Made by a program: the position numbers and the translations under genes. From positions 124,001 through 188,000 of the forward strand of contig NZ_JACATN010000006.1 in NCBI RefSeq assembly GCF_018603515.1: 64,000 nt of DNA, written 5' to 3'. Source of the stretch: Zobellia barbeyronii. GTDB lineage: Bacteria; Bacteroidota; Bacteroidia; Flavobacteriales; Flavobacteriaceae. The notes beneath the pieces were generated by a model. That model did no database searches. It worked only from the letters and a program-made list of their open reading frames with translations, and was not told where the DNA came from. This document shows, one piece after another, positions 1 through 64,000 of this stretch. Positions within the stretch are counted from its first letter, which is position 1. Each line of letters starts with the position of its first letter.

Positions 1-254
1 CTCGCGGTGTTTTAACCAATAGATATACGCTTTGCGTTGACCAAAAAAAACAAGGCAACGATAAAACTAAAGGTTTACAAGAGGTCTATATCTACGATAA
101 CCAAGAAGACCCGTATCAGCTTAAAAAACTTAGTTTAGAAGAACGACCAGAAGTGGCCGTAAACCTTTTAAGCATACTCGGAAAGGAGCTTAAAAGGACT
201 AATGACCCTTGGTACCAACAAAAAAAGTTCAAAGATGTTATCCGGTACGAATAG
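1..254 (+). CDS. Sulfatase, C-terminal fragment (partial)
   Basis: An open frame enters from the left edge (codons in phase from base 3) and stops at TAG 252-254, giving 83 residues. The segment YIYDNQEDPYQLKKL followed by a short charged helix and an NDPWYQQ ending is typical of the C-terminal subdomain of family S1 (formylglycine) sulfatases of marine Bacteroidota, where a 'D.ekDPyqlkNl' strand closes the fold. The catalytic part lies outside the window, so class and substrate cannot be judged. It converges on a DUF5060-type glycoside hydrolase-like gene, which fits a polysaccharide utilization locus for a sulfated algal glycan. The family call is fairly safe; no metal or formylglycine residues are visible. 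Confidence 0.72.
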   Translation, partial: RGVLTNRYTLCVDQKKQGNDKTKGLQEVYIYDNQEDPYQLKKLSLEERPEVAVNLLSILGKELKRTNDPWYQQKKFKDVIRYE

Positions 255-376
255 TATACCGTTTCATCTTTGAACTTTATTATACTTAAAACTCAATTTA
301 TTCTCCAACAAACCTTTAACGAATAAGCTAAAGTTTAGGTCTATCCTAGAAATAGCTCCCTACTCGTTGGGCTCTA

Positions 377-420
377 TACAAGAACGTGATAGTATAAGTA
401 TTCCTATCACGTTCGTTGTA
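377..420. terminator. Hairpin between convergent genes
   Basis: GAACGTGATAG (382-392) pairs perfectly with CTATCACGTTC (404-414), and TACAA/TTGTA extend the stem outside a one-base bulge. It lies between the convergent sulfatase and DUF5060 genes, so it could end transcription from either side. There is no long T run, so termination is inferred from position and stem strength. Confidence 0.5.
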
Positions 421-422
421 AA

Positions 423-448
423 GAGGAATGCAGTCCTCTGCATTCTTC
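423..448. terminator. Second hairpin in the convergent gap
   Basis: GAATGCAG (426-433) pairs with CTGCATTC (438-445) around a TCCT loop, and three outer bases extend it with one G-T wobble. It lies immediately downstream of the stop codon of the leftward gene ending at 458 and is the better candidate terminator for that gene. Confidence 0.4.
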
Positions 449-457
449 GTTTAATGG

Positions 458-3412
458 TTATTTTGCTCTTCTAATTAAAATAGCCCAGTCTTGTTGCTTT
501 TTATCTGGAGATTTCCCTAAATCCACAACTGCCCCACCAGATACTTTTTTGACTTTAGATTTTCTTAGGTCTCCTCCTTTTTTGGGATTGAACCATAATA
601 CTTCAAAATCTCCAGTAGCATTAGATAAATCTAATTTAGATGTTGGAACTGAATTAAGATATACTACATATACTTCGTTTTCTTTTGCCAAACAGTACAC
701 GGTATTTTTATTCTCCTTATTACCAACAAGGTCATTTCTGTTTTCAGTTTCCCAAAACGGAATATCGTTGTTTTTTAAGAAGTCCATTGCATGTACGGCT
801 TGGTCCCAAAACAGGTCTCTTGAACGGTAATCTTCGCAAGAAAGGTCTGAATGAGGATGTGCATATCCAAAATACCATTCATTACCCCATCCGCCTGCCA
901 TGAAAGTACCCCATAAGGCATTTCTACGCGCACTATCGTGATCAGGATTTTCTTCATCGGTAATTAACGAATGCTGAGCATCACCCGGCTCATCTACTGC
1001 AACGGCCCATTGAAAACCAGCTTCTTTAGATGCATTTAACCAACGCAATACTTGTCCATGCACGCGACTAAAATCTTCTTTGTTTGTCTGAACAGATGGT
1101 CCTGTAAGTCCACTTTCAGGTCCTAATAAATCCTCAAACTCAACACCATTATGGATAACCAAATGATGGTGATACGGGTCGTTCTTTTTAAAGTATGTTG
1201 TCATTGCCAAACGCTGCTCCTCTTCTTGTGGAGGTGTTGTTGGGTTAGTTACCCATTCCCCATTTTCTTCGCAAAGATTCCAGTTCAAGGCTAAATGGTG
1301 ACCAAAACGCGCCATTAGTTCACGGTAGTATAATTTGGTATATGCACCTACCCCACCATTATCTAAAAGCCCTTGATTTTCTACTTCAAACATTTTAAAG
1401 TGAAGGAAAAGACCGAGTTCCTGAGCATGTTCGAATATAATTTCCCACTGGTCCATTTTTGAAACATCTATTCTATCATAAGTATCATAGTCCGTATACG
1501 GAAATACGTTCTGATCATCACCTGCGATATTATTGGTCAAGAATGAAACTGAGTTCAGCCCTTTTGAAGCTAAATAATTTAAAGCACCAATAATGGCTTT
1601 ACCCTTACCGTTTTTCCAAGTAGGGTCATTTTTCTTGTAATCTTGTAAATGTGCAGACCAGGTTTTAACCATTTCATCTTTATGCCCATCGTCCTTAAAA
1701 GTACCGTCTAAATCTACGTACGAAAGAAAATTTTCTGGCGCATCAGGACCTTGCTTTAAGAAATACTCGCCTGTTTCGGCAAATTTCAAATAACGTTCGC
1801 CTACATACTGTAGCCGACCTTTAGCTCTAAAATCGTTTCCGGTCTTATCTGTTTTTTCAATATTGAAAGTACCACGGGCACCATCCATATAAGAACCGCT
1901 TAAACCCGTATCAGGTTTTGTGCTTACTGCCGAATAATTTCCCTTTCTAAAATCAACATCATAAGTCCACTCTCCTATTTCATCTGGAGCAAAATGCACA
2001 CGCCACTTATTTCCTTGCTCTGAAGATGACTGTCCGGCATCACCATCTGCTGCATAATAACCAGGCACTACAAATGATTTACCACTTTGTTTATGCGAAA
2101 ATGTCACATTAAAGCGATAGTTCATAAACGGATTGTAATCTGCTTCTTCAGAAGTATTTGGACCATCAAAAGTTAGCGTTACTTTATGCCATTTTTTTAG
2201 TTCACCCGTAATTTGCATATTAGTCAGATCCGCCATTTTTTGCTGTAGCTCTTCTAATAATTTTTTACCCGTTCCTGCTTCAACAACTACCAAACCACTC
2301 CATCGGGCGCGGCTAAACTCTTTACCGTCCCTGCTCTTTGGAACTGCCTTTACACCTATTTCATCATTTGCATTCAGCTTAATATTAGTGTATACTTTTA
2401 CATACTCTAAGCCTTCTTCAAACATGTTACTGCTTAATGGAGTTCTAAAATCCTTAAAGGTTTCAGCATTCTTTTTTAACGTGTATATAGAACGACCGTC
2501 GTTTTCACCAACAGTAAATAACACCACGTCATATTCACCTTCTGCCCCATCAAAAGAAAGGGAAGCTTCTGCCTCCTCATGCTCCTCTGGGTTTATAGCC
2601 AACCATTTTTTATCATTATAAAAAGCATTCTTCGTGTTCTTAAATGTTTGTGCTGGGTAAATTTTAGCGCTTGGTCTTACTTCTTTAACCATAGCTAATA
2701 AATCTTGGTTACCATCGGTAGCAGATTCATTTGTATGCTCAGGATGATAATTAGTATCCCTAGTAAATATAAATTGGTCCATTTCAAAACCATCCTCACG
2801 CATACTAAATTGAATATCATGCTCACCAGCTTTATCAATATCTATGTAAATAAACCCTGGAATACCACAATGTCTTTCTTCGGTACGTTGGCTATTTCCC
2901 CACGTCCAAGAATCCTTACCGTCGCACCATTGCATACGCTGCCCACTTTCAGGCCAAGTACCATCCACACCTACATGAACACCATTGTCTTCTGTGCCTG
3001 TACTGTATGCACGAACCCAAACATAATATCTTCCGGCCTCAGAGAAATTAACTTTATAATGTAAAATCCCTATTTTTCCTGCTTCATTGGAAAAATTTTC
3101 TCCAGCAATCAATTTATCGTCATGATTCGTACGTGTATCTGGTAAAATCTCAATATATCTTTCACCATTAGCTGCCTTAAAATGTAAATTTTGGTCAGTG
3201 CTCTTCAACTTTGCCCCATATGCCGCGTCTATAACATACCACTTGCGTTTATCCGAATTAGTTTGCTTATAAAAATCTTCGGCTTCCACAACAACTTGAC
3301 CGTTAGCCACATTCTTTACCTTAGGCTGATTTGCCTGTGCTTGAAAAAAACTTAACGACAGAGCGAGTAAGAAGTGATTTTTAAAAATAGACTTCCATTT
3401 TTGATGTTTCAT
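458..3412 (-). CDS. Secreted DUF5060-type glycoside hydrolase-like protein
   Basis: A 984-residue exported protein with an N-terminal signal peptide ending near AQA-N (about residue 28). Residues about 38-215 form a CBM6/35-like beta-sandwich (VVVEAEDF start, REDGFEMDQFIFTRD end). Residues about 400-500 match the DUF5060 domain (KWHKVTLTFDGP, NPFMNYRFNVTF, GEWTYDV). Residues about 520-890 look like a TIM-barrel hydrolase with a GLNSVSFL strand, LFLHFKMFEVEN, and acid-rich NWNLCEENGEW and WAVAVDEPGD stretches that are candidate catalytic segments. The C-terminus resembles the 'putative collagen-binding' beta domain seen in DUF4038/DUF5060 proteins. A sulfatase converges on it. A role in degrading a sulfated algal polysaccharide is inferred; substrate and catalytic acids are not established. 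Confidence 0.72.
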   Translation of the reverse strand: MKHQKWKSIFKNHFLLALSLSFFQAQANQPKVKNVANGQVVVEAEDFYKQTNSDKRKWYVIDAAYGAKLKSTDQNLHFKAANGERYIEILPDTRTNHDDKLIAGENFSNEAGKIGILHYKVNFSEAGRYYVWVRAYSTGTEDNGVHVGVDGTWPESGQRMQWCDGKDSWTWGNSQRTEERHCGIPGFIYIDIDKAGEHDIQFSMREDGFEMDQFIFTRDTNYHPEHTNESATDGNQDLLAMVKEVRPSAKIYPAQTFKNTKNAFYNDKKWLAINPEEHEEAEASLSFDGAEGEYDVVLFTVGENDGRSIYTLKKNAETFKDFRTPLSSNMFEEGLEYVKVYTNIKLNANDEIGVKAVPKSRDGKEFSRARWSGLVVVEAGTGKKLLEELQQKMADLTNMQITGELKKWHKVTLTFDGPNTSEEADYNPFMNYRFNVTFSHKQSGKSFVVPGYYAADGDAGQSSSEQGNKWRVHFAPDEIGEWTYDVDFRKGNYSAVSTKPDTGLSGSYMDGARGTFNIEKTDKTGNDFRAKGRLQYVGERYLKFAETGEYFLKQGPDAPENFLSYVDLDGTFKDDGHKDEMVKTWSAHLQDYKKNDPTWKNGKGKAIIGALNYLASKGLNSVSFLTNNIAGDDQNVFPYTDYDTYDRIDVSKMDQWEIIFEHAQELGLFLHFKMFEVENQGLLDNGGVGAYTKLYYRELMARFGHHLALNWNLCEENGEWVTNPTTPPQEEEQRLAMTTYFKKNDPYHHHLVIHNGVEFEDLLGPESGLTGPSVQTNKEDFSRVHGQVLRWLNASKEAGFQWAVAVDEPGDAQHSLITDEENPDHDSARRNALWGTFMAGGWGNEWYFGYAHPHSDLSCEDYRSRDLFWDQAVHAMDFLKNNDIPFWETENRNDLVGNKENKNTVYCLAKENEVYVVYLNSVPTSKLDLSNATGDFEVLWFNPKKGGDLRKSKVKKVSGGAVVDLGKSPDKKQQDWAILIRRAK

Positions 3413-3590
3413 AGGTGTTCTTTTTCCTGTTTATTGATGTTGTATTACTAATAACCTTCTTAAGGTAAATCTTGCTTTTTTTTGGTGATAAACTGTATCT
3501 TTATATCATATAACTGAAGCTAAACAAATTAGACAATTTCCTTTCTTAAAATAAGAGCGACTACTTAATTTTTAAAAAGAAATACATATT

Positions 3591-3605
3591 GCGCAAAATT
3601 TGCGC
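3591..3605. promoter_or_regulatory. Operator-like palindrome 1
   Basis: GCGCAAAATTTGCGC is a perfect 7-1-7 inverted repeat in an otherwise AT-rich region. It lies about 180 bases upstream of the leftward DUF5060 gene and 200 bases upstream of apbE. Its half-site GCGCAAA recurs 100 bases away. Binding by a dimeric regulator is inferred; the regulator is unknown. Confidence 0.45.
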
Positions 3606-3693
3606 TTAATTCGTAAAAATTCATTTATTAGTGGCAATAATACACTAAAACATACAATAATAAGGAATAAATCATCAATACAACACTTTTATA

Positions 3694-3711
3694 TTGCGCA
3701 AATTTGTGCAA
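3694..3711. promoter_or_regulatory. Operator-like palindrome 2
   Basis: TTGCGCAAATTTGTGCAA is an 18-base palindrome with one mismatched pair. It shares the core GCGCAAA-TTTG-GC with the palindrome at 3591-3605 and lies about 95 bases upstream of the apbE start. Two related dyads in one divergent spacer suggest a shared regulator. Confidence 0.45.
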
Positions 3712-3805
3712 AAATATATTGTTTCTGCAACTAATCGTGATTTTGGCAGTGAGATGAATTAGCTTATTTCGTAAGCTATTTCATAAGTCTCGTACTAAGG
3801 ATGCA

Positions 3806-4846
3806 ATGTTTCTTTACAATTTGCTCTTTTTAATTTTTAAAGCTATTATTTATAAACTACAGATTTTGAAAAAGCATCTATCTATAGTACTTATTTTCTT
3901 TGCGATAACCGCAGGTGCACAAAGCACCTTCTCCAGGACTTTAAAACTAATGGGGAGCCGGTTTGATGTTACCGTAGTAGCAAAAGACTCCACTGAAGGA
4001 AATGAAAATATAGATTTAGCTATTGCCGAAATTTCTAGAATAGAAAATTTAATTTCTTCCTGGAATCCAGCATCACAAACCTCTGCAATTAATATAAATG
4101 CCGGTCAAAACCCGGTTAAGGTTTCTCCTGAGCTTTACAGCTTAATAGAGAGAGCCATAGGTCTCTCCAAACTTACAGATGGTGCTTTTGATATTAGTTA
4201 CGCCTCAATGGACAAGATATGGGTATTTGACGGTAGCATGACCCAAATGCCAAGCGACACCGCCATACAATCTTCTGTTGCCAAGGTTGGTTTTCAAAAT
4301 ATAATCTTAAACCCAAAAAACAGTTCCGTTTTTCTAAAGAAAAAAGGAATGAAAATAGGTTTTGGAGGTATAGGAAAAGGATATGCCGCAGATAAGGCCA
4401 AAGTCCTTTTAATGGAAAAAGGAGTGACAGCAGCGATTATAAACGCTTCTGGAGACATGAATACCTGGGGCAAGCAACCTAATGGAGAACCATGGAAAGT
4501 TGCCATTACCAACCCCATGGACAAAAACAAGGTTTTTGCTTTGTTACCTATTCTGCAAGGAGCTGTCGTAACTTCTGGTGATTACGAAAAATTCGTGAAC
4601 TTAAATGGCAAACGATACGCTCACATTATAGACCCAAGAACAGGATTGCCATCAACAGGAATTGTTAGTGTTACTGTTTTTGCCCCAAAAGCAGAATTGG
4701 CAGATGCTTTAACCACTTCCGTTTTTGTTATGGGCAAAGAGGTTGGTTTAAATAGAGTTAACCAAATGCCACATATTGAATGTATCATTATTGATGACAA
4801 AGGAAACATATTCACATCCAAGAATATAGAAATAGAAAAACTATGA
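3806..4846 (+). CDS. apbE: FAD:protein FMN transferase (ApbE)
   Basis: A 346-residue ApbE-family protein that moves FMN from FAD to Ser/Thr of exported redox proteins using Mg2+. Family landmarks are the N-terminal LMGSRFDVTV strand, ISSWNPASQTSAIN, the conserved GGIGKGYAADKAK motif near residue 190, INASGDMNTWG, and HIIDPRTGLPSTG near residue 275. The start is uncertain: the ATG at 3806 gives a 37-residue leader with two hydrophobic stretches, while TTG at 3866 gives a cleaner signal peptide (KKHLSIVLIFFAITAGAQS). It overlaps the DUF4266 gene by four bases (ATGA), so the two are translationally coupled. With the DUF3570 gene it forms a three-gene operon common in Bacteroidota; a thioredoxin-like partner I would expect upstream is absent. 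Likely periplasmic. Confidence 0.92.
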   Translation: MFLYNLLFLIFKAIIYKLQILKKHLSIVLIFFAITAGAQSTFSRTLKLMGSRFDVTVVAKDSTEGNENIDLAIAEISRIENLISSWNPASQTSAININAGQNPVKVSPELYSLIERAIGLSKLTDGAFDISYASMDKIWVFDGSMTQMPSDTAIQSSVAKVGFQNIILNPKNSSVFLKKKGMKIGFGGIGKGYAADKAKVLLMEKGVTAAIINASGDMNTWGKQPNGEPWKVAITNPMDKNKVFALLPILQGAVVTSGDYEKFVNLNGKRYAHIIDPRTGLPSTGIVSVTVFAPKAELADALTTSVFVMGKEVGLNRVNQMPHIECIIIDDKGNIFTSKNIEIEKL

Positions 4847-5055
4847 TTAAAAAGTTTTTAGTGTTAATAGGATTGACCTGCGCCATGAATAGCTGCGTTG
4901 TGGTCAAAGAGTATGACAAGGTAAACCTCAGTGACCCTGATATGGCTTTGTCCGACAAGAAGTGTGACCGTAATGTTACCATCGCTCATTCTTATCGAGA
5001 GGCAGCAGTTGGTGCCAATGGAGGAAAAACAGGAGGCGGCTGCGGCTGCAATTAA
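4843..5055 (+). CDS. DUF4266 domain lipoprotein
   Basis: A 70-residue protein with a short hydrophobic leader and a lipobox-like ending at Cys18 (CAMNSC), so probably a small lipoprotein. The body contains KVNLSDPDMALSDKKCD and a HSYREAAVGANGGKTGGGCGCN tail, which match the DUF4266 family. The Gly/Cys-rich C-terminus and central Cys leave four cysteines in the mature protein, which could bind metal or form disulfides. It overlaps apbE by ATGA and precedes a DUF3570 gene. Function is unknown. The co-occurrence with ApbE suggests a flavin-based extracytoplasmic redox process, but I see no S/T-G-A-S/T flavinylation motif in this protein. Confidence 0.8.
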   Translation: MIKKFLVLIGLTCAMNSCVVVKEYDKVNLSDPDMALSDKKCDRNVTIAHSYREAAVGANGGKTGGGCGCN

Positions 5056-5081
5056 GTTAAGTGATAATACATAGAGGAATT

Positions 5082-6383
5082 ATGATTTCAATAAAAAATA
5101 CACTTCTCATTATCTTAATACTAGGCGTGCAGCAAGCTTGGTCACAGGATGAAGAGCAGACCTACAAAAAACGTGTTCTTGAAACTACAGAAGTAGATTT
5201 CTTAACAAGTTATTACTCACAGGATGGTGATAATGCAGCTGTTACAGGCGGAAAAGGTACGGAAGAATTGACGGATGTTACGGGAACTATTATCGTTTCT
5301 ATTCCGCTGAACGATGATGATGTACTTACAATAGATGCAGGCGTTTCTGCTTATACCTCTGCGTCTTCAAGTAATGTAGACCCTTTTGACAAAGGCGAAG
5401 CGGACCCATTTGTTGCAAGCTCCGGTGCATCACAATCGGATACGTGGGTGAATTTAACGGGAACCTACAGTCATAGTTCCGATGATAGGAATGACCTATG
5501 GTCAGCGAAGTTCTCCGTGTCTTCAGAATATGATTATTTTTCTCTCGGTTTTGGAGGTAGCTACACAAAACTCTTCAATGAAAAAAATACAGAAATCAGC
5601 GTTAACGGTAATGTTTATTTAGACAATTGGACCACTATATATCCTTTTGAACTTCGACCATTTGGAGAAGGTGGAGTCGGTTTCTTTAGGCCTGATGAAA
5701 TTACTGGAAACACAAACTACAACCCTAGCTTTTCTGAACTAGATAAAACAAACCGAAACTCTTATTCCCTAGGGCTAGGACTCTCTCAAATATTACATAA
5801 AAATGTTCAAGGTTTAATTTCTTTTGATGTTATAAACCAACAGGGACTGCTTTCAACACCGTTTCAACGCGTTTACTTCTCTGATGTTGCCGATTCTTTT
5901 ATAGATAATTTTCAGTTAGCAGATGACATAGAACAACTACCTGACGGAAGATTGAAATTTGCTGTTGGAGGCCGCTTAAACTGGTATCTTAATGAAATTG
6001 TGTCGCTTAGAACGTATTACCGTTATTATTTTGATGATTGGGGCATTAATTCCCACACAGCAAGCCTTGAGGCCTCTGTAAAACTGAGCGACAAGTTTAC
6101 CTTGTATCCATCTTACCGATTTTACAACCAATCTGCTGCCGATTATTTCGCTCCTTATGAATCGCATTTATCAACGGAAGAATTTTATACCTCAGATTAT
6201 GATTTATCTGAATATTCAGCCAATCAGTATGGACTGGGGGTTTCTTATACCGATATTTTTACGAAGATGCATATCTCTAAATTTGGATTGAAGAGTATAG
6301 ATTTAAAGTTCTATCAGTATGATCGTGACACTAGTTTTAGCTCGTCAATCATAACGGCAGGCGTGAAATTTGTTATGGATTAA
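5082..6383 (+). CDS. DUF3570 family outer-membrane beta-barrel protein
   Basis: A 433-residue protein. The ATG at 5082 is chosen over GTG 5061 because it is preceded by AGAGGAA (5073-5079) and gives a clean signal peptide (IKNTLLIILILGVQQAWSQ). The mature part starts with EQTYKKRVLETTEVDFLTSYYSQDGDNAAVTGGKGTEELTD, typical of DUF3570. It continues as alternating aromatic/hydrophobic strands and ends in KFVMD with a terminal beta strand, consistent with an outer-membrane barrel. Residues 114-117 (bases 5421-5432) read SGAS, followed by QSD, which fits the S/T-G-A-S/T pattern modified by ApbE enzymes; apbE is two genes upstream. Function unknown. The link to flavinylation is inference from motif and operon. 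Confidence 0.83.
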   Translation: MISIKNTLLIILILGVQQAWSQDEEQTYKKRVLETTEVDFLTSYYSQDGDNAAVTGGKGTEELTDVTGTIIVSIPLNDDDVLTIDAGVSAYTSASSSNVDPFDKGEADPFVASSGASQSDTWVNLTGTYSHSSDDRNDLWSAKFSVSSEYDYFSLGFGGSYTKLFNEKNTEISVNGNVYLDNWTTIYPFELRPFGEGGVGFFRPDEITGNTNYNPSFSELDKTNRNSYSLGLGLSQILHKNVQGLISFDVINQQGLLSTPFQRVYFSDVADSFIDNFQLADDIEQLPDGRLKFAVGGRLNWYLNEIVSLRTYYRYYFDDWGINSHTASLEASVKLSDKFTLYPSYRFYNQSAADYFAPYESHLSTEEFYTSDYDLSEYSANQYGLGVSYTDIFTKMHISKFGLKSIDLKFYQYDRDTSFSSSIITAGVKFVMD

Positions 6384-6445
6384 AACAACCCTAAACAATA
6401 ATTAATTTACTGTTTTTAAGTAGTTACAAAACCAAGAGATAAGTA

Positions 6446-7144
6446 TCAATCTAAATCTGCCAAACCAAAGTGAGATACTTTCTGTATGGTTGACGATATT
6501 GATAAAGCTGAGCAATATCCCTCTTGAGGAACAAAGGAGAATAATTTCCAGTCATTCTTTTCATTGGGATTCCATTGCGTTCTTAAAAGTTCAGGGCTAT
6601 TATCATTGATAGAAACTGAAAAAGAGGTCAAATCAAAGGATAGCCCAACTCCTTTTGCCTTTATGAAAGCCTCTTTTCGCGTCCAACAATTAAAAAAGGC
6701 TTTTGCTCTTTTCTCTTCAGGAAAAGCTAATAAAGAAGAAACCTCATCTTTGGAGAAAAAGCCTTCGGCTATTTTAGCTATATCAAAATTGGTTTTTATA
6801 CGCTCAACGTCTACTCCCACTTCACCTTTAGCTACAAAGGACAAAACAATAAGTTCACCGGAATGAGAAACATTAAACCGGACTAAAGTCTGCAAGTCGT
6901 AGCTTGGTTTTCCGAATTGATTATACGTAAAGAACACCTGGTCAGCATGGATATTTAGATAGCGCTCAGATAAAATTCTGAGCAAGCCTCTTGCTAAAAC
7001 ATAAGTTTTTCTGTCCTTTTCAAACTTAAACCTGTTTACTCTTTCGAGTTCATCTTGGGATAGTAGTTGTAAATACCGGTCAAGTTCATCAAAATCGTTT
7101 GAATTGAAATACCATATGTGCGCTTCACTCCCAGGTAGTTTCAT
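6446..7144 (-). CDS. 4'-phosphopantetheinyl transferase (Sfp/EntD type)
   Basis: A 232-residue Sfp-type enzyme that converts apo carrier proteins to the holo form with CoA. The family motifs are in order: RFNVSHSGELIVLSF, GVDVERIKTNFD with the metal-binding DxE, FFSKDEVSSLL, and FNCWTRKEAFIKAKGVGL containing W-x-x-K-E-A-x-x-K. Length is normal for Sfp. It starts 10 bases downstream of the C-A-T-TE NRPS stop and is the last gene of the leftward arm hupE-NRPS-PPTase. It most likely primes the three carrier domains encoded in this locus (Ser1028 of the terminal NRPS, the free carrier protein, and Ser1334 of the C-A-T NRPS). Its presence supports an autonomous, functional peptide pathway. Confidence 0.93.
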   Translation of the reverse strand: MKLPGSEAHIWYFNSNDFDELDRYLQLLSQDELERVNRFKFEKDRKTYVLARGLLRILSERYLNIHADQVFFTYNQFGKPSYDLQTLVRFNVSHSGELIVLSFVAKGEVGVDVERIKTNFDIAKIAEGFFSKDEVSSLLAFPEEKRAKAFFNCWTRKEAFIKAKGVGLSFDLTSFSVSINDNSPELLRTQWNPNEKNDWKLFSFVPQEGYCSALSISSTIQKVSHFGLADLD

Positions 7145-7154
7145 AGTTTCAAAT

Positions 7155-10100
7155 TTAGCCCGTTTTTCTAGTAGATTCGAACTCTTTCATACACGCATCT
7201 ATACTACTTGCTGTCTTTTTAACTATTGTAGTATCTTCAAAAAGTTTATCATGACTCCCTTCAACGGAAACAATTACAACTTCTTTATTTGTCATTTTCC
7301 TCCATGAAGCTATGACTTTAGTATTAAAATCGGTAGCTGATTTTTCGGTCAATAAAATCTGAATATCATTTGCTATCGGTTTCCAATCATATTCTCGGTA
7401 GAGCTTAATATGATTGTTATGTAGGGTGCGAATAAGTTTTTCGCTACCGCTACTGGTTAGCGTTTTGTATTTTTCTTTGAGTGGTAATATGAATTTTGAC
7501 CTTACAAATCGGTGAACCGTTTTTATAGGGTCAGCCTTTAACCGGTTTAACAGCGCAGATGTTCTAACATTAGTTTGAGACGGCGCAAAAAGACTAAGAT
7601 AATCTGCCATAGTATCTGCAATGATAAGATTAGCTCTATCGTTAGTTTTACCCAATAATCTCGTAACCTCCATACCTATTGCCGTATTATAACAATACGC
7701 AATAAAATGATACGGACCTTGAGGCTGCACTTTCTTAATCTCCGTTATAAAATCTATTGCCATTTCATGAACGCTTTTATGCAAAACAAGCTCATCTTCA
7801 TGATCGGAAGCTTGAAGGGCATAAACTGGACGGTCAGGATTTAAATGGTTGGCAAACTGATTGTAATAAAAGAAATGTGTACCACCAGAATGCAAACAAA
7901 ACAAAGGTGGTTTTGTACCGCTTGAACGAATAGGCACAAGGTGCTTAAATTCCGTCTTATCGAAAGCTTTAGTATTATGTTTATTTTGAGCTTCTAGGTA
8001 ACGAGTGAGCTCTGAAATAGTCTGATGCTCAAATAATTGATTAGGAGATACTACTAAGTTTTCCGCTTTCGCTTTCGAAATCACTTGTATACTCAAAATG
8101 GAATCTCCGCCAATATCGAAAAAATTCTCATGAATACCTATAGACGGCAAATCAAGAACTTCTTTCCAAATAGCTGCCATTTTCTTTTCTAGTTCCGATG
8201 AAGGAAGCTCAATCTTAGTATTTTCTTTTTCTTCTGCAGATGGTTTTAATTGAGCTAAACGTACCTTATCTACTTTACCATTGGGAAGAACTGGGAACTT
8301 GTCTACCTGAACAATCCTGGTTGGCACCATATATCCGGGCAATTTGGCTTTCAGAGTGCTTTTAAGAGCATCTGTCTCAACTTCTTCATCTGCTGTAACA
8401 TAAGCAACTAAACGCTTGTTGTCTTCCACCATAGCCACTGCAGCACTTACCGAGTCATATTCGGATATGGTTTTTTCTACCTCATCTAACTCAATTCTGA
8501 AACCACGTACCTTAACTTGATGATCAACTCTACCTAGAAATTCAATTGTACCATCATTTCTACACCTACCTAGGTCGCCCGTTTTATAAATTTTCTCATT
8601 TGAACCCTCTTTTAAAGGATTGTTTAAAAACACTTTTTCAGTAAGGTCCGTTCTATTAATATACCCATTTGACACACTTGGCCCACCAATATATATTTCC
8701 CCCACAGCTCCATAAGGAACTAATTTTTTTGATTCATTTAAAAGGTATACTTCTGCATTGGCAACTGCCTTACCTATTGACACCATATCAGAATCCTCGG
8801 TTCTTTCAACCTTATGAGCTATACACCAAACCGTGGCCTCCGTAGGACCGTATTCGTTATACAGGCCTGTATCTGGCAAGCTTTTAAAATGAAGATTACC
8901 AAGGGCTCGCGTACATGCTTCACCTGCTACAATAACTGTTTTAAAACTTTCCAATTTAGTTAAATTACCATGCTCAAGAATTACTTTATACAAAGTTGGA
9001 AGCATAAGAGTGTGACTAACCTTATGGCGCTGCACCAAGTCTTCTATTCTAGTAATATCTTGTTCTATTCTATTTTCAGTAAGTATAAGATTCCCTCCAG
9101 TGCACAGCGTCCAATAGATACTTGCCTTGGAACTATCAAACGAAATAGAGGACATTAATAAGAACGCGCTAGGATTTTCAGGATAGAAGTCCAATCTTCC
9201 TACAGTTGAATTGATTATATTCTTATGAGTTATGGGTACTCCCTTAGGTTTTCCTGTACTTCCGGAAGTGTATATGATGTATGCCAAATCATCTTCTCGG
9301 ACTTCCGGTAAGATGACGTCCATTGTTTTATTCGTTTCGATTTTATCAACTAAAATGACATTCTTGCTTGTAGAATCAAATACACTTGCTAAACTACTAT
9401 GGGATACCACAATATTACAATCCGCATCTTCTAAAATGAAATTTAGCCTTTCCATTGGATATTTAGGATCCATAGGTAGATATGCGCATCCGGCCTTAAG
9501 AATAGCTAACATGGAAACTATCATTTCTGTAGACCTATCCATACAAAGCATAACCACCTCGTTTCGCTTCTTTGTTCTTTGAAGAATGGCATGTGCAATT
9601 GCATCTGCCTGCTCATCAAGCTCTTGATAAGTTATAGACACATCATTAAAAGTCAATGCTTTATTTTGAGGAAACTGATGTGTTACATCAGCTATGATGT
9701 GGTGAATTGCTTTATATGATTTGAAATGATTTTTAGTTTCTTTTGACACCGGAAGCAAAACCTTCTCTTCCTCCAAAGACATCATTGGCAGATTACCAAT
9801 GTCCTCATTTGGATCAACAATTATTCCTTGCAATAAAATTTTATAATGCGATAGAAAACGAGAAATAGTTGCCGCTTCAAATAAATCTGTATCATATTCA
9901 AAGGCCAAAGAGAGTAGTCCATTGAATTCTGATATGGACAAGGTTAAATCGAACTTAGAAACTTCCGTATCAAATTCAGCTTCATCTATCAGTCTTAAAT
10001 CAGAACCAAAAGAAGGAGTCTCGGTTGCCGAATGGTACAGGAACATCACCTGAAAAAATGGACTAACCGCTAGGGAACGTTCTACTTTTAATTCCTTCAC

Positions 10101-11183
10101 TAAAACATCAAAAGGTACTTCCTTATTTGAAAAAGCAGAAAGTGTATTCTTTTTGACGACTTCAATTAAATCCGAAAAACTATTAGTGCTAAGCACCGTA
10201 CTTCTCAGTACGACCGTATTAATAAAAAACCCAAGAACTTTTTCCAGTGATTTCACGCTCCTATTAGCAATAGGGGTCCCTACAAGAATATCTGACTGGC
10301 CTGTGTATCTATATAGTAAAACATAATACACGGTAAGCAAAAAAACAAATGGCGTAGTCCCCAACTGTTTTGATTTGTTCAAAATATCCGATGACAGTTT
10401 TTTATCTAATGGTAAAACTTTTTGTTTACCTTTAAAAGAGGGTCTTGCTGGTCTTACACTGTCCGTTTGAAGATTTAATATAGGGAGATTACCAGATAGG
10501 GTATTCTTCCAATAATCCAGTTGTTTATTATCAATAGGTGTAGTACGTTCCCAATGGGCATAATCCGAAAATTGAATGGTTTCAGGTTTAGTCTCCAAAG
10601 AACTGCTAGCTATTAACTTCAAATAAGAATCCGCCAACTGTTGTTTCAATACATCAATAGACCATTCATCAATTACAATATGATGCAATGTGAAAAACAA
10701 TACAAATCTATGAGCTGAGTATTTTAATAATGAAACCCGAACCAGACCTGGCTCAGATAAATCAAACACTCTGGAAGACTGCTTACGCATTATAGTGTCA
10801 GCCTCTTCTTTCGCATCAATCTCAGTTAAATGACTAAGATCAAACTCAACAAGGTTTGGAATAGTATCATCAATTTTTGAAACTGGACTACCAGTAATAG
10901 CAGGATAATAAGACCTTAAAACCTCGTTAGTTAAGAATAAATGGTTGAGACTTTTCTTTAGCATCTCAACATTCAAATTCCCTTCAAAAGTCAGCGCTTC
11001 AGAATAGTTGTAGAAAGGATTGTCCGTATATAGCTGTTGCAAAAACCATATACGCTGCTGGCCGCTTGATAATGGAATTTGAACATCTACAGGAGCCTTG
11101 GATATCTGCAATAAAGCAGACTCCTTTGCCTCCCGATTTTTCCATCGGTTTAATAACGAACTTTTATCTGTGCTCTTTTCCAA
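7155..11183 (-). CDS. NRPS, C-A-T-TE termination module with Cys-type thioesterase
   Basis: A 1342-residue single-module synthetase. Condensation domain: about residues 30-450, with LHHIVIDEWS (H167, H168, D172). Adenylation domain: about 480-985, with A3 YIIYTSGSTGKPKG, A5 NEYGPTEATVW, A7 YKTGDLGRCRNDG, A8 KVRGFRIELDEVE and A10 PNGKVDK. By alignment to the GrsA positions I read the pocket as D-S-A-L-I-A-E-V-W-K and cannot assign a substrate. Carrier domain: DIGGDSILS with Ser1028. Thioesterase: about 1085-1342, starting PLFCLHSGGTH. Where GxSxG is expected it reads AYCYN, so Cys1164 replaces Ser; His1311 (GSHDKLF) is the probable catalytic His. It lies 21 bases after hupE and 10 bases before the PPTase in a leftward operon. 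It probably adds the last residue and releases the peptide built by the divergent arm. Confidence 0.95.
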   Translation of the reverse strand: MEKSTDKSSLLNRWKNREAKESALLQISKAPVDVQIPLSSGQQRIWFLQQLYTDNPFYNYSEALTFEGNLNVEMLKKSLNHLFLTNEVLRSYYPAITGSPVSKIDDTIPNLVEFDLSHLTEIDAKEEADTIMRKQSSRVFDLSEPGLVRVSLLKYSAHRFVLFFTLHHIVIDEWSIDVLKQQLADSYLKLIASSSLETKPETIQFSDYAHWERTTPIDNKQLDYWKNTLSGNLPILNLQTDSVRPARPSFKGKQKVLPLDKKLSSDILNKSKQLGTTPFVFLLTVYYVLLYRYTGQSDILVGTPIANRSVKSLEKVLGFFINTVVLRSTVLSTNSFSDLIEVVKKNTLSAFSNKEVPFDVLVKELKVERSLAVSPFFQVMFLYHSATETPSFGSDLRLIDEAEFDTEVSKFDLTLSISEFNGLLSLAFEYDTDLFEAATISRFLSHYKILLQGIIVDPNEDIGNLPMMSLEEEKVLLPVSKETKNHFKSYKAIHHIIADVTHQFPQNKALTFNDVSITYQELDEQADAIAHAILQRTKKRNEVVMLCMDRSTEMIVSMLAILKAGCAYLPMDPKYPMERLNFILEDADCNIVVSHSSLASVFDSTSKNVILVDKIETNKTMDVILPEVREDDLAYIIYTSGSTGKPKGVPITHKNIINSTVGRLDFYPENPSAFLLMSSISFDSSKASIYWTLCTGGNLILTENRIEQDITRIEDLVQRHKVSHTLMLPTLYKVILEHGNLTKLESFKTVIVAGEACTRALGNLHFKSLPDTGLYNEYGPTEATVWCIAHKVERTEDSDMVSIGKAVANAEVYLLNESKKLVPYGAVGEIYIGGPSVSNGYINRTDLTEKVFLNNPLKEGSNEKIYKTGDLGRCRNDGTIEFLGRVDHQVKVRGFRIELDEVEKTISEYDSVSAAVAMVEDNKRLVAYVTADEEVETDALKSTLKAKLPGYMVPTRIVQVDKFPVLPNGKVDKVRLAQLKPSAEEKENTKIELPSSELEKKMAAIWKEVLDLPSIGIHENFFDIGGDSILSIQVISKAKAENLVVSPNQLFEHQTISELTRYLEAQNKHNTKAFDKTEFKHLVPIRSSGTKPPLFCLHSGGTHFFYYNQFANHLNPDRPVYALQASDHEDELVLHKSVHEMAIDFITEIKKVQPQGPYHFIAYCYNTAIGMEVTRLLGKTNDRANLIIADTMADYLSLFAPSQTNVRTSALLNRLKADPIKTVHRFVRSKFILPLKEKYKTLTSSGSEKLIRTLHNNHIKLYREYDWKPIANDIQILLTEKSATDFNTKVIASWRKMTNKEVVIVSVEGSHDKLFEDTTIVKKTASSIDACMKEFESTRKTG

Positions 11184-11204
11184 ATGCTAGATTCTGAGAG
11201 TTAT

Positions 11205-12464
11205 TTACTTCAAACCAACAAAATTCGCCATAGGGTATAATATATTTCTATTGATTATTTCATCTAATGGCAAATCAACATCAAAGGCTCGTTCTACAAG
11301 CCAATATGCAGATACAATTATGAGAACAACTGAGAGCCACACCATTAATTTTGAATAAAATTTGTTATTTCTTATGAAATACAAGACTGGAAAAATCACT
11401 GCTATAATTGCAATTTGACCTATTTCTACTCCAACATTAAAACCTACCAGTGATAACGATAAGTACTCACCTTTGAATCCCAAATCTCCCAATACACTAG
11501 CAAAACCAAAACCATGGAAAAGACCAAAAACAAAAGCTATAACCCAATCCTCCCCTCTAAATATTGGTCTAATATTATGGTAAGCGGCAAGGCCTACTGA
11601 AAAGGCGATTATAGATTCTACCACTCTAGATGGTAGTGTAATAATTTCCAACGATGCCAGACTTAATGTAATAGTATGTGCAATTGTAAAAAAGGTGACT
11701 ATCTTAAGAATATATATAAATGCTGGTCTAAAATTCTTTACCGGCACCCAGCCCCAAATTCCAGACTCGCCATTGTTAATAGGTTCTCCCGTAACACCAT
11801 CTTTCTTACGTCTTCGGACTACTGAGGGCAGGATTAAAGCTAATAGGAATAAAATATGGTCAATTCCTATCCAGATATGCCAAATTCCTTGTTTTACCAT
11901 AGCTAAGAAGCCCTTCCATAGTGAGGTCTCCTTTATAGAAAAAGAACCTTCCCGCTCTCCTTCAGAGAGATATAATGCAACAATATGCTCATTATTTATT
12001 AAGCCCGCCTTCCAATTATACTCCATGGCTACAAGGCACATGTGCGAGGGATCTTCGTCAAAAAAAGCGTCATAATCCAGTGTAAGGCTATCCGGCAGGT
12101 TCTCGGAGTTTTCTAGTCTAAAATGAAAATTGACAAAATCTCCGTACGACAGATTAAGTTTTGACATTTCACCTGTAAAAACAATACGGTAAGCTCCTAG
12201 TTCAGAAGAAAATTTTGCGTTTTCTAGTAAATATGCTTGAATCTTATCTTGGTAGGGCCTTACCCTTTCTATACCTGGATGCAACCCCAAATCCAAACCA
12301 AAAACACTATTAAGCTCATTGGCGTTAACCTCAAAACGACCCTCTATTCCGGTCTTTTCATAGATTCTTAAGTAAATTAAACTTTGTTTTGGTTGATGTC
12401 CAAATGTAACCATTGGTGCCAAAAGAAAGAGGCCGAAGATAATAGACAGTAATAATTTTTTCAT
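11205..12464 (-). CDS. hupE: HupE/UreJ-family metal permease with periplasmic domain
   Basis: A 419-residue protein. It has a signal peptide, then about 150 residues of extracytoplasmic beta-rich sequence, then six or seven membrane segments from about residue 185. The membrane part has the HupE/UreJ_2 signatures GIWHIWIGIDHILFLLALI, FFTIAHTITLSLA, FGLFHGFGFASVLGDLGF and GFNVGVEIGQIAI, with conserved His and Asp in helices. HupE/UreJ proteins are linked to nickel, cobalt or other transition-metal uptake. It is the first gene of the leftward operon, followed by the C-A-T-TE NRPS and PPTase. A TonB receptor and His-rich protein end the opposite arm. Together this suggests import of a metal, possibly as a peptide complex. 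The metal cannot be deduced. Confidence 0.88.
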   Translation of the reverse strand: MKKLLLSIIFGLFLLAPMVTFGHQPKQSLIYLRIYEKTGIEGRFEVNANELNSVFGLDLGLHPGIERVRPYQDKIQAYLLENAKFSSELGAYRIVFTGEMSKLNLSYGDFVNFHFRLENSENLPDSLTLDYDAFFDEDPSHMCLVAMEYNWKAGLINNEHIVALYLSEGEREGSFSIKETSLWKGFLAMVKQGIWHIWIGIDHILFLLALILPSVVRRRKKDGVTGEPINNGESGIWGWVPVKNFRPAFIYILKIVTFFTIAHTITLSLASLEIITLPSRVVESIIAFSVGLAAYHNIRPIFRGEDWVIAFVFGLFHGFGFASVLGDLGFKGEYLSLSLVGFNVGVEIGQIAIIAVIFPVLYFIRNNKFYSKLMVWLSVVLIIVSAYWLVERAFDVDLPLDEIINRNILYPMANFVGLK

Positions 12465-12854
12465 AGCGCTGTCAATATAGATAATTATTTTATAGTTGCC
12501 TTTATTTTTTCGTTTTCAAGCACTCTATATCAGATAGAACAAGATTTACAAATACTAATATCTAAGAATTTTTATTTCCAAACCCTAGCACAATCGTGTA
12601 GAACGCCCCTACATAAACGCAAGCCTCTTCTTAGGAATTTGGCAATAAAGTAGCTTTAAAATTAATTATTAATAATAAATAGATATAAATATTTTCAATT
12701 TTTCGATGACTGACCTATAAAACTGTTATTCGATTACTTTTTTCCTTGATAAATTCACAAGCATAAATTATATTAGCCATGCTATGAATAAGAAGATTTC
12801 GGTATTGATCGAAATTCTTGTGGTTCTTGGTATGCTATCAACTAAACCATCAAT
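12465..12854. promoter_or_regulatory. Divergent control region of the peptide locus
   Basis: This 390-base AT-rich spacer separates hupE and the rightward NRPS arm and must hold both promoters. I saw no clear TAnnTTTG/TTTG pair. Visible structure includes AGCAT...ATGCT arms around an AT-rich centre (about 12760-12783), and an inverted repeat ATTTCG-N8-CGAAAT at 12796-12815 inside a 24-codon mini-ORF (12784-12858). A metal-responsive operator would be expected here, but no known Fur or Zur box is recognisable. Confidence 0.45.
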
Positions 12855-12858
12855 TTGA
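12784..12858 (+). CDS. Possible 24-residue leader peptide
   Basis: ATG at 12784 opens 24 codons encoding MNKKISVLIEILVVLGMLST followed by KPSI, ending TGA 12856-12858. The stop overlaps the TTG start (12855-12857) of the adenylation gene, an arrangement typical of translational coupling. The peptide is basic then hydrophobic. An inverted repeat (12796-12815) lies within it. No homology is known to me. It could be a chance ORF, or a leader needed to load ribosomes onto the TTG start. Confidence 0.35.
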   Translation: MNKKISVLIEILVVLGMLSTKPSI

Positions 12859-14432
12859 AATCAATTTACACTTTACCTCAGCTTATAGAAAATGTAGCAA
12901 GAGCATCACCTAACCGTGAAGCTTTTCGTTATTTAGAGGAAACCATATCTTATAGTGAACTCCATAAGAAAACAGACCAGCTAGCTTCGTATCTAATTTC
13001 AATAGGTATCAAAAAAGGCGACCGAGTAAGTATTTTCATGAACCGGTGTCTGGAAACTTCTATTGCTGTCTATGGTACCCTTAAAGCTGGAGCAGTATAT
13101 GTACCACTTGATACAGCTGCCCCCCTACACAAAACTGCTGCTATTATAAATGATTGCCAAATTAGCTGTTTGATTACCACAACCACTAAAAGAAGAAAGG
13201 TTGATACACTTTTAAATGAAAAGAGTACTTTAAATAGGGTAATTGGAGACACCCTTAAAAATTCAATTCCATCCGTGGCTTGGGACGATATTTTTTCTAT
13301 TGAGTTAGATGATTATATACCTCCTACTATTTTAGAACAAGATTTAGCCTTTATATTGTATACATCAGGGTCTACAGGTGTGCCAAAAGGTATCATGCAT
13401 ACACACTATAGTGGTTTAAGTTTGGCCAAAATTGCTGCAGATACCTACGATTTTAACTCTGATGACATATTCGGAAATCCAGCCCCGTTACATTTTGACC
13501 CCTCTACTTTTGGTTACTTTGTTGCGCCTTTAGTAGGTGCTACCACCGTAATCATCCCTGATGCTCACTTAAAAATGCCGGCCAGTCTGAGCGCGCTTAT
13601 TTCTAAGGAGAGAATTACAGTCTGGTATTCAGTTCCTCTAATGTTAATACAGCTATTACATAGTGAGACTTTAGACAAACATGATTTCAGTTCTTTAAGA
13701 TGGGTGCTTTTTGCAGGTGAAGTTTTTATAACCAAACATCTACGGGCTTTAATGAAAAAATGGCCGAATGCAAGATTCAGTAACTTATATGGACCGGCCG
13801 AACTCATTTTATGTACATATTACAATGTGCCTGAACCACCCAAAACAGATGAACCCATACCTATTGGAAAGGTTTGGAACAATACAGAGTACAAAATTCT
13901 AGACCAGAATAATAATGATGTGTCAAAAGGAGAAATAGGTCAATTAGCCATACGCTCAGCAACATTGATGCAGGGCTACTGGAATAACAAATCGCTCACG
14001 GAACAATCTTTACATAAAGTAACGATAGCAAGTGGTTATGACCATACTTATTATAAAACAGGAGATTTAGTAAAACTGAACAATCTCGGAGAACTATTGT
14101 TTCTGGGAAGAAATGACAGGCAGATTAAGCTTAGAGGATATCGTGTAGAGCTAGACGAAATAGAACTGACCCTTCTGAAGCATAAAGATGTAGAAGAAGT
14201 GGCCGTATTGGTATTAGGAAAAGATGAAGAAGTGCAAGAATTAGTTGCCGTCATTAAACCTTCGAAAGATGCGTCTATAAATCTCACCTACCTCATGGAA
14301 TTCTGCAAAGTAGAACTTCCTTCCTATGCCATTCCTAAAACTATTGAGTTTATGGATGATTTTCCCAGAACTAGCTCAGGTAAAATAAGCCGCAAAGAAA
14401 TAAGCAAACTATTGGAAGAACACCAATTATGA
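12855..14432 (+). CDS. Stand-alone NRPS adenylation domain
   Basis: A 525-residue amino-acid (or aryl-acid) adenylating enzyme with all A-domain cores: A3 FILYTSGSTGVPKGI, A4 LHFDPSTFGYF, A5 NLYGPAELILC, A7 YKTGDLVKLNNLG, A8 KLRGYRVELDEIE and A10 SSGKISRKEI. The pocket residues I read by alignment are D-P-F-Y-L-A-L-L-C-K, a code I cannot assign confidently; Asp235 suggests an alpha-amino acid. The start is TTG: an in-frame TAA lies at 12843-12845, the next ATG is far inside the conserved region, and MKSIYTLPQLIENVARASP is a normal A-domain N-terminus. It overlaps the carrier-protein gene by four bases (ATGA), so the pair likely acts as a split loading unit for the C-A-T NRPS that follows. Confidence 0.93.
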   Translation: MKSIYTLPQLIENVARASPNREAFRYLEETISYSELHKKTDQLASYLISIGIKKGDRVSIFMNRCLETSIAVYGTLKAGAVYVPLDTAAPLHKTAAIINDCQISCLITTTTKRRKVDTLLNEKSTLNRVIGDTLKNSIPSVAWDDIFSIELDDYIPPTILEQDLAFILYTSGSTGVPKGIMHTHYSGLSLAKIAADTYDFNSDDIFGNPAPLHFDPSTFGYFVAPLVGATTVIIPDAHLKMPASLSALISKERITVWYSVPLMLIQLLHSETLDKHDFSSLRWVLFAGEVFITKHLRALMKKWPNARFSNLYGPAELILCTYYNVPEPPKTDEPIPIGKVWNNTEYKILDQNNNDVSKGEIGQLAIRSATLMQGYWNNKSLTEQSLHKVTIASGYDHTYYKTGDLVKLNNLGELLFLGRNDRQIKLRGYRVELDEIELTLLKHKDVEEVAVLVLGKDEEVQELVAVIKPSKDASINLTYLMEFCKVELPSYAIPKTIEFMDDFPRTSSGKISRKEISKLLEEHQL

Positions 14433-14659
14433 AAAATAAAATCATAAGCTATATTAAAAGTAAACTAGCTACTGAAGTAGTTGAGGAAATAGATATAAAC
14501 GAAGACCTTTTAGGTAGCGGTTTAGTTGATTCATTAGGAATGGTGCAATTAGTACTTTTTATTGAGAATGAAGCGAACATAAAGGTAGCTCCGGAGGATA
14601 TGACCATAGAAAACTTCATGACCGTAAATCATATTTTGAAGTATATAGCACGTAAATAG
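14429..14659 (+). CDS. Acyl/peptidyl carrier protein
   Basis: A 76-residue carrier protein. The phosphopantetheine site is LLGSGLVDSLGMVQLVLFIE, where the serine of DSLG is the attachment residue. The rest is a normal four-helix layout (KIISYIKSKLATEVVEEI ... MTIENFMTVNHILKYIA). It overlaps the stand-alone A domain (ATGA) and precedes the C-A-T NRPS by 26 bases. It probably receives the amino acid activated by the upstream A domain and presents it to the N-terminal condensation domain of the next protein. The PPTase at 6446-7144 is the likely priming enzyme. Confidence 0.92.
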   Translation: MKNKIISYIKSKLATEVVEEIDINEDLLGSGLVDSLGMVQLVLFIENEANIKVAPEDMTIENFMTVNHILKYIARK

Positions 14660-14685
14660 AGTTTTGATTTGAAGAAAGTACAATT

Positions 14686-17600
14686 ATGATGAACGAACAA
14701 AAAGATACATTTTTAGCACTTACAAAAAGTCAATCTGCTCTGTGGGCGGGTCAAAAAATGCATCCCAATGTTCCCCTTCATAATGTGGTATATACTTTTG
14801 AGATTACGGGCGATATAGACAAGATGACATTTGAGAAAGCATTTGAAAGGCTAATTGAAACCTCAGATATCCTCCGAATTATTTTTTCCGAAGAAAGAGG
14901 GATTCCAAATCAGACTGTTCGCAGTGAAGTAGATTTTTCATTAGAATTTATAGACCTCACTCATCATCAAAACAATACAACTATTGACAAATGGCTCCAT
15001 GAACGCACGTTGAAACTCATGGATATTTCTGAACGAGTATTTGATACCGCCTTATTAAAAACAGGAAGCAACAACTATGTATGGTTTTTAAAACTACATC
15101 ATTTGGTTACAGATGCAGTATCTAATTCCATTCTCTACCGGCGGATGAGTTCTTTCTATACAAGCGAAATAACTAATACCATGGCGGCCGTAGAAAATTT
15201 CCCATCGTTTTCAGACTATATCAAATTTGAACATGAACAAAGTACTACGAGTGTAAATAACGACAGTAATAAGTATTGGGAAGAAAGGACAAAAAACTTG
15301 CTAGAAAAACCTAAACTGTACGGAGAAAAGATTGACAATAGTACTGCGGCAAGACGAATTACTTTAGACCTCGGTACACAGCGTTCACAACAACTCCGCG
15401 AATTGGCCAACCGCAAGGAATTTAAAGGATGGACGGAGGATTTAACCCTTTTCAACATATTTCTTACGTTATATTCCTCCTATATCTACAGGGTAAGTGG
15501 TCAAGAAAAGATAGCTATTGGTGCACCAGCACATAATAGGTCTACCAGAGAATTTCAAAAAACTGCGGGACTTTTTATTGAAGTACTGCCATTGGTTATT
15601 GATATTGAAAATGAAGACACTTTCATAAGTCTTTTTAATCGTATTAAAATAGAGACCAATAATTATTTAAGAAACGCGCGTCCAGGAAGTGCTACAGTTC
15701 AAACAAATAGTAGTTCTAATACTATTTTAAATTTTATACATGCGGATTTCCCTGATTTTAACGGTTTTCCCACAAAAACAGAATGGATTCATTCTGACCA
15801 TATAGATAGTAGTCATGCCCTACGCACTCATGTTTATGACATGAACAATAGTGGTGATTTTAAAATAGCTTTCGATATAAATTGCAATACTTTTTCCGAT
15901 GCTACGGCAGAAGAAATTCCTGTTCATTTTCTAAATTTGTTAGATGCTTTTTTAAGAAATTCTGAACAATCAATACGAAAGCCTGGATTGCTAGACACAG
16001 CTCCTGTTGACGAATTGCTAATTGAAGAACTATCTACTCCGTTCAAATCAGTAATTCAAAGTTTTGAGGAAAATATAAATAATTCTCCCAATTCCGTAGC
16101 GTTACAATTTGTAAATGAAATTCTTACATACAACATACTAAACAAAAAAGCGAACCAACTAGCCCACTATCTAAAAACTAAGGGCATTAATGAAAAAAGT
16201 AGAATAGCGCTTCATTTCAACAGAGGTTCCGATTATGTAATTAGTGTACTTGCTGTTCTTAAAACTGGTGCAGCCTTTACCCCTATTGCTTCCGACCAAC
16301 CTGTAGAACGCGTAAAGTATATTACCTCAAATTCAAAGAGTGTACTTTTACTTAGTCAAAGCGACCTTATTTCAAAAATAGATATTCCGGATATTGGTAT
16401 TTTGGATGTTCAAAAGGAGAGTTCAATTATAAACGAACAGCCTTTTACTAATTTAGAAATACAGCCCTCGCCTGAAAGTTTGTCCTATATACTTTATACA
16501 TCGGGAAGTACAGGAAAACCAAAAGGTGTTCTCATTTCTCAACAAGCGCTTTCTAATTATATTTTTTGGGCAAAAGAAGCATATCACACTAATGAAAAAT
16601 CCATTTTTCCTTTATTCACATCAATAGGTTTTGACCTAACTATTACATCTACATTTTTGCCATTGGTTAGCGGTGGAAGGATAAATGTTTATAAAGAATC
16701 CGTAACCGGTCCTGATGTTAGCTTATTGAAAGTTTTAGATGACAATCTTGTTAACTATATTAAGTTGACTCCTTCTCATTTAGCTCTATTTAAAGAAAAA
16801 GAATTGAGTACGTCATACATTCACACCATGATTGTAGGTGGCGAAGAACTTAAATCTAATCTAGCAAAATCTATAAAAAAAGCATTCCCTAACGAACTTA
16901 AGATATATAATGAATATGGACCCACGGAAGCTACCGTGGGGTGTATTGTAGCAGAGTACAATGAAAGTAACCATACGAAAGCTACTGTACCCATTGGACT
17001 GCCAATTTCTAATATGTCCGCTTATGTATTGGACGAATATAAAAACAGAGTGCCAAAAGGTGTTGTGGGTGAACTCCATCTAAGTGGTTTAGGACTTTCT
17101 GATGGCTATGCAAATGACCTTTCCTTAACTGCTGAAAAATTTATTGAAAATCCATTTATTTCTGATAAGAAAATGTACCATACGGGAGATTTGGCCAGAA
17201 TTAATAAAAATGGAAGTTTTGAATATATGGGTAGGTCTGATGAGCAAGTAAAACTCAGAGGGCATCGTATTGAACTATCGGATATAGAAAGTAACCTAAC
17301 CGAATTTTCTGAAATAGAAAATTGCGCCGTTGTTTTAGTGGAAAGCAAAAAAACAACTCCAGAAGATGAAGTGGTTAACTGTACCAAATGCGGCCTACCT
17401 TCTAACTACCCAAATACCGATTTTGATGAAAAGGGAGTGTGCCACCTTTGCACTGCTTTTGAAACATATAAAGATAAAACCGAACGCTATTTTAAGAATG
17501 ACGAGCAATTGGTTTCTTTATTGACCTCAAAAAGAGAGTCCAATCCTAATTATGATTGTATTTCACTTTTAAGTGGTGGTAAAGATAGCACCTATGTTTT

Positions 17601-18828
17601 GGCAAGACTCATTAATATGGGCCTTAAAGTCTTGGCTTTCACGATGGATAACGGTTATATATCCGAACAAGCCAAAGCAAACGTAGACCGTATAGTAAAG
17701 AAACTTGGTGTAGACCATGTATATGGCCATACACCGCATATGAACGAGATATTTGTTGATAGCCTAAACCAACATCACAATGTATGTAACGGTTGTTTTA
17801 AAACCATTTATACGCTTAGCACTAAAATAGCACTTGAAAATAATATTCCGTTTATAGTTACCGGTCTTAGTCGCGGACAGTTTTTTGAAACCAGACTTAC
17901 CGAAGAACTTTTTTGGGATGAAGACCTAGACACTGCCAAAATAGACAATACCATTTTAGAAGCTAGAAAATTGTATCACCAAGAGTCCGATGCCGTAAAA
18001 AGGCTTTTGGATGTATCCATATTTGATGACGAAAGCGTTTTTGAAAAAGTAGAGTTCGTAGATTTTTATAGATTTAGTGATGTTAGCTTGGAAGAAATGC
18101 TGGTTTATTTAAAAGATAAAGCCAGTTGGATACGCCCAACGGACACAGGAAGGTCTACCAACTGTTTAATTAATCAGGTTGGTATTTATGTGCATAAAAA
18201 AGATTTAGGGTATAGCAACTATTCTTTCCCTTATAGTTGGGATGTGAGACTAGGCCATAAAACAAGAGATGAAAGTCTAGAGGAAATCAATGAAGTTATA
18301 GACGAAAAAGAAGTGTTGCGAATAATGGATGAAATTGGGTATGAATCATCACAACCACAATGGGAAAACAACTCAAAATTGGTTGCCTATTACACTGGAA
18401 AACAAGATATATCCATAAAAGAGATTCAAAATTTCTTAGCAAAGCAATTGCCATCCTATATGCTTCCTACGATTTATAAACACGTAGATGAAATGCCACT
18501 TACCAAAAATGGAAAGGTAGACAAGAAAGGTCTGAAAAACCTTTCTGCAGTTCAATTGGCTATGAATACCACATACTCTGCTCCAAGAAATGAAATTGAC
18601 GAACTCTTAGAGAAAATTTGGGTAGAGGTCCTGCAATTGAATAAAGTTGGGATTCATGATGATTTTATTACTCTGGGAGGTCATTCACTGGCGGCCATCC
18701 GGGTTACAGCTCGTATTAACGAAGAAATAGAATATAATTTCCCATTAAATAAGATATTTGAAATGCCTACTATTGCAGAATATTCAAATTATATAGAAGA
18801 AACATTGAAATCTCTTTTAGAAGAGTAA
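14686..18828 (+). CDS. NRPS C-A-T with PP-loop ATPase inserted in the A domain
   Basis: A 1380-residue module. Condensation domain: about 10-440, with LHHLVTDAVS (H138, H139, D143). Adenylation domain starts near 455, with A3 YILYTSGSTGKPKG, A4 GFDLTITST, A5 NEYGPTEATVG and A8 KLRGHRIELSDIE. I read its pocket as DLTKIGEVGK, resembling asparagine codes. After A8, at about residues 893-1228, a foreign domain intervenes: zinc-ribbon cysteines C899/C902 and C919/C922, the PP-loop SGGKDS (963-968), CNGC (1034-1037), and GRSTNCLIN with a DVRLGHKTRDE ending. This is the layout of N-acetyl-sugar amidotransferases (WbpG/PseA type). The A domain then resumes (KLVAYYTGK, PLTKNGKVDK) and a carrier domain follows (LGGHS, Ser1334). 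There is no thioesterase, so the chain passes to the C-A-T-TE protein. The insert may turn a tethered amide into an amidine or thioamide; this is inference. Confidence 0.93.
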   Translation: MMNEQKDTFLALTKSQSALWAGQKMHPNVPLHNVVYTFEITGDIDKMTFEKAFERLIETSDILRIIFSEERGIPNQTVRSEVDFSLEFIDLTHHQNNTTIDKWLHERTLKLMDISERVFDTALLKTGSNNYVWFLKLHHLVTDAVSNSILYRRMSSFYTSEITNTMAAVENFPSFSDYIKFEHEQSTTSVNNDSNKYWEERTKNLLEKPKLYGEKIDNSTAARRITLDLGTQRSQQLRELANRKEFKGWTEDLTLFNIFLTLYSSYIYRVSGQEKIAIGAPAHNRSTREFQKTAGLFIEVLPLVIDIENEDTFISLFNRIKIETNNYLRNARPGSATVQTNSSSNTILNFIHADFPDFNGFPTKTEWIHSDHIDSSHALRTHVYDMNNSGDFKIAFDINCNTFSDATAEEIPVHFLNLLDAFLRNSEQSIRKPGLLDTAPVDELLIEELSTPFKSVIQSFEENINNSPNSVALQFVNEILTYNILNKKANQLAHYLKTKGINEKSRIALHFNRGSDYVISVLAVLKTGAAFTPIASDQPVERVKYITSNSKSVLLLSQSDLISKIDIPDIGILDVQKESSIINEQPFTNLEIQPSPESLSYILYTSGSTGKPKGVLISQQALSNYIFWAKEAYHTNEKSIFPLFTSIGFDLTITSTFLPLVSGGRINVYKESVTGPDVSLLKVLDDNLVNYIKLTPSHLALFKEKELSTSYIHTMIVGGEELKSNLAKSIKKAFPNELKIYNEYGPTEATVGCIVAEYNESNHTKATVPIGLPISNMSAYVLDEYKNRVPKGVVGELHLSGLGLSDGYANDLSLTAEKFIENPFISDKKMYHTGDLARINKNGSFEYMGRSDEQVKLRGHRIELSDIESNLTEFSEIENCAVVLVESKKTTPEDEVVNCTKCGLPSNYPNTDFDEKGVCHLCTAFETYKDKTERYFKNDEQLVSLLTSKRESNPNYDCISLLSGGKDSTYVLARLINMGLKVLAFTMDNGYISEQAKANVDRIVKKLGVDHVYGHTPHMNEIFVDSLNQHHNVCNGCFKTIYTLSTKIALENNIPFIVTGLSRGQFFETRLTEELFWDEDLDTAKIDNTILEARKLYHQESDAVKRLLDVSIFDDESVFEKVEFVDFYRFSDVSLEEMLVYLKDKASWIRPTDTGRSTNCLINQVGIYVHKKDLGYSNYSFPYSWDVRLGHKTRDESLEEINEVIDEKEVLRIMDEIGYESSQPQWENNSKLVAYYTGKQDISIKEIQNFLAKQLPSYMLPTIYKHVDEMPLTKNGKVDKKGLKNLSAVQLAMNTTYSAPRNEIDELLEKIWVEVLQLNKVGIHDDFITLGGHSLAAIRVTARINEEIEYNFPLNKIFEMPTIAEYSNYIEETLKSLLEE
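17371..18372 (+). other. Inserted N-acetyl-sugar amidotransferase-like PP-loop domain
   Basis: This marks the in-frame insert within the NRPS adenylation domain. It begins just before the CTKC zinc-ribbon pair and ends before KLVAYY, where the A-domain C-terminal subdomain resumes. Landmarks are FDEKGVCHLCTAFE, SGGKDS, FTMDNGYISEQAKANVDRI, GLSRGQFFETRL and DTGRSTNCLIN. All fit one continuous PP-loop amidotransferase fold of about 330 residues. The reading frame is intact through both junctions, and base composition looks like the surrounding gene. Confidence 0.85.
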
Positions 18829-18863
18829 AACCTTTTGTACCCTGTTTACGTAAGTAGATTTGT

Positions 18864-19349
18864 ATGCAACGCAAAAAAGAACATACCGGTGCTTCTACCA
18901 GACCAGAGCTTATAAAATATATAGCTTTGGTGATTGCTCTATGCTATGTCCTGAACCCCTTGCATCATCAAATAAGTACTGTGTTTCATAAGGTTTCACA
19001 TGCTTTAGAGATGCCTGACTCCGTTATTGGTCATGACTCTTTTTCAGATAATGAAAATATGCATCATGCCCATGAACATGTTGCCGAAGCAAGTAACCAC
19101 GAACACAAATTAATTAAAATCATTGATTCCATTTTTGATGCTTCTAATACTAATGAATCATCAAAAGATAAGCTGCTTGCTGATTTTAAGTTTGATAAAC
19201 ATATTACCACAGATTATTATCTCTACAACCACATTCTTTATGTGAGCTTTTTACAAAACTTTAAATCCGTAGAAAATAGCCTTAAATTAGGCCATTCTAC
19301 CATCTTAGAAGAGCCGCCACGGCAAGCAGTCCTTCCCACTTCCATTTAG
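18864..19349 (+). CDS. Small His-rich membrane-anchored protein, possible metal binder
   Basis: A 161-residue protein with no family I recognise. A hydrophobic segment at about residues 18-33 (YIALVIALCYVLNPLHH) could be a signal anchor. The following stretch is strikingly rich in histidine: LHHQISTVFHKVSHALE, VIGHDSF, NMHHAHEHVAEASNHEHK. The C-terminal half (FDKHITTDYYLYNHILYVSF) has few histidines. It starts 35 bases after the NRPS stop and precedes the TonB receptor by about 100 bases on the same strand. His clusters next to a HupE permease and a TonB receptor suggest a periplasmic metal chaperone or sensor. The metal and mechanism are unknown. Confidence 0.7.
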   Translation: MQRKKEHTGASTRPELIKYIALVIALCYVLNPLHHQISTVFHKVSHALEMPDSVIGHDSFSDNENMHHAHEHVAEASNHEHKLIKIIDSIFDASNTNESSKDKLLADFKFDKHITTDYYLYNHILYVSFLQNFKSVENSLKLGHSTILEEPPRQAVLPTSI

Positions 19350-19451
19350 GATTTAACCCCTACACTTTTAATTAACGACTCAGTATCAAGACTTTGCATT
19401 TATCCATTTATGGGGTAAGGTGCCTATGCGCTTAATACTATCAATCTTTAT

Positions 19452-21686
19452 ATGATGAAAAAATATATTACAATTATAGTACTACTAACTTTTTACATCG
19501 GCGTCAATGCCCATGATTTAAGCGGTACTGTAACCAACGAAGACCAAATTGCCCTAGAAGGTGTTGGTGTTTATAATAAAACAACCGGCGGATATACTTA
19601 CACGAATGTCTCAGGTTATTTTGAACTTGATGATATCTCTCTTGGGGATGTTATTTATTTTTATAGCTTAGGTTATAAAAACCATCAATTAACCATTTCT
19701 GAAAGCCTTTTAGATGGCAAAATCAATGTTGCCCTAAAAGAATCTGCAGTATCACTAGATCAAGTAGTGCTAGTATCTAAGGTTAATGCCTTAAGTAATT
19801 TTGTTAATGTTGATGTTAAGGCCAACCCGGTAAAATCTTCTCAAGAAATATTAAGAAAAGTACCAGGACTAATAATCGGTCAACATGCTGGTGGAGGAAA
19901 AGCAGAGCAGATTTTCTTAAGAGGATTTGATATTGATCACGGAACAGATTTAGCAATTAACGTAGATGGCCTTCCTGTAAATATGGTTTCCCATGCTCAC
20001 GGACAAGGTTATTCAGATATGCACTTTATCATTCCCGAAACCATTGATAACATTGACTTTGGAAAAGGGCCATATTACGCTAACAAGGGTAATTTTAATA
20101 CCGCAGGATATATCGATTTAAAAACCAAACGGAAACTTGACGAAAATTTGATTTCAGCGGAAATCGGTCAGTTCAATACCTTGCGTACCGTAGGTTTGTT
20201 CAAAGTAGCTGAAAGCGACTTTAACAATGCTTATATCGCTTCTGAACTAGTTCTAACGGACGGTCCTTTTGATTCTTCACAAAATTTCAACCGGATTAAT
20301 ATGATGGGGCGCTACACGTTCAATAATCGTGAAGACCAAGATTTGAGTGTTACAATTTCTCATTTTCAGAGTAAGTGGGATGCTTCTGGTCAAGTTCCAC
20401 AACGTACAATTGATGCTGGGTTGATTGGCAGATTTGGAGCAATTGATGATACTGAAGGTGGAAATACCAGCCGAAGTAACATCCTATTAAATCATAGTAA
20501 ACAGTTAGATGAACATTCTAGAGTAAAATCTAAAGCATATTTGACCAAGTATGACTTTGAGCTTTTTTCCAATTTTACATTTTTCTTGGAAGATCCTATA
20601 AATGGTGACCAAATTAGACAATATGAAGACCGTACCGTAATAGGTGCCGAGACTAGCTATGAGCATTCCGTTCATATTGGTGACCATGATTCTCAGTTAA
20701 AATATGAATCAGGTATAGGACTTAGATATGATGATGTAAATGATGTACAATTATCTCGAACAAAAAACCGTCAAACTTTATTGGAGCGCCTTGCCTATGG
20801 CGACGTTGACGAACTGAATGCCTATGGCTTCTTTGATGTTACTTATAAGAGAAATAAATGGACGTTGAATACAGGCCTGCGATTAGACTATTTTAAGTTC
20901 GACTATGTAAACAAACTAACCGAAACTTACGATAGCAAAAGTGAGAACAAGCTTTTTCTTGGACCAAAACTGAATATTATCTACGCCCCTACTCCCAACT
21001 TACAGCTTTTTGCTAAATCTGGTATTGGCTATCACTCAAACGATACTAGAGTTGTAACAGCAAACAACGGCAAGGAGATACTACCCTTAGCCTATGGAGG
21101 TGATTTAGGAGCTATTTTCAAACCTGTAGATAAATTGGTTATCAACGCCGCCTTATGGACACTGTTTTTAGACCAAGAATTTGTTTATGTTGGAGACGCG
21201 GGTATAGTAGAGCCAAGCGGTAAAACCAAGAGACTAGGTGTTGATTTTGGCTTGCGTTATCAATTAACTGATTGGCTTTATGCTAATGGAGACGTTAATT
21301 ACACTTATGCAAGAAGTACTGAAGAACCTGACGGAGCGGACTTTATTCCGCTTGCACCAGACTTAACATCTTCAGCTGGACTCTCATTTATAGATATCAA
21401 GAATTTTTCTGGAGGAATTAACTACAAGTACGTCAAAAACAGACCCGCGAACGAAGATAATTCTATAATTGCCGAAGGTTATTTTGTAACAGACTTGAAC
21501 CTGAATTATTCAATTAAGAATTGGACCTTGGGTGTTATTGTCGAAAACCTTTTTGATACAGAATGGAACGAAACCCAATTTGCTACAGAAAGTAGATTAT
21601 TTAATGAAGCCGAACCGGTTGAAGAAATTCACTTTACACCAGGTATTCCGTTTTACCTAAGAGGGAAGATATCGGTAAACTTTTAG
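19452..21686 (+). CDS. TonB-dependent outer-membrane receptor
   Basis: A 744-residue receptor. Signal peptide to about residue 20, then a CarboxypepD_reg-like domain (LSGTVTNEDQIALEGVGVY, to about residue 100), a plug domain (NPVKSSQEILRKVPGLIIG, IFLRGFDIDHGTDLAINVDG, VSHAHGQGYSDMHFIIPE) and a 22-strand-type barrel ending in the terminal strand FYLRGKISVNF. The plug motif with HGTDLA and SHAHGQGY is a subgroup pattern I associate with metal-related receptors rather than SusC glycan receptors; there is no SusD gene. The annotated start has a second ATG three bases later. It closes the rightward peptide arm and is followed by a strong terminator. It probably imports the metal-loaded peptide product or a related metal complex. 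Ligand identity is inference. Confidence 0.9.
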   Translation: MMKKYITIIVLLTFYIGVNAHDLSGTVTNEDQIALEGVGVYNKTTGGYTYTNVSGYFELDDISLGDVIYFYSLGYKNHQLTISESLLDGKINVALKESAVSLDQVVLVSKVNALSNFVNVDVKANPVKSSQEILRKVPGLIIGQHAGGGKAEQIFLRGFDIDHGTDLAINVDGLPVNMVSHAHGQGYSDMHFIIPETIDNIDFGKGPYYANKGNFNTAGYIDLKTKRKLDENLISAEIGQFNTLRTVGLFKVAESDFNNAYIASELVLTDGPFDSSQNFNRINMMGRYTFNNREDQDLSVTISHFQSKWDASGQVPQRTIDAGLIGRFGAIDDTEGGNTSRSNILLNHSKQLDEHSRVKSKAYLTKYDFELFSNFTFFLEDPINGDQIRQYEDRTVIGAETSYEHSVHIGDHDSQLKYESGIGLRYDDVNDVQLSRTKNRQTLLERLAYGDVDELNAYGFFDVTYKRNKWTLNTGLRLDYFKFDYVNKLTETYDSKSENKLFLGPKLNIIYAPTPNLQLFAKSGIGYHSNDTRVVTANNGKEILPLAYGGDLGAIFKPVDKLVINAALWTLFLDQEFVYVGDAGIVEPSGKTKRLGVDFGLRYQLTDWLYANGDVNYTYARSTEEPDGADFIPLAPDLTSSAGLSFIDIKNFSGGINYKYVKNRPANEDNSIIAEGYFVTDLNLNYSIKNWTLGVIVENLFDTEWNETQFATESRLFNEAEPVEEIHFTPGIPFYLRGKISVNF

Positions 21687-21706
21687 TTCCTCCTTAGACT
21701 TTGTAC

Positions 21707-21742
21707 AAACGGAGATATGATACATTTGTCATATCTCCGTTT
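21707..21742 (+). terminator. Rho-independent terminator after the TonB receptor
   Basis: AAACGGAGATATGA (21707-21720) pairs over 14 bases with TCATATCTCCGTTT (21729-21742) around an 8-base loop, followed by TCTTGTTT. It lies 21 bases after the receptor stop and marks the end of the peptide operon. Confidence 0.8.
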
Positions 21743-21780
21743 TCTTGTTTACGGCCTAAATGAAAGTTAGTTAGAATGAT

Positions 21781-21810
21781 TTTGTTTATAGTAGTTCTGA
21801 CTTATCTTTG
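21781..21810 (+). promoter_or_regulatory. Bacteroidota-type promoter of the CpsB gene
   Basis: TTTG (21781-21784), an 18-base spacer and TATCTTTG (21803-21810) match the Bacteroidota -33 TTTG / -7 TAnnTTTG consensus. Transcription would start near 21817, giving a leader of about 70 bases before the ATG at 21887. It sits directly after the terminator of the previous operon. Confidence 0.6.
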
Positions 21811-21886
21811 TATTGTACAAAACAAAACATCATAAATATCGGTATTATCCGTTATACTTCTTGAGTTATTAACGAAACCACTTTAA

Positions 21887-22627
21887 ATGTTTCACTTTTT
21901 CAATAAGAAAAAATTTTTGGTCGATTATCTCGATGGCTTTATCGACATACATAATCATATATTACCAGGCATAGATGATGGGGCTAAGACTGTAGATGAA
22001 TCTATTGCTCTTATAAGGTCTTTTTCTGAATTTGGGGTCAAGCATTTTATTGCCACTCCACATATCATGTCTAACTACTATCCTAATACCAGAGAAACTA
22101 TTGGAGCTTCGCTAACAGAGTTGAAAAATGCACTGTTGCAAAATGGCTTAAAGGATGTTTCAGTAGAAGCTTCCGCTGAACATATGATTGATGATAATTT
22201 TGAGTCTTTATTAGAAAATGAGGGCATCATGCCACTGAAGAAAGATTATTTATTGGTAGAAATGTCATATTTACAACCACCAATAAACTTTGAGGAAGCA
22301 ATTATAAAAACAGCTTCGAAACGCTTTTTTCCTATACTGGCACATCCTGAGAGATATGGGTTTTTACACCATAGAAAGAAAAGATATCAGGAATACAAAG
22401 ATAATGGTATCCAATTTCAAATGAATCTTTTATCCCTTAGTGAGTACTACGGAAAAGAAGTGCCAAAAGTAGCGGTAGAACTTTTAGAGAAAGGTTTAAT
22501 AGATTTTGTTGCATCTGATGTACATAATATGTCTCAGCTCAATGCGCTAAAAAAACTAACCCTTTCTAAAAAAATGATAGAGCAACTTCTCCCATTAATC
22601 AACAATACCATTCAGACCTTTTATTAA
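21887..22627 (+). CDS. CpsB/CapC-type PHP tyrosine phosphatase
   Basis: A 246-residue PHP-fold phosphatase that removes phosphate from the C-terminal tyrosines of Wzc-type kinases. Metal-binding motifs are in order: FIDIHNHILPGIDDGAKT near the N-terminus, FIATPHI, SAEHMIDD, LAHPERY and ASDVHN. Length is normal for the family. It stands alone with its own promoter and is bounded downstream by a bidirectional terminator. Its partner kinase is encoded at 29225-31609 on the other strand, so this gene probably marks the left end of the EPS locus. A phosphatase role in cycling Wzc is the family expectation. Confidence 0.9.
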   Translation: MFHFFNKKKFLVDYLDGFIDIHNHILPGIDDGAKTVDESIALIRSFSEFGVKHFIATPHIMSNYYPNTRETIGASLTELKNALLQNGLKDVSVEASAEHMIDDNFESLLENEGIMPLKKDYLLVEMSYLQPPINFEEAIIKTASKRFFPILAHPERYGFLHHRKKRYQEYKDNGIQFQMNLLSLSEYYGKEVPKVAVELLEKGLIDFVASDVHNMSQLNALKKLTLSKKMIEQLLPLINNTIQTFY

Positions 22628-22672
22628 AAAGAACAAATAGTACTCGTAATTTATCCCAACTAAACATATAAA

Positions 22673-22703
22673 AAAAAATGCCGCTGAATCAGCGGCATTT
22701 TTT
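22673..22703. terminator. Bidirectional terminator between cpsB-like and giant secreted protein
   Basis: AAAAAATGCCGCTG (22673-22686) pairs perfectly with CAGCGGCATTTTTT (22690-22703) around a 3-base loop. A and T runs on both sides allow it to serve the rightward phosphatase gene and the leftward gene ending at 22718. Confidence 0.88.
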
Positions 22704-22717
22704 AATTCTATAATAAA

Positions 22718-25700
22718 TTATTGGTTTTGGATTAAAAATTTCATCGTAACAGGTTTACCTCTATTATTGGCAATATTTAAAAAATATATACCGTCTTGCA
22801 AAAGATGAACAGGCACTTGATATGTATCAGTATCTACAACAATAACATCTTCTGCTCTTATACCACTTATTAAACGTCCTTGTTGATCATGTAAATTAAT
22901 ACCTAACATTGTGAAATTTTCAGGCTGATTTAAAATCCGGATAGTTGCCACACCTTCTCTTATAGGGTTCTTCTCTAAAATAAAGCCCATTTTATCGCCT
23001 TCAATTGTCTCTGCAACAGTAATAGTTACACTGTCGGAATGTGTTTCTCCTCCTGCATTACTTACAGTGAGCACTACCTCATAAGTACCATTTTCTAAGA
23101 ATGTACTAGCACTATCTGCATCTTCTGAAGTATTACCATTATCAAAATCCCACAAATAACTTTCAATATCTCCGATTGAATTACTACCGGTAAAAGTTAC
23201 CTCAAGAGGAGCACTACCTTCTGCAGGTGCTGCTTCCGCGACTGCTAGTAAACCATTTTCAGGTACAACAGTTACGGTAACATCATCAGAAACCGATTCT
23301 CCTTCATCATCTGTAACGGTAAGTAAAAATATGTATACTCCAATATCCAGGTTACTAACTGATAATTCACTTGTATTTTCACTACTTAATGTAGCTGTAT
23401 CAGGACCACTATCTTGTGTCCAGGTAAAAGTAACAACACCACCATCAGAATCAGAACCTGATCCAGAAAGCACAACGCTATTAACTGGTAAAGTTAACAT
23501 TTGATCTAAACCTGCATCTACTATTGGAGCTCCCTCAACCACCGGTTCAATAATTTCAATACCTGAAATTTTAGGGAATTCAGTAACAGGACTCAATGTT
23601 ATTGTTAAGCTACCATCAGTTACATCAATACCACTAAAAGTCTCAATAATTGCTGTAGCCGCTCCTCCTGCTTCAACAAAAATATCATAGTTTTCTTTCT
23701 GCTCCTGCCCCTCTACATCAATATTAAATACTCTAGAACCAGCACCACCTGCAGAACCATCTCCAGGCACGCCATAGTATATCTCAGCAAAATGAAGATT
23801 CACGCTATGTTGACCGTTGACGACAGGAATCTCATAAATTAAGCTACCACTTGTTCTATAACGTTCGGTTTGGTACAGTATATCATTCTCTGTATTAGCA
23901 ATCTCAATAGCATTTGTTAATGTAGTCCCTCCATTTGAGTGCTGATCGTAAGCCCAATTTATACCATCATATATGAAATTTGAACCACCACTGTTAATTC
24001 GTGTAACTGTAGATGTACTTGATTTCGTTACCGAAACATCATCAAAACCTCTATCACCCTCTTCATCTGTAACAGTCAAACGAAAAACATATAAACCATC
24101 AATAAGATTGCTTGCTATCAATTCCGTAGTCGGATCCCCTATTAAAGTGACTGTATTTGGACCACTTTCTTGAGTCCATTGGTAAGAAACTATTTCACCA
24201 CCATCAGGATCGCTACCTGAGCCTACTAATGTTACTTCGTTTGTAGAAATTATCTTATCAGCCCCCGCGTTTGCAATTGGCCTATTGTCAAGTAAAAGTG
24301 GAGTCGTATTTTCATAGATTCTTAAAACCTTATCATTTAACCAGCCATTTGAGACTACATCCAAATCACCATCACTATCTATATCAACAACTCTAGCACC
24401 ATCATGGTGTTCATACCCTAAAGCTCCATCGTCCAAAATTACTTTTTTGAATTCACCAGAACCACAAAGGTCATTTTCAAAGGCTATTAAGCGAGGATTA
24501 TCCCCTCTCCATTCTCCCACAACAATATCTTGATCACCATCAAAATCAATATCTATGGCAAAGACACTTAAACTTCCGTTGATATCACTATCTAAGTCAT
24601 GTCTAATCCATAATTGTGTTGGGTCAGAAGGAGCTTCAAACCAGGCAAACTCAGTTCTTAATCCTGTTCCATTTCCCCCTCCTCCTACACCTAACTGTCC
24701 TACAACAGCATCCAAATCACCATCACGATCAAAATCAGCTAACTGCGCTCGATCTGCCGTAGTGCTATAAACATCATCTATTCCTGTTTCAAATTTCTCA
24801 AAATTTATATCTCCGTTATTACGTAACCAATTTACACCCTGAAACAAATCAAGGTCTCCATCACGGTCTATGTCACCTGCCTGAATATCCTCTCCGGATG
24901 AATCAGGGCTTACATCAACCAAACTCCACATATCTGTTGTGATATTAGTAGATGGCGTCAACATTTGAATTGGGGAGTTAGTAGATTCAGCCCCATTCCA
25001 GTTTATTGCCATTCTGTAAGTAGTTGAATCATCAAACACACCACCCGCAATACCTGCCAAGAAAGGCTCTACATAATCAGTATCACCTTCAGGAATATTT
25101 TCATAAACCGTAAAATTACCATTACCATCATTTTGAGCCCATATTAACTGCGCTCCTTTATATGCACCAGTTGTCCCCAATAGGTCCATATCTCCATCTC
25201 CGTCAAAATCATAAACATGGGCTACATTATTAAAATTATCCCCTATTTCGTTTTTCACCCAATCCCCGGAAGCAGAACCTGAATTTTTATACCACCAACC
25301 ACCAGTAACAATATCTTTAAGACCATCGCCATCTAAATCATCATCAGCAAAAGTATATACCACTGTATACGGGTTAGGTGCAAATTCATGAACTACCCAA
25401 GATTCTGGAAATGGTGTCTCATTACATGTTACCAATCCAGTAACATTCACAATTACTTCATCATAAATACCTGTACCTGTGTGATCCGCATTATATAATT
25501 CTATTTTAATCGTATGTTCCCCGTTAGACAAACCATCTATTGGAATTGGATCATAACCGTAATATTTATCTATTAAATTATCATCAATAAAATAATGGAT
25601 ATGCGTATCATCTTCATTAATTACCCAATTATCTACTCTAAAAGCTACTTCAAAAGGTTGATTAACATCCCACCCATTAGAAGGTGAAAGTATCGTAATA

Positions 25701-28700
25701 TTAGCATCAGTTGGTGTACCTCCTTCAAATGTATCTGGTGATAGAATTTCAAGAGCGTTTATTTTAGCGCTTTCTTCCACGCCATTAATATAAATACTTG
25801 CAAAACCATCAGTAATAGAAATGTTATCAAATTCCTTTATTAAAGCCGTAGCTGGATCAGTTTCACTCAGAATATCAAAGTTTGTCAATACTTGTTCCCC
25901 TTCGATTACTACATTAAATATTCTTGTTCCAACCCCTTTGTCTAGTTGATTCGCATCAACACTAAAAAATATTTCGGCAAAATGTAAACGAATATCATAT
26001 TCCCCAGCTACACCCACCGGTATATCATACCCATAACCACCTGAATTTGCTCCGTAGCGCTCACTTTGGTAGATGGCATCATTAGTGGTTCCAGCGATAT
26101 CAATAATCTGTGAGTACGTGTCTCCTCCGGTAAAATACTCTTCATTATCCGCTATAAACGTATTTCCTTCAAAAGTCACTTCCCCTCCCCCAGCATTTAA
26201 ACGGAATTCTTCAAAAACCATGAATGATAAACTTTCACTAACCATTGGTATATTACTAACATTCTGAACGTTTGCAATATCAATACCATAGCTAATACCA
26301 GAAGAAAGCGCAGATGTAGTCAAAAGAACAGTTCTACTATCTGCTTGTAATACTGCTGAAGAAATACTTACTCCATTACTAATGGAATAACTAGATAGAT
26401 TTTCTGCAGTTGTTTGGTTTACATACTCTGAAAACAAAACTGTAACAGCAGAATTACCTTCAGGTTGAACTGTTTTTACTATGGGTGCCGAATTATCTAC
26501 CGAAACACCATTTCCCGTGAATTCAACATAATTTAATCTAAAGATATCTTGTGCAGCTGTGGCGTTCTTAAAGACAAAAAATAAATCGTTCTTTCCACTA
26601 GGTGCGGTTATAGGAGTTTCCACAGTTAACCACTGATCACTACCTCCCGTTGAAGGTACGGCTGTAGTTGCCACTAAGGTACCCGTTACACTACCTACTC
26701 TAAGCTCTATAGTACCACCGGTGTTACCTGAAGCTACCAAATATTTTACTCCAGTAATATTCTGAAGGTTACGTCCTGAAAGAGAAATATACCCATTATT
26801 ATCTACTTGCAGGGCAGATGTTGCTCCTTCAAGATTATAGCTGTTTTCTATAATAGTAGTTCCACTTTGTGTATCGTAAAATTCAGCTTCTTTCCTTTTA
26901 GGATGAATTCTAATCTGATCTCGTGAAATTAATCCCCCTGTATCTGTATAACTAGCGTTCAGGACAAAGTAAATATCCATTTCGCCATCTATATCATGTC
27001 CTCCATCATCTAAAGTAAGATTAGTACCGCAGGCGTCTATTGTATTATCATCATGAAAATGATTCAAATGCCCAAGTGAAGGAATAACAGTAATATCTGT
27101 ACAATTTAGATTTCCGTCTTCAGGATCATTTCCAGTTAAGTTTAATGTAAAATCATCATTCCACCCAAAAAGCCCTCCATCTGCCGGTGAAGCAAAATCA
27201 AAGTTAGCTGTAGAGTTCCCTGCATATATAGTAATCGTTTTTGCGCCAACTGCTCCCTCTGGATCAGTAACTTTTAACTGGGCTGTATAGGTACCTGCTG
27301 TAGTGTAGGTGTGGGTAATATTTTCAGTAGTATAATCCACAGTTCCGTCCACATCAATATCCCAAGCAAAAGTCAATGGGCTATCTCCATTTGGATCAGT
27401 AGTATTTTCTCCTGTAAAACTAACAGTTAAATCCAGTGGACCGTTGGTAACATCAGCCTCCATTACTACAGAAGGAGGTGAATTTGAAGTAATTCCTGTA
27501 TAATCTACTCTGATAAGTCTACCTGTACCCGAATCATCAGGACAACAACCAACCCCATAAGCTAATATATATAATTTACCATCTGGGCCAACCTCCATAT
27601 CAATATAACCATCCTGACTTCCTCCTAATCCAGGAAAAACAGAATCTTCTAATAGTTCTTCTGAAATAATGTCTCCATTGGCATTCATTTCAACTGCCCA
27701 AATTCTACTGGTATTAAAATCATAGTAAAAAAATAGACCGTCAAATTCAATCGGCAACCTTTGATCATCTAATAATTCAGAATCATATCTGTAACGAAAA
27801 CCAGCCAAGTAACATTTATGAAATTTTTCTATCCATGCTTCTTGAGCAGGGGGCAAATTTGTTGCACCCGTATTCCACTTAGAAATGTTTACTGGAGCTG
27901 CTGGGTCATTATAGTATGGCGTATCCGCATAATCTATTTGATACGCATAATTCTCGCTAGGATTATTATCAGCTCCTGAAAAATAAGGCCACCCATAATT
28001 ACCAGGTGCCTTTGTTAGATTAATTTCATCTAAACCTTTAGGACCTAAAACGTTATCTAAATCCGCATCAGGACCAACTTCTCCCCAATACAACCAATCG
28101 TTTGCTTCGTCTACATGAATTCGATATGGGTTTCGAGCTCCCATGACGTATATTTCAGGTTTTCCTTGCGCAGCATTGGCAAATAAGTTTCCTGAAGGTA
28201 TGGTATAACTGCTACCAGCACCCGGTTTGATTCGTAATATTTTACCTCTTAAATCATTTGTATTTGAGGAAGCTTTCTCAGCACTCATATCTGAGACCTC
28301 TTCATCAATTGGCGCATATTTTCTTCTACCATATGTTGTGTTATCACCAGTAGCTATGAATAAATTACCTTGAGAATCAAAATCCATATCACCTCCAGAA
28401 TGAAACTCTGCAGTCCTACTAGTTGCCCATTGAATTATAGTTTCTTCAGAAGAAAAATCTATAGCATCACCAATAACGCTGAATCTAGAAACTCGGTTTC
28501 CAATAAAATCCAACGGGGCATAATGCAAATAGATTTTACTATTCGTTTCAAAGTTTGGATCCACCGCAATTCCTACCAAACCATCTTCCAGTTCATGAAA
28601 AACAGGAAGCACACCTCCTGAAACAGTAATCTGTGTATCAGGCTTGTAGATTAGGATTTCACCAAAACGATCTAAAATAAAAACCCGTCCATCAGGTGTA

Positions 28701-28846
28701 AACGTAAAACTTGTAGCATTAGCTAAACCTGTTGTTAAATCTACCTTTACAAATTCGTCAGGCAATTGTGCTTCCATTCGGAAACTACCTATAAAAAAGA
28801 CTGTAAAACAAGAAATTAAAAAACTTGTTATGTAATTGTTTTTCAT
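22718..28846 (-). CDS. Giant T9SS-secreted sugar-dehydrogenase/malectin/FG-GAP protein
   Basis: The ATG at 28846 gives a proper signal peptide (KNNYITSFLISCFTVFFIG); an upstream in-frame ATG at 28888 adds 14 unlikely residues. The result is about 2042 residues. Domains in order, roughly: glucose/sorbosone dehydrogenase-like beta-propeller to about 460 (LEDGLVGIAVDPNF, FHSGGDMDF, MGARNPYRI); a PKD domain; a CBM6-like sandwich; an SbsA-type Ig domain; a malectin domain (RLNAGGGEVTF, LHFAEIFF); an FG-GAP/VCBS propeller with six Ca-binding D.DGDGD-type loops (DFDGDGDMDLLG, DIDRDGDLDLFQG); a K319-like PKD; a second malectin (LHFAEIYYG); two more PKD domains; and a C-terminal Por secretion tail ending KPVTMKFLIQNQ. 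It is a cell-surface or released multidomain protein likely to bind carbohydrate. It may act on or bind the EPS matrix; no substrate is shown. Confidence 0.88.
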   Translation of the reverse strand: MKNNYITSFLISCFTVFFIGSFRMEAQLPDEFVKVDLTTGLANATSFTFTPDGRVFILDRFGEILIYKPDTQITVSGGVLPVFHELEDGLVGIAVDPNFETNSKIYLHYAPLDFIGNRVSRFSVIGDAIDFSSEETIIQWATSRTAEFHSGGDMDFDSQGNLFIATGDNTTYGRRKYAPIDEEVSDMSAEKASSNTNDLRGKILRIKPGAGSSYTIPSGNLFANAAQGKPEIYVMGARNPYRIHVDEANDWLYWGEVGPDADLDNVLGPKGLDEINLTKAPGNYGWPYFSGADNNPSENYAYQIDYADTPYYNDPAAPVNISKWNTGATNLPPAQEAWIEKFHKCYLAGFRYRYDSELLDDQRLPIEFDGLFFYYDFNTSRIWAVEMNANGDIISEELLEDSVFPGLGGSQDGYIDMEVGPDGKLYILAYGVGCCPDDSGTGRLIRVDYTGITSNSPPSVVMEADVTNGPLDLTVSFTGENTTDPNGDSPLTFAWDIDVDGTVDYTTENITHTYTTAGTYTAQLKVTDPEGAVGAKTITIYAGNSTANFDFASPADGGLFGWNDDFTLNLTGNDPEDGNLNCTDITVIPSLGHLNHFHDDNTIDACGTNLTLDDGGHDIDGEMDIYFVLNASYTDTGGLISRDQIRIHPKRKEAEFYDTQSGTTIIENSYNLEGATSALQVDNNGYISLSGRNLQNITGVKYLVASGNTGGTIELRVGSVTGTLVATTAVPSTGGSDQWLTVETPITAPSGKNDLFFVFKNATAAQDIFRLNYVEFTGNGVSVDNSAPIVKTVQPEGNSAVTVLFSEYVNQTTAENLSSYSISNGVSISSAVLQADSRTVLLTTSALSSGISYGIDIANVQNVSNIPMVSESLSFMVFEEFRLNAGGGEVTFEGNTFIADNEEYFTGGDTYSQIIDIAGTTNDAIYQSERYGANSGGYGYDIPVGVAGEYDIRLHFAEIFFSVDANQLDKGVGTRIFNVVIEGEQVLTNFDILSETDPATALIKEFDNISITDGFASIYINGVEESAKINALEILSPDTFEGGTPTDANITILSPSNGWDVNQPFEVAFRVDNWVINEDDTHIHYFIDDNLIDKYYGYDPIPIDGLSNGEHTIKIELYNADHTGTGIYDEVIVNVTGLVTCNETPFPESWVVHEFAPNPYTVVYTFADDDLDGDGLKDIVTGGWWYKNSGSASGDWVKNEIGDNFNNVAHVYDFDGDGDMDLLGTTGAYKGAQLIWAQNDGNGNFTVYENIPEGDTDYVEPFLAGIAGGVFDDSTTYRMAINWNGAESTNSPIQMLTPSTNITTDMWSLVDVSPDSSGEDIQAGDIDRDGDLDLFQGVNWLRNNGDINFEKFETGIDDVYSTTADRAQLADFDRDGDLDAVVGQLGVGGGGNGTGLRTEFAWFEAPSDPTQLWIRHDLDSDINGSLSVFAIDIDFDGDQDIVVGEWRGDNPRLIAFENDLCGSGEFKKVILDDGALGYEHHDGARVVDIDSDGDLDVVSNGWLNDKVLRIYENTTPLLLDNRPIANAGADKIISTNEVTLVGSGSDPDGGEIVSYQWTQESGPNTVTLIGDPTTELIASNLIDGLYVFRLTVTDEEGDRGFDDVSVTKSSTSTVTRINSGGSNFIYDGINWAYDQHSNGGTTLTNAIEIANTENDILYQTERYRTSGSLIYEIPVVNGQHSVNLHFAEIYYGVPGDGSAGGAGSRVFNIDVEGQEQKENYDIFVEAGGAATAIIETFSGIDVTDGSLTITLSPVTEFPKISGIEIIEPVVEGAPIVDAGLDQMLTLPVNSVVLSGSGSDSDGGVVTFTWTQDSGPDTATLSSENTSELSVSNLDIGVYIFLLTVTDDEGESVSDDVTVTVVPENGLLAVAEAAPAEGSAPLEVTFTGSNSIGDIESYLWDFDNGNTSEDADSASTFLENGTYEVVLTVSNAGGETHSDSVTITVAETIEGDKMGFILEKNPIREGVATIRILNQPENFTMLGINLHDQQGRLISGIRAEDVIVVDTDTYQVPVHLLQDGIYFLNIANNRGKPVTMKFLIQNQ

Positions 28847-28888
28847 ATCAAAGAATGTTTGGCATTTTCTTAATAAAGGTGTTCTCAC

Positions 28889-29169
28889 ACAATTAACAAA
28901 TATAATCTAATAACACTTTAAGGCCTGAATACCCTACTTATTTTCGCTAAAAGAGGACTGAACTCCGTTAAATTACAAACGATTTCACAAACCTATATCA
29001 TTAGAAATTTCGCACATTAGCACAGCCTCGCTCTTGTTTTAAAAAAAGTGATTTGTAATGGAAAATAATATAGAGGGAATAATTTTCGTTAGAATCAACG
29101 AAAGTAGTGATTTTTTAAAAATAAAATAACCCTGTATTTAGCGAAAAAAATATTTCTTGTTGAAAAGCG
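28889..29169. other. Intergenic region between giant protein and wzc
   Basis: AT-rich spacer. It holds a possible leftward -7 element at 28897-28904 (listed separately) and an inverted repeat TTTCGTT-N6-AACGAAA at 29084-29103 of unknown role. I saw no coding sequence. Confidence 0.4.
28897..28904 (-). promoter_or_regulatory. Candidate -7 element for the giant secreted protein
   Basis: On the minus strand this reads TATATTTG, matching TAnnTTTG. Transcription would begin near 28890, leaving about a 44-base leader before the ATG at 28846. This spacing supports the downstream start. No clear -33 TTTG was found. Confidence 0.35.
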
Positions 29170-29195
29170 AAAATCCCGAATTGCTTCGGGATTTT
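29170..29195 (-). terminator. Terminator after wzc
   Basis: AAAATCCCGAA (29170-29180) pairs with TTCGGGATTTT (29185-29195) around a TTGC loop. It lies 30 bases downstream of the wzc stop and has T-rich sequence following on the minus strand, marking the end of the leftward export operon. Confidence 0.85.
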
Positions 29196-29224
29196 GTTAT
29201 TTTATGTAAAATAAATAATACTAT

Positions 29225-31609
29225 TTAAAACTTCCACCACTTTTTCTGAGTTTTGCCATAGCCATATCCATATTTACCGCCATAGCCAAGATTAGAAGAA
29301 TCAACATCATTAACTATAAAAGATAAACCTTTTATTTTTCCTTCTTCTTGAAGCTTAATAGGGTATTCCACGGCATTAGTTTCTGTTACTCCTGCTCTAG
29401 TGACATACAAAAGTAAATCTGCATGTTCACTTATTAACAAGGTATCTGTCACAACCATTAAAGGGGCTGTGTCTACAATTACGTAGTCATAAGTTTCAGA
29501 AACTTGATCAAACAGTGTCTTTATACGATCGCTCATTAATAATTCAGCCGGGTTTGGTGGTATCCTACCTGAATAAATTACATCTACCGTATTTCTATGG
29601 ACAAGCATTGGGTTGACTATATCTCTAATCTCTATCGTATTGTCATACAAATACTCCGTAAGACCTGCATCTTTATTTCTGGTTGGTTTCTGCATTTTAT
29701 CTACATCACCACTAGAAAAGAATGTATAAAGTTTAGGATTTCTGATATCCGCTCCAATCAATAGCACCTTTTTATTAGTGCTAGCCAATATCATAGATAG
29801 ATTAGTTGAGAGGAAGGTTTTACCTTCACCTGGCACACTAGAAGTAACAAAAACAACATTGCTTTTTCCAGCTTTATTTCGTTTTGATTTTATTAGGTAA
29901 TCAAGGTTTGTACGAATTATTCGTAATGACTCTGCAAGTACAGACCTATCTTCTTTAACTACAAATTTTTCATCCTTCTTAGTTAATTTTGGGAGTTCTC
30001 CAAGAATCGGAATGTTCTTAACTAGCTTTTCTAAAGAATGCATATTATGCACTTTATTATCCAGTAAATCTTTTGCATAAATAATACTAAAAGGGACTAA
30101 CAGTCCTAAAATAAAAGAAGCCAAATAGATAATGGACTTCTTAGGAGATACAGGTAACTTACTTACGCTATAAGCCTGATCAACTACTTTTGATTTAGGA
30201 GAACTAGATGCTGCAGAAATTTGAGCTTCCTCTCTTTTTTGTAAAAGATAGAGATATAATGACTCTGTAGTTTGTTGTTGTCTGGTAATGTCCCTAAGTG
30301 CGCGCTCATTAGCAGGGGAGGAATAAATTTTAGAATTAAAACGCGCTTGCTGCCCGCTTAAAGAATTCACCGTAAGCCCAAGGTTATTAACCGAACTGCT
30401 TAAACTAGACTGCATGCTACTTTTTAAACCAGCTATTTGCTGATCCAAATTTACGATTACAGGATTTTTCTCATTTGAACTTTTTAAGAGCCTTTTACGC
30501 TCTAAAACCAATTGATTATAGCGTTCCGTAGTACTGGCTATCGTAGGGTCAGAAAGCCCTATATTAGTTGGTAAAACCTCGTAACTATTTTGTTGTTGAA
30601 CCAAATCCTGCATGGACGCCGCCATGTTTAATTGGTTTCTTGCATTTGCTAATTCTTGCTGGTTAGCCACACCAACGTTTAAATTTACATTAGCTTCCGC
30701 AGCTATGTCTGTTACTCCTTTTTCTGTCTTGAAATCCTGTGCAGACTGATCTACACTTGCCAAATCAGAAGAAATATTTGCAATTCGTTCATCAATAAAA
30801 TTAGAAGTACGATCAGCTATAATTTGTTTATCCTCTATGGCGTTTTCATTATAGATTCTCACTAATGCATCAAGAATATTAGCTGCTTTTTCCCTTATTG
30901 GAGCTTCTAAAGTTAAATTGACAATATTACTATACTCTCCAGGATTAGATATCAATATTTGATTACGATAACTCTGAGCCACATCATCAATTGGCTGAAT
31001 AGAAACCCTAAGCTTTTTATCTTTAAAGTTTTCAAACACCCCAACATTTGGAGTAATGACGATATCCCCAATAGCTGTTGGAATATTTTTCCCGAAAGCA
31101 AAAATTTTCACCGGCTTATCCTCTTCCTCTGTATACCCGAAGGTTGTAGAAGAACTAATAGTAATAAAAAATTCCAAATTAGCTCTATTCAATATCGAAT
31201 CAGCAGCAATGAAATTTAAATTTACCGGTGGGTTTTTATATAGCTCAGTTTCCTTAATGTTTCCTTGAACTAATATCTTGGTATTTAAATTTAATTCCTT
31301 TACAACACTAATTAAATTAGATCGAGAACTAATCAGCTGTAGCTCATCTTCCACCTTATTCTTTCCGCCTCCCAATAAGCTCATATCTTGAAATACATCA
31401 AGTTCAGACCCTGATGTCTTATCCTCTAATATTTGAATCTGAGTTTGAACTGCAAATTTTGGTGTTGCATATCTGATATACATAAAGGCAATAATCAATG
31501 CCAAAAAAACAGATAAAGCAAACCACTTTATATGAGCGGTATATGTATTTAATATTTCCTTTAGGTCAAATGAATTGTTTGACATGGAGTTTTGAGTATT
31601 TACGCTCAT
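29225..31609 (-). CDS. wzc: Wzc-type polysaccharide co-polymerase and tyrosine autokinase
   Basis: A 794-residue inner-membrane protein controlling polymer length and export. The N-terminal Wzz domain begins with a cytoplasmic segment and a membrane helix (about 27-45, WFALSVFLALIIAFMYI). A long periplasmic coiled-coil follows, with a GNVR-like region, then a second helix near 490 (IIYLASFILGLLVPFSII). The C-terminal BY-kinase has Walker A SSVPGEGKTFLSTN, Walker A' VLLIGADIRNPKL and Walker B YVIVDTAPLMVV. The last residues form a tyrosine cluster (LGYGGKYGYGYGKTQKKWWKF region), the usual autophosphorylation tail. It is the last gene of the leftward operon with wza, and the CpsB-like phosphatase at 21887 is the expected antagonist. 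Confidence 0.95.
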   Translation of the reverse strand: MSVNTQNSMSNNSFDLKEILNTYTAHIKWFALSVFLALIIAFMYIRYATPKFAVQTQIQILEDKTSGSELDVFQDMSLLGGGKNKVEDELQLISSRSNLISVVKELNLNTKILVQGNIKETELYKNPPVNLNFIAADSILNRANLEFFITISSSTTFGYTEEEDKPVKIFAFGKNIPTAIGDIVITPNVGVFENFKDKKLRVSIQPIDDVAQSYRNQILISNPGEYSNIVNLTLEAPIREKAANILDALVRIYNENAIEDKQIIADRTSNFIDERIANISSDLASVDQSAQDFKTEKGVTDIAAEANVNLNVGVANQQELANARNQLNMAASMQDLVQQQNSYEVLPTNIGLSDPTIASTTERYNQLVLERKRLLKSSNEKNPVIVNLDQQIAGLKSSMQSSLSSSVNNLGLTVNSLSGQQARFNSKIYSSPANERALRDITRQQQTTESLYLYLLQKREEAQISAASSSPKSKVVDQAYSVSKLPVSPKKSIIYLASFILGLLVPFSIIYAKDLLDNKVHNMHSLEKLVKNIPILGELPKLTKKDEKFVVKEDRSVLAESLRIIRTNLDYLIKSKRNKAGKSNVVFVTSSVPGEGKTFLSTNLSMILASTNKKVLLIGADIRNPKLYTFFSSGDVDKMQKPTRNKDAGLTEYLYDNTIEIRDIVNPMLVHRNTVDVIYSGRIPPNPAELLMSDRIKTLFDQVSETYDYVIVDTAPLMVVTDTLLISEHADLLLYVTRAGVTETNAVEYPIKLQEEGKIKGLSFIVNDVDSSNLGYGGKYGYGYGKTQKKWWKF

Positions 31610-31642
31610 TTTACACTTTTAGATGATAATAGTAACTTAGAG

Positions 31643-32446
31643 TTAATTGGTTCTTGTAATCACAAGAATAGTAGAAGTTATCAGTAAAGAAGCTATCGAT
31701 ACTGCAACTGTAACTCTATTGTCAAACGATGAAGCGGTAATAGCAGATTTGTTTGGCTCAACATAAACCACATCATTTTGTGTTAAATAATACACCGGTG
31801 AACTTAATGCTTCCTTTTTAGTAAGATCAATTCGAGTATAAACTTTAGTTCCATCAAAATCCCGAATTACCATTACATTTTCACGCTTCCCCTTAATAGT
31901 CATATCACTAGCAAGCCCTAGAGCTTCCAAAATAGTGATGCGTTCACCATCTACAGGGTATGTCCCCGGTCTATTAACCTCACCTAGTACGGAAATACTA
32001 AAATTACGCAATCTTATATTTATTATCGGATCTTTTAAATAGTCTGAAAGTTTATCTCGCAATAAAATTCTAACCTCTTCCCCAGAAAGTCCAGCAATTT
32101 TAACCTTACCAATTACTGGGAAATCAATTTCTCCGTCTTTATCAATTAAATAATCTACTTGTTCCGCACGAACGCCTCCTTCAGACCCGCCTCGCAACAA
32201 ATTAAAAGGGGCACTAGCCTCACTATCTAAAGTTGAAACATAAATACTTACTAAATCATCAATCTTAAACTTAGGCGTAAAGCTATTCTTGTCTACCAAA
32301 GTTTCAAAATCCCCAGTATTCTGAAAATACACTACTTCTTTTCTAGAAGCACAGGAGGATAACAATACAACAGACACAATTAATAGAGGGATTATAGCTT
32401 TTAACGACTGAAAAAAATCAGTTGAAATCATTTTTTTTATGGACAT
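31643..32446 (-). CDS. wza: Wza-type polysaccharide export lipoprotein
   Basis: A 267-residue outer-membrane export protein. The signal sequence ends in a lipobox (VLLSSCASRKEVVYFQN), so the mature N-terminus is lipidated Cys. The Poly_export domain follows (FKIDDLVSIYVSTLDSEASAPFN, DKDGEIDFPVIGKVKIAGLS, LLRDKLSDYLKDPIINIRL), then an SLBB-type domain (FSISVLGEVNRPGTYPVDGERITILEALGLA). A C-terminal hydrophobic stretch (VAVSIASLLITSTILVI) is common in Bacteroidota homologs. It lies 33 bases upstream of wzc in the same operon, so the two likely form the trans-envelope exporter of the EPS. Confidence 0.95.
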   Translation of the reverse strand: MSIKKMISTDFFQSLKAIIPLLIVSVVLLSSCASRKEVVYFQNTGDFETLVDKNSFTPKFKIDDLVSIYVSTLDSEASAPFNLLRGGSEGGVRAEQVDYLIDKDGEIDFPVIGKVKIAGLSGEEVRILLRDKLSDYLKDPIINIRLRNFSISVLGEVNRPGTYPVDGERITILEALGLASDMTIKGKRENVMVIRDFDGTKVYTRIDLTKKEALSSPVYYLTQNDVVYVEPNKSAITASSFDNRVTVAVSIASLLITSTILVITRTN

Positions 32447-32486
32447 AGTGTTTTATATTTTGGTGCAATAATAGCAAATTAAAAGG

Positions 32487-34418
32487 TTATAAGACTTTTT
32501 TAAGGGGATGATTCTTAGTCTTATTTTCTTTCTTCTTATCTAATAAACATAGTTCCGAGTTATTTGAAATAAATTCTGGAACTATCTCTTTCATTAAACT
32601 AACCGTACTTTCGTTGAAGAACATATTAGATACACAAAGTTCGTCAATTCTTGATCTTACAGAAACATAATCAAGCTCTCTTGTTTTACCAATCATAATT
32701 TTTTTATGGTAGGTAGGCAAAGTATTTTCTCCATTCGCCAACAACTCTTCGTATAATTTTTCTCCTGGACGTAAACCAGTTATTTTAATATCAATGTCTT
32801 CAGGATATTTAAGACCTGAAAGTTTGATCATGTTTTTTGCTAAGTCAAATATTTTTACGGACTCACCCATATCAAAAATAAATATTTCACCACCGTCTCC
32901 CATGGCCCCAGCTTCCAGTACTAGCTGAGAAGCCTCTGGTATAGTCATAAAAAATCTAGTTACATTTTCATGTGTAACCGTTAAAGGACCTCCTTTATCT
33001 ATTTGCTTTTTGAAAAGAGGAATAACTGAACCATTCGAACCTAAAACATTTCCAAAACGCGTAGTAATAAATTTCGTTTTACCTTTTTGCTGCATACAAC
33101 TAATGTACATCTCTGCAATTCGTTTTGTAGCCCCCATAACATTCGTTGGGTTTACTGCCTTATCAGTTGAGATGAAGATAAATTTATCTACATTATGACT
33201 AATTGATAAATCTGCAACCACTTTTGTTCCTGCTACGTTAATTTTAATAGCTTCATATGCGTTATATTCCATTAATGGTACATGCTTGTAAGCAGCGGCA
33301 TGAAATACAATGTCTGGTTTATACTCTTGAAAAAGATTATTTAAGCGATTTTTATCACGTACATCTCCTACAATAGGCATAAAATTATGAAAGCCATTTT
33401 GCTTTAATTCTTGCTGTAAATCATATAGTGCAGATTCTGATTGATCTATAATGATAAGTGATTTGTAATCGTATGTACAAACTTGGCGAACAATTTCACT
33501 TCCTATAGACCCAGCACCTCCTGTAACAAGAACAACTTTATTTTTAACTTCCTCAGATATTTTAGAATTTTTAATATTAATAGGAGCTCTATCTAATAGA
33601 TCTTCAATTTGAACTTGTTTTATTTGCGAAACCTTAAGCTCTCCATTAATCCATTGCTCTACAGGAGGTACAATTTTAACTTGGACAGGAAAATCAACAA
33701 GACCTTCAACCAGCTCCTTAAGACCTTTGGGGTCTATATTTTGAATTGAAAAGATAACTTCTGAAATACTATTCTTTAAGATAAACTCCCTGTTTAGAAC
33801 ATCTTTGTTAAATACTTTTACTCCATTTATCTGCTTTCCAATTTTTTTAACATCTTCATCTACATACCCAACAACTCTCACCCTACTCTTCGTATGGTTA
33901 ACAAGAGCACTCTGCGTTAATATTCCAGACTCCCCAGCACCAAAAATTAAAACATTTTTATTAACCTTAAAATCGCGAGCCATAAAATTGCTGTACAGCG
34001 ACTTAAACACATATCTAGAAGCTGTAAGGGCAACGAAACTCAATAAACTATGTATAATTATAATACCCAATGGAACAGTGAAATTTTCAAAAACTCCTAG
34101 TTCACGGTTGAACAAAACCATTGATATCAATAAAATACTAGAAAGACAGATTGCATTGAATATGTTATAAACATCTCTAACACCTGTATGTCTCACTACA
34201 CCTTTATAAGAGCCAGTAAAAACAAACGACGCCAACGCAATTAAAGATATAATAGGTAATTGAACAAAAAGCTTATCAAGGTCAAAATCCAAAGTAAGGT
34301 TAAACCTTATGATGTAAGACAACACAAAAGAAATAGCTATCATTACTACATCAATAGCCAAAACAAGCCATTTAGATGCATATTTGTGAGCATTATTTAC
34401 TAAATATCCTTTTATCAT
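32487..34418 (-). CDS. Membrane UDP-sugar 4,6-dehydratase (PglF/FlaA1/CapD type)
   Basis: A 643-residue protein. Four N-terminal membrane helices (about 15-130) are followed by a first Rossmann segment (VLIFGAGESGILTQ) and a catalytic SDR domain. The SDR domain has VLVTGGAGSIGSEIVRQ, IVGDVRDKNRL, FHAAAYKHVPLME, STDKAVNPTNVMGATKR and RFGNVLGSNGSV. The TDKAVNPTN..GATKR motif marks 4,6-dehydratases that convert UDP-GlcNAc to the 4-keto-6-deoxy sugar. It is four bases downstream of the aminotransferase gene, so the pair fits the PglF/PglE steps toward UDP-bacillosamine. A PglC-like initiating transferase is at 63196. WbpM-type function for another 6-deoxy sugar is possible. Confidence 0.92.
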   Translation of the reverse strand: MIKGYLVNNAHKYASKWLVLAIDVVMIAISFVLSYIIRFNLTLDFDLDKLFVQLPIISLIALASFVFTGSYKGVVRHTGVRDVYNIFNAICLSSILLISMVLFNRELGVFENFTVPLGIIIIHSLLSFVALTASRYVFKSLYSNFMARDFKVNKNVLIFGAGESGILTQSALVNHTKSRVRVVGYVDEDVKKIGKQINGVKVFNKDVLNREFILKNSISEVIFSIQNIDPKGLKELVEGLVDFPVQVKIVPPVEQWINGELKVSQIKQVQIEDLLDRAPINIKNSKISEEVKNKVVLVTGGAGSIGSEIVRQVCTYDYKSLIIIDQSESALYDLQQELKQNGFHNFMPIVGDVRDKNRLNNLFQEYKPDIVFHAAAYKHVPLMEYNAYEAIKINVAGTKVVADLSISHNVDKFIFISTDKAVNPTNVMGATKRIAEMYISCMQQKGKTKFITTRFGNVLGSNGSVIPLFKKQIDKGGPLTVTHENVTRFFMTIPEASQLVLEAGAMGDGGEIFIFDMGESVKIFDLAKNMIKLSGLKYPEDIDIKITGLRPGEKLYEELLANGENTLPTYHKKIMIGKTRELDYVSVRSRIDELCVSNMFFNESTVSLMKEIVPEFISNNSELCLLDKKKENKTKNHPLKKVL

Positions 34419-34422
34419 CAGA

Positions 34423-35553
34423 TTAAATTTTGGTTAAAATAAGCGCTACAATTCTTCCTAAATCTTTCTCCGAAAGATTGGAACCACTAGGTAAACACAG
34501 TCCTCTATTGAAAAGGTCTTCAGATGTACCATCACTATAGTTAGGGAATTCAGCAAAAACCGGTTGTAAATGCATAGGCTTCCACAAAGGTCTTGATTCC
34601 ACATTCTCCTCTAATAAAGCCAATCGAATTTTTTCCCTAATTGCAAATGAAGGCATTAAAACACATGTCAACCATCTATTTGAATAATATCCATCTTGTT
34701 CTTCTAAAAATTCAATCTGGGGAAGATGACCTAGATGTTTTTTATAAAAACTGTAATTGAATCTTCTTTGATCAACGCGATCTTGAAGCACCTCCATTTG
34801 ACCGCGACCAATACCCGCAAGAATATTACTCATCCTATAATTGTATCCTACAGAAGAGTGTTGATAATGTGGTGCATCATCTCTTGCTTGAGTTGCCAAG
34901 AATACTGCCCTGTTTTTCGTGGCTTCATCTTTAGCAATCAATGCTCCACCACCAGAAGTCGTAATAATTTTGTTACCATTAAACGATAGAATACCTATAG
35001 CACCAAAAGTACCACATTTCTGGTTTTCAAAGCGACTACCTAATGCTTCTGCACTGTCTTCAACCACGGGAATACCATATTTTTCAGAAATTTGAGCAAT
35101 TTCTCTTACCTTATAAGGCATACCATATAAGTGGACCGCTACAATTGCTTTTGGCTTCTTTCCCTTCGCAATTCGGTCCTCTATAGCACCTTCAAGTAAT
35201 TTTGGAGAAATATTCCATGTATCTTTTTCGCTATCCACTAATATAGGTGTTGCGCCAAGATACATAATAGGGTTAGCTGATGCTGAAAAAGTGAAACTTT
35301 GACAAATAACTTCGTCATCTCTAGTTACTCCTAACAACTCCAAAGCTAAATGGATGGCAGCAGTACCTGAACTAAGTGCAGCAACATGACTACTACCTCC
35401 TAAAAACTGGTTAATGGATTTTTCGAAGTTATCTACATTAGGACCCAAAGGGGCTACCCAATTTGTATCGAAGGCCTCTTGAACATATTTTTGTTCTCCT
35501 CCACCCATGTGTGGTGAAGAAAGCCATATCTTATCTTTTGTAATAGTTTTCAA
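34423..35553 (-). CDS. DegT/DnrJ/EryC1-type sugar aminotransferase (PglE-like)
   Basis: A 376-residue PLP enzyme that aminates a keto-sugar nucleotide. The N-terminus KIWLSSPHMGGGEQKYVQEA is typical of PglE/PseC-like enzymes. Other landmarks are SGTAAIHLALELLG, VICQSFTFSASANPI, VEDSAEALGS, and LSFNGNKIITTSGGGAL with the PLP lysine. The start is TTG (35551-35553). A short out-of-frame ORF begins at an ATG 22 bases upstream and overlaps this start, so leader-coupled translation is possible. The gene heads the leftward operon with the dehydratase, wza and wzc. An 11-base G tract lies in the leader 30-40 bases upstream. It likely acts on the 4-keto product of the neighbouring dehydratase. Confidence 0.92.
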   Translation of the reverse strand: MKTITKDKIWLSSPHMGGGEQKYVQEAFDTNWVAPLGPNVDNFEKSINQFLGGSSHVAALSSGTAAIHLALELLGVTRDDEVICQSFTFSASANPIMYLGATPILVDSEKDTWNISPKLLEGAIEDRIAKGKKPKAIVAVHLYGMPYKVREIAQISEKYGIPVVEDSAEALGSRFENQKCGTFGAIGILSFNGNKIITTSGGGALIAKDEATKNRAVFLATQARDDAPHYQHSSVGYNYRMSNILAGIGRGQMEVLQDRVDQRRFNYSFYKKHLGHLPQIEFLEEQDGYYSNRWLTCVLMPSFAIREKIRLALLEENVESRPLWKPMHLQPVFAEFPNYSDGTSEDLFNRGLCLPSGSNLSEKDLGRIVALILTKI

Positions 35554-35582
35554 TTGAAATAGGTTTAAAGTTCATTTTATTT

Positions 35583-35593
35583 GGGGGGGGGGG
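35583..35593. repeat. G11 homopolymer (C11 on the transcribed leader)
   Basis: Eleven consecutive G residues in an AT-rich spacer. On the transcribed minus strand it is a C tract between the candidate -7 element (35621-35628) and the TTG start at 35553. Tracts of this length are prone to slippage, and C11 in a leader can change mRNA structure or ribosome access. Sequencing error in the length is possible. Confidence 0.85.
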
Positions 35594-35620
35594 AGGCCAA
35601 CTTTATTTAAAACAGAAGGC

Positions 35621-35628
35621 CAAACATA
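35621..35628 (-). promoter_or_regulatory. Candidate -7 element of the aminotransferase-wza-wzc operon
   Basis: On the minus strand this reads TATGTTTG, an exact TAnnTTTG. Transcription would start near 35614, giving a leader of about 60 bases that includes the C11 tract. The -33 position is not a clear TTTG. Confidence 0.42.
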
Positions 35629-35887
35629 TAAATATAATCTAAAAATTACTAAAAAGTTCTTTTTGATTACTGAATACAAATTTAAACTTTAACATTTATA
35701 CTTTTAATTAATCTTGTTGTATGTCTAAAAAAATCGGCTAATCACATAAATGGAGCAAATTACAAATTCAATCAATCTTACATAACTACGATATAAACCA
35801 AAAGATGGATCTATTATCCGCAACGAAGCTAAACTATATGGTACGGAAGTTACTAACCTAAAACCCAAGAGTAAAATAATACCACAC

Positions 35888-35932
35888 AAACAAAAGGAGC
35901 TAATCTCATTTTTATGATTGCTCCTTTTGTTT
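35888..35932 (-). terminator. Terminator after the UXS gene
   Basis: AAACAAAAGGAGC (35888-35900) pairs over 13 bases with GCTCCTTTTGTTT (35920-35932) across a 19-base AT-rich loop. It lies 22 bases past the stop of the leftward gene ending at 35955. Confidence 0.75.
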
Positions 35933-35954
35933 TCATCTCTTTCACCTCAATGGA

Positions 35955-36941
35955 TTAAATTTTGTTATAATCCTTGAAGTCTTTATGTTCTTTTTTATAC
36001 AGCTCTTCTTCTGGTAAGGATTTAAAGTACTCATAAGTTTTTTTCATTCCTTCTGACCTAGAAACTTTTGGTTCCCAACCTAGAATTTCTTTAGCTTTTG
36101 AAATATCCGGTTGCCGTTGCATAGGGTCATCTTGAGGCAATGGCTTGTATATGACTTTTTGGTTAGTTCCTGTTAACTTTACAATTTCTTCCGCAAAATC
36201 TTTAATAGTAATCTCATGTGGATTACCAATGTTTACGGGCAAAACATAATCACTAAGTAAAAGTCTGTAAATACCTTCTACTTCATCATCTACATAACAA
36301 AACGACCGGGTTTGACTTCCATCTCCAAATATGGTCAAATCCTCACCTCTTAATGCCTGCCCAATGAATGCAGGGATTACCCTACCGTCGTTTAAGCGCA
36401 TTCGAGGTCCATACGTATTAAAAATTCGTACAATGCGTGTTTCCAAACCATGAAAACGGTGATAAGCCATTGTAATTGACTCTTGAAACCTTTTAGCCTC
36501 ATCATACACCCCTCTTGGACCAATCGTATTAACATTGCCATAATACTCTTCCGTTTGAGGGTGCACTAAAGGATCTCCATATATCTCGGAAGTAGATGCT
36601 ATTAAAATCCTGGCTTTTTTAACCTTAGCCAAACCTAGAAGATTGTGAGTTCCTAATGCACCAACTTTTAAAGTCTGAATAGGAATTTTTAAATAATCTA
36701 TTGGACTGGCGGGCGATGCGAAATGTAATATATAATCTAGCTTTCCAGGAACACTTACGAACTTTGTAACATCATGATGGTAAAATTCAAAATTTTCCAA
36801 CTTGAATAAATGCTCAATATTACGTAAGTCCCCAGTAATAAGATTATCCATGGCTATTACATAATAACCTTCCTTTATAAAACGATCACACAAGTGAGAC
36901 CCTAAGAAACCCGCTGCTCCGGTAATTAATATTCTCTTCAT
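35955..36941 (-). CDS. UDP-glucuronate decarboxylase (UDP-xylose synthase)
   Basis: A 328-residue SDR enzyme that converts UDP-glucuronate to UDP-xylose through an NAD-bound 4-keto intermediate. The nucleotide site is [21 protein letters not shown] signatures are [65 protein letters not shown] with the catalytic YxxxK, and [21 protein letters not shown]. Length is standard for bacterial UXS. It is transcribed alone, divergently from ugd, which makes its substrate. With the GlcA 4-epimerase gene it suggests the EPS contains pentose and uronic acid units. Confidence 0.94.
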
Positions 36942-37326
36942 TTCTTATATTTAATATCCTATTAAATTAGTGTCAAATACTTTTACACGACTAATCAAGA
37001 ATAAATTATTCAAAATTGATATGATACTTCCACGAATATAAATACAATGTGTTAAACAAAAGATGATTTTTTCTCAAAAAACTACGAACTCCAAATATAT
37101 AAGTTAAAAGGTCCATAGTCTTATATAACATATTCATCGTATATAATTTCGCACAACTTATGACGTTGTACTATAACATATTTAATTAAACGTTAGTATT
37201 TAGTAATATGATTATTATTACGTCTTAAAAAATCCCATTTTGAACACATTATCTTAATAATATCTTTTTAACCGATAAAATACAAGGAAGTTTTGAGTTA
37301 TTTAGTAATCTTTGCAATCAAATAAA
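36942..37326. other. Divergent intergenic region between UXS and ugd
   Basis: An AT-rich spacer of about 385 bases that must hold promoters for both directions. On the minus strand, 37092-37099 reads TATATTTG, a possible -7 element for UXS with a leader of about 145 bases. On the plus strand, AATCTTTG at 37307-37314 resembles a -7 element with one mismatch and would give a very short ugd leader. Neither has a good -33 partner. No coding sequence was seen. Confidence 0.35.
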
Positions 37327-38736
37327 ATGAAACCAGTCATGAAAAAAGTAAATAAAATATGCTGTATAGGTGCAGGATATGTAGGTGGACCAACAATGTC
37401 TGTTATAGCAAGCCAGTGCCCTGAAATTACGGTTACTGTTGTGGATATTAACCAAGCAAGAATTGACCAATGGAATGATTCCAACCTAGACAATTTACCT
37501 GTTTACGAGCCAGGACTTAAGGAAATTGTTGAAAAAACAAGAGGTAAAAACCTCTTTTTTACTACGGAAGTAGATAAAGCTATTGATGAAGCTGAAATTA
37601 TTTTTATATCAGTAAATACTCCTACAAAAACATACGGAAAAGGAAAAGGGCAAGCTGCAGATTTAAAATTTGTAGAGCTATGCGCCCGTAATATTGCCAA
37701 AATAGCTAAAACGGATAAAATAGTAGTAGAGAAATCTACCTTACCTGTTAGAACTGCTAGTGCTATAAAAAGTATTCTAGAAAATACAGGTAACGGAGTG
37801 AAATTTGAAATTCTTTCTAATCCTGAGTTTTTAGCCGAGGGTACAGCAGTAGAAGATCTTTTAAATGCAGACCGTGTGCTTATTGGTGGTGATGAAACAC
37901 CTTCTGGCCAAGAAGCAAAAGACACCTTAAGTTCAATTTACGCACATTGGTTACCAAAAGAGCGTATACTTCAAACAAATGTTTGGTCTTCGGAACTTTC
38001 AAAATTAGTTGCTAACGCATTTTTAGCACAAAGAGTTTCTTCCATTAATGCTATCTCTGCCTTATGCGAACGCACTGACGCTAATATTGCCGAAGTATCT
38101 AGAGCTATTGGAACAGATAGTAGAATTGGATCAAAATTCCTTAATGCTTCTGTTGGTTTTGGAGGTTCATGTTTTCAAAAAGATATTTTAAACTTAGTTT
38201 ACATATCAAGAAGTTTTGGTCTTAACGAAGTTGCCGACTATTGGGAACAAGTGATAATCATGAACGATTATCAAAAAAGACGTTTTGCTGAGAATATAAT
38301 ATCAACCTTATACAACACAGTTTCTGGTAAAAAGATAGTTTTCTTCGGATGGGCATTTAAAAAAGATACCAACGATACTAGAGAATCTGCAGCTATTGAT
38401 ATTGCTGATGCTTTGCTTGAAGAAAAAGCAGAGATTGTGGTATATGACCCAAAAGTTTCTGCAGAAAGAATTTATGCAGATTTGGATTATTTAGAAACTA
38501 GGTCTCCGGAAGAAAACAGAAGACTTTTAACTGTAGTTACAAATCCAATGGATGCCGTGCAAGATGCTCATGCTATTGCTATTCTAACGGAATGGGATGA
38601 ATTTAAAGGATATTCTTGGGAAACGATTTTCACAAAAATGCTAAAACCAGCATTTGTTTTTGATGGTCGCCGTCTATTATCTCAACAAGAAATGGAAGCA
38701 AAAGGCTTCCAATATTATAAAATAGGACAATCATGA
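37327..38736 (+). CDS. ugd: UDP-glucose 6-dehydrogenase
   Basis: About 469 residues. It oxidises UDP-glucose to UDP-glucuronate with two NAD+. The N-terminal Rossmann motif is [18 protein letters not shown]. Further marks are [39 protein letters not shown], and [17 protein letters not shown] with the catalytic Cys. [19 protein letters not shown] and FDGRRLL follow in the C-terminal domain. The long form with [14 protein letters not shown] resembles eukaryote-type enzymes, which is common in Bacteroidota. The start is ambiguous: ATG 37327 or ATG 37339 both fit, and TTG 37312 is less likely. It overlaps the GlcA 4-epimerase gene by ATGA, so UDP-GlcA is probably channelled to UDP-GalA and, by the divergent UXS, to UDP-xylose. 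Confidence 0.95.
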
Positions 38737-39749
38737 AAATTCTTGTCACCGGTGCGGCCGGTTTTATAGGATATCATCTTTGCGAAAAACTCCTAAAAAA
38801 AGGATACGAAGTCGTAGGGTTAGATAACGTCAATGACTATTATGACATAAACCTGAAATATGCTCGATTGAAACAATTGGGTATTAGCCAGAGTGATGCC
38901 GAAATTTTTCATAAAAAATGTTCCGGTACTATTTATGGAGATAAATTTTCTTTCGTTCGAATGAACTTAGAGGATAGAGAAGCTCTTCCCCTACTCTTTA
39001 AAGAGGAAAAAATTGATAGAGTTTGTAATTTAGCTGCTCAAGCTGGGGTTCGCTACAGTATTGAAAATCCAGAAACCTACATAGACAGTAATGTCGTTGG
39101 TTATTTAAATTTATTGGAATGTTGCAGACATAATAAAGTAAAGCATCTAGTTTATGCTAGTAGTTCTAGTGTTTATGGTTTAAATGAAAAAATTCCTTTT
39201 TCAACTACAGACAATGTAGACCATCCAATTAGCCTTTATGCAGCAACGAAGAAGAGTAATGAACTAATGGCGCATACTTATAGCCATTTGTTTAATATTC
39301 CGACAACCGGACTTCGTTTTTTCACTGTTTACGGACCTTGGGGTAGACCAGATATGGCTTTATTCCTTTTTACTGATGCCATAGCAAACGGAAAACCTAT
39401 CAAAGTATTCAACCACGGTAAAATGGAAAGAGATTTTACTTATGTTGATGATATCGTAGAGGGAGTCGTCCGCACACTTACCCAGTCAGTAGAAGACAGA
39501 AATTTGTACAAAATTTACAACATTGGAAATAATAATGCTGTTAAATTGACGGATTTTATAGAGGCTATTGAAAATAGCATGGGACAAAAAGCGGAAAAGG
39601 AACTCATGCCAATGCAACCAGGTGATGTAGAACGCACTTGGGCAGATGTTGATGATCTTATTAGAGATTATGATTATCAGCCAAATACTTCCGTTGCAGA
39701 TGGTGTTCAAAATTTTGTTGATTGGTATAAGGAATACTATAAAAAATAA
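38733..39749 (+). CDS. UDP-glucuronate 4-epimerase
   Basis: A 338-residue SDR epimerase giving UDP-galacturonate. The NAD site is [18 protein letters not shown]. The family signature [16 protein letters not shown] separates it from galactose epimerases. Other marks are [56 protein letters not shown] with YxxxK, and [23 protein letters not shown]. It overlaps ugd by four bases and is followed by a strong terminator, making a two-gene uronate operon. GalA in the EPS would match the pectate-lyase-like and beta-helix proteins encoded downstream. Confidence 0.94.
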
Positions 39750-39775
39750 AATATCCTATTTCACTACACAGACCA

Positions 39776-39810
39776 AAAAGGCTCAAATATCATATACATT
39801 TGAGCCTTTT
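39776..39810 (+). terminator. Terminator after the uronate operon
   Basis: AAAAGGCTCAAAT (39776-39788) pairs perfectly with ATTTGAGCCTTTT (39798-39810), 27 bases after the epimerase stop, with a T-rich tail. Confidence 0.88.
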
Positions 39811-40014
39811 ATTTTACTTTAATTTTTATAAAATGGTATTTCACCCTTTTATTTTCATCTTACCTAAAATTTAACATTAATAGCAAAAAAGATTTTTGAC
39901 TGAATTTTATTTCTTACAGAGTAATTTTTTCACACCTTTGCTGTCAATCGATTTAATTCCAAATATATTGGGGTTAATGTTTATAACTACCAACACTTTT
40001 TACATCTAGATTAA

Positions 40015-41013
40015 ATGTTACTCGAAAAACTTAATTTCTCATCAGAATATAATATTTTAGTAACAGGTGGTGCCGGGTTTATTGGGTCAAATCTATGCGA
40101 AGCCTTATTAAAAAATGGTAACAAGGTTGTTTGTCTTGATAATTTTTCTACTGGTAAACATGAAAATATAAGACCTTTTCTAAGAAACGAAAATTTTACT
40201 TTTATTGAAGGAGATATTCGTGAACTGGACGATTGTGAAACAGCTTGTGAAAATGTAGATTATATATTACATCAAGCGGCATTAGGGTCTGTACCAAGAT
40301 CCATAAACGACCCTATTTTAAGCAATGAAGTTAACGTGTCGGGTTTTTTAAATATGTTGGTTGCTGCGCGTAATGCAAAAATAAAACGTTTTATATACGC
40401 CGCCAGTTCCTCCACTTACGGCGATTCAGAAGTACTTCCAAAAGTTGAAGAACAAATTGGAGTACCGCTATCACCCTACGCCGTAACAAAATATGTAAAT
40501 GAACTGTATGCAAATGTATTCTCCAAAACCTATGGGATTGAAACTATAGGCCTGCGTTATTTCAATGTTTTCGGAAAAAGACAAGACCCTAATAGTGCCT
40601 ACGCTGCTGTAATTCCTAAATTCACCACACAACTTATAAATCACGAGTCACCCACTATTAATGGTGACGGAAGTTTTTCGAGAGACTTTACCTATATAGA
40701 TAATGTTGTAGAAATGAATGTAAGAGCCCTTTTAGCTGACAACCAAGAAGCTCTCAATACCGTATATAATGTTGCCTATGGAGAGCGTACTAGTTTAAAT
40801 GAATTAATTGAATTACTAAAACAATACTTGAATCCGTACGATTCAATAATTAAAAATATTGAAGTGAATTTTGGGCCTGAAAGATTGGGAGATGTACCGC
40901 ATTCCCTAGCTTCTATTGACAAGGCAAAAAAAAAATTAGGTTATAGTCCCCTGTACGACATTAAATCGGGTCTGAAATCCGCAATGGATTGGTATTGGAA
41001 CAATTTAAAATAA
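40015..41013 (+). CDS. wbpP: UDP-N-acetylhexosamine(uronate) 4-epimerase, WbpP/TviC-like
   Basis: A 332-residue extended SDR enzyme. Marks are [84 protein letters not shown] with YxxxK, and [23 protein letters not shown]. The GSVPRS and FGKRQDP...YAAVIPKF motifs are characteristic of WbpP/TviC, which interconvert UDP-GlcNAc and UDP-GalNAc or their uronates. It is ten bases upstream of a WbpO/TviB-type dehydrogenase, and the pair is the classic route to UDP-GalNAcA. Upstream, CACCTTTG at 39933-39940 is a weak -7 match. Confidence 0.92.
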
Positions 41014-41023
41014 AAAGTAAAGT

Positions 41024-42304
41024 ATGAGCACATCTAAAATAGCAATTATCGGCCTAGGCTATGTAGGCCTGCCCTTAGCACGTCTGTTCGCTACCAAATA
41101 CCCTGTAATAGGCTTTGACATAAACCAAAAAAGAATTGCAGAGCTTCAATCCGGAAAAGACAATACTCTTGAAGTAAGCGATGAAGATTTAAAAGCTGTC
41201 TTACAAAGTACGCCTAAGTTTTCTAAAGGTCTACATTGTAGTTCGGATTTAAAAGATATTGCAGATTGCAACTATTACATTGTAACAGTACCAACACCTG
41301 TTGATAGCACAAATAGACCTATTCTAACACCACTTTATAAATCTAGTGAAACAGTTGGGAAAGTATTAAAAAAAGGAGATTTGGTGATTTACGAATCTAC
41401 TGTCTATCCTGGAGTTACAGAAGATGAATGTGTTCCTGTTCTAGAACGAGTAAGTGGATTAAAGTTCAACGAAGACTTTTTTGTAGGATATTCTCCTGAA
41501 CGAATAAACCCAGGAGACAAAGAACATACTGTAGAAAAAATTCTTAAGGTAACTTCTGGCTCTACCCCTGCTATAGGGAAAAAAGTTGATGACCTTTATG
41601 CTTCCGTTATTAAGGCTGGCACACATTTAGCGCCAAGTATTAAGGTTGCAGAAGCTGCAAAAGTTATTGAAAATTCACAAAGAGATATTAATATTGCGTT
41701 TGTAAACGAATTGGCCAAAATCTTCAATTTAATGGATATTGATACAACTGCAGTTTTAGAAGCTGCAGGAACCAAATGGAATTTTCTTCCGTTTAAACCT
41801 GGTCTGGTAGGTGGTCATTGTATAGGTGTAGACCCTTATTATTTGGCCCAAAAAGCTCAGGAATATGGTTATCATCCAGAAATAATTTTGGCTGGGCGTC
41901 GTATGAACGATGGTATGGGTAAATACGTTGCTTCTGAAGTAATAAAACTAATGGCTCTGCGGGATATTAAAATTAAAGGCGCTAAGATTCTTGTTCTAGG
42001 CATTACATTTAAAGAAAACTGTCCTGATGTAAGAAATACAAAAGCTATTGATGTTATTAATAATTTAAAAAGTTACGGTACTGATTTAACTATATTTGAT
42101 CCATGGGCTTCTAAAGAAGAGGTTAAAAGAGAGCTGCATCTAGACATGGTATCAACACTGCCCAACCAAAAATTTGACGTAGTAGTGCTAACTGTTGCGC
42201 ATAGAGAATTTATTGACCTTGACCTTAGAGGTCTATTAAACGAAGATGGTATTTTGTACGATGTAAAAAGTATTTTAAAAGAGAAAGCTGACGGCAGACT
42301 TTAA
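41024..42304 (+). CDS. tviB: UDP-N-acetylhexosamine 6-dehydrogenase, WbpO/TviB-like
   Basis: A 426-residue nucleotide-sugar dehydrogenase that oxidises C6 of a UDP-HexNAc to the uronate. Motifs are IAIIGLGYVGLPLARLFA, YYIVTVPTPVDSTNRPIL, YESTVYPGVTEDECVPVLE, VGYSPERINPGDKEHTVEKI, VIENSQRDINIAFVNELA, LVGGHCIGVDPYYLAQKA with the catalytic Cys, and LGITFKENCPDVRNTKAIDVI. The SPERINPGD and GGHCIGVDPYYL motifs mark the TviB/WbpO group rather than glucose-specific Ugd. It follows the WbpP-like gene and is closed by a perfect palindromic terminator. The expected product is UDP-GalNAcA (or GlcNAcA). Confidence 0.93.
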   Translation: MSTSKIAIIGLGYVGLPLARLFATKYPVIGFDINQKRIAELQSGKDNTLEVSDEDLKAVLQSTPKFSKGLHCSSDLKDIADCNYYIVTVPTPVDSTNRPILTPLYKSSETVGKVLKKGDLVIYESTVYPGVTEDECVPVLERVSGLKFNEDFFVGYSPERINPGDKEHTVEKILKVTSGSTPAIGKKVDDLYASVIKAGTHLAPSIKVAEAAKVIENSQRDINIAFVNELAKIFNLMDIDTTAVLEAAGTKWNFLPFKPGLVGGHCIGVDPYYLAQKAQEYGYHPEIILAGRRMNDGMGKYVASEVIKLMALRDIKIKGAKILVLGITFKENCPDVRNTKAIDVINNLKSYGTDLTIFDPWASKEEVKRELHLDMVSTLPNQKFDVVVLTVAHREFIDLDLRGLLNEDGILYDVKSILKEKADGRL

Positions 42305-42324
42305 GACAAAAGTCATTTAATTTA

Positions 42325-42364
42325 AAAAAGGGTCTAAATAGTATATACTATTTAGACCCTTTTT
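42325..42364 (+). terminator. Perfect 40-base palindromic terminator
   Basis: The whole interval 42325-42364 is a perfect palindrome: a 5-A run and GGGTCTAAATAGTAT are mirrored by ATACTATTTAGACCC and a 5-T run. It lies 21 bases after the dehydrogenase stop and should terminate in both directions. Confidence 0.92.
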
Positions 42365-42874
42365 GGTTTCTAATATTCTAGAACATAATTTCCTTCCCTA
42401 TTACATCTATATAAATACACCGCTAATATTGGCTCCTAAATTTATTGATTAGTGCGTAATGATTTTTGAAGTTTCTATTTGAACCAATCATTAAAAAAAT
42501 TGAATTTATTAAAAATAGTTACTATAATCGTTGGTCTTCACATCGTTAAAATACGCAGCAAGTTGTCAGAAAAATTAACAATATTATGCACTTCATCGAT
42601 TAAACTCCTAACAAAACGTTAAAAACATAAAACATAAACGTCTAAAGCAAGACATTTTACCGTACTGTATCTAGTATTCGACAAAGGGTCGATTTTAACA
42701 CTTTTTAATGTATTTCATCGATTTTTAAATATTTTTCATCGAAAAAACCAGATGCTAGTAATTTGTTTCTATTTTTGGCTGCTTGCGTTTAATCGATAAA
42801 ATATGCTTTTAAACGACTTTGGAATAATTTAGGACTCTATAGTTTTTAAGAAAATTTAACTTTTTAGCCCACTT
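42365..42874 (+). promoter_or_regulatory. Long leader with repeated TTCATCGAT motifs
   Basis: A non-coding stretch of about 510 bases upstream of the large beta-helix lipoprotein gene. It contains TTCATCGAT at 42592-42600 and 42714-42722, TTCATCGAA at 42735-42743, and TTAATCGAT at 42789-42797. The first copy is part of GCACTTCATCGAT, which recurs exactly at 49409-49421 upstream of the other surface lipoprotein gene. TATTTTTG at 42770-42777 matches TAnnTTTG and could be the -7 element. The motif may bind a regulator shared by both genes. Confidence 0.45.
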
Positions 42875-45800
42875 ATGAAATTTCACCCCACTACTCCAAA
42901 CAAATCTTTTATAGGATTTGTATTTATTTTTCTACTTATTATCATTTCATGTACAAAAGACAACGAGCTTTTAAAAGACGCTGTTTTAAATGACCCATCA
43001 ACTCTAGTTGAAGAAGCAGAAAGTAAAGACGCTTCCGAAGAAATCGTGGAAGAGGAAATTCTAGAAGAAGAAATTCTAGTTGTTGAAGAAGAGGAAATAC
43101 TTGAAGAAATAGTGTATGAAACCAGGACTACTGTGTTCACCCCTATTCATGATGCACATTTACAGAGTGGCAAAGGATACAACCAAGACTTGATTAGACT
43201 TGAAGAAGGTAGTAGAGAAAGCTATATTATGTTTGATTTAAGTGAAATCGATTCTATTGGTGGAAGCTTAGAAGAGATTCATTTTGAATTTACGATCAGT
43301 AATGATGACGGTCATGGAACCATATCTATATTAAAAGGAGATTCAACAGATTGGTCCGAACATAGCATTACGGAAAATACAGCACCACAATCGGACACAT
43401 TACTTGGCTCCACGAATAAAATTTACCAAGTTAATCAGACTCAAGAAATTATTCTTGATGAAGAAAAAGTAGGAACAGAAGTAATTACTTTAGTGCTTAA
43501 ACATGAAGACGGTAATGATTTAGCGTTTGCATCTAAAGAGCATGATACAAAAGAAGGACCAAAACTTGTTGTTACCTATAGTGCTCCACAAGATGCTGAA
43601 GCTATAATTTCGGAAAACGAAACTCCCACTTCAATTTCTCCTACCCCGGACCCCGTATCTGACGAAAATAATGAAGATGAAATCTCTTCAGAGTCTGAAA
43701 CTCCGAATGAGGAAGAAACACCTGTAGTGACTCCTAAAGAGGAAACAGAGGAAGAAGTTGAAACCCCAAAGGAAGAGGTAGAAACACCTGCAGAGACTCC
43801 TAAAGAAGAAACAGAGGAGGAAGCTGAAACTCCAAAGGAAGAGGAAGAAACACCTGCAGAGACTCCTAAAGAGGAAACAGAGGAGGAAGCTGAAACTCCA
43901 AAAGAGGAGGACGAAACTCCTGTTGAGACTCCTAAAGAGGAAACAGAGGAGGAAGCTGAAACACCAAAAGAAGAGGAAGAAACTCCTGTTGAGACTCCTA
44001 AAGAGGAAGAAGAAGATGAAATAAAGCCTCCTGTAGTGATTCCTGTTGAAAACCAATCCCCTATTGCCGTGGTAGATGCAGCTCCTTCTTCAGGAACCGC
44101 TCCTCTAAAAGTGAGTTTTACTGGTAATAATTCTAGTGACGACCAAGAGGTAAAAAATTATGGATGGAATTTTGGCGATGGTAATTCATCTAATGAATCA
44201 AACCCTTCTCATACATTTGAAAAAGCGGGTACATTTAAAGTAACCCTAACAGTGCAAGATGCTCAAGGAAAAATTGATACAGAAGAAACTACTATTACAG
44301 TAAAGCCAAGTGAAAACAACGCCCCTAAAGCTGTAGCCAAAGGAACACCAACATCTGGTGAAGCTCCATTAAAAGTTAGTTTTGATGGTAAAAATTCTTC
44401 TGATGATAATGAAATCACCAGTTATATATGGGATTTTAAGGATGGGGACAAAGGAAGTTCTTCATCTACTTCACATACATTTACTAAAGCTGGAACATAT
44501 GAGGTACTACTTACAGTTAAAGATAAAGCTGGATTAGAAGATACCGATACGGTTACCATTACGGTTACTGAAAAAGAAAACGCAGCCCCAACGGCAAAAG
44601 CATCTGCAAATATTTCTGAAGGTGAAGCTCCTATAGAAATTCAATTTAAAGGCAGTAGTTCTACGGATGATAAGGCTGTTAAAAATTATTCATGGGATTT
44701 TAAAGATGGTAGCACAGCTACCAGCAGTAATCCTTCTCATTCTTTCAACGAAAAAGGCACATATAATGTTGTTTTAACTGTTACAGATGAAGAGGGACTA
44801 AAAGATTCCGAAACTATCACTGTCATAATTACCGAAACAGAAAACGAAGCTCCTAAGGCAAATGCCTCTGCAAATGTTACCGAAGGAGAAGCCCCTTTAG
44901 AAATTCAGTTTAACGGTAGTAATTCTACAGATGATAAAGGAGTTAAAAATTATTTTTGGGACTTTAAGGACGGTAGTACTTCAACAAGTTCCAATCCTTC
45001 ACATTCATTTACAAAGGAAGGAATTTATAATGTATTGCTTACGGTAACTGATGAAGAAAGTTTAAAAGACTCTGAAACCATAACCATTAAGATTACTAAA
45101 ACAGAAAACGAAGCCCCCGTTGCAATACCTTCCGGTTCTCCTTTAACTGGTTACGCTCCTTTAACAGTAGAGTTGAAGGCGTATAACTCTACAGATGACA
45201 AAGAGATTAAAGGATATTTTTGGGATTTCAAGGATGGATCTACAACAACTACAAAAAATCCGGAGCACACTTTTGCAAATTCAGGTACATACCAAGTAGA
45301 ACTATCTGTAAAAGATGCAGAAGGCTTAACTCACGCTACTACAATTGAAGTTGAAGTAAAGGAAAGACCCGTAGATAATGGAGGTGGTGACACTGGAGGT
45401 GGTGACACTGGAGGTGGTGACACTGGAGGTGGTGACACTGGAGGTGGTGACACTGGAGGTGGTGACACTGGAGGTGGTGACACTGGCGGAAGTTCAGGTA
45501 ACTACCCTTCAAATGCCGTTTTCGCATCTGATTTTGGATTTAATTCAAGTGATGGAACAGATGCTATATATCAAGCATTAACCTCTGGAAGTTCCTATGT
45601 TGTTATTGATAAGCAAAGCTCAGACTGGATTGTTCAACCGTTAAAACTGTTTAGACTTAAAAATATGACAATAGTATTTGAGTCTGGAGTAACCTTAAGG
45701 GCGAAATCTGGAGCATTCTCTGCATCTAGTAGTATATTATTTCAACTAGTTGCCGCTGAGAATATCAAAATAGAGGGGAATAATGCAGAACTCAAAATGA

Positions 45801-46705
45801 TTAAATCAGAATACAATAACATGGAAAACAGACATGCGTTTGCTATTAACGGAGGCAACAATATTACCGTTAAGGATTTAATTTTAAAAGATAGCGGAGG
45901 CGACGGCATGTATATTTCGGGTGGTTATAATGCCACTTATTCCAAGAATATTACATTAGACAACATTATTAGTGAAAATAATCGTAGACAAGGGCTAAGT
46001 ATTATTAGTGCAGAAGATGTTTGGGTTAAAAATTCAAAATTCAACGGGTCTAATGGTGCAGACCCTGAATCTGGAGTTGCTTTAGAACCAAATGATGCTA
46101 GTGATAGGCTTGTAAATATAAATTTCAATAATTGTATGTTTTCCGATAATGATAGTCACGGATTTCTTCTCTCTGTTGGAAAGCTAACAAGTTCTTCCAT
46201 TCCTATTTCTGTAAATGTAACCGATTGTACTTTTGAAAATAACATGCAATCACCCTCGAATGGAATTACGACGGCTGAACTTAATTTAGGGCAAGGTCAA
46301 CATAATAACCCAGTACAAGGTACAGCTACTTTTAAGAGGTTACAATTCAATAGCAGTAAATATCGTGTTATAAAGGCGAAAAAATCTGCAAATGCATATA
46401 AAGTTATATTCCAAGATTGCAAAGCTTATAATGTATCTACCAGTAGTTCAGATCCAGCGATTGAACTTGAGGCATTTTCCGGAGAAACGACAACAGGAAA
46501 TTTCGAATTCAATAACTTCTATTTGGAATATAGTAAAAATGTACCTTTTATGAGTATTAATGCTCCGAACATTGGACACACTGTTAAAAATATAAAAGGA
46601 ACTTTTACAATAAAAGAGCCTAATGATAACCCCCTCAGGTATAAGGATGGTTACAAGCCTAGTTCAAATGTAAATGTAAACATTTCATACAATCACATCA
46701 ATTAA
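42875..46705 (+). CDS. Surface lipoprotein: CBM96-like, acidic repeats, five PKD, beta-helix
   Basis: A 1276-residue protein. The signal ends in a lipobox (LLIIISCTKDNELLKDAV). Domains in order: an acidic Glu-rich stretch; a DNRLRE/CBM96-like sandwich about 85-235 (TTVFTPIHDAHLQSGKG, SYIMFDLSEID); an acidic TPKEETEEEAE repeat region (66-base period, four copies); five PKD domains about 390-830 (each with YxWdFkDG and HTF); seven GGGDT repeats (836-870); and a right-handed beta-helix about 880-1276 (DSGGDGMYISGGYNATYSKN, NNRRQGLSIISAEDVWVKNSKF). The beta-helix is clearly related to the 429-residue protein at 51543. Such helices serve polysaccharide lyases, epimerases and hydrolases. It lies inside the EPS locus, so binding or remodelling the cell's own polymer is likely, but activity is unproven. 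Confidence 0.88.
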   Translation: MKFHPTTPNKSFIGFVFIFLLIIISCTKDNELLKDAVLNDPSTLVEEAESKDASEEIVEEEILEEEILVVEEEEILEEIVYETRTTVFTPIHDAHLQSGKGYNQDLIRLEEGSRESYIMFDLSEIDSIGGSLEEIHFEFTISNDDGHGTISILKGDSTDWSEHSITENTAPQSDTLLGSTNKIYQVNQTQEIILDEEKVGTEVITLVLKHEDGNDLAFASKEHDTKEGPKLVVTYSAPQDAEAIISENETPTSISPTPDPVSDENNEDEISSESETPNEEETPVVTPKEETEEEVETPKEEVETPAETPKEETEEEAETPKEEEETPAETPKEETEEEAETPKEEDETPVETPKEETEEEAETPKEEEETPVETPKEEEEDEIKPPVVIPVENQSPIAVVDAAPSSGTAPLKVSFTGNNSSDDQEVKNYGWNFGDGNSSNESNPSHTFEKAGTFKVTLTVQDAQGKIDTEETTITVKPSENNAPKAVAKGTPTSGEAPLKVSFDGKNSSDDNEITSYIWDFKDGDKGSSSSTSHTFTKAGTYEVLLTVKDKAGLEDTDTVTITVTEKENAAPTAKASANISEGEAPIEIQFKGSSSTDDKAVKNYSWDFKDGSTATSSNPSHSFNEKGTYNVVLTVTDEEGLKDSETITVIITETENEAPKANASANVTEGEAPLEIQFNGSNSTDDKGVKNYFWDFKDGSTSTSSNPSHSFTKEGIYNVLLTVTDEESLKDSETITIKITKTENEAPVAIPSGSPLTGYAPLTVELKAYNSTDDKEIKGYFWDFKDGSTTTTKNPEHTFANSGTYQVELSVKDAEGLTHATTIEVEVKERPVDNGGGDTGGGDTGGGDTGGGDTGGGDTGGGDTGGGDTGGSSGNYPSNAVFASDFGFNSSDGTDAIYQALTSGSSYVVIDKQSSDWIVQPLKLFRLKNMTIVFESGVTLRAKSGAFSASSSILFQLVAAENIKIEGNNAELKMIKSEYNNMENRHAFAINGGNNITVKDLILKDSGGDGMYISGGYNATYSKNITLDNIISENNRRQGLSIISAEDVWVKNSKFNGSNGADPESGVALEPNDASDRLVNINFNNCMFSDNDSHGFLLSVGKLTSSSIPISVNVTDCTFENNMQSPSNGITTAELNLGQGQHNNPVQGTATFKRLQFNSSKYRVIKAKKSANAYKVIFQDCKAYNVSTSSSDPAIELEAFSGETTTGNFEFNNFYLEYSKNVPFMSINAPNIGHTVKNIKGTFTIKEPNDNPLRYKDGYKPSSNVNVNISYNHIN
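43730..43993 (+). repeat. 66-base tandem repeat encoding acidic linker
   Basis: Four tandem copies with a 66-base period, each beginning near ACTCCTAAAGAGGAAACAGA at 43730, 43796, 43862 and 43928, with a partial fifth at 43994. They encode 22-residue Glu/Pro/Thr-rich units. Copies differ by a few bases, so this is an older repeat than the 15-base array downstream. Confidence 0.85.
45380..45484 (+). repeat. 15-base minisatellite, seven perfect copies
   Basis: Seven identical copies of GGAGGTGGTGACACT encoding GGGDT units between the last PKD domain and the beta-helix. Because the unit is a multiple of three, copy-number change would alter linker length without breaking the frame. Perfect identity suggests recent expansion. 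Confidence 0.93.
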
Positions 46706-46952
46706 ATTGTAAATACCCACAAATAATTCAGAATACTTGCGTAAGCGAAATGTAAGTCACACCTATAGGCTTATACTTTGTTTTCAAATAGGGTGAAAAT
46801 AAAAAATTGACCTAGCCAATTTTAAAGATAAGAATAGAATCTAAATCATATAACACCTCATTTATTAAATTACGAAGCAGGCAATAATAAGTTATATCCT
46901 TTACTTTCTCTTTGAAAGTATATCTTTACGTTTCTAAAAAAATTAGAATTCT

Positions 46953-48380
46953 GTGCTATTTAACTCAAATGATTATTTAATATTTCTTCCTATAGTTTAC
47001 GTTTTATATTGGCTTCTTTTTAAGGGTAATTTAAAGGCGCAAAATTTAGTGATACTAGTTAGTTCTTATGTGTTTTATGGGTGGTGGGACTATCGTTTTT
47101 TATTTTTAATTCTGTTATCCACTTTAGTTGATTTTTTTATAGGTTTAAAAGTCCAAAACGAGCTCAAACCGTCTAAACAAAAAATTTATCTTTGGGTAAG
47201 TATTCTTTTTAATATTGGCGTTCTTGCCGTATTTAAATACTTCAATTTTTTTATTGATTCCTTAATGGAGTTTTTGATGGAGTTAGGTTTCTCCCAGACA
47301 AATAGATGGACTATAAACATAATTTTACCAGTTGGTATTTCATTTTATACCTTTCAAACAATGTCATACACAATAGACATTTATAGAAAGAATTTAAAAG
47401 CTACATCAGATTTTATAGGCTTTGCCTCTTTTGTTGCATTTTTCCCCCAATTAGTAGCAGGTCCTATAGAGAGAGCAACAAACTTATTACCTCAAATTCT
47501 AAATAAAAGAAAATTCGATTATAAACAATCTGTTCAAGGCCTTCGGTTGATCTTGTACGGAATGTTTAAAAAAGTTGTAATCGCAGATTCTTTAGCCCCA
47601 AGGGCTAACGATATATTTGCAAACTATCAAGACTATGATGGAGGAACATTATGGCTCGGTGCTATTTATTTTTCCTTTCAGATATATTGTGATTTTAGTG
47701 GGTATTCAGATATTGCCATAGGTACGTCTAAGTTATTTGGTTTTGAGCTAATGTCTAATTTCAAGTTTCCTTATTTCTCACGAAATATTGGAGAATTCTG
47801 GCGAAGATGGCATATCTCACTGTCAACTTGGTTTCGAGATTACCTATATATACCGTTAGGTGGGTCAAAAGGGGGTAAATGGCAATCTCTAAAAAATATA
47901 TTTATCATCTTCTTGGTTAGTGGTTTTTGGCATGGTGCAAATTGGACTTTTTTAATGTGGGGTTTTATACATGCTTTATTATATGTTCCATTATTTTACT
48001 TTGATCTAAATAGAAAATATGTAGGAGGTATTGTTGCCCAAAATAAATTTCTACCGTCTATAAAAGAATTCATTGAGATTGGTGTTACTTATTTTTTTGT
48101 TGTTATTGCTTGGGTATTCTTTCGCAGTGATACTATTTCAAATGCTTTTTTGTACATAAAAAAAATGTTTATTGAAATTCAATTACCCAGTTCAAAACTT
48201 CAAGGTGTAGGTTACTGTCTTGTATTTATTATTATAGAATGGTTTTTGAGAAAAGACGAAAGATTATCTACTATATCAAAATATAAAATTATTAGGATTT
48301 TATTTTATATTTTTCTACTCTTCCATGTGGTACAATATTTTGGTGTTGTTCAAACAGATTTTATATACTTTCAATTTTAA
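46953..48380 (+). CDS. MBOAT-family O-acyltransferase (AlgI-like)
   Basis: A 475-residue polytopic membrane protein. The GTG start at 46953 gives LFNSNDYLIFLPIVYVLYWL, the usual N-terminus of this family. Key motifs are ILPVGISFYTFQTMSYTIDIYR, PQLVAGPIERA, GEFWRRWHISLSTWFRDYLYIPLGGSKGG, and VSGFWHGANWTFLMWGFIHALL containing the conserved active-site His. Such proteins pass acyl groups, usually acetyl, across the inner membrane for polysaccharide O-acetylation. Two bases separate its stop from an SGNH-like gene, a typical partner that completes transfer to the sugar. No alginate polymerase genes (alg8/alg44) are present, so the target is likely the EPS of this locus. TATCTTTA near 46919-46928 is a weak -7 match. 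Confidence 0.92.
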   Translation: MLFNSNDYLIFLPIVYVLYWLLFKGNLKAQNLVILVSSYVFYGWWDYRFLFLILLSTLVDFFIGLKVQNELKPSKQKIYLWVSILFNIGVLAVFKYFNFFIDSLMEFLMELGFSQTNRWTINIILPVGISFYTFQTMSYTIDIYRKNLKATSDFIGFASFVAFFPQLVAGPIERATNLLPQILNKRKFDYKQSVQGLRLILYGMFKKVVIADSLAPRANDIFANYQDYDGGTLWLGAIYFSFQIYCDFSGYSDIAIGTSKLFGFELMSNFKFPYFSRNIGEFWRRWHISLSTWFRDYLYIPLGGSKGGKWQSLKNIFIIFLVSGFWHGANWTFLMWGFIHALLYVPLFYFDLNRKYVGGIVAQNKFLPSIKEFIEIGVTYFFVVIAWVFFRSDTISNAFLYIKKMFIEIQLPSSKLQGVGYCLVFIIIEWFLRKDERLSTISKYKIIRILFYIFLLFHVVQYFGVVQTDFIYFQF

Positions 48381-48382
48381 TC

Positions 48383-49165
48383 ATGAAGAAATTAATACTC
48401 AATAGTTTTGTTTTCCTCTTATTATTCATTGTAGTTTTTGAATGTTTTCAAGGCCTCACCTCCCCTATTTTTAGTGTCAGACAATTTACAGCAGATATTA
48501 AGCGGGTCTTTACTACTCCGTCTATTGCAAATAAAAATGATTCTATTGGCTATAATCCAAATGGAGAAAAAATTAGATTAAATATAAATAATTTGGGTTT
48601 TTATTCTCACATTGATTTTGAACCAAGTGAATTAAGTGAAAATTATGCATTAGTTGGTGATTCATTTGTGACATCAAAAATTTGTGGTACATACAATTCA
48701 ATAGCCTACTTTTTAGATGAAACAATCGATGCCAAAGTCTATAATTTTGGGGCTAGTGGTGGAAATTTAAATTCTTATAATGACATATATGAGACCTATA
48801 ATTTAAAGGAAGCAAAATTGGTTTTTATCTTAATAACTGGCACTAATGATTTAGTTTACAAGAAACAGTCAAAAAAATCACAAGAATCGCCTTTAAAACT
48901 AGTAAATTTAATTAACCAAAAACTTAATGGCCCTAAATTCTATTCACAGCCCAACTTTAAACTATTTGAACCAAATCTAAATAATGTGGTCTATTTGGTT
49001 CATGACAATCTTACAAAAAAATCACTTATTAAAAATGGTGTGGAGCAACCTGTTATTGAATTACATATTGAAGACAGGTATCGCTTCTCAGATGGACATT
49101 ATACAAAGGAAGGAAATAAACTTATTGCGAATGAGATATTTCAATTTCTGAAACAACACAATTAG
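48383..49165 (+). CDS. SGNH-hydrolase-like protein, probable acetylation partner
   Basis: A 260-residue protein with an N-terminal membrane/signal segment (LILNSFVFLLLFIVVFECF). SGNH-type blocks are visible: ALVGDSFVTS (block I Ser), NFGASGGNLNSYNDIYE (block II Gly), LITGTNDLVY (block III Asn), and RFSDGHYTKEGNKLIANEI (block V Asp-His). It is shorter than AlgJ/AlgX but has the same order. It starts two bases after the MBOAT gene. The likely job is periplasmic transfer of an acyl group delivered by the MBOAT protein to the polysaccharide. Deacetylase activity is an alternative. Confidence 0.78.
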   Translation: MKKLILNSFVFLLLFIVVFECFQGLTSPIFSVRQFTADIKRVFTTPSIANKNDSIGYNPNGEKIRLNINNLGFYSHIDFEPSELSENYALVGDSFVTSKICGTYNSIAYFLDETIDAKVYNFGASGGNLNSYNDIYETYNLKEAKLVFILITGTNDLVYKKQSKKSQESPLKLVNLINQKLNGPKFYSQPNFKLFEPNLNNVVYLVHDNLTKKSLIKNGVEQPVIELHIEDRYRFSDGHYTKEGNKLIANEIFQFLKQHN

Positions 49166-49624
49166 ATTTATACGAATAAATGGTATACGGTTTTGTTTTA
49201 TAAGCTCCATAAAATTCCACGAGAAACTATTTTTGCTTAAAATATTTTTTCCTCCACAAATAGTCAGAAACTCCACCTAAATAGTTCAGGACCATGTTCT
49301 AAGGTATCTATTTTTAATATTCTCAACACAAAAACCAACTTAACGCCTAACTCTTGTATTTTGACTAATTGCTAACTACTATAAATTACCTCAAACCTTT
49401 GTTTTAAAGCACTTCATCGATAATCACAATTAGGTATAGTGCTGTTCGTCTAAAAAAGAGCTTAGTAAGCAACAAACAAAACTCTGGTGGAGTTATAAAA
49501 TAAAACTCGTTCAATTGATTCAAAAGTAAGATGAATGAACAAAAATTTTCATAGAGAAGAATGATGAAACAAAGTTAGATAAATAGTTCCCAAAGCTGTT
49601 TTTCTGTCTAAATAACTCCTACTT
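49166..49624 (+). promoter_or_regulatory. Intergenic region with shared GCACTTCATCGAT motif
   Basis: A non-coding AT-rich stretch of 459 bases upstream of the pectate-lyase-like lipoprotein gene. GCACTTCATCGAT at 49409-49421 repeats exactly a motif upstream of the beta-helix lipoprotein gene (42588-42600), at a comparable distance from the start codon (about 200 and 275 bases). No clear TAnnTTTG promoter or terminator was found. Confidence 0.42.
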
Positions 49625-51463
49625 ATGCACTGCACAAACATATCTCCCTCAAAAGGAGTACTACTTTCTATTGCTTTTTTTTTACTAACTGTATCTTGTT
49701 CAAAAGATGTAGATTTATTGGCAAGCTATGTCGTCCAAGATGCAGAGAGTAGTCTTAATAATTATAATCAATATTTGATTAACGACAGTTATAATCTAAA
49801 CGGAAATAATTCTATTATTTTAGATGTATTGAATAATGACACTTTTATTGATTCCGATAAAGTACAAATCGTAGAAACTTCGCAACCAAAAAATGGAACA
49901 GTTGAGATAAACCCGGATAATACCTTAACCTATATTGTTACAGCTAATAATAATATTGAAGAGGTTAACTCCGAAGAAAGCAGTGAAAATGAAACTACTG
50001 AAGAAAACAATACGGATGTAAATGAAGAAGACACCTCGGAATTTGATACTAATATTGAAGAATCCGAATCAGAAGAAAATGAAGCACCTGAAATATCCAC
50101 ACCTAATGAATCAATCAATAACCAAGAGGATACATTCACTTATACCGTAGAGACAACCGATGAAGAAGGAGAAGTACAAACTGAAGAAGGAGAAGTAACC
50201 ATCTATTTTGATTATAATTACGGCGAATTAAAAGCGTTCCCAACAGCCGAAGGCTTTGGTAAATATACTACTGGAGGTCGTGGAGGTGCACTTATTAAGG
50301 TGGTTAATTTAAATGACTCCGGCAATGGAAGCTTAAGAGCCGCAGTAGAGTCTACTGGTAAAAGAACAATTGTATTTGAAGTTGCAGGTAAAATAGTTTT
50401 GAATACACCGCTAAGAATTAAAAATAGTGATGTTACGATTGCCGGACAAACTTCACCAGGTGGAATAACCTTAACCAATAACGGAATAGAAGTGCTCACA
50501 AGTAATGTAATCTTAAGATATTTAAAAGTCAGACCTGGATCTAGTTCTTCTTCCGATTTAGATGCCATTAGAGTTATCCAGTACACAAGTAATGATATTA
50601 TGGAAAATATTGTTATTGATCATTGTTCCTTATCATGGGGTAAAGACGAGGTTCTTTCATTTGGTGTCAACAGAGCAGAAAATAGCTCCATGAGAAATAT
50701 TACCGTACAGAATTGTATTGTATCAGAAGCTATTGATAAACAATATGGAGTGCTAGTCATGGGGGAAATTTCTAATATGACTTTTTATCAAAACTACCTT
50801 GCTCATAACAAGGATAGACAATTTCGTGCTTCGACATCCGGAACTGAATTTGAAGTTATTAATAATGTTATTTATAACTTTCGATACGGTACGCAACTAT
50901 CATATGGCGGAAAATTCGATGTTATTAACAATATTTATAAGATTTCAAATAATATTGAGCCACAATCCGGGAATGCAATGACTTATATTTCTAGTAGTAA
51001 TACACCAGATGCCACTGCAAATGAGGGGAAAGTTCACCAATCTGGTAACAGCATTACAAATAGTAAATATCCTGACACAAACTCTACTTTTGAAAAATAT
51101 AATTCACCTTCCAGAATTCATTCAAATTCACTGATTACCCCCTTAAGTACTGACTTGTTAGAAGAAACTGTTTTAAATAATGTTGGTGCAAATATATTCG
51201 ATGACCCTATTGACAAAAGGGTAATAGAAGACTACTTTAACTCTACGGGAAATACTATAAAATCAGAAAGTTCCGTAGGAGGCTACCCTACAATCAATTC
51301 AAAATCGCGGCCTGAATCCTTTGATTTTGATTCTGATGGAATGGAGGACAGCTGGGAAGTTGAAAATGGATTTGACCCGGAAAATCCAAATGATGGAAAT
51401 TCAGATAAAAATAATGATGGGTACACCAATCTTGAGGATTATCTACATCAATTAACAAAATAG
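49625..51463 (+). CDS. Pectate-lyase-like (PL1 type) surface lipoprotein
   Basis: A 612-residue protein. The leader ends in a lipobox (LLTVSCSKDVDLLASYVVQ). Residues about 45-200 form a cadherin-like/VCBS Ig domain (SIILDVLNNDTF, NGTVEINPDNTLTYIV ... EDTFTYTVETTDEEGEV) split by an acidic linker. From about 200 a right-handed beta-helix follows with PL1 marks: FPTAEGFGKYTTGGRGGALIKV, LNDSGNGSLRAAVE, VTIAGQTSPGGITL, VIDHCSLSWGKDE and a YQNYLAHNKDRQFR strand with an Arg. The C-terminus has DFDSDGMEDSWEVENGFDP and a dockerin-like Ca-binding repeat, frequent in PL1 proteins. It may cleave galacturonan-like EPS. The substrate is inferred from family and from the GalA genes in this locus. Confidence 0.87.
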   Translation: MHCTNISPSKGVLLSIAFFLLTVSCSKDVDLLASYVVQDAESSLNNYNQYLINDSYNLNGNNSIILDVLNNDTFIDSDKVQIVETSQPKNGTVEINPDNTLTYIVTANNNIEEVNSEESSENETTEENNTDVNEEDTSEFDTNIEESESEENEAPEISTPNESINNQEDTFTYTVETTDEEGEVQTEEGEVTIYFDYNYGELKAFPTAEGFGKYTTGGRGGALIKVVNLNDSGNGSLRAAVESTGKRTIVFEVAGKIVLNTPLRIKNSDVTIAGQTSPGGITLTNNGIEVLTSNVILRYLKVRPGSSSSSDLDAIRVIQYTSNDIMENIVIDHCSLSWGKDEVLSFGVNRAENSSMRNITVQNCIVSEAIDKQYGVLVMGEISNMTFYQNYLAHNKDRQFRASTSGTEFEVINNVIYNFRYGTQLSYGGKFDVINNIYKISNNIEPQSGNAMTYISSSNTPDATANEGKVHQSGNSITNSKYPDTNSTFEKYNSPSRIHSNSLITPLSTDLLEETVLNNVGANIFDDPIDKRVIEDYFNSTGNTIKSESSVGGYPTINSKSRPESFDFDSDGMEDSWEVENGFDPENPNDGNSDKNNDGYTNLEDYLHQLTK

Positions 51464-51542
51464 TTCAAAAACAGAATTATAATATTTATAAATTGTATTA
51501 ACATATAAAATCCACTAGTTTTTTCACTGTATTGGAACCCTT

Positions 51543-52832
51543 TTATTGATTGATCGGAATATTATTTATTTGCAAATCAACCATAACGTTGTTCATAGGG
51601 TCATATTGAATAAATGCCACTTTATCCACTTTGTTAAACGTTTTAAGAGTTAAATTACCACTTACATTTGATAATGATTTTAGAGTATTTATTCTAGAAC
51701 CGCGTATCATAATAGTAGGAACTTTTGTTTCATACTCAATCAAAACATTATCAAAAACGTATCCCCCTAAATCATAACTACCTTCAAAATAATCAGGGAC
51801 CTCAAGTAAAATAGCCGGATAAGTATTATTTTTGCAAATGTTCCTTGCCGTACAATCTCTAAAAGTAACTGTATAAGATTGAGCTACCTTACGACTGAAG
51901 AACATTCCCCATTTAGAATTTTCTATCAAACAATTGTCAAAAATAACACTACCCTTGACAGGTGATACTTTGTTTGCCCCAAAAACAATCTCACTAGCCA
52001 CATATTTATTAGTTTCATTATGATTGTTCCTAATTAAACATTTTACAAACTCAACACTTATTGGTTTTGACGAAGCTTCTAGCTTATGCAAAGCCAACAA
52101 AATTCCTGCATGGTCATTATCTTCAAAAATACAGTCTAAAAAGACTATTGATTCTAGCCGGTCAAATTTATTGTTAGGCTCTAAATCAATACCTGCGCCA
52201 GGTAATGTACCTAGCGTTTCTTTAAAAACACATTTGTTAATTAGTACATTCTTTGCGCTAATAATTGACAAACCTTGTCTTTTATTGTTAAAAGAAATTA
52301 ATCTATTAATACTTATATTTTCCGAATAGGTCCCTTTAATAGAACTATTTCCAGATATATATACGCCATCTCCTCCGGATCCCTCAATACTAATATCAGT
52401 TATCTTAATATCTTTGCAGTTTCTAATGCTTATTCCATGGCGCCATTCTCCCTTTGTATATTCTTTCTTATTCATTTTTAATTGGGCACCGTTCCCGATA
52501 ATTTCAATATTTCTACAACTATCAAACTTGAACAAACAATCTCCAGACTTCCCAAAGCCTCCATTTATTGCATGAATTTCAACACCTTTTTCAATAATAA
52601 TAACTTTATTAATAATATTCTGAAAATGGATTGGCTGTATTACCCATGGTTTAAATTGTTTATTAATAATTATCGTGTCATAATCAGATTTAATTGCTTT
52701 TCTTATTGCATTGCTAGGGTTTTCCGTAAAGTCGAAAGTAGAGATCTTTGCACTTTGTGCTATAATAGCAAAAGAAAAAGGACAAATAATCATATATATG
52801 GTCAGCACAAGTTTAGTCCTAATATTCTTCAT
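51543..52832 (-). CDS. Secreted right-handed beta-helix protein
   Basis: A 429-residue exported protein with a signal peptide ending near AIIAQSA. The rest is a parallel beta-helix: ENPSNAIRKAIKSDYDTIII, VEIHAINGGFGKSGDCLF, IEGSGGDGVYISGNSS, NNKRQGLSIISAKNVLINKC and GAGIDLEPNNKFDRLESI. These match, segment by segment, the C-terminal beta-helix of the 1276-residue lipoprotein (for example SGGDGMYISGG and NRRQGLSIISAEDV), so they are paralogs. This copy has no lipobox or PKD domains, is transcribed in the opposite direction to its neighbours, and may be soluble or periplasmic. A lyase, hydrolase or epimerase role on the EPS is inferred from fold and location. Confidence 0.85.
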   Translation of the reverse strand: MKNIRTKLVLTIYMIICPFSFAIIAQSAKISTFDFTENPSNAIRKAIKSDYDTIIINKQFKPWVIQPIHFQNIINKVIIIEKGVEIHAINGGFGKSGDCLFKFDSCRNIEIIGNGAQLKMNKKEYTKGEWRHGISIRNCKDIKITDISIEGSGGDGVYISGNSSIKGTYSENISINRLISFNNKRQGLSIISAKNVLINKCVFKETLGTLPGAGIDLEPNNKFDRLESIVFLDCIFEDNDHAGILLALHKLEASSKPISVEFVKCLIRNNHNETNKYVASEIVFGANKVSPVKGSVIFDNCLIENSKWGMFFSRKVAQSYTVTFRDCTARNICKNNTYPAILLEVPDYFEGSYDLGGYVFDNVLIEYETKVPTIMIRGSRINTLKSLSNVSGNLTLKTFNKVDKVAFIQYDPMNNVMVDLQINNIPINQ

Positions 52833-53154
52833 TAATTCCAGTATTAAACTATTTTTTTATAATTCTCTATCAAAAGTACTTCCATCCCTACAACAAAACA
52901 AAATTCAAGACAATTCTTATATATAACTAACATCTTGTAAGATAGGTATTATGTCTTTACTTTAAATTCAAAATGGCAATTCCTAAATTTTTGAATATTT
53001 TATAGATAGTTTTTAAGACACTTATCATATGGTTATTAAAAAGTGTTGAAAGTCACTACAAATACCCATCTTTGTACAATTAAAATCAAAATCTGCTGTT
53101 CTTATTAAATCTAGTAAACCCATTATTCTAAGCGCAACCTGAATATTTAATAAA
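52833..53154. other. Divergent intergenic region before the glycosyltransferase run
   Basis: A 322-base AT-rich spacer between the leftward beta-helix gene and the rightward GT4 gene. It holds a plausible rightward promoter (53045-53074, listed separately). Nothing else could be supported. Confidence 0.4.
53045..53074 (+). promoter_or_regulatory. Candidate promoter of the assembly gene run
   Basis: GTTG (53045-53048), an 18-base spacer and CATCTTTG (53067-53074) resemble TTTG-N18/19-TAnnTTTG with one mismatch in each box. Transcription would start near 53081, about 75 bases before the GT4 start codon. Confidence 0.4.
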
Positions 53155-54264
53155 ATGTCTAAAACATCAATTGCTTTTATTATAGGAACTCTAAATTCTG
53201 GTGGAGCGGAGCGAGTCGTCAGTACATTAAGTAATGAATTTGCAAAAAAATATAGAGTAACAATTATAACCTTTGTTGATTTTGAACCGTTTTATAAGTT
53301 AGATGATAAAATCAAAGTACTAAGTTGTTACCCAAAATCAAAAAAAAGTGCTAATGCCATTCAAGGAGTAATTAATAATTATGGATTATATAAAAAAATA
53401 TCAAAATTTATAAAAGAAGAAAAGATTGAATTGTGTATAGGTTTTTTAACGTCTTCAAATATAATGGCTGTTTTAGCATCAAGAGCAAATAATATACCAG
53501 TAATTATTAGTGAGCGCATCAACCCTAATGCTACTAAAAAATCTTTTATATGGGATAAGCTAAGAAGGTACGTTTACCCTAAAGCTGATTTTATAATAAT
53601 TCAAACAGAAATTATTAAAAGTTTTTTTTCTTCATGGGTAAATAATTCAAAGCTAATTATCTTACCAAATCCTCTATCTCCAGACTTAAAACTGCCAATC
53701 TCATCTGATACAAGAAGTAATGTTATCTTGAATATTGGTAGATTGACAGACCAAAAAGGCCAAGATGTGTTAATTAAAATTTTTTCAAAATTAAACCCGG
53801 TTAATTGGCAATTGATTATTGTTGGTGAAGGGCCTAAGCGACGTGAGTATGAAGACCTTATTAAAGATTTGAAAATGACTGATAAAATATTGCTCGTTGG
53901 TCGGCAATCTAACATATCTAAATTTTACAATAATTCTAAAATTTTTGCTTTCTCTTCAAGATTTGAAGGGTTTCCTAACGCATTAATAGAAGCAATGCAC
54001 ATGGGTGTTCCCTGCATATCTACAGATTGTCCGACTGGTCCGTCAGAACTAATTACAGATGGTGAAAATGGGTTTTTAGTCAAAATGGACAATCCATTAG
54101 AAATGGAAGACAAGTTGAAACAACTTCTTTATGATAAACAGCTGCGTGAAAAGTTTTCCTTGGCAGCCAATTCTACAGTTCTCAAGTTCAGTATTAAAAA
54201 TGTAGCTGGTCAATGGGACGATGTGATTAAAGATGCTTTAAAAAAAGAGAAGCCCTCAAATTAG
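53155..54264 (+). CDS. Glycosyltransferase family 4
   Basis: A 369-residue GT-B enzyme. The acceptor side begins with IAFIIGTLNSGGAERVVSTLSN, the GGAER loop common in GT4. The donor side has NIGRLTDQKGQDVLIKIFSKL, IIVGEGPKRREYEDLIKDL and the SRFEGFPNALIEAMHMGVPCISTDCPTGPSELI motif with the E-x7-E pair. It is retaining by family. It is the first gene of the rightward assembly block (GT4, Wzy, Wzx, acyltransferase, ATP-grasp proteins, more GTs). Donor and acceptor cannot be predicted. Confidence 0.92.
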   Translation: MSKTSIAFIIGTLNSGGAERVVSTLSNEFAKKYRVTIITFVDFEPFYKLDDKIKVLSCYPKSKKSANAIQGVINNYGLYKKISKFIKEEKIELCIGFLTSSNIMAVLASRANNIPVIISERINPNATKKSFIWDKLRRYVYPKADFIIIQTEIIKSFFSSWVNNSKLIILPNPLSPDLKLPISSDTRSNVILNIGRLTDQKGQDVLIKIFSKLNPVNWQLIIVGEGPKRREYEDLIKDLKMTDKILLVGRQSNISKFYNNSKIFAFSSRFEGFPNALIEAMHMGVPCISTDCPTGPSELITDGENGFLVKMDNPLEMEDKLKQLLYDKQLREKFSLAANSTVLKFSIKNVAGQWDDVIKDALKKEKPSN

Positions 54265-54271
54265 ACATAGG

Positions 54272-54287
54272 TATTTTTGTACCTTTG
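54272..54287 (+). promoter_or_regulatory. Two adjoining -7-like elements before wzy
   Basis: TATTTTTG (54272-54279) and TACCTTTG (54280-54287) both match TAnnTTTG exactly and abut. A start near 54294 would give an 85-base leader for the Wzy-like gene. No good -33 TTTG was found, so the claim rests on the -7 matches. Confidence 0.4.
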
Positions 54288-54378
54288 CTCCGTTACTACC
54301 CCCATCAGCTTGGGGTATTCATTGTTTCGCAAAAATAATCCTTATTTAAAATAGTAGTTTTTATTAAAAATTAATTGG

Positions 54379-55524
54379 ATGAACATACAAAAGCAATTTA
54401 TGGAACTTTGTAAGTTCATCATATTATTTCTAATACTTTGTAATATTCCATCATACTCCAGAGCTTACTTTGGATCGTCTTTTGGTTCGATTACAAGCTA
54501 TGCTTCATCCCTTTTTCTTTTAATCTATTTCGTCTTTGCCAAAGAAAGACACGCCCTTACATTTCCCTTTATTCTCTTAGGTATACTTTATTATATGCTT
54601 AGCGCATTAGGTTACACAGGAATTGACACAGAAGGTCTAATTAAAGAATTCATAAGATTTATGATAGTGGCAATATGTGCTTCGGAACTACTTTATAAAA
54701 CAGAAAGAAGAGATATATATGTAATATTATTAATTGGTTCATTGAGTGTAATTATAAATGCTTTTATCTTTCCATTAGCAAATGCAAATTTTTATCCAAC
54801 CTACGGAAGATATAGTGGGTTCTATTTAAACCCAAATTATGCTGGTAGCATTTGTTTAATGGGATTTGCACTAAGTTTTACAGTGCATCATAAGTGGCTT
54901 AAAATCGCGGGGCAACTTTGCTTCACACTAGCTGGTATATTAACCTTTTCAAGAAGTTTTATAGTAATTTGGTTTTTTTTAATTCTGATTTCCATTTATA
55001 ACAATCGTAAGAATGTTATGGTTCCTATGATTGGAGCGGGTGTATTAATCATTCTTTTCGCACTATCCAGTGTGCTCTCACTCAACCAAAGTCGATTTAG
55101 CGCCCTGAAAAGTATTTTCGATAGTGATACCCAAGTACAAACAAAAACTATGACCGAGGACTCAAGGTCAGACACCTGGTCTTTGTATACAGATATCATT
55201 TTAGATAAACCAATATTTGGTAATGGCTATGCCTATATGCAGCAAAAATCAATGGGATTACCAGGTATTCATAACTCCTATCTACTAGTATTAGGCGAAG
55301 CCGGTATTTTACCGTTTTTGTTAATGTTGGGAATCTATTCATACTTATTGATTAAGAGCTTTTACTTCTTGAAAACCTCTCCAGAATATTTTTATCTTAC
55401 TTGCGTTGTTATGCTGGGTTTAATGGTTGGCCATGGATATTTTAGCAACTATTATAGTGTTCTAATTTCAATGTTCATCTACATTAATATCCGCCATAAA
55501 AAACCTAATATAATCGTAACCTAA
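54379..55524 (+). CDS. Wzy-like polysaccharide polymerase / O-antigen ligase family
   Basis: A 381-residue polytopic membrane protein with about ten hydrophobic segments. It has the O-antigen ligase/polymerase layout. A loop at about residues 145-155 reads GRYSGFYLNPNYAGSICLMGFAL, with the NPNYAG motif seen in this superfamily. A large periplasmic loop (about 245-300) contains SRSDTWSLYTDIILDKPIFGNGYAYMQ and GIHNSYLLVLGEAGILPF with the conserved His. It sits between a GT4 and a Wzx flippase, so polymerisation of undecaprenyl-linked repeat units is the likely role. Sequence alone cannot exclude ligase activity. Confidence 0.85.
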   Translation: MNIQKQFMELCKFIILFLILCNIPSYSRAYFGSSFGSITSYASSLFLLIYFVFAKERHALTFPFILLGILYYMLSALGYTGIDTEGLIKEFIRFMIVAICASELLYKTERRDIYVILLIGSLSVIINAFIFPLANANFYPTYGRYSGFYLNPNYAGSICLMGFALSFTVHHKWLKIAGQLCFTLAGILTFSRSFIVIWFFLILISIYNNRKNVMVPMIGAGVLIILFALSSVLSLNQSRFSALKSIFDSDTQVQTKTMTEDSRSDTWSLYTDIILDKPIFGNGYAYMQQKSMGLPGIHNSYLLVLGEAGILPFLLMLGIYSYLLIKSFYFLKTSPEYFYLTCVVMLGLMVGHGYFSNYYSVLISMFIYINIRHKKPNIIVT

Positions 55525-55570
55525 AGATTTTAAGTTAGATAAATCCTGATAAACACGCAGTTAATTAGAT

Positions 55571-56920
55571 ATGAAATATAAACAAAAGGTTTTACAGGCG
55601 CTAAATTCTTTGCTTAAGTCACCTCTTATCGTAAATATGGCTACGGTTTTGGTAATAACCTATTCTATAAAATTGTTAGGCTTTTTCAAGGAAAGTTATA
55701 TTGCATCAGAGTTTGGGCTTTCTATATTAATTGACACGTACCTGCTTGCGATAATGATTCCCTCCTTATTAGAATCGGTCTTTTTAAGCTCTTTTTCAAA
55801 TGTATTTATTCCAAATTATGTAAAAGTTAAAAGGTTGAAAGTAAATCTAGAAAGTTTTCAAACCTCCTGTGTAATTCTAACTTTGGTAATTTCAGGATTA
55901 CTTTTACTAATTAGCGTGCTTTCTTACAGTATTTTCCTAGAAACAATTTTCCCTGGGCATGATGAGAAGTACTATCAATTAATAACTCAACAATTCTACT
56001 ATTTGATTGCATGTATCCCATTGTGGGGTGCAACTTCCCTTATTAATGGAATGTTGAATGTTGAAAATGAATATAAGTATTCTTCTTTCACTCCTATCTT
56101 CGTTCCAATTGTGACGATAATAAATATTTACTTTTTTCAAGAAGAGCTTGGTGCAATAATACTTGCATTTTCGACCTTTCTAGCAACCGCCCTAGGTCTA
56201 ATTTACTCTTTGTTTGTTGCAACTAAGAAAAAACTTATCTCTCTGGGAAGGCCTGACTTCAAGGATTCTTATTTTATTTCAATGTTACGACAAGTTCCTT
56301 ACAAAATGTCTTCAAGCATGTTTACCAGTCTCATACCCTTAGTTGATCGATATTTTGCTGCTAAATTAATAGTTGGTTCAATAGCCGCTATCAATTTTGG
56401 ACAAAAAATTCCAGCTTTTGTTTTAGGTTTTTCTTTAGTAGGTCTTGGCACCGTTCTATTACCACATTTTTCAAAACTTGTGGATACAGACATTAAGCGT
56501 GCCTACAATGAATTGTTTAAAATATTAAACTATCTGTTTTTATTTTCCATTGTACTGGTGGGTCTTTTCGTAATATTTTCTGAAGAAATTATCCGATTTT
56601 TATTTGAACGCAATGAGTTTGACTCCAACGATACTGCCATTGTAACTACAATACAGCAAATATTACTTGCGTATGTTCCATTTTATTTATGTGGAAATGT
56701 TATGGTTAAATTTTTAACTAGCATAAACAAAAACAAATTCATGGCTCAGATGTCAATATTAAACTTCATTATCAATGTTGTACTAGATTATTATTTATTC
56801 AAACATTTTGGAATATACGGCATTGTTTTGGCAACAACTATAATTTACTCTATTAACCCCGTTGTATACTATATATACACAAAAAAGCAGTATGCGATAA
56901 TGATAAACAAGACTACCTGA
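55571..56920 (+). CDS. Wzx-type lipid-linked oligosaccharide flippase (MurJ/MVF superfamily)
   Basis: A 449-residue protein with about 12-14 membrane helices and no signal peptide. MurJ-like features are MATVLVITYSIKLLGFFKESYIASEFG near the N-terminus, AIMIPSLLESVFLSSFSNVFIPNYV, and FGQKIPAFVLGFSLVGLGTVLLPHFSKL. It is shorter than housekeeping MurJ and lies in a polymerase and glycosyltransferase block, so export of EPS repeat units is more likely than lipid II transport. It starts 46 bases after the Wzy-like gene. Confidence 0.85.
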   Translation: MKYKQKVLQALNSLLKSPLIVNMATVLVITYSIKLLGFFKESYIASEFGLSILIDTYLLAIMIPSLLESVFLSSFSNVFIPNYVKVKRLKVNLESFQTSCVILTLVISGLLLLISVLSYSIFLETIFPGHDEKYYQLITQQFYYLIACIPLWGATSLINGMLNVENEYKYSSFTPIFVPIVTIINIYFFQEELGAIILAFSTFLATALGLIYSLFVATKKKLISLGRPDFKDSYFISMLRQVPYKMSSSMFTSLIPLVDRYFAAKLIVGSIAAINFGQKIPAFVLGFSLVGLGTVLLPHFSKLVDTDIKRAYNELFKILNYLFLFSIVLVGLFVIFSEEIIRFLFERNEFDSNDTAIVTTIQQILLAYVPFYLCGNVMVKFLTSINKNKFMAQMSILNFIINVVLDYYLFKHFGIYGIVLATTIIYSINPVVYYIYTKKQYAIMINKTT

Positions 56921-56941
56921 TAAAAATAGCTTTTTAAAAAT

Positions 56942-56949
56942 TATCTTTG
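56942..56949 (+). promoter_or_regulatory. Candidate -7 element after the flippase gene
   Basis: TATCTTTG matches TAnnTTTG exactly and lies in the 159-base gap before the acyltransferase gene, giving a leader of about 125 bases. There is no clear -33 element, so this is tentative. Confidence 0.32.
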
Positions 56950-57079
56950 AACAACTATTATAGGTAAAATAATAGTTAGACTATCAACAATAATTTATGG
57001 GCAAAATTAGTTTGATGATTGTTAATTTATCTATAAACAGCGACCCATATTTAATCTTAAAAAAACATACTATGTAATT

Positions 57080-57616
57080 ATGAATATTATAAATTCCTTT
57101 TTAGAAAGATTAAAAACTCGTAAAATGACTGGTGTGGAATACGGTCGTTATAAAGGGATGACAATTGGCGAAAACTGTCGCTTATACACGCGCAATCTAG
57201 GTTCAGAACCTTGGCTAGTAGAAGTAGCAAATAAAGTGACAGTGGCACCAGGAGTTCAGTTTATTACACATGATGGCTCAACTTGGTTATTTGAGGATGG
57301 AAATGGAAGACGACAATTGTTTAGAAGAATTAGTATAGGGAGCAATGTCTTTATCGGAATGAACAGTATTATTATGCCTGGTGTTAAGATTGAAGACTGT
57401 GTTATAGTTGCTGCGGGTAGTGTTATAGTGAAATCCATACCTAAAGGAGTAATTGTAGGCGGGAATCCCGCTAAGATAATTGGCAGTTATAAAGACTATG
57501 AGAAAAAAGTACTTAGTGAATATATTTCAAATTCTGAAATTGATTTCTCACTGAATTATCGCGCGCGTACGGAAAATTCTACCGATTCGAGTTATAAAGA
57601 TTATTTGAAACATTAA
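57080..57616 (+). CDS. Hexapeptide-repeat (LbetaH) O-acyltransferase
   Basis: A 178-residue left-handed beta-helix acyltransferase of the Maa/CatB type. Hexapeptide-type turns are visible through VEVANKVTVAPGVQFITHDGSTW, ISIGSNVFIGMNSIIMPGVKIEDCVIVAAGSVIVKSIPKGVIVGGNPAKII. The FITHDG His is the usual catalytic position, and the GGNPAKII ending is diagnostic. It likely acetylates a sugar from acetyl-CoA in the cytoplasm. It lacks the N-terminal Rossmann-like domain of PglD, so it is not a convincing bacillosamine acetyltransferase. Confidence 0.9.
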   Translation: MNIINSFLERLKTRKMTGVEYGRYKGMTIGENCRLYTRNLGSEPWLVEVANKVTVAPGVQFITHDGSTWLFEDGNGRRQLFRRISIGSNVFIGMNSIIMPGVKIEDCVIVAAGSVIVKSIPKGVIVGGNPAKIIGSYKDYEKKVLSEYISNSEIDFSLNYRARTENSTDSSYKDYLKH

Positions 57617-57652
57617 TGGTTTCCAGAAGGAAATTTTACAACGATAAAAATT

Positions 57653-58600
57653 ATGTTTAGAACTTTTTTTAAATCAATTTTTGAGTCCTCGACTTTGGGT
57701 TTTTTGATTGTTTTACCCTTCTATAAACTATTTAATTTCTTTAAATATGATTTGGTAAATGATAAAAGGCATATTGAAAAAAAGTTTAAATTAAATATGG
57801 GTAAGAACTTAAGTTTGGAGGACCCAAAAACTCTAAATGAAAAAATATCCTGGCTAAAGCTAAATGACAGGACATCTTTACATACTCTTTGTAGTGACAA
57901 ATATGCGGTAAGACAATATATAATCGAAAAAATAGGAGATGACTTTGTTGTACCTCTTTTTTTTATGACTCTTAATTATAGAGAAATTATTTTAGAAAAT
58001 TTGCCCGACGAACCGTCAATTATTAAGACCAATCACGATAGTGGCGGGGGCATTTTTGTTTACAATAAGAACGAACTTGATTACAATAAAGTACAGATTA
58101 TTCTAAGGAAACGAATGGCTATTAATTATTATCAAAGAAGTAATGAATGGCAATATAAGAATATAGTGCCGTGTATAATCGTAGAAAAGCTACTTCAAAC
58201 TAAGGAAGGAGAGATTCCGAAGGATTATAAATTACATTGTTTTAATGGCAAGGTTCGTATGATCTCTGTAGATATTGATAGGGGTAGTGAAAATCATAAA
58301 AGAAATTGGTACAATAAAGAATGGGTTCGAGAACCCTACAAATGGTCATCTCCAAAAGGTAATGGACGTTATACAGACCCGTCAACTAATGATACCCCTA
58401 AGCCTAGAACATTAAATCAAATGATTGAGCTATCAGAGACACTTTCCGAGCCGTTTGTATATGTACGCGTTGATTGGTATGATGTTGATGGTAAACTCTT
58501 TTTTGGAGAAATGACTTTTTACCATGATGGCGGAAATAGACCCATCCTTCCTGAAAAATGGGATTTGGAATTAGGAAGTGAATTACACCTAAATATTTAA
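57653..58600 (+). CDS. TupA-like ATP-grasp protein 1
   Basis: A 315-residue protein matching the TupA-like ATP-grasp family, named after a protein implicated in teichuronopeptide synthesis in Bacillus. Marks are the N-terminal LEDPKTLNEKISWLKLNDR, CSDKYAVRQYIIEKIGDDFVVPL, IIKTNHDSGGGIFVYNK (nucleotide loop), IIVEKLLQTKEGEIPKDYKLHCFNGKVRMISVDIDR, and VYVRVDWYDVDGKLFFGEMTFYHDGG with metal-binding acids. ATP-grasp enzymes join a carboxylate to an amine or similar group. Next to uronic-acid genes, linking an amino acid to a sugar carboxylate is plausible. A paralog lies at 59759, with a GT4 between them. Confidence 0.85.
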   Translation: MFRTFFKSIFESSTLGFLIVLPFYKLFNFFKYDLVNDKRHIEKKFKLNMGKNLSLEDPKTLNEKISWLKLNDRTSLHTLCSDKYAVRQYIIEKIGDDFVVPLFFMTLNYREIILENLPDEPSIIKTNHDSGGGIFVYNKNELDYNKVQIILRKRMAINYYQRSNEWQYKNIVPCIIVEKLLQTKEGEIPKDYKLHCFNGKVRMISVDIDRGSENHKRNWYNKEWVREPYKWSSPKGNGRYTDPSTNDTPKPRTLNQMIELSETLSEPFVYVRVDWYDVDGKLFFGEMTFYHDGGNRPILPEKWDLELGSELHLNI

Positions 58601-58601
58601 C

Positions 58602-59693
58602 ATGCCTAAAAAACCAAAAATTGCTTTTATAATTCCTTCACTCAGGGCGGGAGGAGCGGAAAGAATCATGTCTTTTATAGCTTCAAACCTCGATACAAAT
58701 AAATTTGCTCCCCACTTAATAGTTATAGGTCATAAAAATGACATTGCTTATTCTATTGAAAATATACCCGTAACATTCTTAGAAAAAAATAGAGTTAAAA
58801 TAGCCATTCCTTCAATAATTTCTTTAATACATAAAACACAACCTGATGTTGTTGTTAGTGCTATCGCTCATCTGAATTCGGCTATGGCTTTAATCTCAAT
58901 ACTATTTCCTAAAGTTAAATTTGTGGCAAGAGAAACTATTGTTAGGTCGGCTATGTTAGAAATAACAAATTCTTCTAAGAAATCCAGCTGGATATCTAAA
59001 CTGACTTCAAAAATTCAAGCAAAAAATTTGGATGCAGTTATATGTCAAAGTCTGGATATGCAAAATGATCTGATAAATAATTTTGGCTATCATAAAGAAA
59101 AATTATTTGTGATAAACAATCCTATTACTAATGATTTTACTCCCAAACACTCCCAAATAAAAAACAGAGAGCCTCAACTAATCACGGTTGGTCGTTTAAC
59201 TAAACAAAAAGGGTATAAACGAATACTTAAAATTCTTAAGAATTATGATGGAATTTTTCATTATACCATAATAGGAAAAGGAGACGAAGAAGAGTCTATT
59301 CTCTCATATATTAAAAATGAAAATCTAAGTGATAAAATCACTCATATACCTTTTACAAAAGATGTTAAGTCCTATCTAGAAAAAAGTGACTTATACCTTC
59401 AGGGATCGTATGTCGAAGGTTTTCCTAATGCTCTTCTTGAAAGCTGCTCCGTAGGTACGCCAGTATTAGTATTCAATGCGCTAGGAGGTATTAATGAAAT
59501 AGTTATCGAAGGAAAAAACGGTTTTATCGCTGCAGATGAAAATGATTTTACCAAAAAACTAAAAATTGCTTTGGAAAGAAAATGGGATATAGAAGAAGTG
59601 AGTAAATCCGTAACGGAACGGTACTCGTCAAATATAATATTGAGAAAGTATGAGGATTTTTTTTTAACCCTATTAGCCGAAAAAAATAACTGA
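58602..59693 (+). CDS. Glycosyltransferase family 4
   Basis: A 363-residue GT-B enzyme starting one base after the preceding stop codon. The N-terminal loop reads IAFIIPSLRAGGAERIMSFIAS. The donor half shows TVGRLTKQKGYKRILKIL, TIIGKGDEEESILSYIKNENL, LYLQGSYVEGFPNALLESCSVGTPVLVFNALGGINEIV. This is a complete GT4 set with the EGFPNALLE motif. It lies between the two TupA-like ATP-grasp genes, implying it works on the same part of the repeat unit. Sugar specificity is unknown. Confidence 0.92.
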   Translation: MPKKPKIAFIIPSLRAGGAERIMSFIASNLDTNKFAPHLIVIGHKNDIAYSIENIPVTFLEKNRVKIAIPSIISLIHKTQPDVVVSAIAHLNSAMALISILFPKVKFVARETIVRSAMLEITNSSKKSSWISKLTSKIQAKNLDAVICQSLDMQNDLINNFGYHKEKLFVINNPITNDFTPKHSQIKNREPQLITVGRLTKQKGYKRILKILKNYDGIFHYTIIGKGDEEESILSYIKNENLSDKITHIPFTKDVKSYLEKSDLYLQGSYVEGFPNALLESCSVGTPVLVFNALGGINEIVIEGKNGFIAADENDFTKKLKIALERKWDIEEVSKSVTERYSSNIILRKYEDFFLTLLAEKNN

Positions 59694-59758
59694 AATGCCA
59701 CCCTCATTAGGATGAATTTTTAAAAGGAATAAAATCATCTAATACACATGCTTTAATT

Positions 59759-60673
59759 ATGAAAATTAGACATTATTTAACAAAATTATATTACAGTTCC
59801 AAGTTGGTTCATTCTGTTATAAGCCCAGTTTTTAAAGTTAGAAACCAAGTAATTTCTCAGAAAACACTTATTGAATTTCGTTTCAAAAGAATGCTAGGTT
59901 ACAAATTAGATTTAAACAATCCAAAATCATATAACGAAAAATTGCAATGGTTAAAGTTAAACGACCGGAGTGATTTACATATACAATGTGCTGATAAATA
60001 TGCCGTAAGAACACATATTGAATTAAAAATAGGAGATAACTATTTAATACCTCTTATAAAAGATACTCAGAACGTTGAAGAAATCACCCCTGAAAATTTA
60101 CCTGACTATCCGGTAATTATAAAAACAAATCATGATAGTGGAGGGATAACCATAGTTTGGGACAAAAACGATATGGATTGGTCCAAAACCAGGAAAAAAC
60201 TAGCTGAGCAATTAAATAGTACTTATGCAAACCACAAAGGCGAATGGCAATATAACGATATAGAACCAAGGTTAGTTGTTGAAAAATTACTTGTAACGGA
60301 AGAAGGAATGATTCCTTCAGATTTTAAACTACATTGTTTTAATGGAAAAGTAGTTTTCACCCAAGTGGACCTTGACCGTGCAACAGACCACAAAAGAAAT
60401 TTGTACGATATAAATTGGAACCTTATCCCTTGTAAATGGAATTACGAGAATGGTGAGCCTGTCAGAAAACCAGAAGTCTTTGAAAATATGGTTGAAATTG
60501 CAGAAAAATTAGCAAAAGATTTTATTTGCGTAAGGGTCGATTTATATGTTATAGAAGACAATATATATTTTGGTGAACTAACTTTCCATTCAGAGTCAGG
60601 ATTTGGGAAATTTGAACCACAAGAATGGGATTTTAAATTTGGAGAAATGTTAAAGCTTCCTTTTGAAAATTAA
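59759..60673 (+). CDS. TupA-like ATP-grasp protein 2
   Basis: A 304-residue paralog of the protein at 57653. Shared blocks are LNNPKSYNEKLQWLKLNDR, CADKYAVRTHIELKIGDNYLIPL, VIIKTNHDSGGITIVWDKND, LVVEKLLVTEEGMIPSDFKLHCFNGKVVFTQVDLDR, and VRVDLYVIEDNIYFGELTFHSESGF. The nucleotide loop and acidic metal residues are present, so both copies look active. Divergence in the middle of the proteins suggests different substrates. Role as for the first copy: possible attachment of an amino acid to a uronic acid, inferred from the TupA family name and the locus. Confidence 0.85.
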   Translation: MKIRHYLTKLYYSSKLVHSVISPVFKVRNQVISQKTLIEFRFKRMLGYKLDLNNPKSYNEKLQWLKLNDRSDLHIQCADKYAVRTHIELKIGDNYLIPLIKDTQNVEEITPENLPDYPVIIKTNHDSGGITIVWDKNDMDWSKTRKKLAEQLNSTYANHKGEWQYNDIEPRLVVEKLLVTEEGMIPSDFKLHCFNGKVVFTQVDLDRATDHKRNLYDINWNLIPCKWNYENGEPVRKPEVFENMVEIAEKLAKDFICVRVDLYVIEDNIYFGELTFHSESGFGKFEPQEWDFKFGEMLKLPFEN

Positions 60674-60712
60674 AGTATTTAAGAGCGTATAATTAATAGA
60701 ACAGGTAACAAA

Positions 60713-61822
60713 ATCATAAAACTGAAACCAACCCAAAAACATACCTGGCTTTTTGTATTACCCACAGACAGCATACAAGGTTCTGAGCATATTGTAAAAA
60801 GCATGTCTCTTTACTTGGCTAAGCATGAGCAAATATGCCGTGTAATTATACTATCTAAAAAAACGAGTAAAGGCTGGGATGAACTAGAAGAAAATTTTGA
60901 CATTGTTTATCTACCTTTCAGTTCATACTTCATAGGAGCCCTTGCCCTTATCCCCTATTTACTTTTTAAAAATTATAGTGATGTATCTTATACGTTTTCA
61001 TCACAAACTATTATAAATGGCACCCTGGGTTTAGCTAAACGTTTAAAAGTTATTAAAGCTAAAGTTATTCTCCGAGAATCTAATTCGATTTTTAAACTTC
61101 TAAGTGGGTATAAATTAAAAATCTATTCTCTTTTTTATTCCATAGGTTATAAAGGTTCCTCATTGGTTATTACACAAACGGACTATATGAAGAATCAGCT
61201 TATAGAGGCCCTCCCTACTTTGACAAAAAAGCTGAACATTACAACTATCTCAAATCCTTTTAATTTTGATGATATAAGCTCTAGAACAGGCACAATTGCC
61301 AAGGAATATGAGAATAAAAAATTTATTGTTGCTGCAGGAAGATTAGCCCCCGCAAAAGGCTTTGACATTCTCATAGACGCTTTCAAAATTATAGCTTTAA
61401 AACACCCCAATTTGAACCTAATTATTCTGGGAGAAGGTTCTGAAAGAGCTAGTCTTAGTAATAAGATTGAAAGCTTAGGTCTGAAAGACAAGATTCACAT
61501 GCCAGGTTATGTTAAAAATGTCTACGCATACTTTAAAAAAGCAGAAGCATGTGTACTATCATCACGTATTGAGGGTTTTCCTAACGTACTCCTGCAAATG
61601 ATGTCGCAAAATACTGCTATCGCTGCCACACTTAGTGCTGGCGGCATTGAAGATATCCCAAATATTTATACGTGTCCTACAGAAAACATAGAAAAATTAA
61701 AGGACTGCATTATAAATGCAATTGAAAACGATACCGAAGCCAATAAACTTATATTTGAATCGTTTTTAAAGTCTAGGACACAAGCTTCATTCTATAATAC
61801 GATGATGGAATCCTTAGATTAA
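60713..61822 (+). CDS. Glycosyltransferase family 4 with non-standard start
   Basis: A GT4 enzyme of about 370 residues. The first ATG is at 60803, but the in-frame sequence before it encodes HTWLFVLPTDSIQGSEHIVK, clearly the first strand and G.E loop of the GT4 acceptor domain, so translation must begin upstream. The frame is open back to TAA 60680-60682 and has no ATG, GTG or TTG. ATC 60713 (after AACAGG), ATA 60716, CTG 60722 and ATT 60692 are the only candidates. I use 60713 as a placeholder. Donor-side motifs are AAGRLAPAKGFDILIDAF, LIILGEGSERASL and SSRIEGFPNVLLQMMSQNTAIAAT. If the true start were 60803, the protein would lack its first beta-alpha unit. Confidence 0.88.
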   Translation: MIKLKPTQKHTWLFVLPTDSIQGSEHIVKSMSLYLAKHEQICRVIILSKKTSKGWDELEENFDIVYLPFSSYFIGALALIPYLLFKNYSDVSYTFSSQTIINGTLGLAKRLKVIKAKVILRESNSIFKLLSGYKLKIYSLFYSIGYKGSSLVITQTDYMKNQLIEALPTLTKKLNITTISNPFNFDDISSRTGTIAKEYENKKFIVAAGRLAPAKGFDILIDAFKIIALKHPNLNLIILGEGSERASLSNKIESLGLKDKIHMPGYVKNVYAYFKKAEACVLSSRIEGFPNVLLQMMSQNTAIAATLSAGGIEDIPNIYTCPTENIEKLKDCIINAIENDTEANKLIFESFLKSRTQASFYNTMMESLD

Positions 61823-61899
61823 AAATAAATCTGTCAGTGGCACTATTGAATTTTGTAAAGTAATACTATTATAAACGAAACCGCTTTTAGCGAACTATT

Positions 61900-63042
61900 A
61901 TGCAAATCAAAAAAAACATCCTAATCCTTTGCTCCGCTTCTTTTTCATTGAGCAACTTTAGGGGAGACCTTATCAAACACCTATTGAGTCAAGGCTTTAA
62001 GGTATATTGTGGTGGTCCAGACTTTGATGAGAGCACGTTAAATCTGGTCCGAGATTTAGGAGGCATTCCTATTCCTTTTCATTTGCAACGAACTGGCTTA
62101 AATGCTCTAAGTGATTATAATACGATTCAAGAATTAAAAAACTTGATGACAGAGCACAAGATAGATATTCTTTTTCCATACACTATTAAACCTGTAATTT
62201 ATGGCTCATTTGCTGCCAAAAAGTTAAATATCCCTGTAATTTCGCTAATTACTGGTTTAGGATTTACTTTTAGTAGGGTTACTACAAAGGCAAAAGTATT
62301 ACAATGGGTAACTGAATTCTTATATCGTAAAGCCTTAAAAAGTAATAAGGCCGTTATTTTCCAAAATTCCGACGACCTCGAGCTTTTTAAAAGCCATAAA
62401 ATAGTAGATAAAAACCAGTCTTTACATGTCGTAGATGGTTCTGGTATCAACTTAGAAAAATTTGCTTTTAAACCAAGAGTACATTCCTCAACTAGTGTGG
62501 TGAAATTTGTTCTAGTAGGTAGACTAATGATAGAAAAAGGTGTTGATCTCTTTATGAATGCCGCAAAAAAACTTCGTGCAGAATACCCTAATTCAGAATT
62601 TCATATTATTGGAGAACCTCCCGAAAATAGTAGTTCAGCTGTTTCTAAAAAAGAACTGGAAGATTTAAATAAAAAAGGAACGATTGTTTATCATGGGAAA
62701 TCCATGAACGTAGCAAAGGTTATTTCAGAGTTAGATATTTTTGTCCTTCCAACGTATTATCGTGAAGGTGTGCCGCGTTCAATTCTTGAGGCACTTTCAT
62801 CTGGAATGCCAGTTATTACTACCATGCAACCAGGTTGTAAAGAAACCGTTCTAGAAGGGGTCAATGGATTTCTCATCACACCAAAGGAAGAAGAACCTTT
62901 AGTAAAGGCTATGAAATATTTCTTAGAACATCCCGCAGAAATTGAAAGTATGGGGTTAGAAAGCAGAAAATTGGCAGAAAATAAGTTTGATGTACATATA
63001 ATTAACGAACATATATTAAACATAATCTCTGAACAGTTATAA
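61900..63042 (+). CDS. Glycosyltransferase family 4 (PglA-like)
   Basis: A 380-residue GT-B enzyme. Its N-terminus (ILILCSASFSLSNFRGDLIKHLLSQG) and the PYTIKPVIYGSFAAKKLNIPVISLITGLGFTF segment resemble the GT4 subgroup that adds the second sugar on PglC/WcaJ-type primers. Donor-side motifs are VDGSGINLEKF, LVGRLMIEKGVDLFMNAAKKL, FHIIGEPPENSS, and LPTYYREGVPRSILEALSSGMPVITTMQPGCKETV with the E-x7-E pair. It lies just before the initiating sugar-phosphate transferase gene, fitting an early step of repeat-unit assembly. Confidence 0.92.
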   Translation: MQIKKNILILCSASFSLSNFRGDLIKHLLSQGFKVYCGGPDFDESTLNLVRDLGGIPIPFHLQRTGLNALSDYNTIQELKNLMTEHKIDILFPYTIKPVIYGSFAAKKLNIPVISLITGLGFTFSRVTTKAKVLQWVTEFLYRKALKSNKAVIFQNSDDLELFKSHKIVDKNQSLHVVDGSGINLEKFAFKPRVHSSTSVVKFVLVGRLMIEKGVDLFMNAAKKLRAEYPNSEFHIIGEPPENSSSAVSKKELEDLNKKGTIVYHGKSMNVAKVISELDIFVLPTYYREGVPRSILEALSSGMPVITTMQPGCKETVLEGVNGFLITPKEEEPLVKAMKYFLEHPAEIESMGLESRKLAENKFDVHIINEHILNIISEQL

Positions 63043-63195
63043 AAGATTAAGGACTAAGTAAGGTCAAAATAGAATAAGGTTTAGTCTGGTTAAAAATCTT
63101 CGAAAACTTTACATCTATTAAAGCTGTATTTTGTCTATAGGCGCAAATAAAAAATAAAATATTATAGTTAATTTGCAATACCCACATCAATACCA

Positions 63196-63807
63196 ATGTA
63201 TAAATTATTTTTAAAAAGATTATTTGATTTTTTTGTAGCCTTAATCGGCTTAATAGTTGCTGGACCATTAATTTTGCTAGTAATAGTATTCTTGGCCGTA
63301 TCTAATAAAGGGGATGTTTTCTTTGTTCAAAAAAGACCTGGTAAGAATGAGGACATTTTCCAAATTCTTAAGTTCAAAACAATGAACGACAAAAAGGATG
63401 AACACGGAAATCTACTTTCTGATGAAAAAAGACTTACGCCAGTGGGTAAATTCATTAGAAAAACTTCTCTTGACGAATTACCACAACTCTTAAATGTATT
63501 AAAAGGAGAAATGAGTCTTATTGGACCTAGACCGCTTTTAGTATCCTACCTACCCTTATACAATAACACACAAAAGAAAAGACATTTAGTTAGGCCGGGT
63601 ATAACTGGCTGGGCACAGGTAAATGGAAGAAATGCTATAGCATGGGATAAAAAATTTGAATACGATGTTTGGTATGTTGAAAACCTATCTTTTTGGTTAG
63701 ATTTGAAAATAATTCTTTTAACAGTTCAGAAGGTTCTTAAAAGCGACGGTATTAGTTCCGATTCAAGCGCTACAATGGAAGTTTTTACAGGAAATAGTAA
63801 AGTATGA
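63196..63807 (+). CDS. Initiating sugar-phosphate transferase (PglC-like, monotopic)
   Basis: A 203-residue bacterial sugar transferase that puts the first sugar-phosphate on undecaprenyl phosphate. One re-entrant N-terminal helix ([25 protein letters not shown]) is followed by the catalytic core: [50 protein letters not shown] with the Asp-Glu dyad, [14 protein letters not shown] and [21 protein letters not shown]. The absence of extra membrane helices places it with PglC-type monotopic enzymes rather than WbaP. Combined with PglF/PglE-like genes at 32487-35553, the first sugar may be diNAc-bacillosamine or a related amino sugar. It overlaps the next gene by ATGA. Confidence 0.93.
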
Positions 63808-64000
63808 AATTAAGTATAATCATTCCCTGCTACAATATGGAATTATATCTACAAGAATGTGTAGATAGCTTATTGAATCAAGAATTGAATACTAGCGAAT
63901 ACGAAATTATCATCGTTAATGATGAATCAAAAGACAATACACTTAAAATTGCCCTTGATTACTCCAAGGAAAATGGCCATGTAAAAGTAATCGATAAAAA
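63804..64000 (+). CDS. Glycosyltransferase family 2 (partial, cut by window edge)
   Basis: The reading frame starts at ATG 63804, overlapping the previous stop, and runs off the right edge. The 65 visible residues begin [20 protein letters not shown] and continue [19 protein letters not shown], the nucleotide-binding start of a GT-A fold family 2 enzyme with the first Asp pair. The rest is missing, so acceptor and donor are unknown. It continues the EPS assembly operon. Confidence 0.9.

What the first reader, a model, noticed from the sequence alone, without database searches (positions are those of the whole stretch)
14686..18828. NRPS adenylation domain interrupted by an N-acetyl-sugar amidotransferase-like PP-loop ATPase
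Seen: between A8 and A9 of an apparently intact A domain lies a continuous insert of about 330 residues. It has CxxC...CxxC zinc-ribbon pairs (C899/902, C919/922), SGGKDS (963-968), CNGC (1034-1037) and an STNCLIN/DVRLGHKTRDE C-terminus, in the order of WbpG/PseA-type amidotransferases. Known: A domains can be interrupted at this site, mostly by methyltransferases; WbpG-type enzymes turn an acetamido group into an acetamidine with ammonia from partner proteins; other PP-loop enzymes transfer sulfur. Inference: the insert activates a carbonyl of the tethered or adenylated residue and replaces oxygen with N or S. I do not recall this fusion being characterised.
Basis: partly seen in the sequence, partly recalled or inferred. 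Interest (0 to 1): 0.93.

Follow-up and report, generated by a model that had tools for sequence, protein, structure and literature searches.

The report
NRPS module with nitrile-forming asparagine insert
A peptide-making enzyme of a marine bacterium carries, inside the part that probably picks asparagine, an extra ATP-using domain of a kind already known from the antibiotics albicidin and cystobactamid, where it turns asparagine into a nitrile; here it sits in a gene cluster that looks built for metal uptake.

Summary
ORF 14686-18828 (1380 aa) is C-A-[337-aa insert]-A'-PCP; the insert (residues 890-1226) lies between A8 and A9 of an otherwise complete A domain. Relatives in several phyla carry the same fusion in one frame, so it is no assembly artefact.

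The insert is a PP-loop enzyme with the N-acetyl sugar amidotransferase fold, but its counterpart is the AMDH domain of AlbIV (albicidin) and CysH (cystobactamid), which dehydrates carrier-bound Asn to beta-cyanoalanine or isomerises it (PMC7966384). All 44 insert-bearing A domains checked show Asn-type motifs. Amidine or thioamide formation is unlikely.

Two points add something. The insert has an invariant CxxC...C triad (C1034, C1037, C1160; 46 of 46 rows), as in [4Fe-4S] PP-loop enzymes; this could explain CysH's unassigned brown colour. And the module sits in a conserved flavobacterial cluster with a TonB receptor, HupE/UreJ-type and His-rich proteins, and a His-type second NRPS: perhaps an X-cyanoalanine-His metallophore (inferred).

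New member of a known kind.

The parts
14686..18828 (+). NRPS module C-A(AMDH)-PCP, 1380 aa
   Evidence: single ORF; domains
14707..16017 (+). condensation domain, residues 8-444
   Evidence: PF00668 E 2.8e-63
16063..17352 (+). A domain up to A8, residues 460-889; specificity code DLTKIGEVG (Asn type)
   Evidence: PF00501, TIGR01733; code by alignment; boundary
17353..18363 (+). 337-aa AMDH-type insert, residues 890-1226
   Evidence: boundaries from the neighbouring uninterrupted A domain; TIGR03573 E 1.3e-37, below cut-off; model pLDDT 89.2; fold match 8wex
17380..17451 (+). two CxxC pairs (C899/C902, C919/C922), zinc-ribbon-like
   Evidence: invariant in A2, 25 rows; the equivalent motif binds Zn in LpNASAT (PMC10607449)
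17572..17589 (+). PP-loop SGGKDS, residues 963-968
   Evidence: invariant in A2
17785..17796 (+). CNGC, residues 1034-1037; first two cysteines of the CxxC...C triad
   Evidence: both Cys in 46 of 46 rows tried; aligns with the LarE CxxC
18154..18165 (+). STNC, residues 1157-1160; third cysteine of the triad
   Evidence: 46 of 46 rows tried
18364..18543 (+). C-terminal part of the A domain (A9-A10, NGKVDKK), residues 1227-1286
   Evidence: PF13193; alignment
18604..18795 (+). carrier (PCP) domain, residues 1307-1370
   Evidence: PF00550 E 9.8e-11
12855..14432 (+). stand-alone A domain, probably loads the first residue; code DPFYLALL, substrate not assigned
   Evidence: L-prolyl-carrier ligase 6o6e among its PDB matches
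14429..14659 (+). free carrier protein, 76 aa
   Evidence: letters; kin of cluster c4, one member of which is annotated phosphopantetheine-binding (L058); not scanned with Pfam
7155..11183 (-). second NRPS, C-A-PCP-TE, code DSALIAEVW (His type)
   Evidence: Pfam; code; DSALIAEVWK listed for His in PMC12283262
11205..12464 (-). HupE/UreJ_2 family protein
   Evidence: PF13795 E 2.9e-46; 23 of 23 flavobacterial loci
6446..7144 (-). 4'-phosphopantetheinyl transferase
18864..19349 (+). 161-aa His-rich protein (15 His), no Pfam or NCBIfam family
   Evidence: 23 of 23 flavobacterial loci
19452..21686 (+). TonB-dependent outer-membrane receptor
   Evidence: Pfam; 23 of 23 flavobacterial loci

Best explanation
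The insert is an AMDH-type domain (asparagine side-chain amide dehydratase/aminomutase) acting in cis. The A domain adenylates L-Asn and loads it on the module's own carrier domain; the insert then uses ATP (PP-loop, probably to AMP and PPi) to activate the side-chain amide oxygen and eliminates it, giving beta-cyanoalanyl-PCP, or in some settings isomerises Asn to isoAsn. The C domain joins the residue to the amino acid loaded by the stand-alone A/PCP pair, and the divergent second NRPS adds His and releases the product with its thioesterase. Shown here: anatomy, Asn-type pocket, homology, predicted fold, conserved PP-loop and cysteines. Inferred: the reaction (by homology to CysH/AlbIV), the order of assembly, a [4Fe-4S] cluster on C1034/C1037/C1160, and a metal-scavenging role for the product.
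For: Size (337 aa against 342 aa in AlbIV and a 38-kDa domain in CysH) and SGGKD motif match. [quoted passage not shown] Here 42 of 42 insert-bearing A domains have code D-L-[TS]-K-[IVL]-G-E-[VI]-G and no other A domain read in the same call does; 44 of 44 have the motifs. PMC12283262 links DLTKIGEVGK to Asn and cyanoalanine. L053 and L054, whose inserts are 49% identical to the window's, lie in cystobactamid-like clusters: TauD dioxygenases (both), an O-methyltransferase (L053 by Pfam; L054 by clustering), a chorismate-binding enzyme (L054) and four of four other A domains read without Asp235, as for aryl acids. Tree: the 27 AMDH rows plus two relatives lie on one side of a 100/99 branch, apart from 22 amidotransferase-like proteins. 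Fold: 8wex first, then TtuA, YcfA, mmLarE.
Against: The AlbIV and CysH sequences themselves were not compared; L053/L054 stand in for CysH, and no tool here names their product. Identity to those is about half, so a shifted reaction is possible. [quoted passage not shown] the other two papers say inside the A domain. The CxxC...C triad is the ligand set of sulfur-transferring enzymes, which leaves thiolation open. The best NCBIfam model for the insert is WbuX, although below its cut-off. The tree warns of long branches meeting, and the AMDH rows alone are not one clade in it because L059 and L061 fall among them. The product is unknown.
Confidence: 0.8

Rival explanations
1. Sulfur insertion: the triad holds a [4Fe-4S] cluster that carries sulfide and converts Asn-PCP to its side-chain thioamide, as LarE and TtuA thiolate their substrates.
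For: CxxC...C triad in 46 of 46 rows, the ligand pattern of [4Fe-4S] LarE; CNGC aligns with the LarE CxxC; TtuA, YcfA and LarE among the fold matches.
Against: CysH gives loss of water, and albicidin and a cystobactamid contain the nitrile. The LarE model TIGR00268 scores 26.3 bits on this insert against a cut-off of 150. No sulfur-carrier or desulfurase family among the 30 window proteins scanned, small proteins not covered.
Confidence: 0.1
2. Amidine formation: the insert works like WbpG/WbuX and adds ammonia to the activated Asn amide, giving an amidinoalanine residue.
For: WbuX is the best NCBIfam model for the insert and 8wex the best fold match.
Against: Score below the family cut-off; the STNC motif is absent from 21 of 21 stand-alone amidotransferase-like proteins read; no HisH/HisF-type family among the 30 window proteins scanned; the relative CysH eliminates water instead.
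Confidence: 0.06
3. Aminomutase first: an AMDH domain, but in this cluster it mainly makes isoasparagine and the nitrile is a side product (a variant of the best explanation, so its odds lie inside it).
For: CysH does both; isoAsn linkers are prominent when CysJ hydroxylates the substrate first, and also appear without CysJ.
Against: No TauD family (CysJ type) among the 30 window proteins scanned; in cystobactamid a considerable amount of nitrile was seen only after deletion of CysJ.
Confidence: 0.15

Closest known systems
AMDH domain of CysH (cystobactamid) and AlbIV (albicidin)
   Same: PP-loop domain of about 340 aa in an Asn-activating NRPS unit, SGGKD motif; the myxobacterial stand-ins L053/L054 share the insert's invariant residues
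   Different: Here inside a C-A-PCP module feeding a short peptide in a TonB/HupE cluster, not in a stand-alone A-T unit that serves an aryl-peptide assembly line; no TauD dioxygenase or O-methyltransferase family among the 30 window proteins scanned; a CysB-like shuttle was not tested for
N-acetyl sugar amidotransferases (TIGR03573, WbpG/WbuX, LpNASAT 8WEX)
   Same: Fold, PP-loop, tetracysteine Zn motif
   Different: Score below family cut-off; STNC in 0 of 21 stand-alone proteins read, though 3 of 21 have a CxxC at the CNGC position; carrier-bound amino acid (inferred) instead of a sugar
[4Fe-4S] PP-loop sulfur enzymes (LarE, TtuA)
   Same: PP-loop, CxxC and a further Cys (LarE); three-Cys cluster (TtuA); CxxC aligned
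   Different: Not a LarE by score; no thiolated product known from AMDH relatives in the passages seen
A domains interrupted by methyltransferases or oxidases
   Same: Insertion between a8 and a9 (review passages)
   Different: Another inserted enzyme

Membership tests
AMDH domain (AlbIV/CysH type) | about 340-aa insert within an A domain | tested here: met
   residues 890-1226, A domain complete on both sides; for AMDH itself the site is taken from papers, which differ for AlbIV
AMDH domain (AlbIV/CysH type) | host A domain specific for L-Asn | tested here: met
   code DLTKIGEVG, listed for Asn/cyanoalanine in PMC12283262; specificity itself not assayed
AMDH domain (AlbIV/CysH type) | SGGKD ATP-binding motif | tested here: met
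   SGGKDS 963-968
AMDH domain (AlbIV/CysH type) | clusters with CysH-like domains, apart from sugar amidotransferases | tested here: met
   100/99 branch, with L053/L054 as stand-ins for CysH; long-branch warning given by the tool; CysH and AlbIV letters not compared
AMDH domain (AlbIV/CysH type) | dehydrates or isomerises Asn-PCP | not testable with these tools
   needs enzyme assay
N-acetyl sugar amidotransferase TIGR03573 | curated score | tested here: not met
   130 bits against 203.2
N-acetyl sugar amidotransferase TIGR03573 | PP-loop and tetracysteine motif | tested here: met
N-acetyl sugar amidotransferase TIGR03573 | neighbouring HisH/HisF-like ammonia suppliers (recalled for WbpG; seen beside the L058 WbuX) | tested here: not met
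   none among the 30 window proteins scanned; six ORFs beyond 57 kb not scanned
LarE sulfur insertase TIGR00268 | curated score | tested here: not met
   26.3 bits against 150
Tri-Cys [4Fe-4S] PP-loop enzymes | CxxC and a further Cys after the PP-loop | tested here: met
   46 of 46 rows; CxxC aligned with LarE, third Cys not reached by those alignments
Tri-Cys [4Fe-4S] PP-loop enzymes | bound [4Fe-4S] cluster | not testable with these tools
   needs spectroscopy; brown colour of CysH reported

The most novel reading that the evidence does not exclude
AMDH domains are [4Fe-4S] PP-loop enzymes: C1034, C1037 and C1160 hold a cluster with one open iron that takes part in ATP-driven dehydration of an amide to a nitrile (and in the aminomutase reaction), a use of the tri-Cys cluster outside sulfur transfer; and in Zobellia and relatives the domain builds a nitrile-bearing tripeptide metallophore, X-cyanoalanine-His, taken up through the adjacent TonB receptor.
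Probability: 0.35. Interest if true: 0.7.

Novelty: new member of a known kind. Interest (0 to 1): 0.42.

Why it matters
How AMDH domains make nitriles is stated as unknown in the paper that named them; that paper saw a dark brown CysH, looked for a CxxCxxxC motif, did not find it, and left the metal open. The invariant CxxC...C triad makes a specific, cheap test possible: Fe/S content, EPR and three Cys variants. The cluster predicts a small nitrile- and His-containing peptide tied to metal uptake in marine flavobacteria. I made no literature search for such a compound, so I do not claim that none is known.

Tried and rejected
Amidine and thioamide readings: considered and lowered, see rivals. 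Assembly fusion: rejected by the same fusion in other genomes. Viral contigs: no match. Defence systems: no PADLOC match. Promoter footprint between the HupE gene and the next + strand gene: palindromes with 6-7 bp arms were shared by at most 2 of 17 regions; a TCGAT-n-ATCGA dyad occurs in 5 of 17 against at most 3 in 20 mononucleotide shuffles, which ignore relatedness; no known metal-regulator site was tested for by model. Third-Cys equivalence with LarE: both profile alignments stopped before it. Substrate of the stand-alone A domain: not settled; codes differ among loci, and the most specific PDB relative is a prolyl ligase, ranked behind linear gramicidin synthase. L053:2-1021, a possible tailoring gene, matched no Pfam family at E 1e-5. 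One search read one strand only and missed loci; repeated on both strands. Paper searches with no hit. One search was flooded by unrelated words (851 papers, 30 listed). Genome tallies at E <= 1e-40: 2 of 395 Bacteroidota, window included (read's table), 1 of 398 in the phylum of G486, the centre itself, 3 of 193 in the phylum of G489, one being the centre.
Full report
Observation. The ORF at 14686-18828 is a single 1380-aa frame with C, A, WbuX-like, A C-terminal and PCP segments. As a yardstick from the same genome I aligned the uninterrupted A domain of the neighbouring NRPS (7155-11183): it matches residues 453-889 (32% identity) and 1227-1286 (42%), the two pieces overlapping by four of its own residues, so the insert is residues 890-1226, between A8 and A9. 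A model of the A-insert-PCP stretch has mean pLDDT 84.3 and pTM 0.63; strands are predicted just before (model 422-430) and after (776-783) the insert, with low-confidence linkers at 433-439 and 767-773. The insert alone is predicted with pLDDT 89.2 and pTM 0.88.

Is it real? Of 99 genomes (98 relatives and the window genome), 18 have a match at E <= 1e-5; 13 of the 18, the window's own included, are full-length in frames of 1374-1417 aa, and 5 are partial matches to separate proteins in frames of 380-418 aa. Genome contigs gave 39 loci, among them Flavobacteriaceae, Saprospiraceae, Cytophagales, Microvirga, Bradyrhizobium, Mesorhizobium, Gemmatimonadetes, Acidobacteria and Myxococcales; the patterns came from the window insert, so near relatives are favoured. 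L019, named Zobellia amurskyensis, has the same place as G004, which is of the window's genus, so the window is from Zobellia. Plasmids gave 15 records, the best three at 52, 51 and 40% identity. Several loci are near-copies (for example L058/L060), so counts are of rows, not of independent events.

What the insert is. The best PDB fold match is the Legionella N-acetyl sugar amidotransferase 8wex (E 1e-12, query TM 0.61-0.64, 19% identity), then TtuA, YcfA and mmLarE. I read parts 1 and 2 of 4 of the 8wex paper (PMC10607449): it describes the PP-loop and a Zn tetracysteine motif, both present here. The functional counterpart is elsewhere. [quoted passage not shown] PMC7966384 (abstract and passages) shows that the related domain of CysH, named AMDH, dehydrates carrier-bound Asn to beta-cyanoalanine in vitro, that its deletion abolishes nitrile and isoAsn products, and that BLAST homologues are all inserted into Asn-specific A domains. 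A search for AMDH with cystobactamid found three papers: that one, its correction (listing only) and the review. A lapcin paper (PMC8837603, passages) treats its homologous module as installing plain Asn. Cociancich 2015 was not seen, only cited.

Tests made here. (1) Asn coupling: 42 of 42 insert-bearing A domains read have D-L-[TS]-K-[IVL]-G-E-[VI]-G, and no other A domain in that call does; 44 of 44 by motif. This repeats, on the loci fetched here, what PMC7966384 reported. (2) Stand-ins for CysH: L053 and L054 carry the insert at 49% identity to the window's, beside TauD dioxygenases, an O-methyltransferase (L053; the same cluster c38 in L054), a chorismate-binding enzyme (L054) and A domains without Asp235 (four of four others read), as expected of cystobactamid-like clusters. 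(3) Tree: 27 AMDH rows and two relatives (L059, L061) lie on one side of a 100/99 branch from 22 amidotransferase-like proteins; the tool warns that long branches meet there, the AMDH rows alone need 3 changes because L059 and L061 fall among them, and these two are long. (4) Cysteines: CxxC and the STNC-type cysteine after the PP-loop occur in 46 of 46 rows tried (L024 has CDGC). Left out of this count: truncated L056 and duplicate copies L001-L013, L062, L097, L098. Among stand-alone amidotransferase-like proteins 0 of 21 read have STNC and 3 of 21 (L066, L075, L076) have a CWHC at the CxxC position (L070 and L080 could not be read); those three also share a later EC in their letters, so a triad may not be exclusive to AMDH. 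The L058 WbuX has neither motif.

Iron-sulfur reading. LarE of Thermotoga binds [4Fe-4S] through CxxC and a more distant Cys (PMC9283937 passages); TtuA also uses three Cys (PMC7138817 passages). The AMDH profile aligns CNGC with the CxxC of mmLarE (named so) and of four Bacteroidota LarE proteins; the third Cys was not reached. PMC7966384 says that CysH is dark brown and that no CxxCxxxC motif was found. I infer that the triad holds a [4Fe-4S] cluster. This is not shown.

Surroundings. In 23 of 23 flavobacterial loci (window included) the module has a HupE/UreJ_2 gene, a His-rich protein of 146-176 aa (6-19 His) and a TonB-dependent receptor; the stand-alone A domain was found in 19 of 23 and the free PCP in 19 of 23 by the ORF calling and clustering used, which can miss genes. 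The second NRPS has the His-type code DSAL[IVM]AEVW in 17 of 17 flavobacterial loci where it could be read (6 of 23 could not), and in the fused Roseovarius synthetase; DSALIAEVWK is listed for His in PMC12283262. The product is inferred to be X-cyanoalanine (or isoAsn)-His. With a free N-terminal amine, X-X-His is an ATCUN-like Cu/Ni site (recalled chemistry), which would fit a metallophore; the promoter scan gave no support for metal control. Loci L033, L035, L036, L050, L057, L058 and L060 have an acyl-CoA-dehydrogenase-like gene of cluster c6 near the module; the two of these that were scanned, L033 and L058, score best against PigA and prolyl-PCP dehydrogenase models, below the cut-offs, so X may be pyrrole-2-carboxyl there. 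The window shows no such gene in its first 26 kb.

Verdict. The fusion is real and striking, but its kind is known. What I add is the cluster context and the tri-Cys prediction.

Noticed in passing
L040, L041, L043-L046, L055 (Microvirga, Mesorhizobium, Bradyrhizobium): A small cluster: A(AMDH)-PCP frame of 994-1003 aa, too short for a C domain, with an acyl-CoA-dehydrogenase-like gene and a PPTase-like gene (7 of 7 by clustering) and a thioesterase-like gene of cluster c10 (6 of 7, not L046); the L040 members were scanned: acyl-CoA dehydrogenase, TubC_N plus Thioesterase. The product could be a free modified Asn.
   Followed up: partly
L059:18062-22112 (Streptomyces plasmid): An AMDH-like domain N-terminal to a C domain instead of inserted in an A domain, next to an A-PCP protein with a non-Asn code (DARHASLMT) and an annotated asnB.
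   Followed up: partly
L061:14752-15900 (Streptomyces plasmid): A stand-alone relative with CWPC and STNC beside an annotated acyl carrier protein and a ketosynthase: a possible trans-acting version.
   Followed up: no
L066, L075, L076: Amidotransferase-like stand-alone proteins with CWHC at the CxxC position and a shared later EC (letters); perhaps a further Fe-S-binding subgroup.
   Followed up: no
L058 and L060: Two Rhodobacterales plasmids share the same region: a synthetase fused as C-A(AMDH)-PCP-C-A-PCP-TE (letters read in L058; cut by the record end in L060) and, about 12 kb away, a WbuX/HisF/HisH set in a polysaccharide cluster.
   Followed up: partly
window 29225-58600: Mostly polysaccharide genes (Wzz, Poly_export, UDP-sugar dehydrogenases, epimerases, glycosyl transferase, Wzy_C, MurJ), with large PKD-domain proteins at 22718-28888 and 42875-46705; a CpsB-like gene lies at 21887-22627.
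   Followed up: no
window 3806-6383: ApbE and DUF3570 genes side by side upstream of the PPTase, reminiscent (recalled) of flavinylated extracytosolic redox systems.
   Followed up: no
intergenic regions after the HupE gene (window 12465-12854): TCGAT-n-ATCGA dyad in 5 of 17 regions against at most 3 in 20 shuffles.
   Followed up: no
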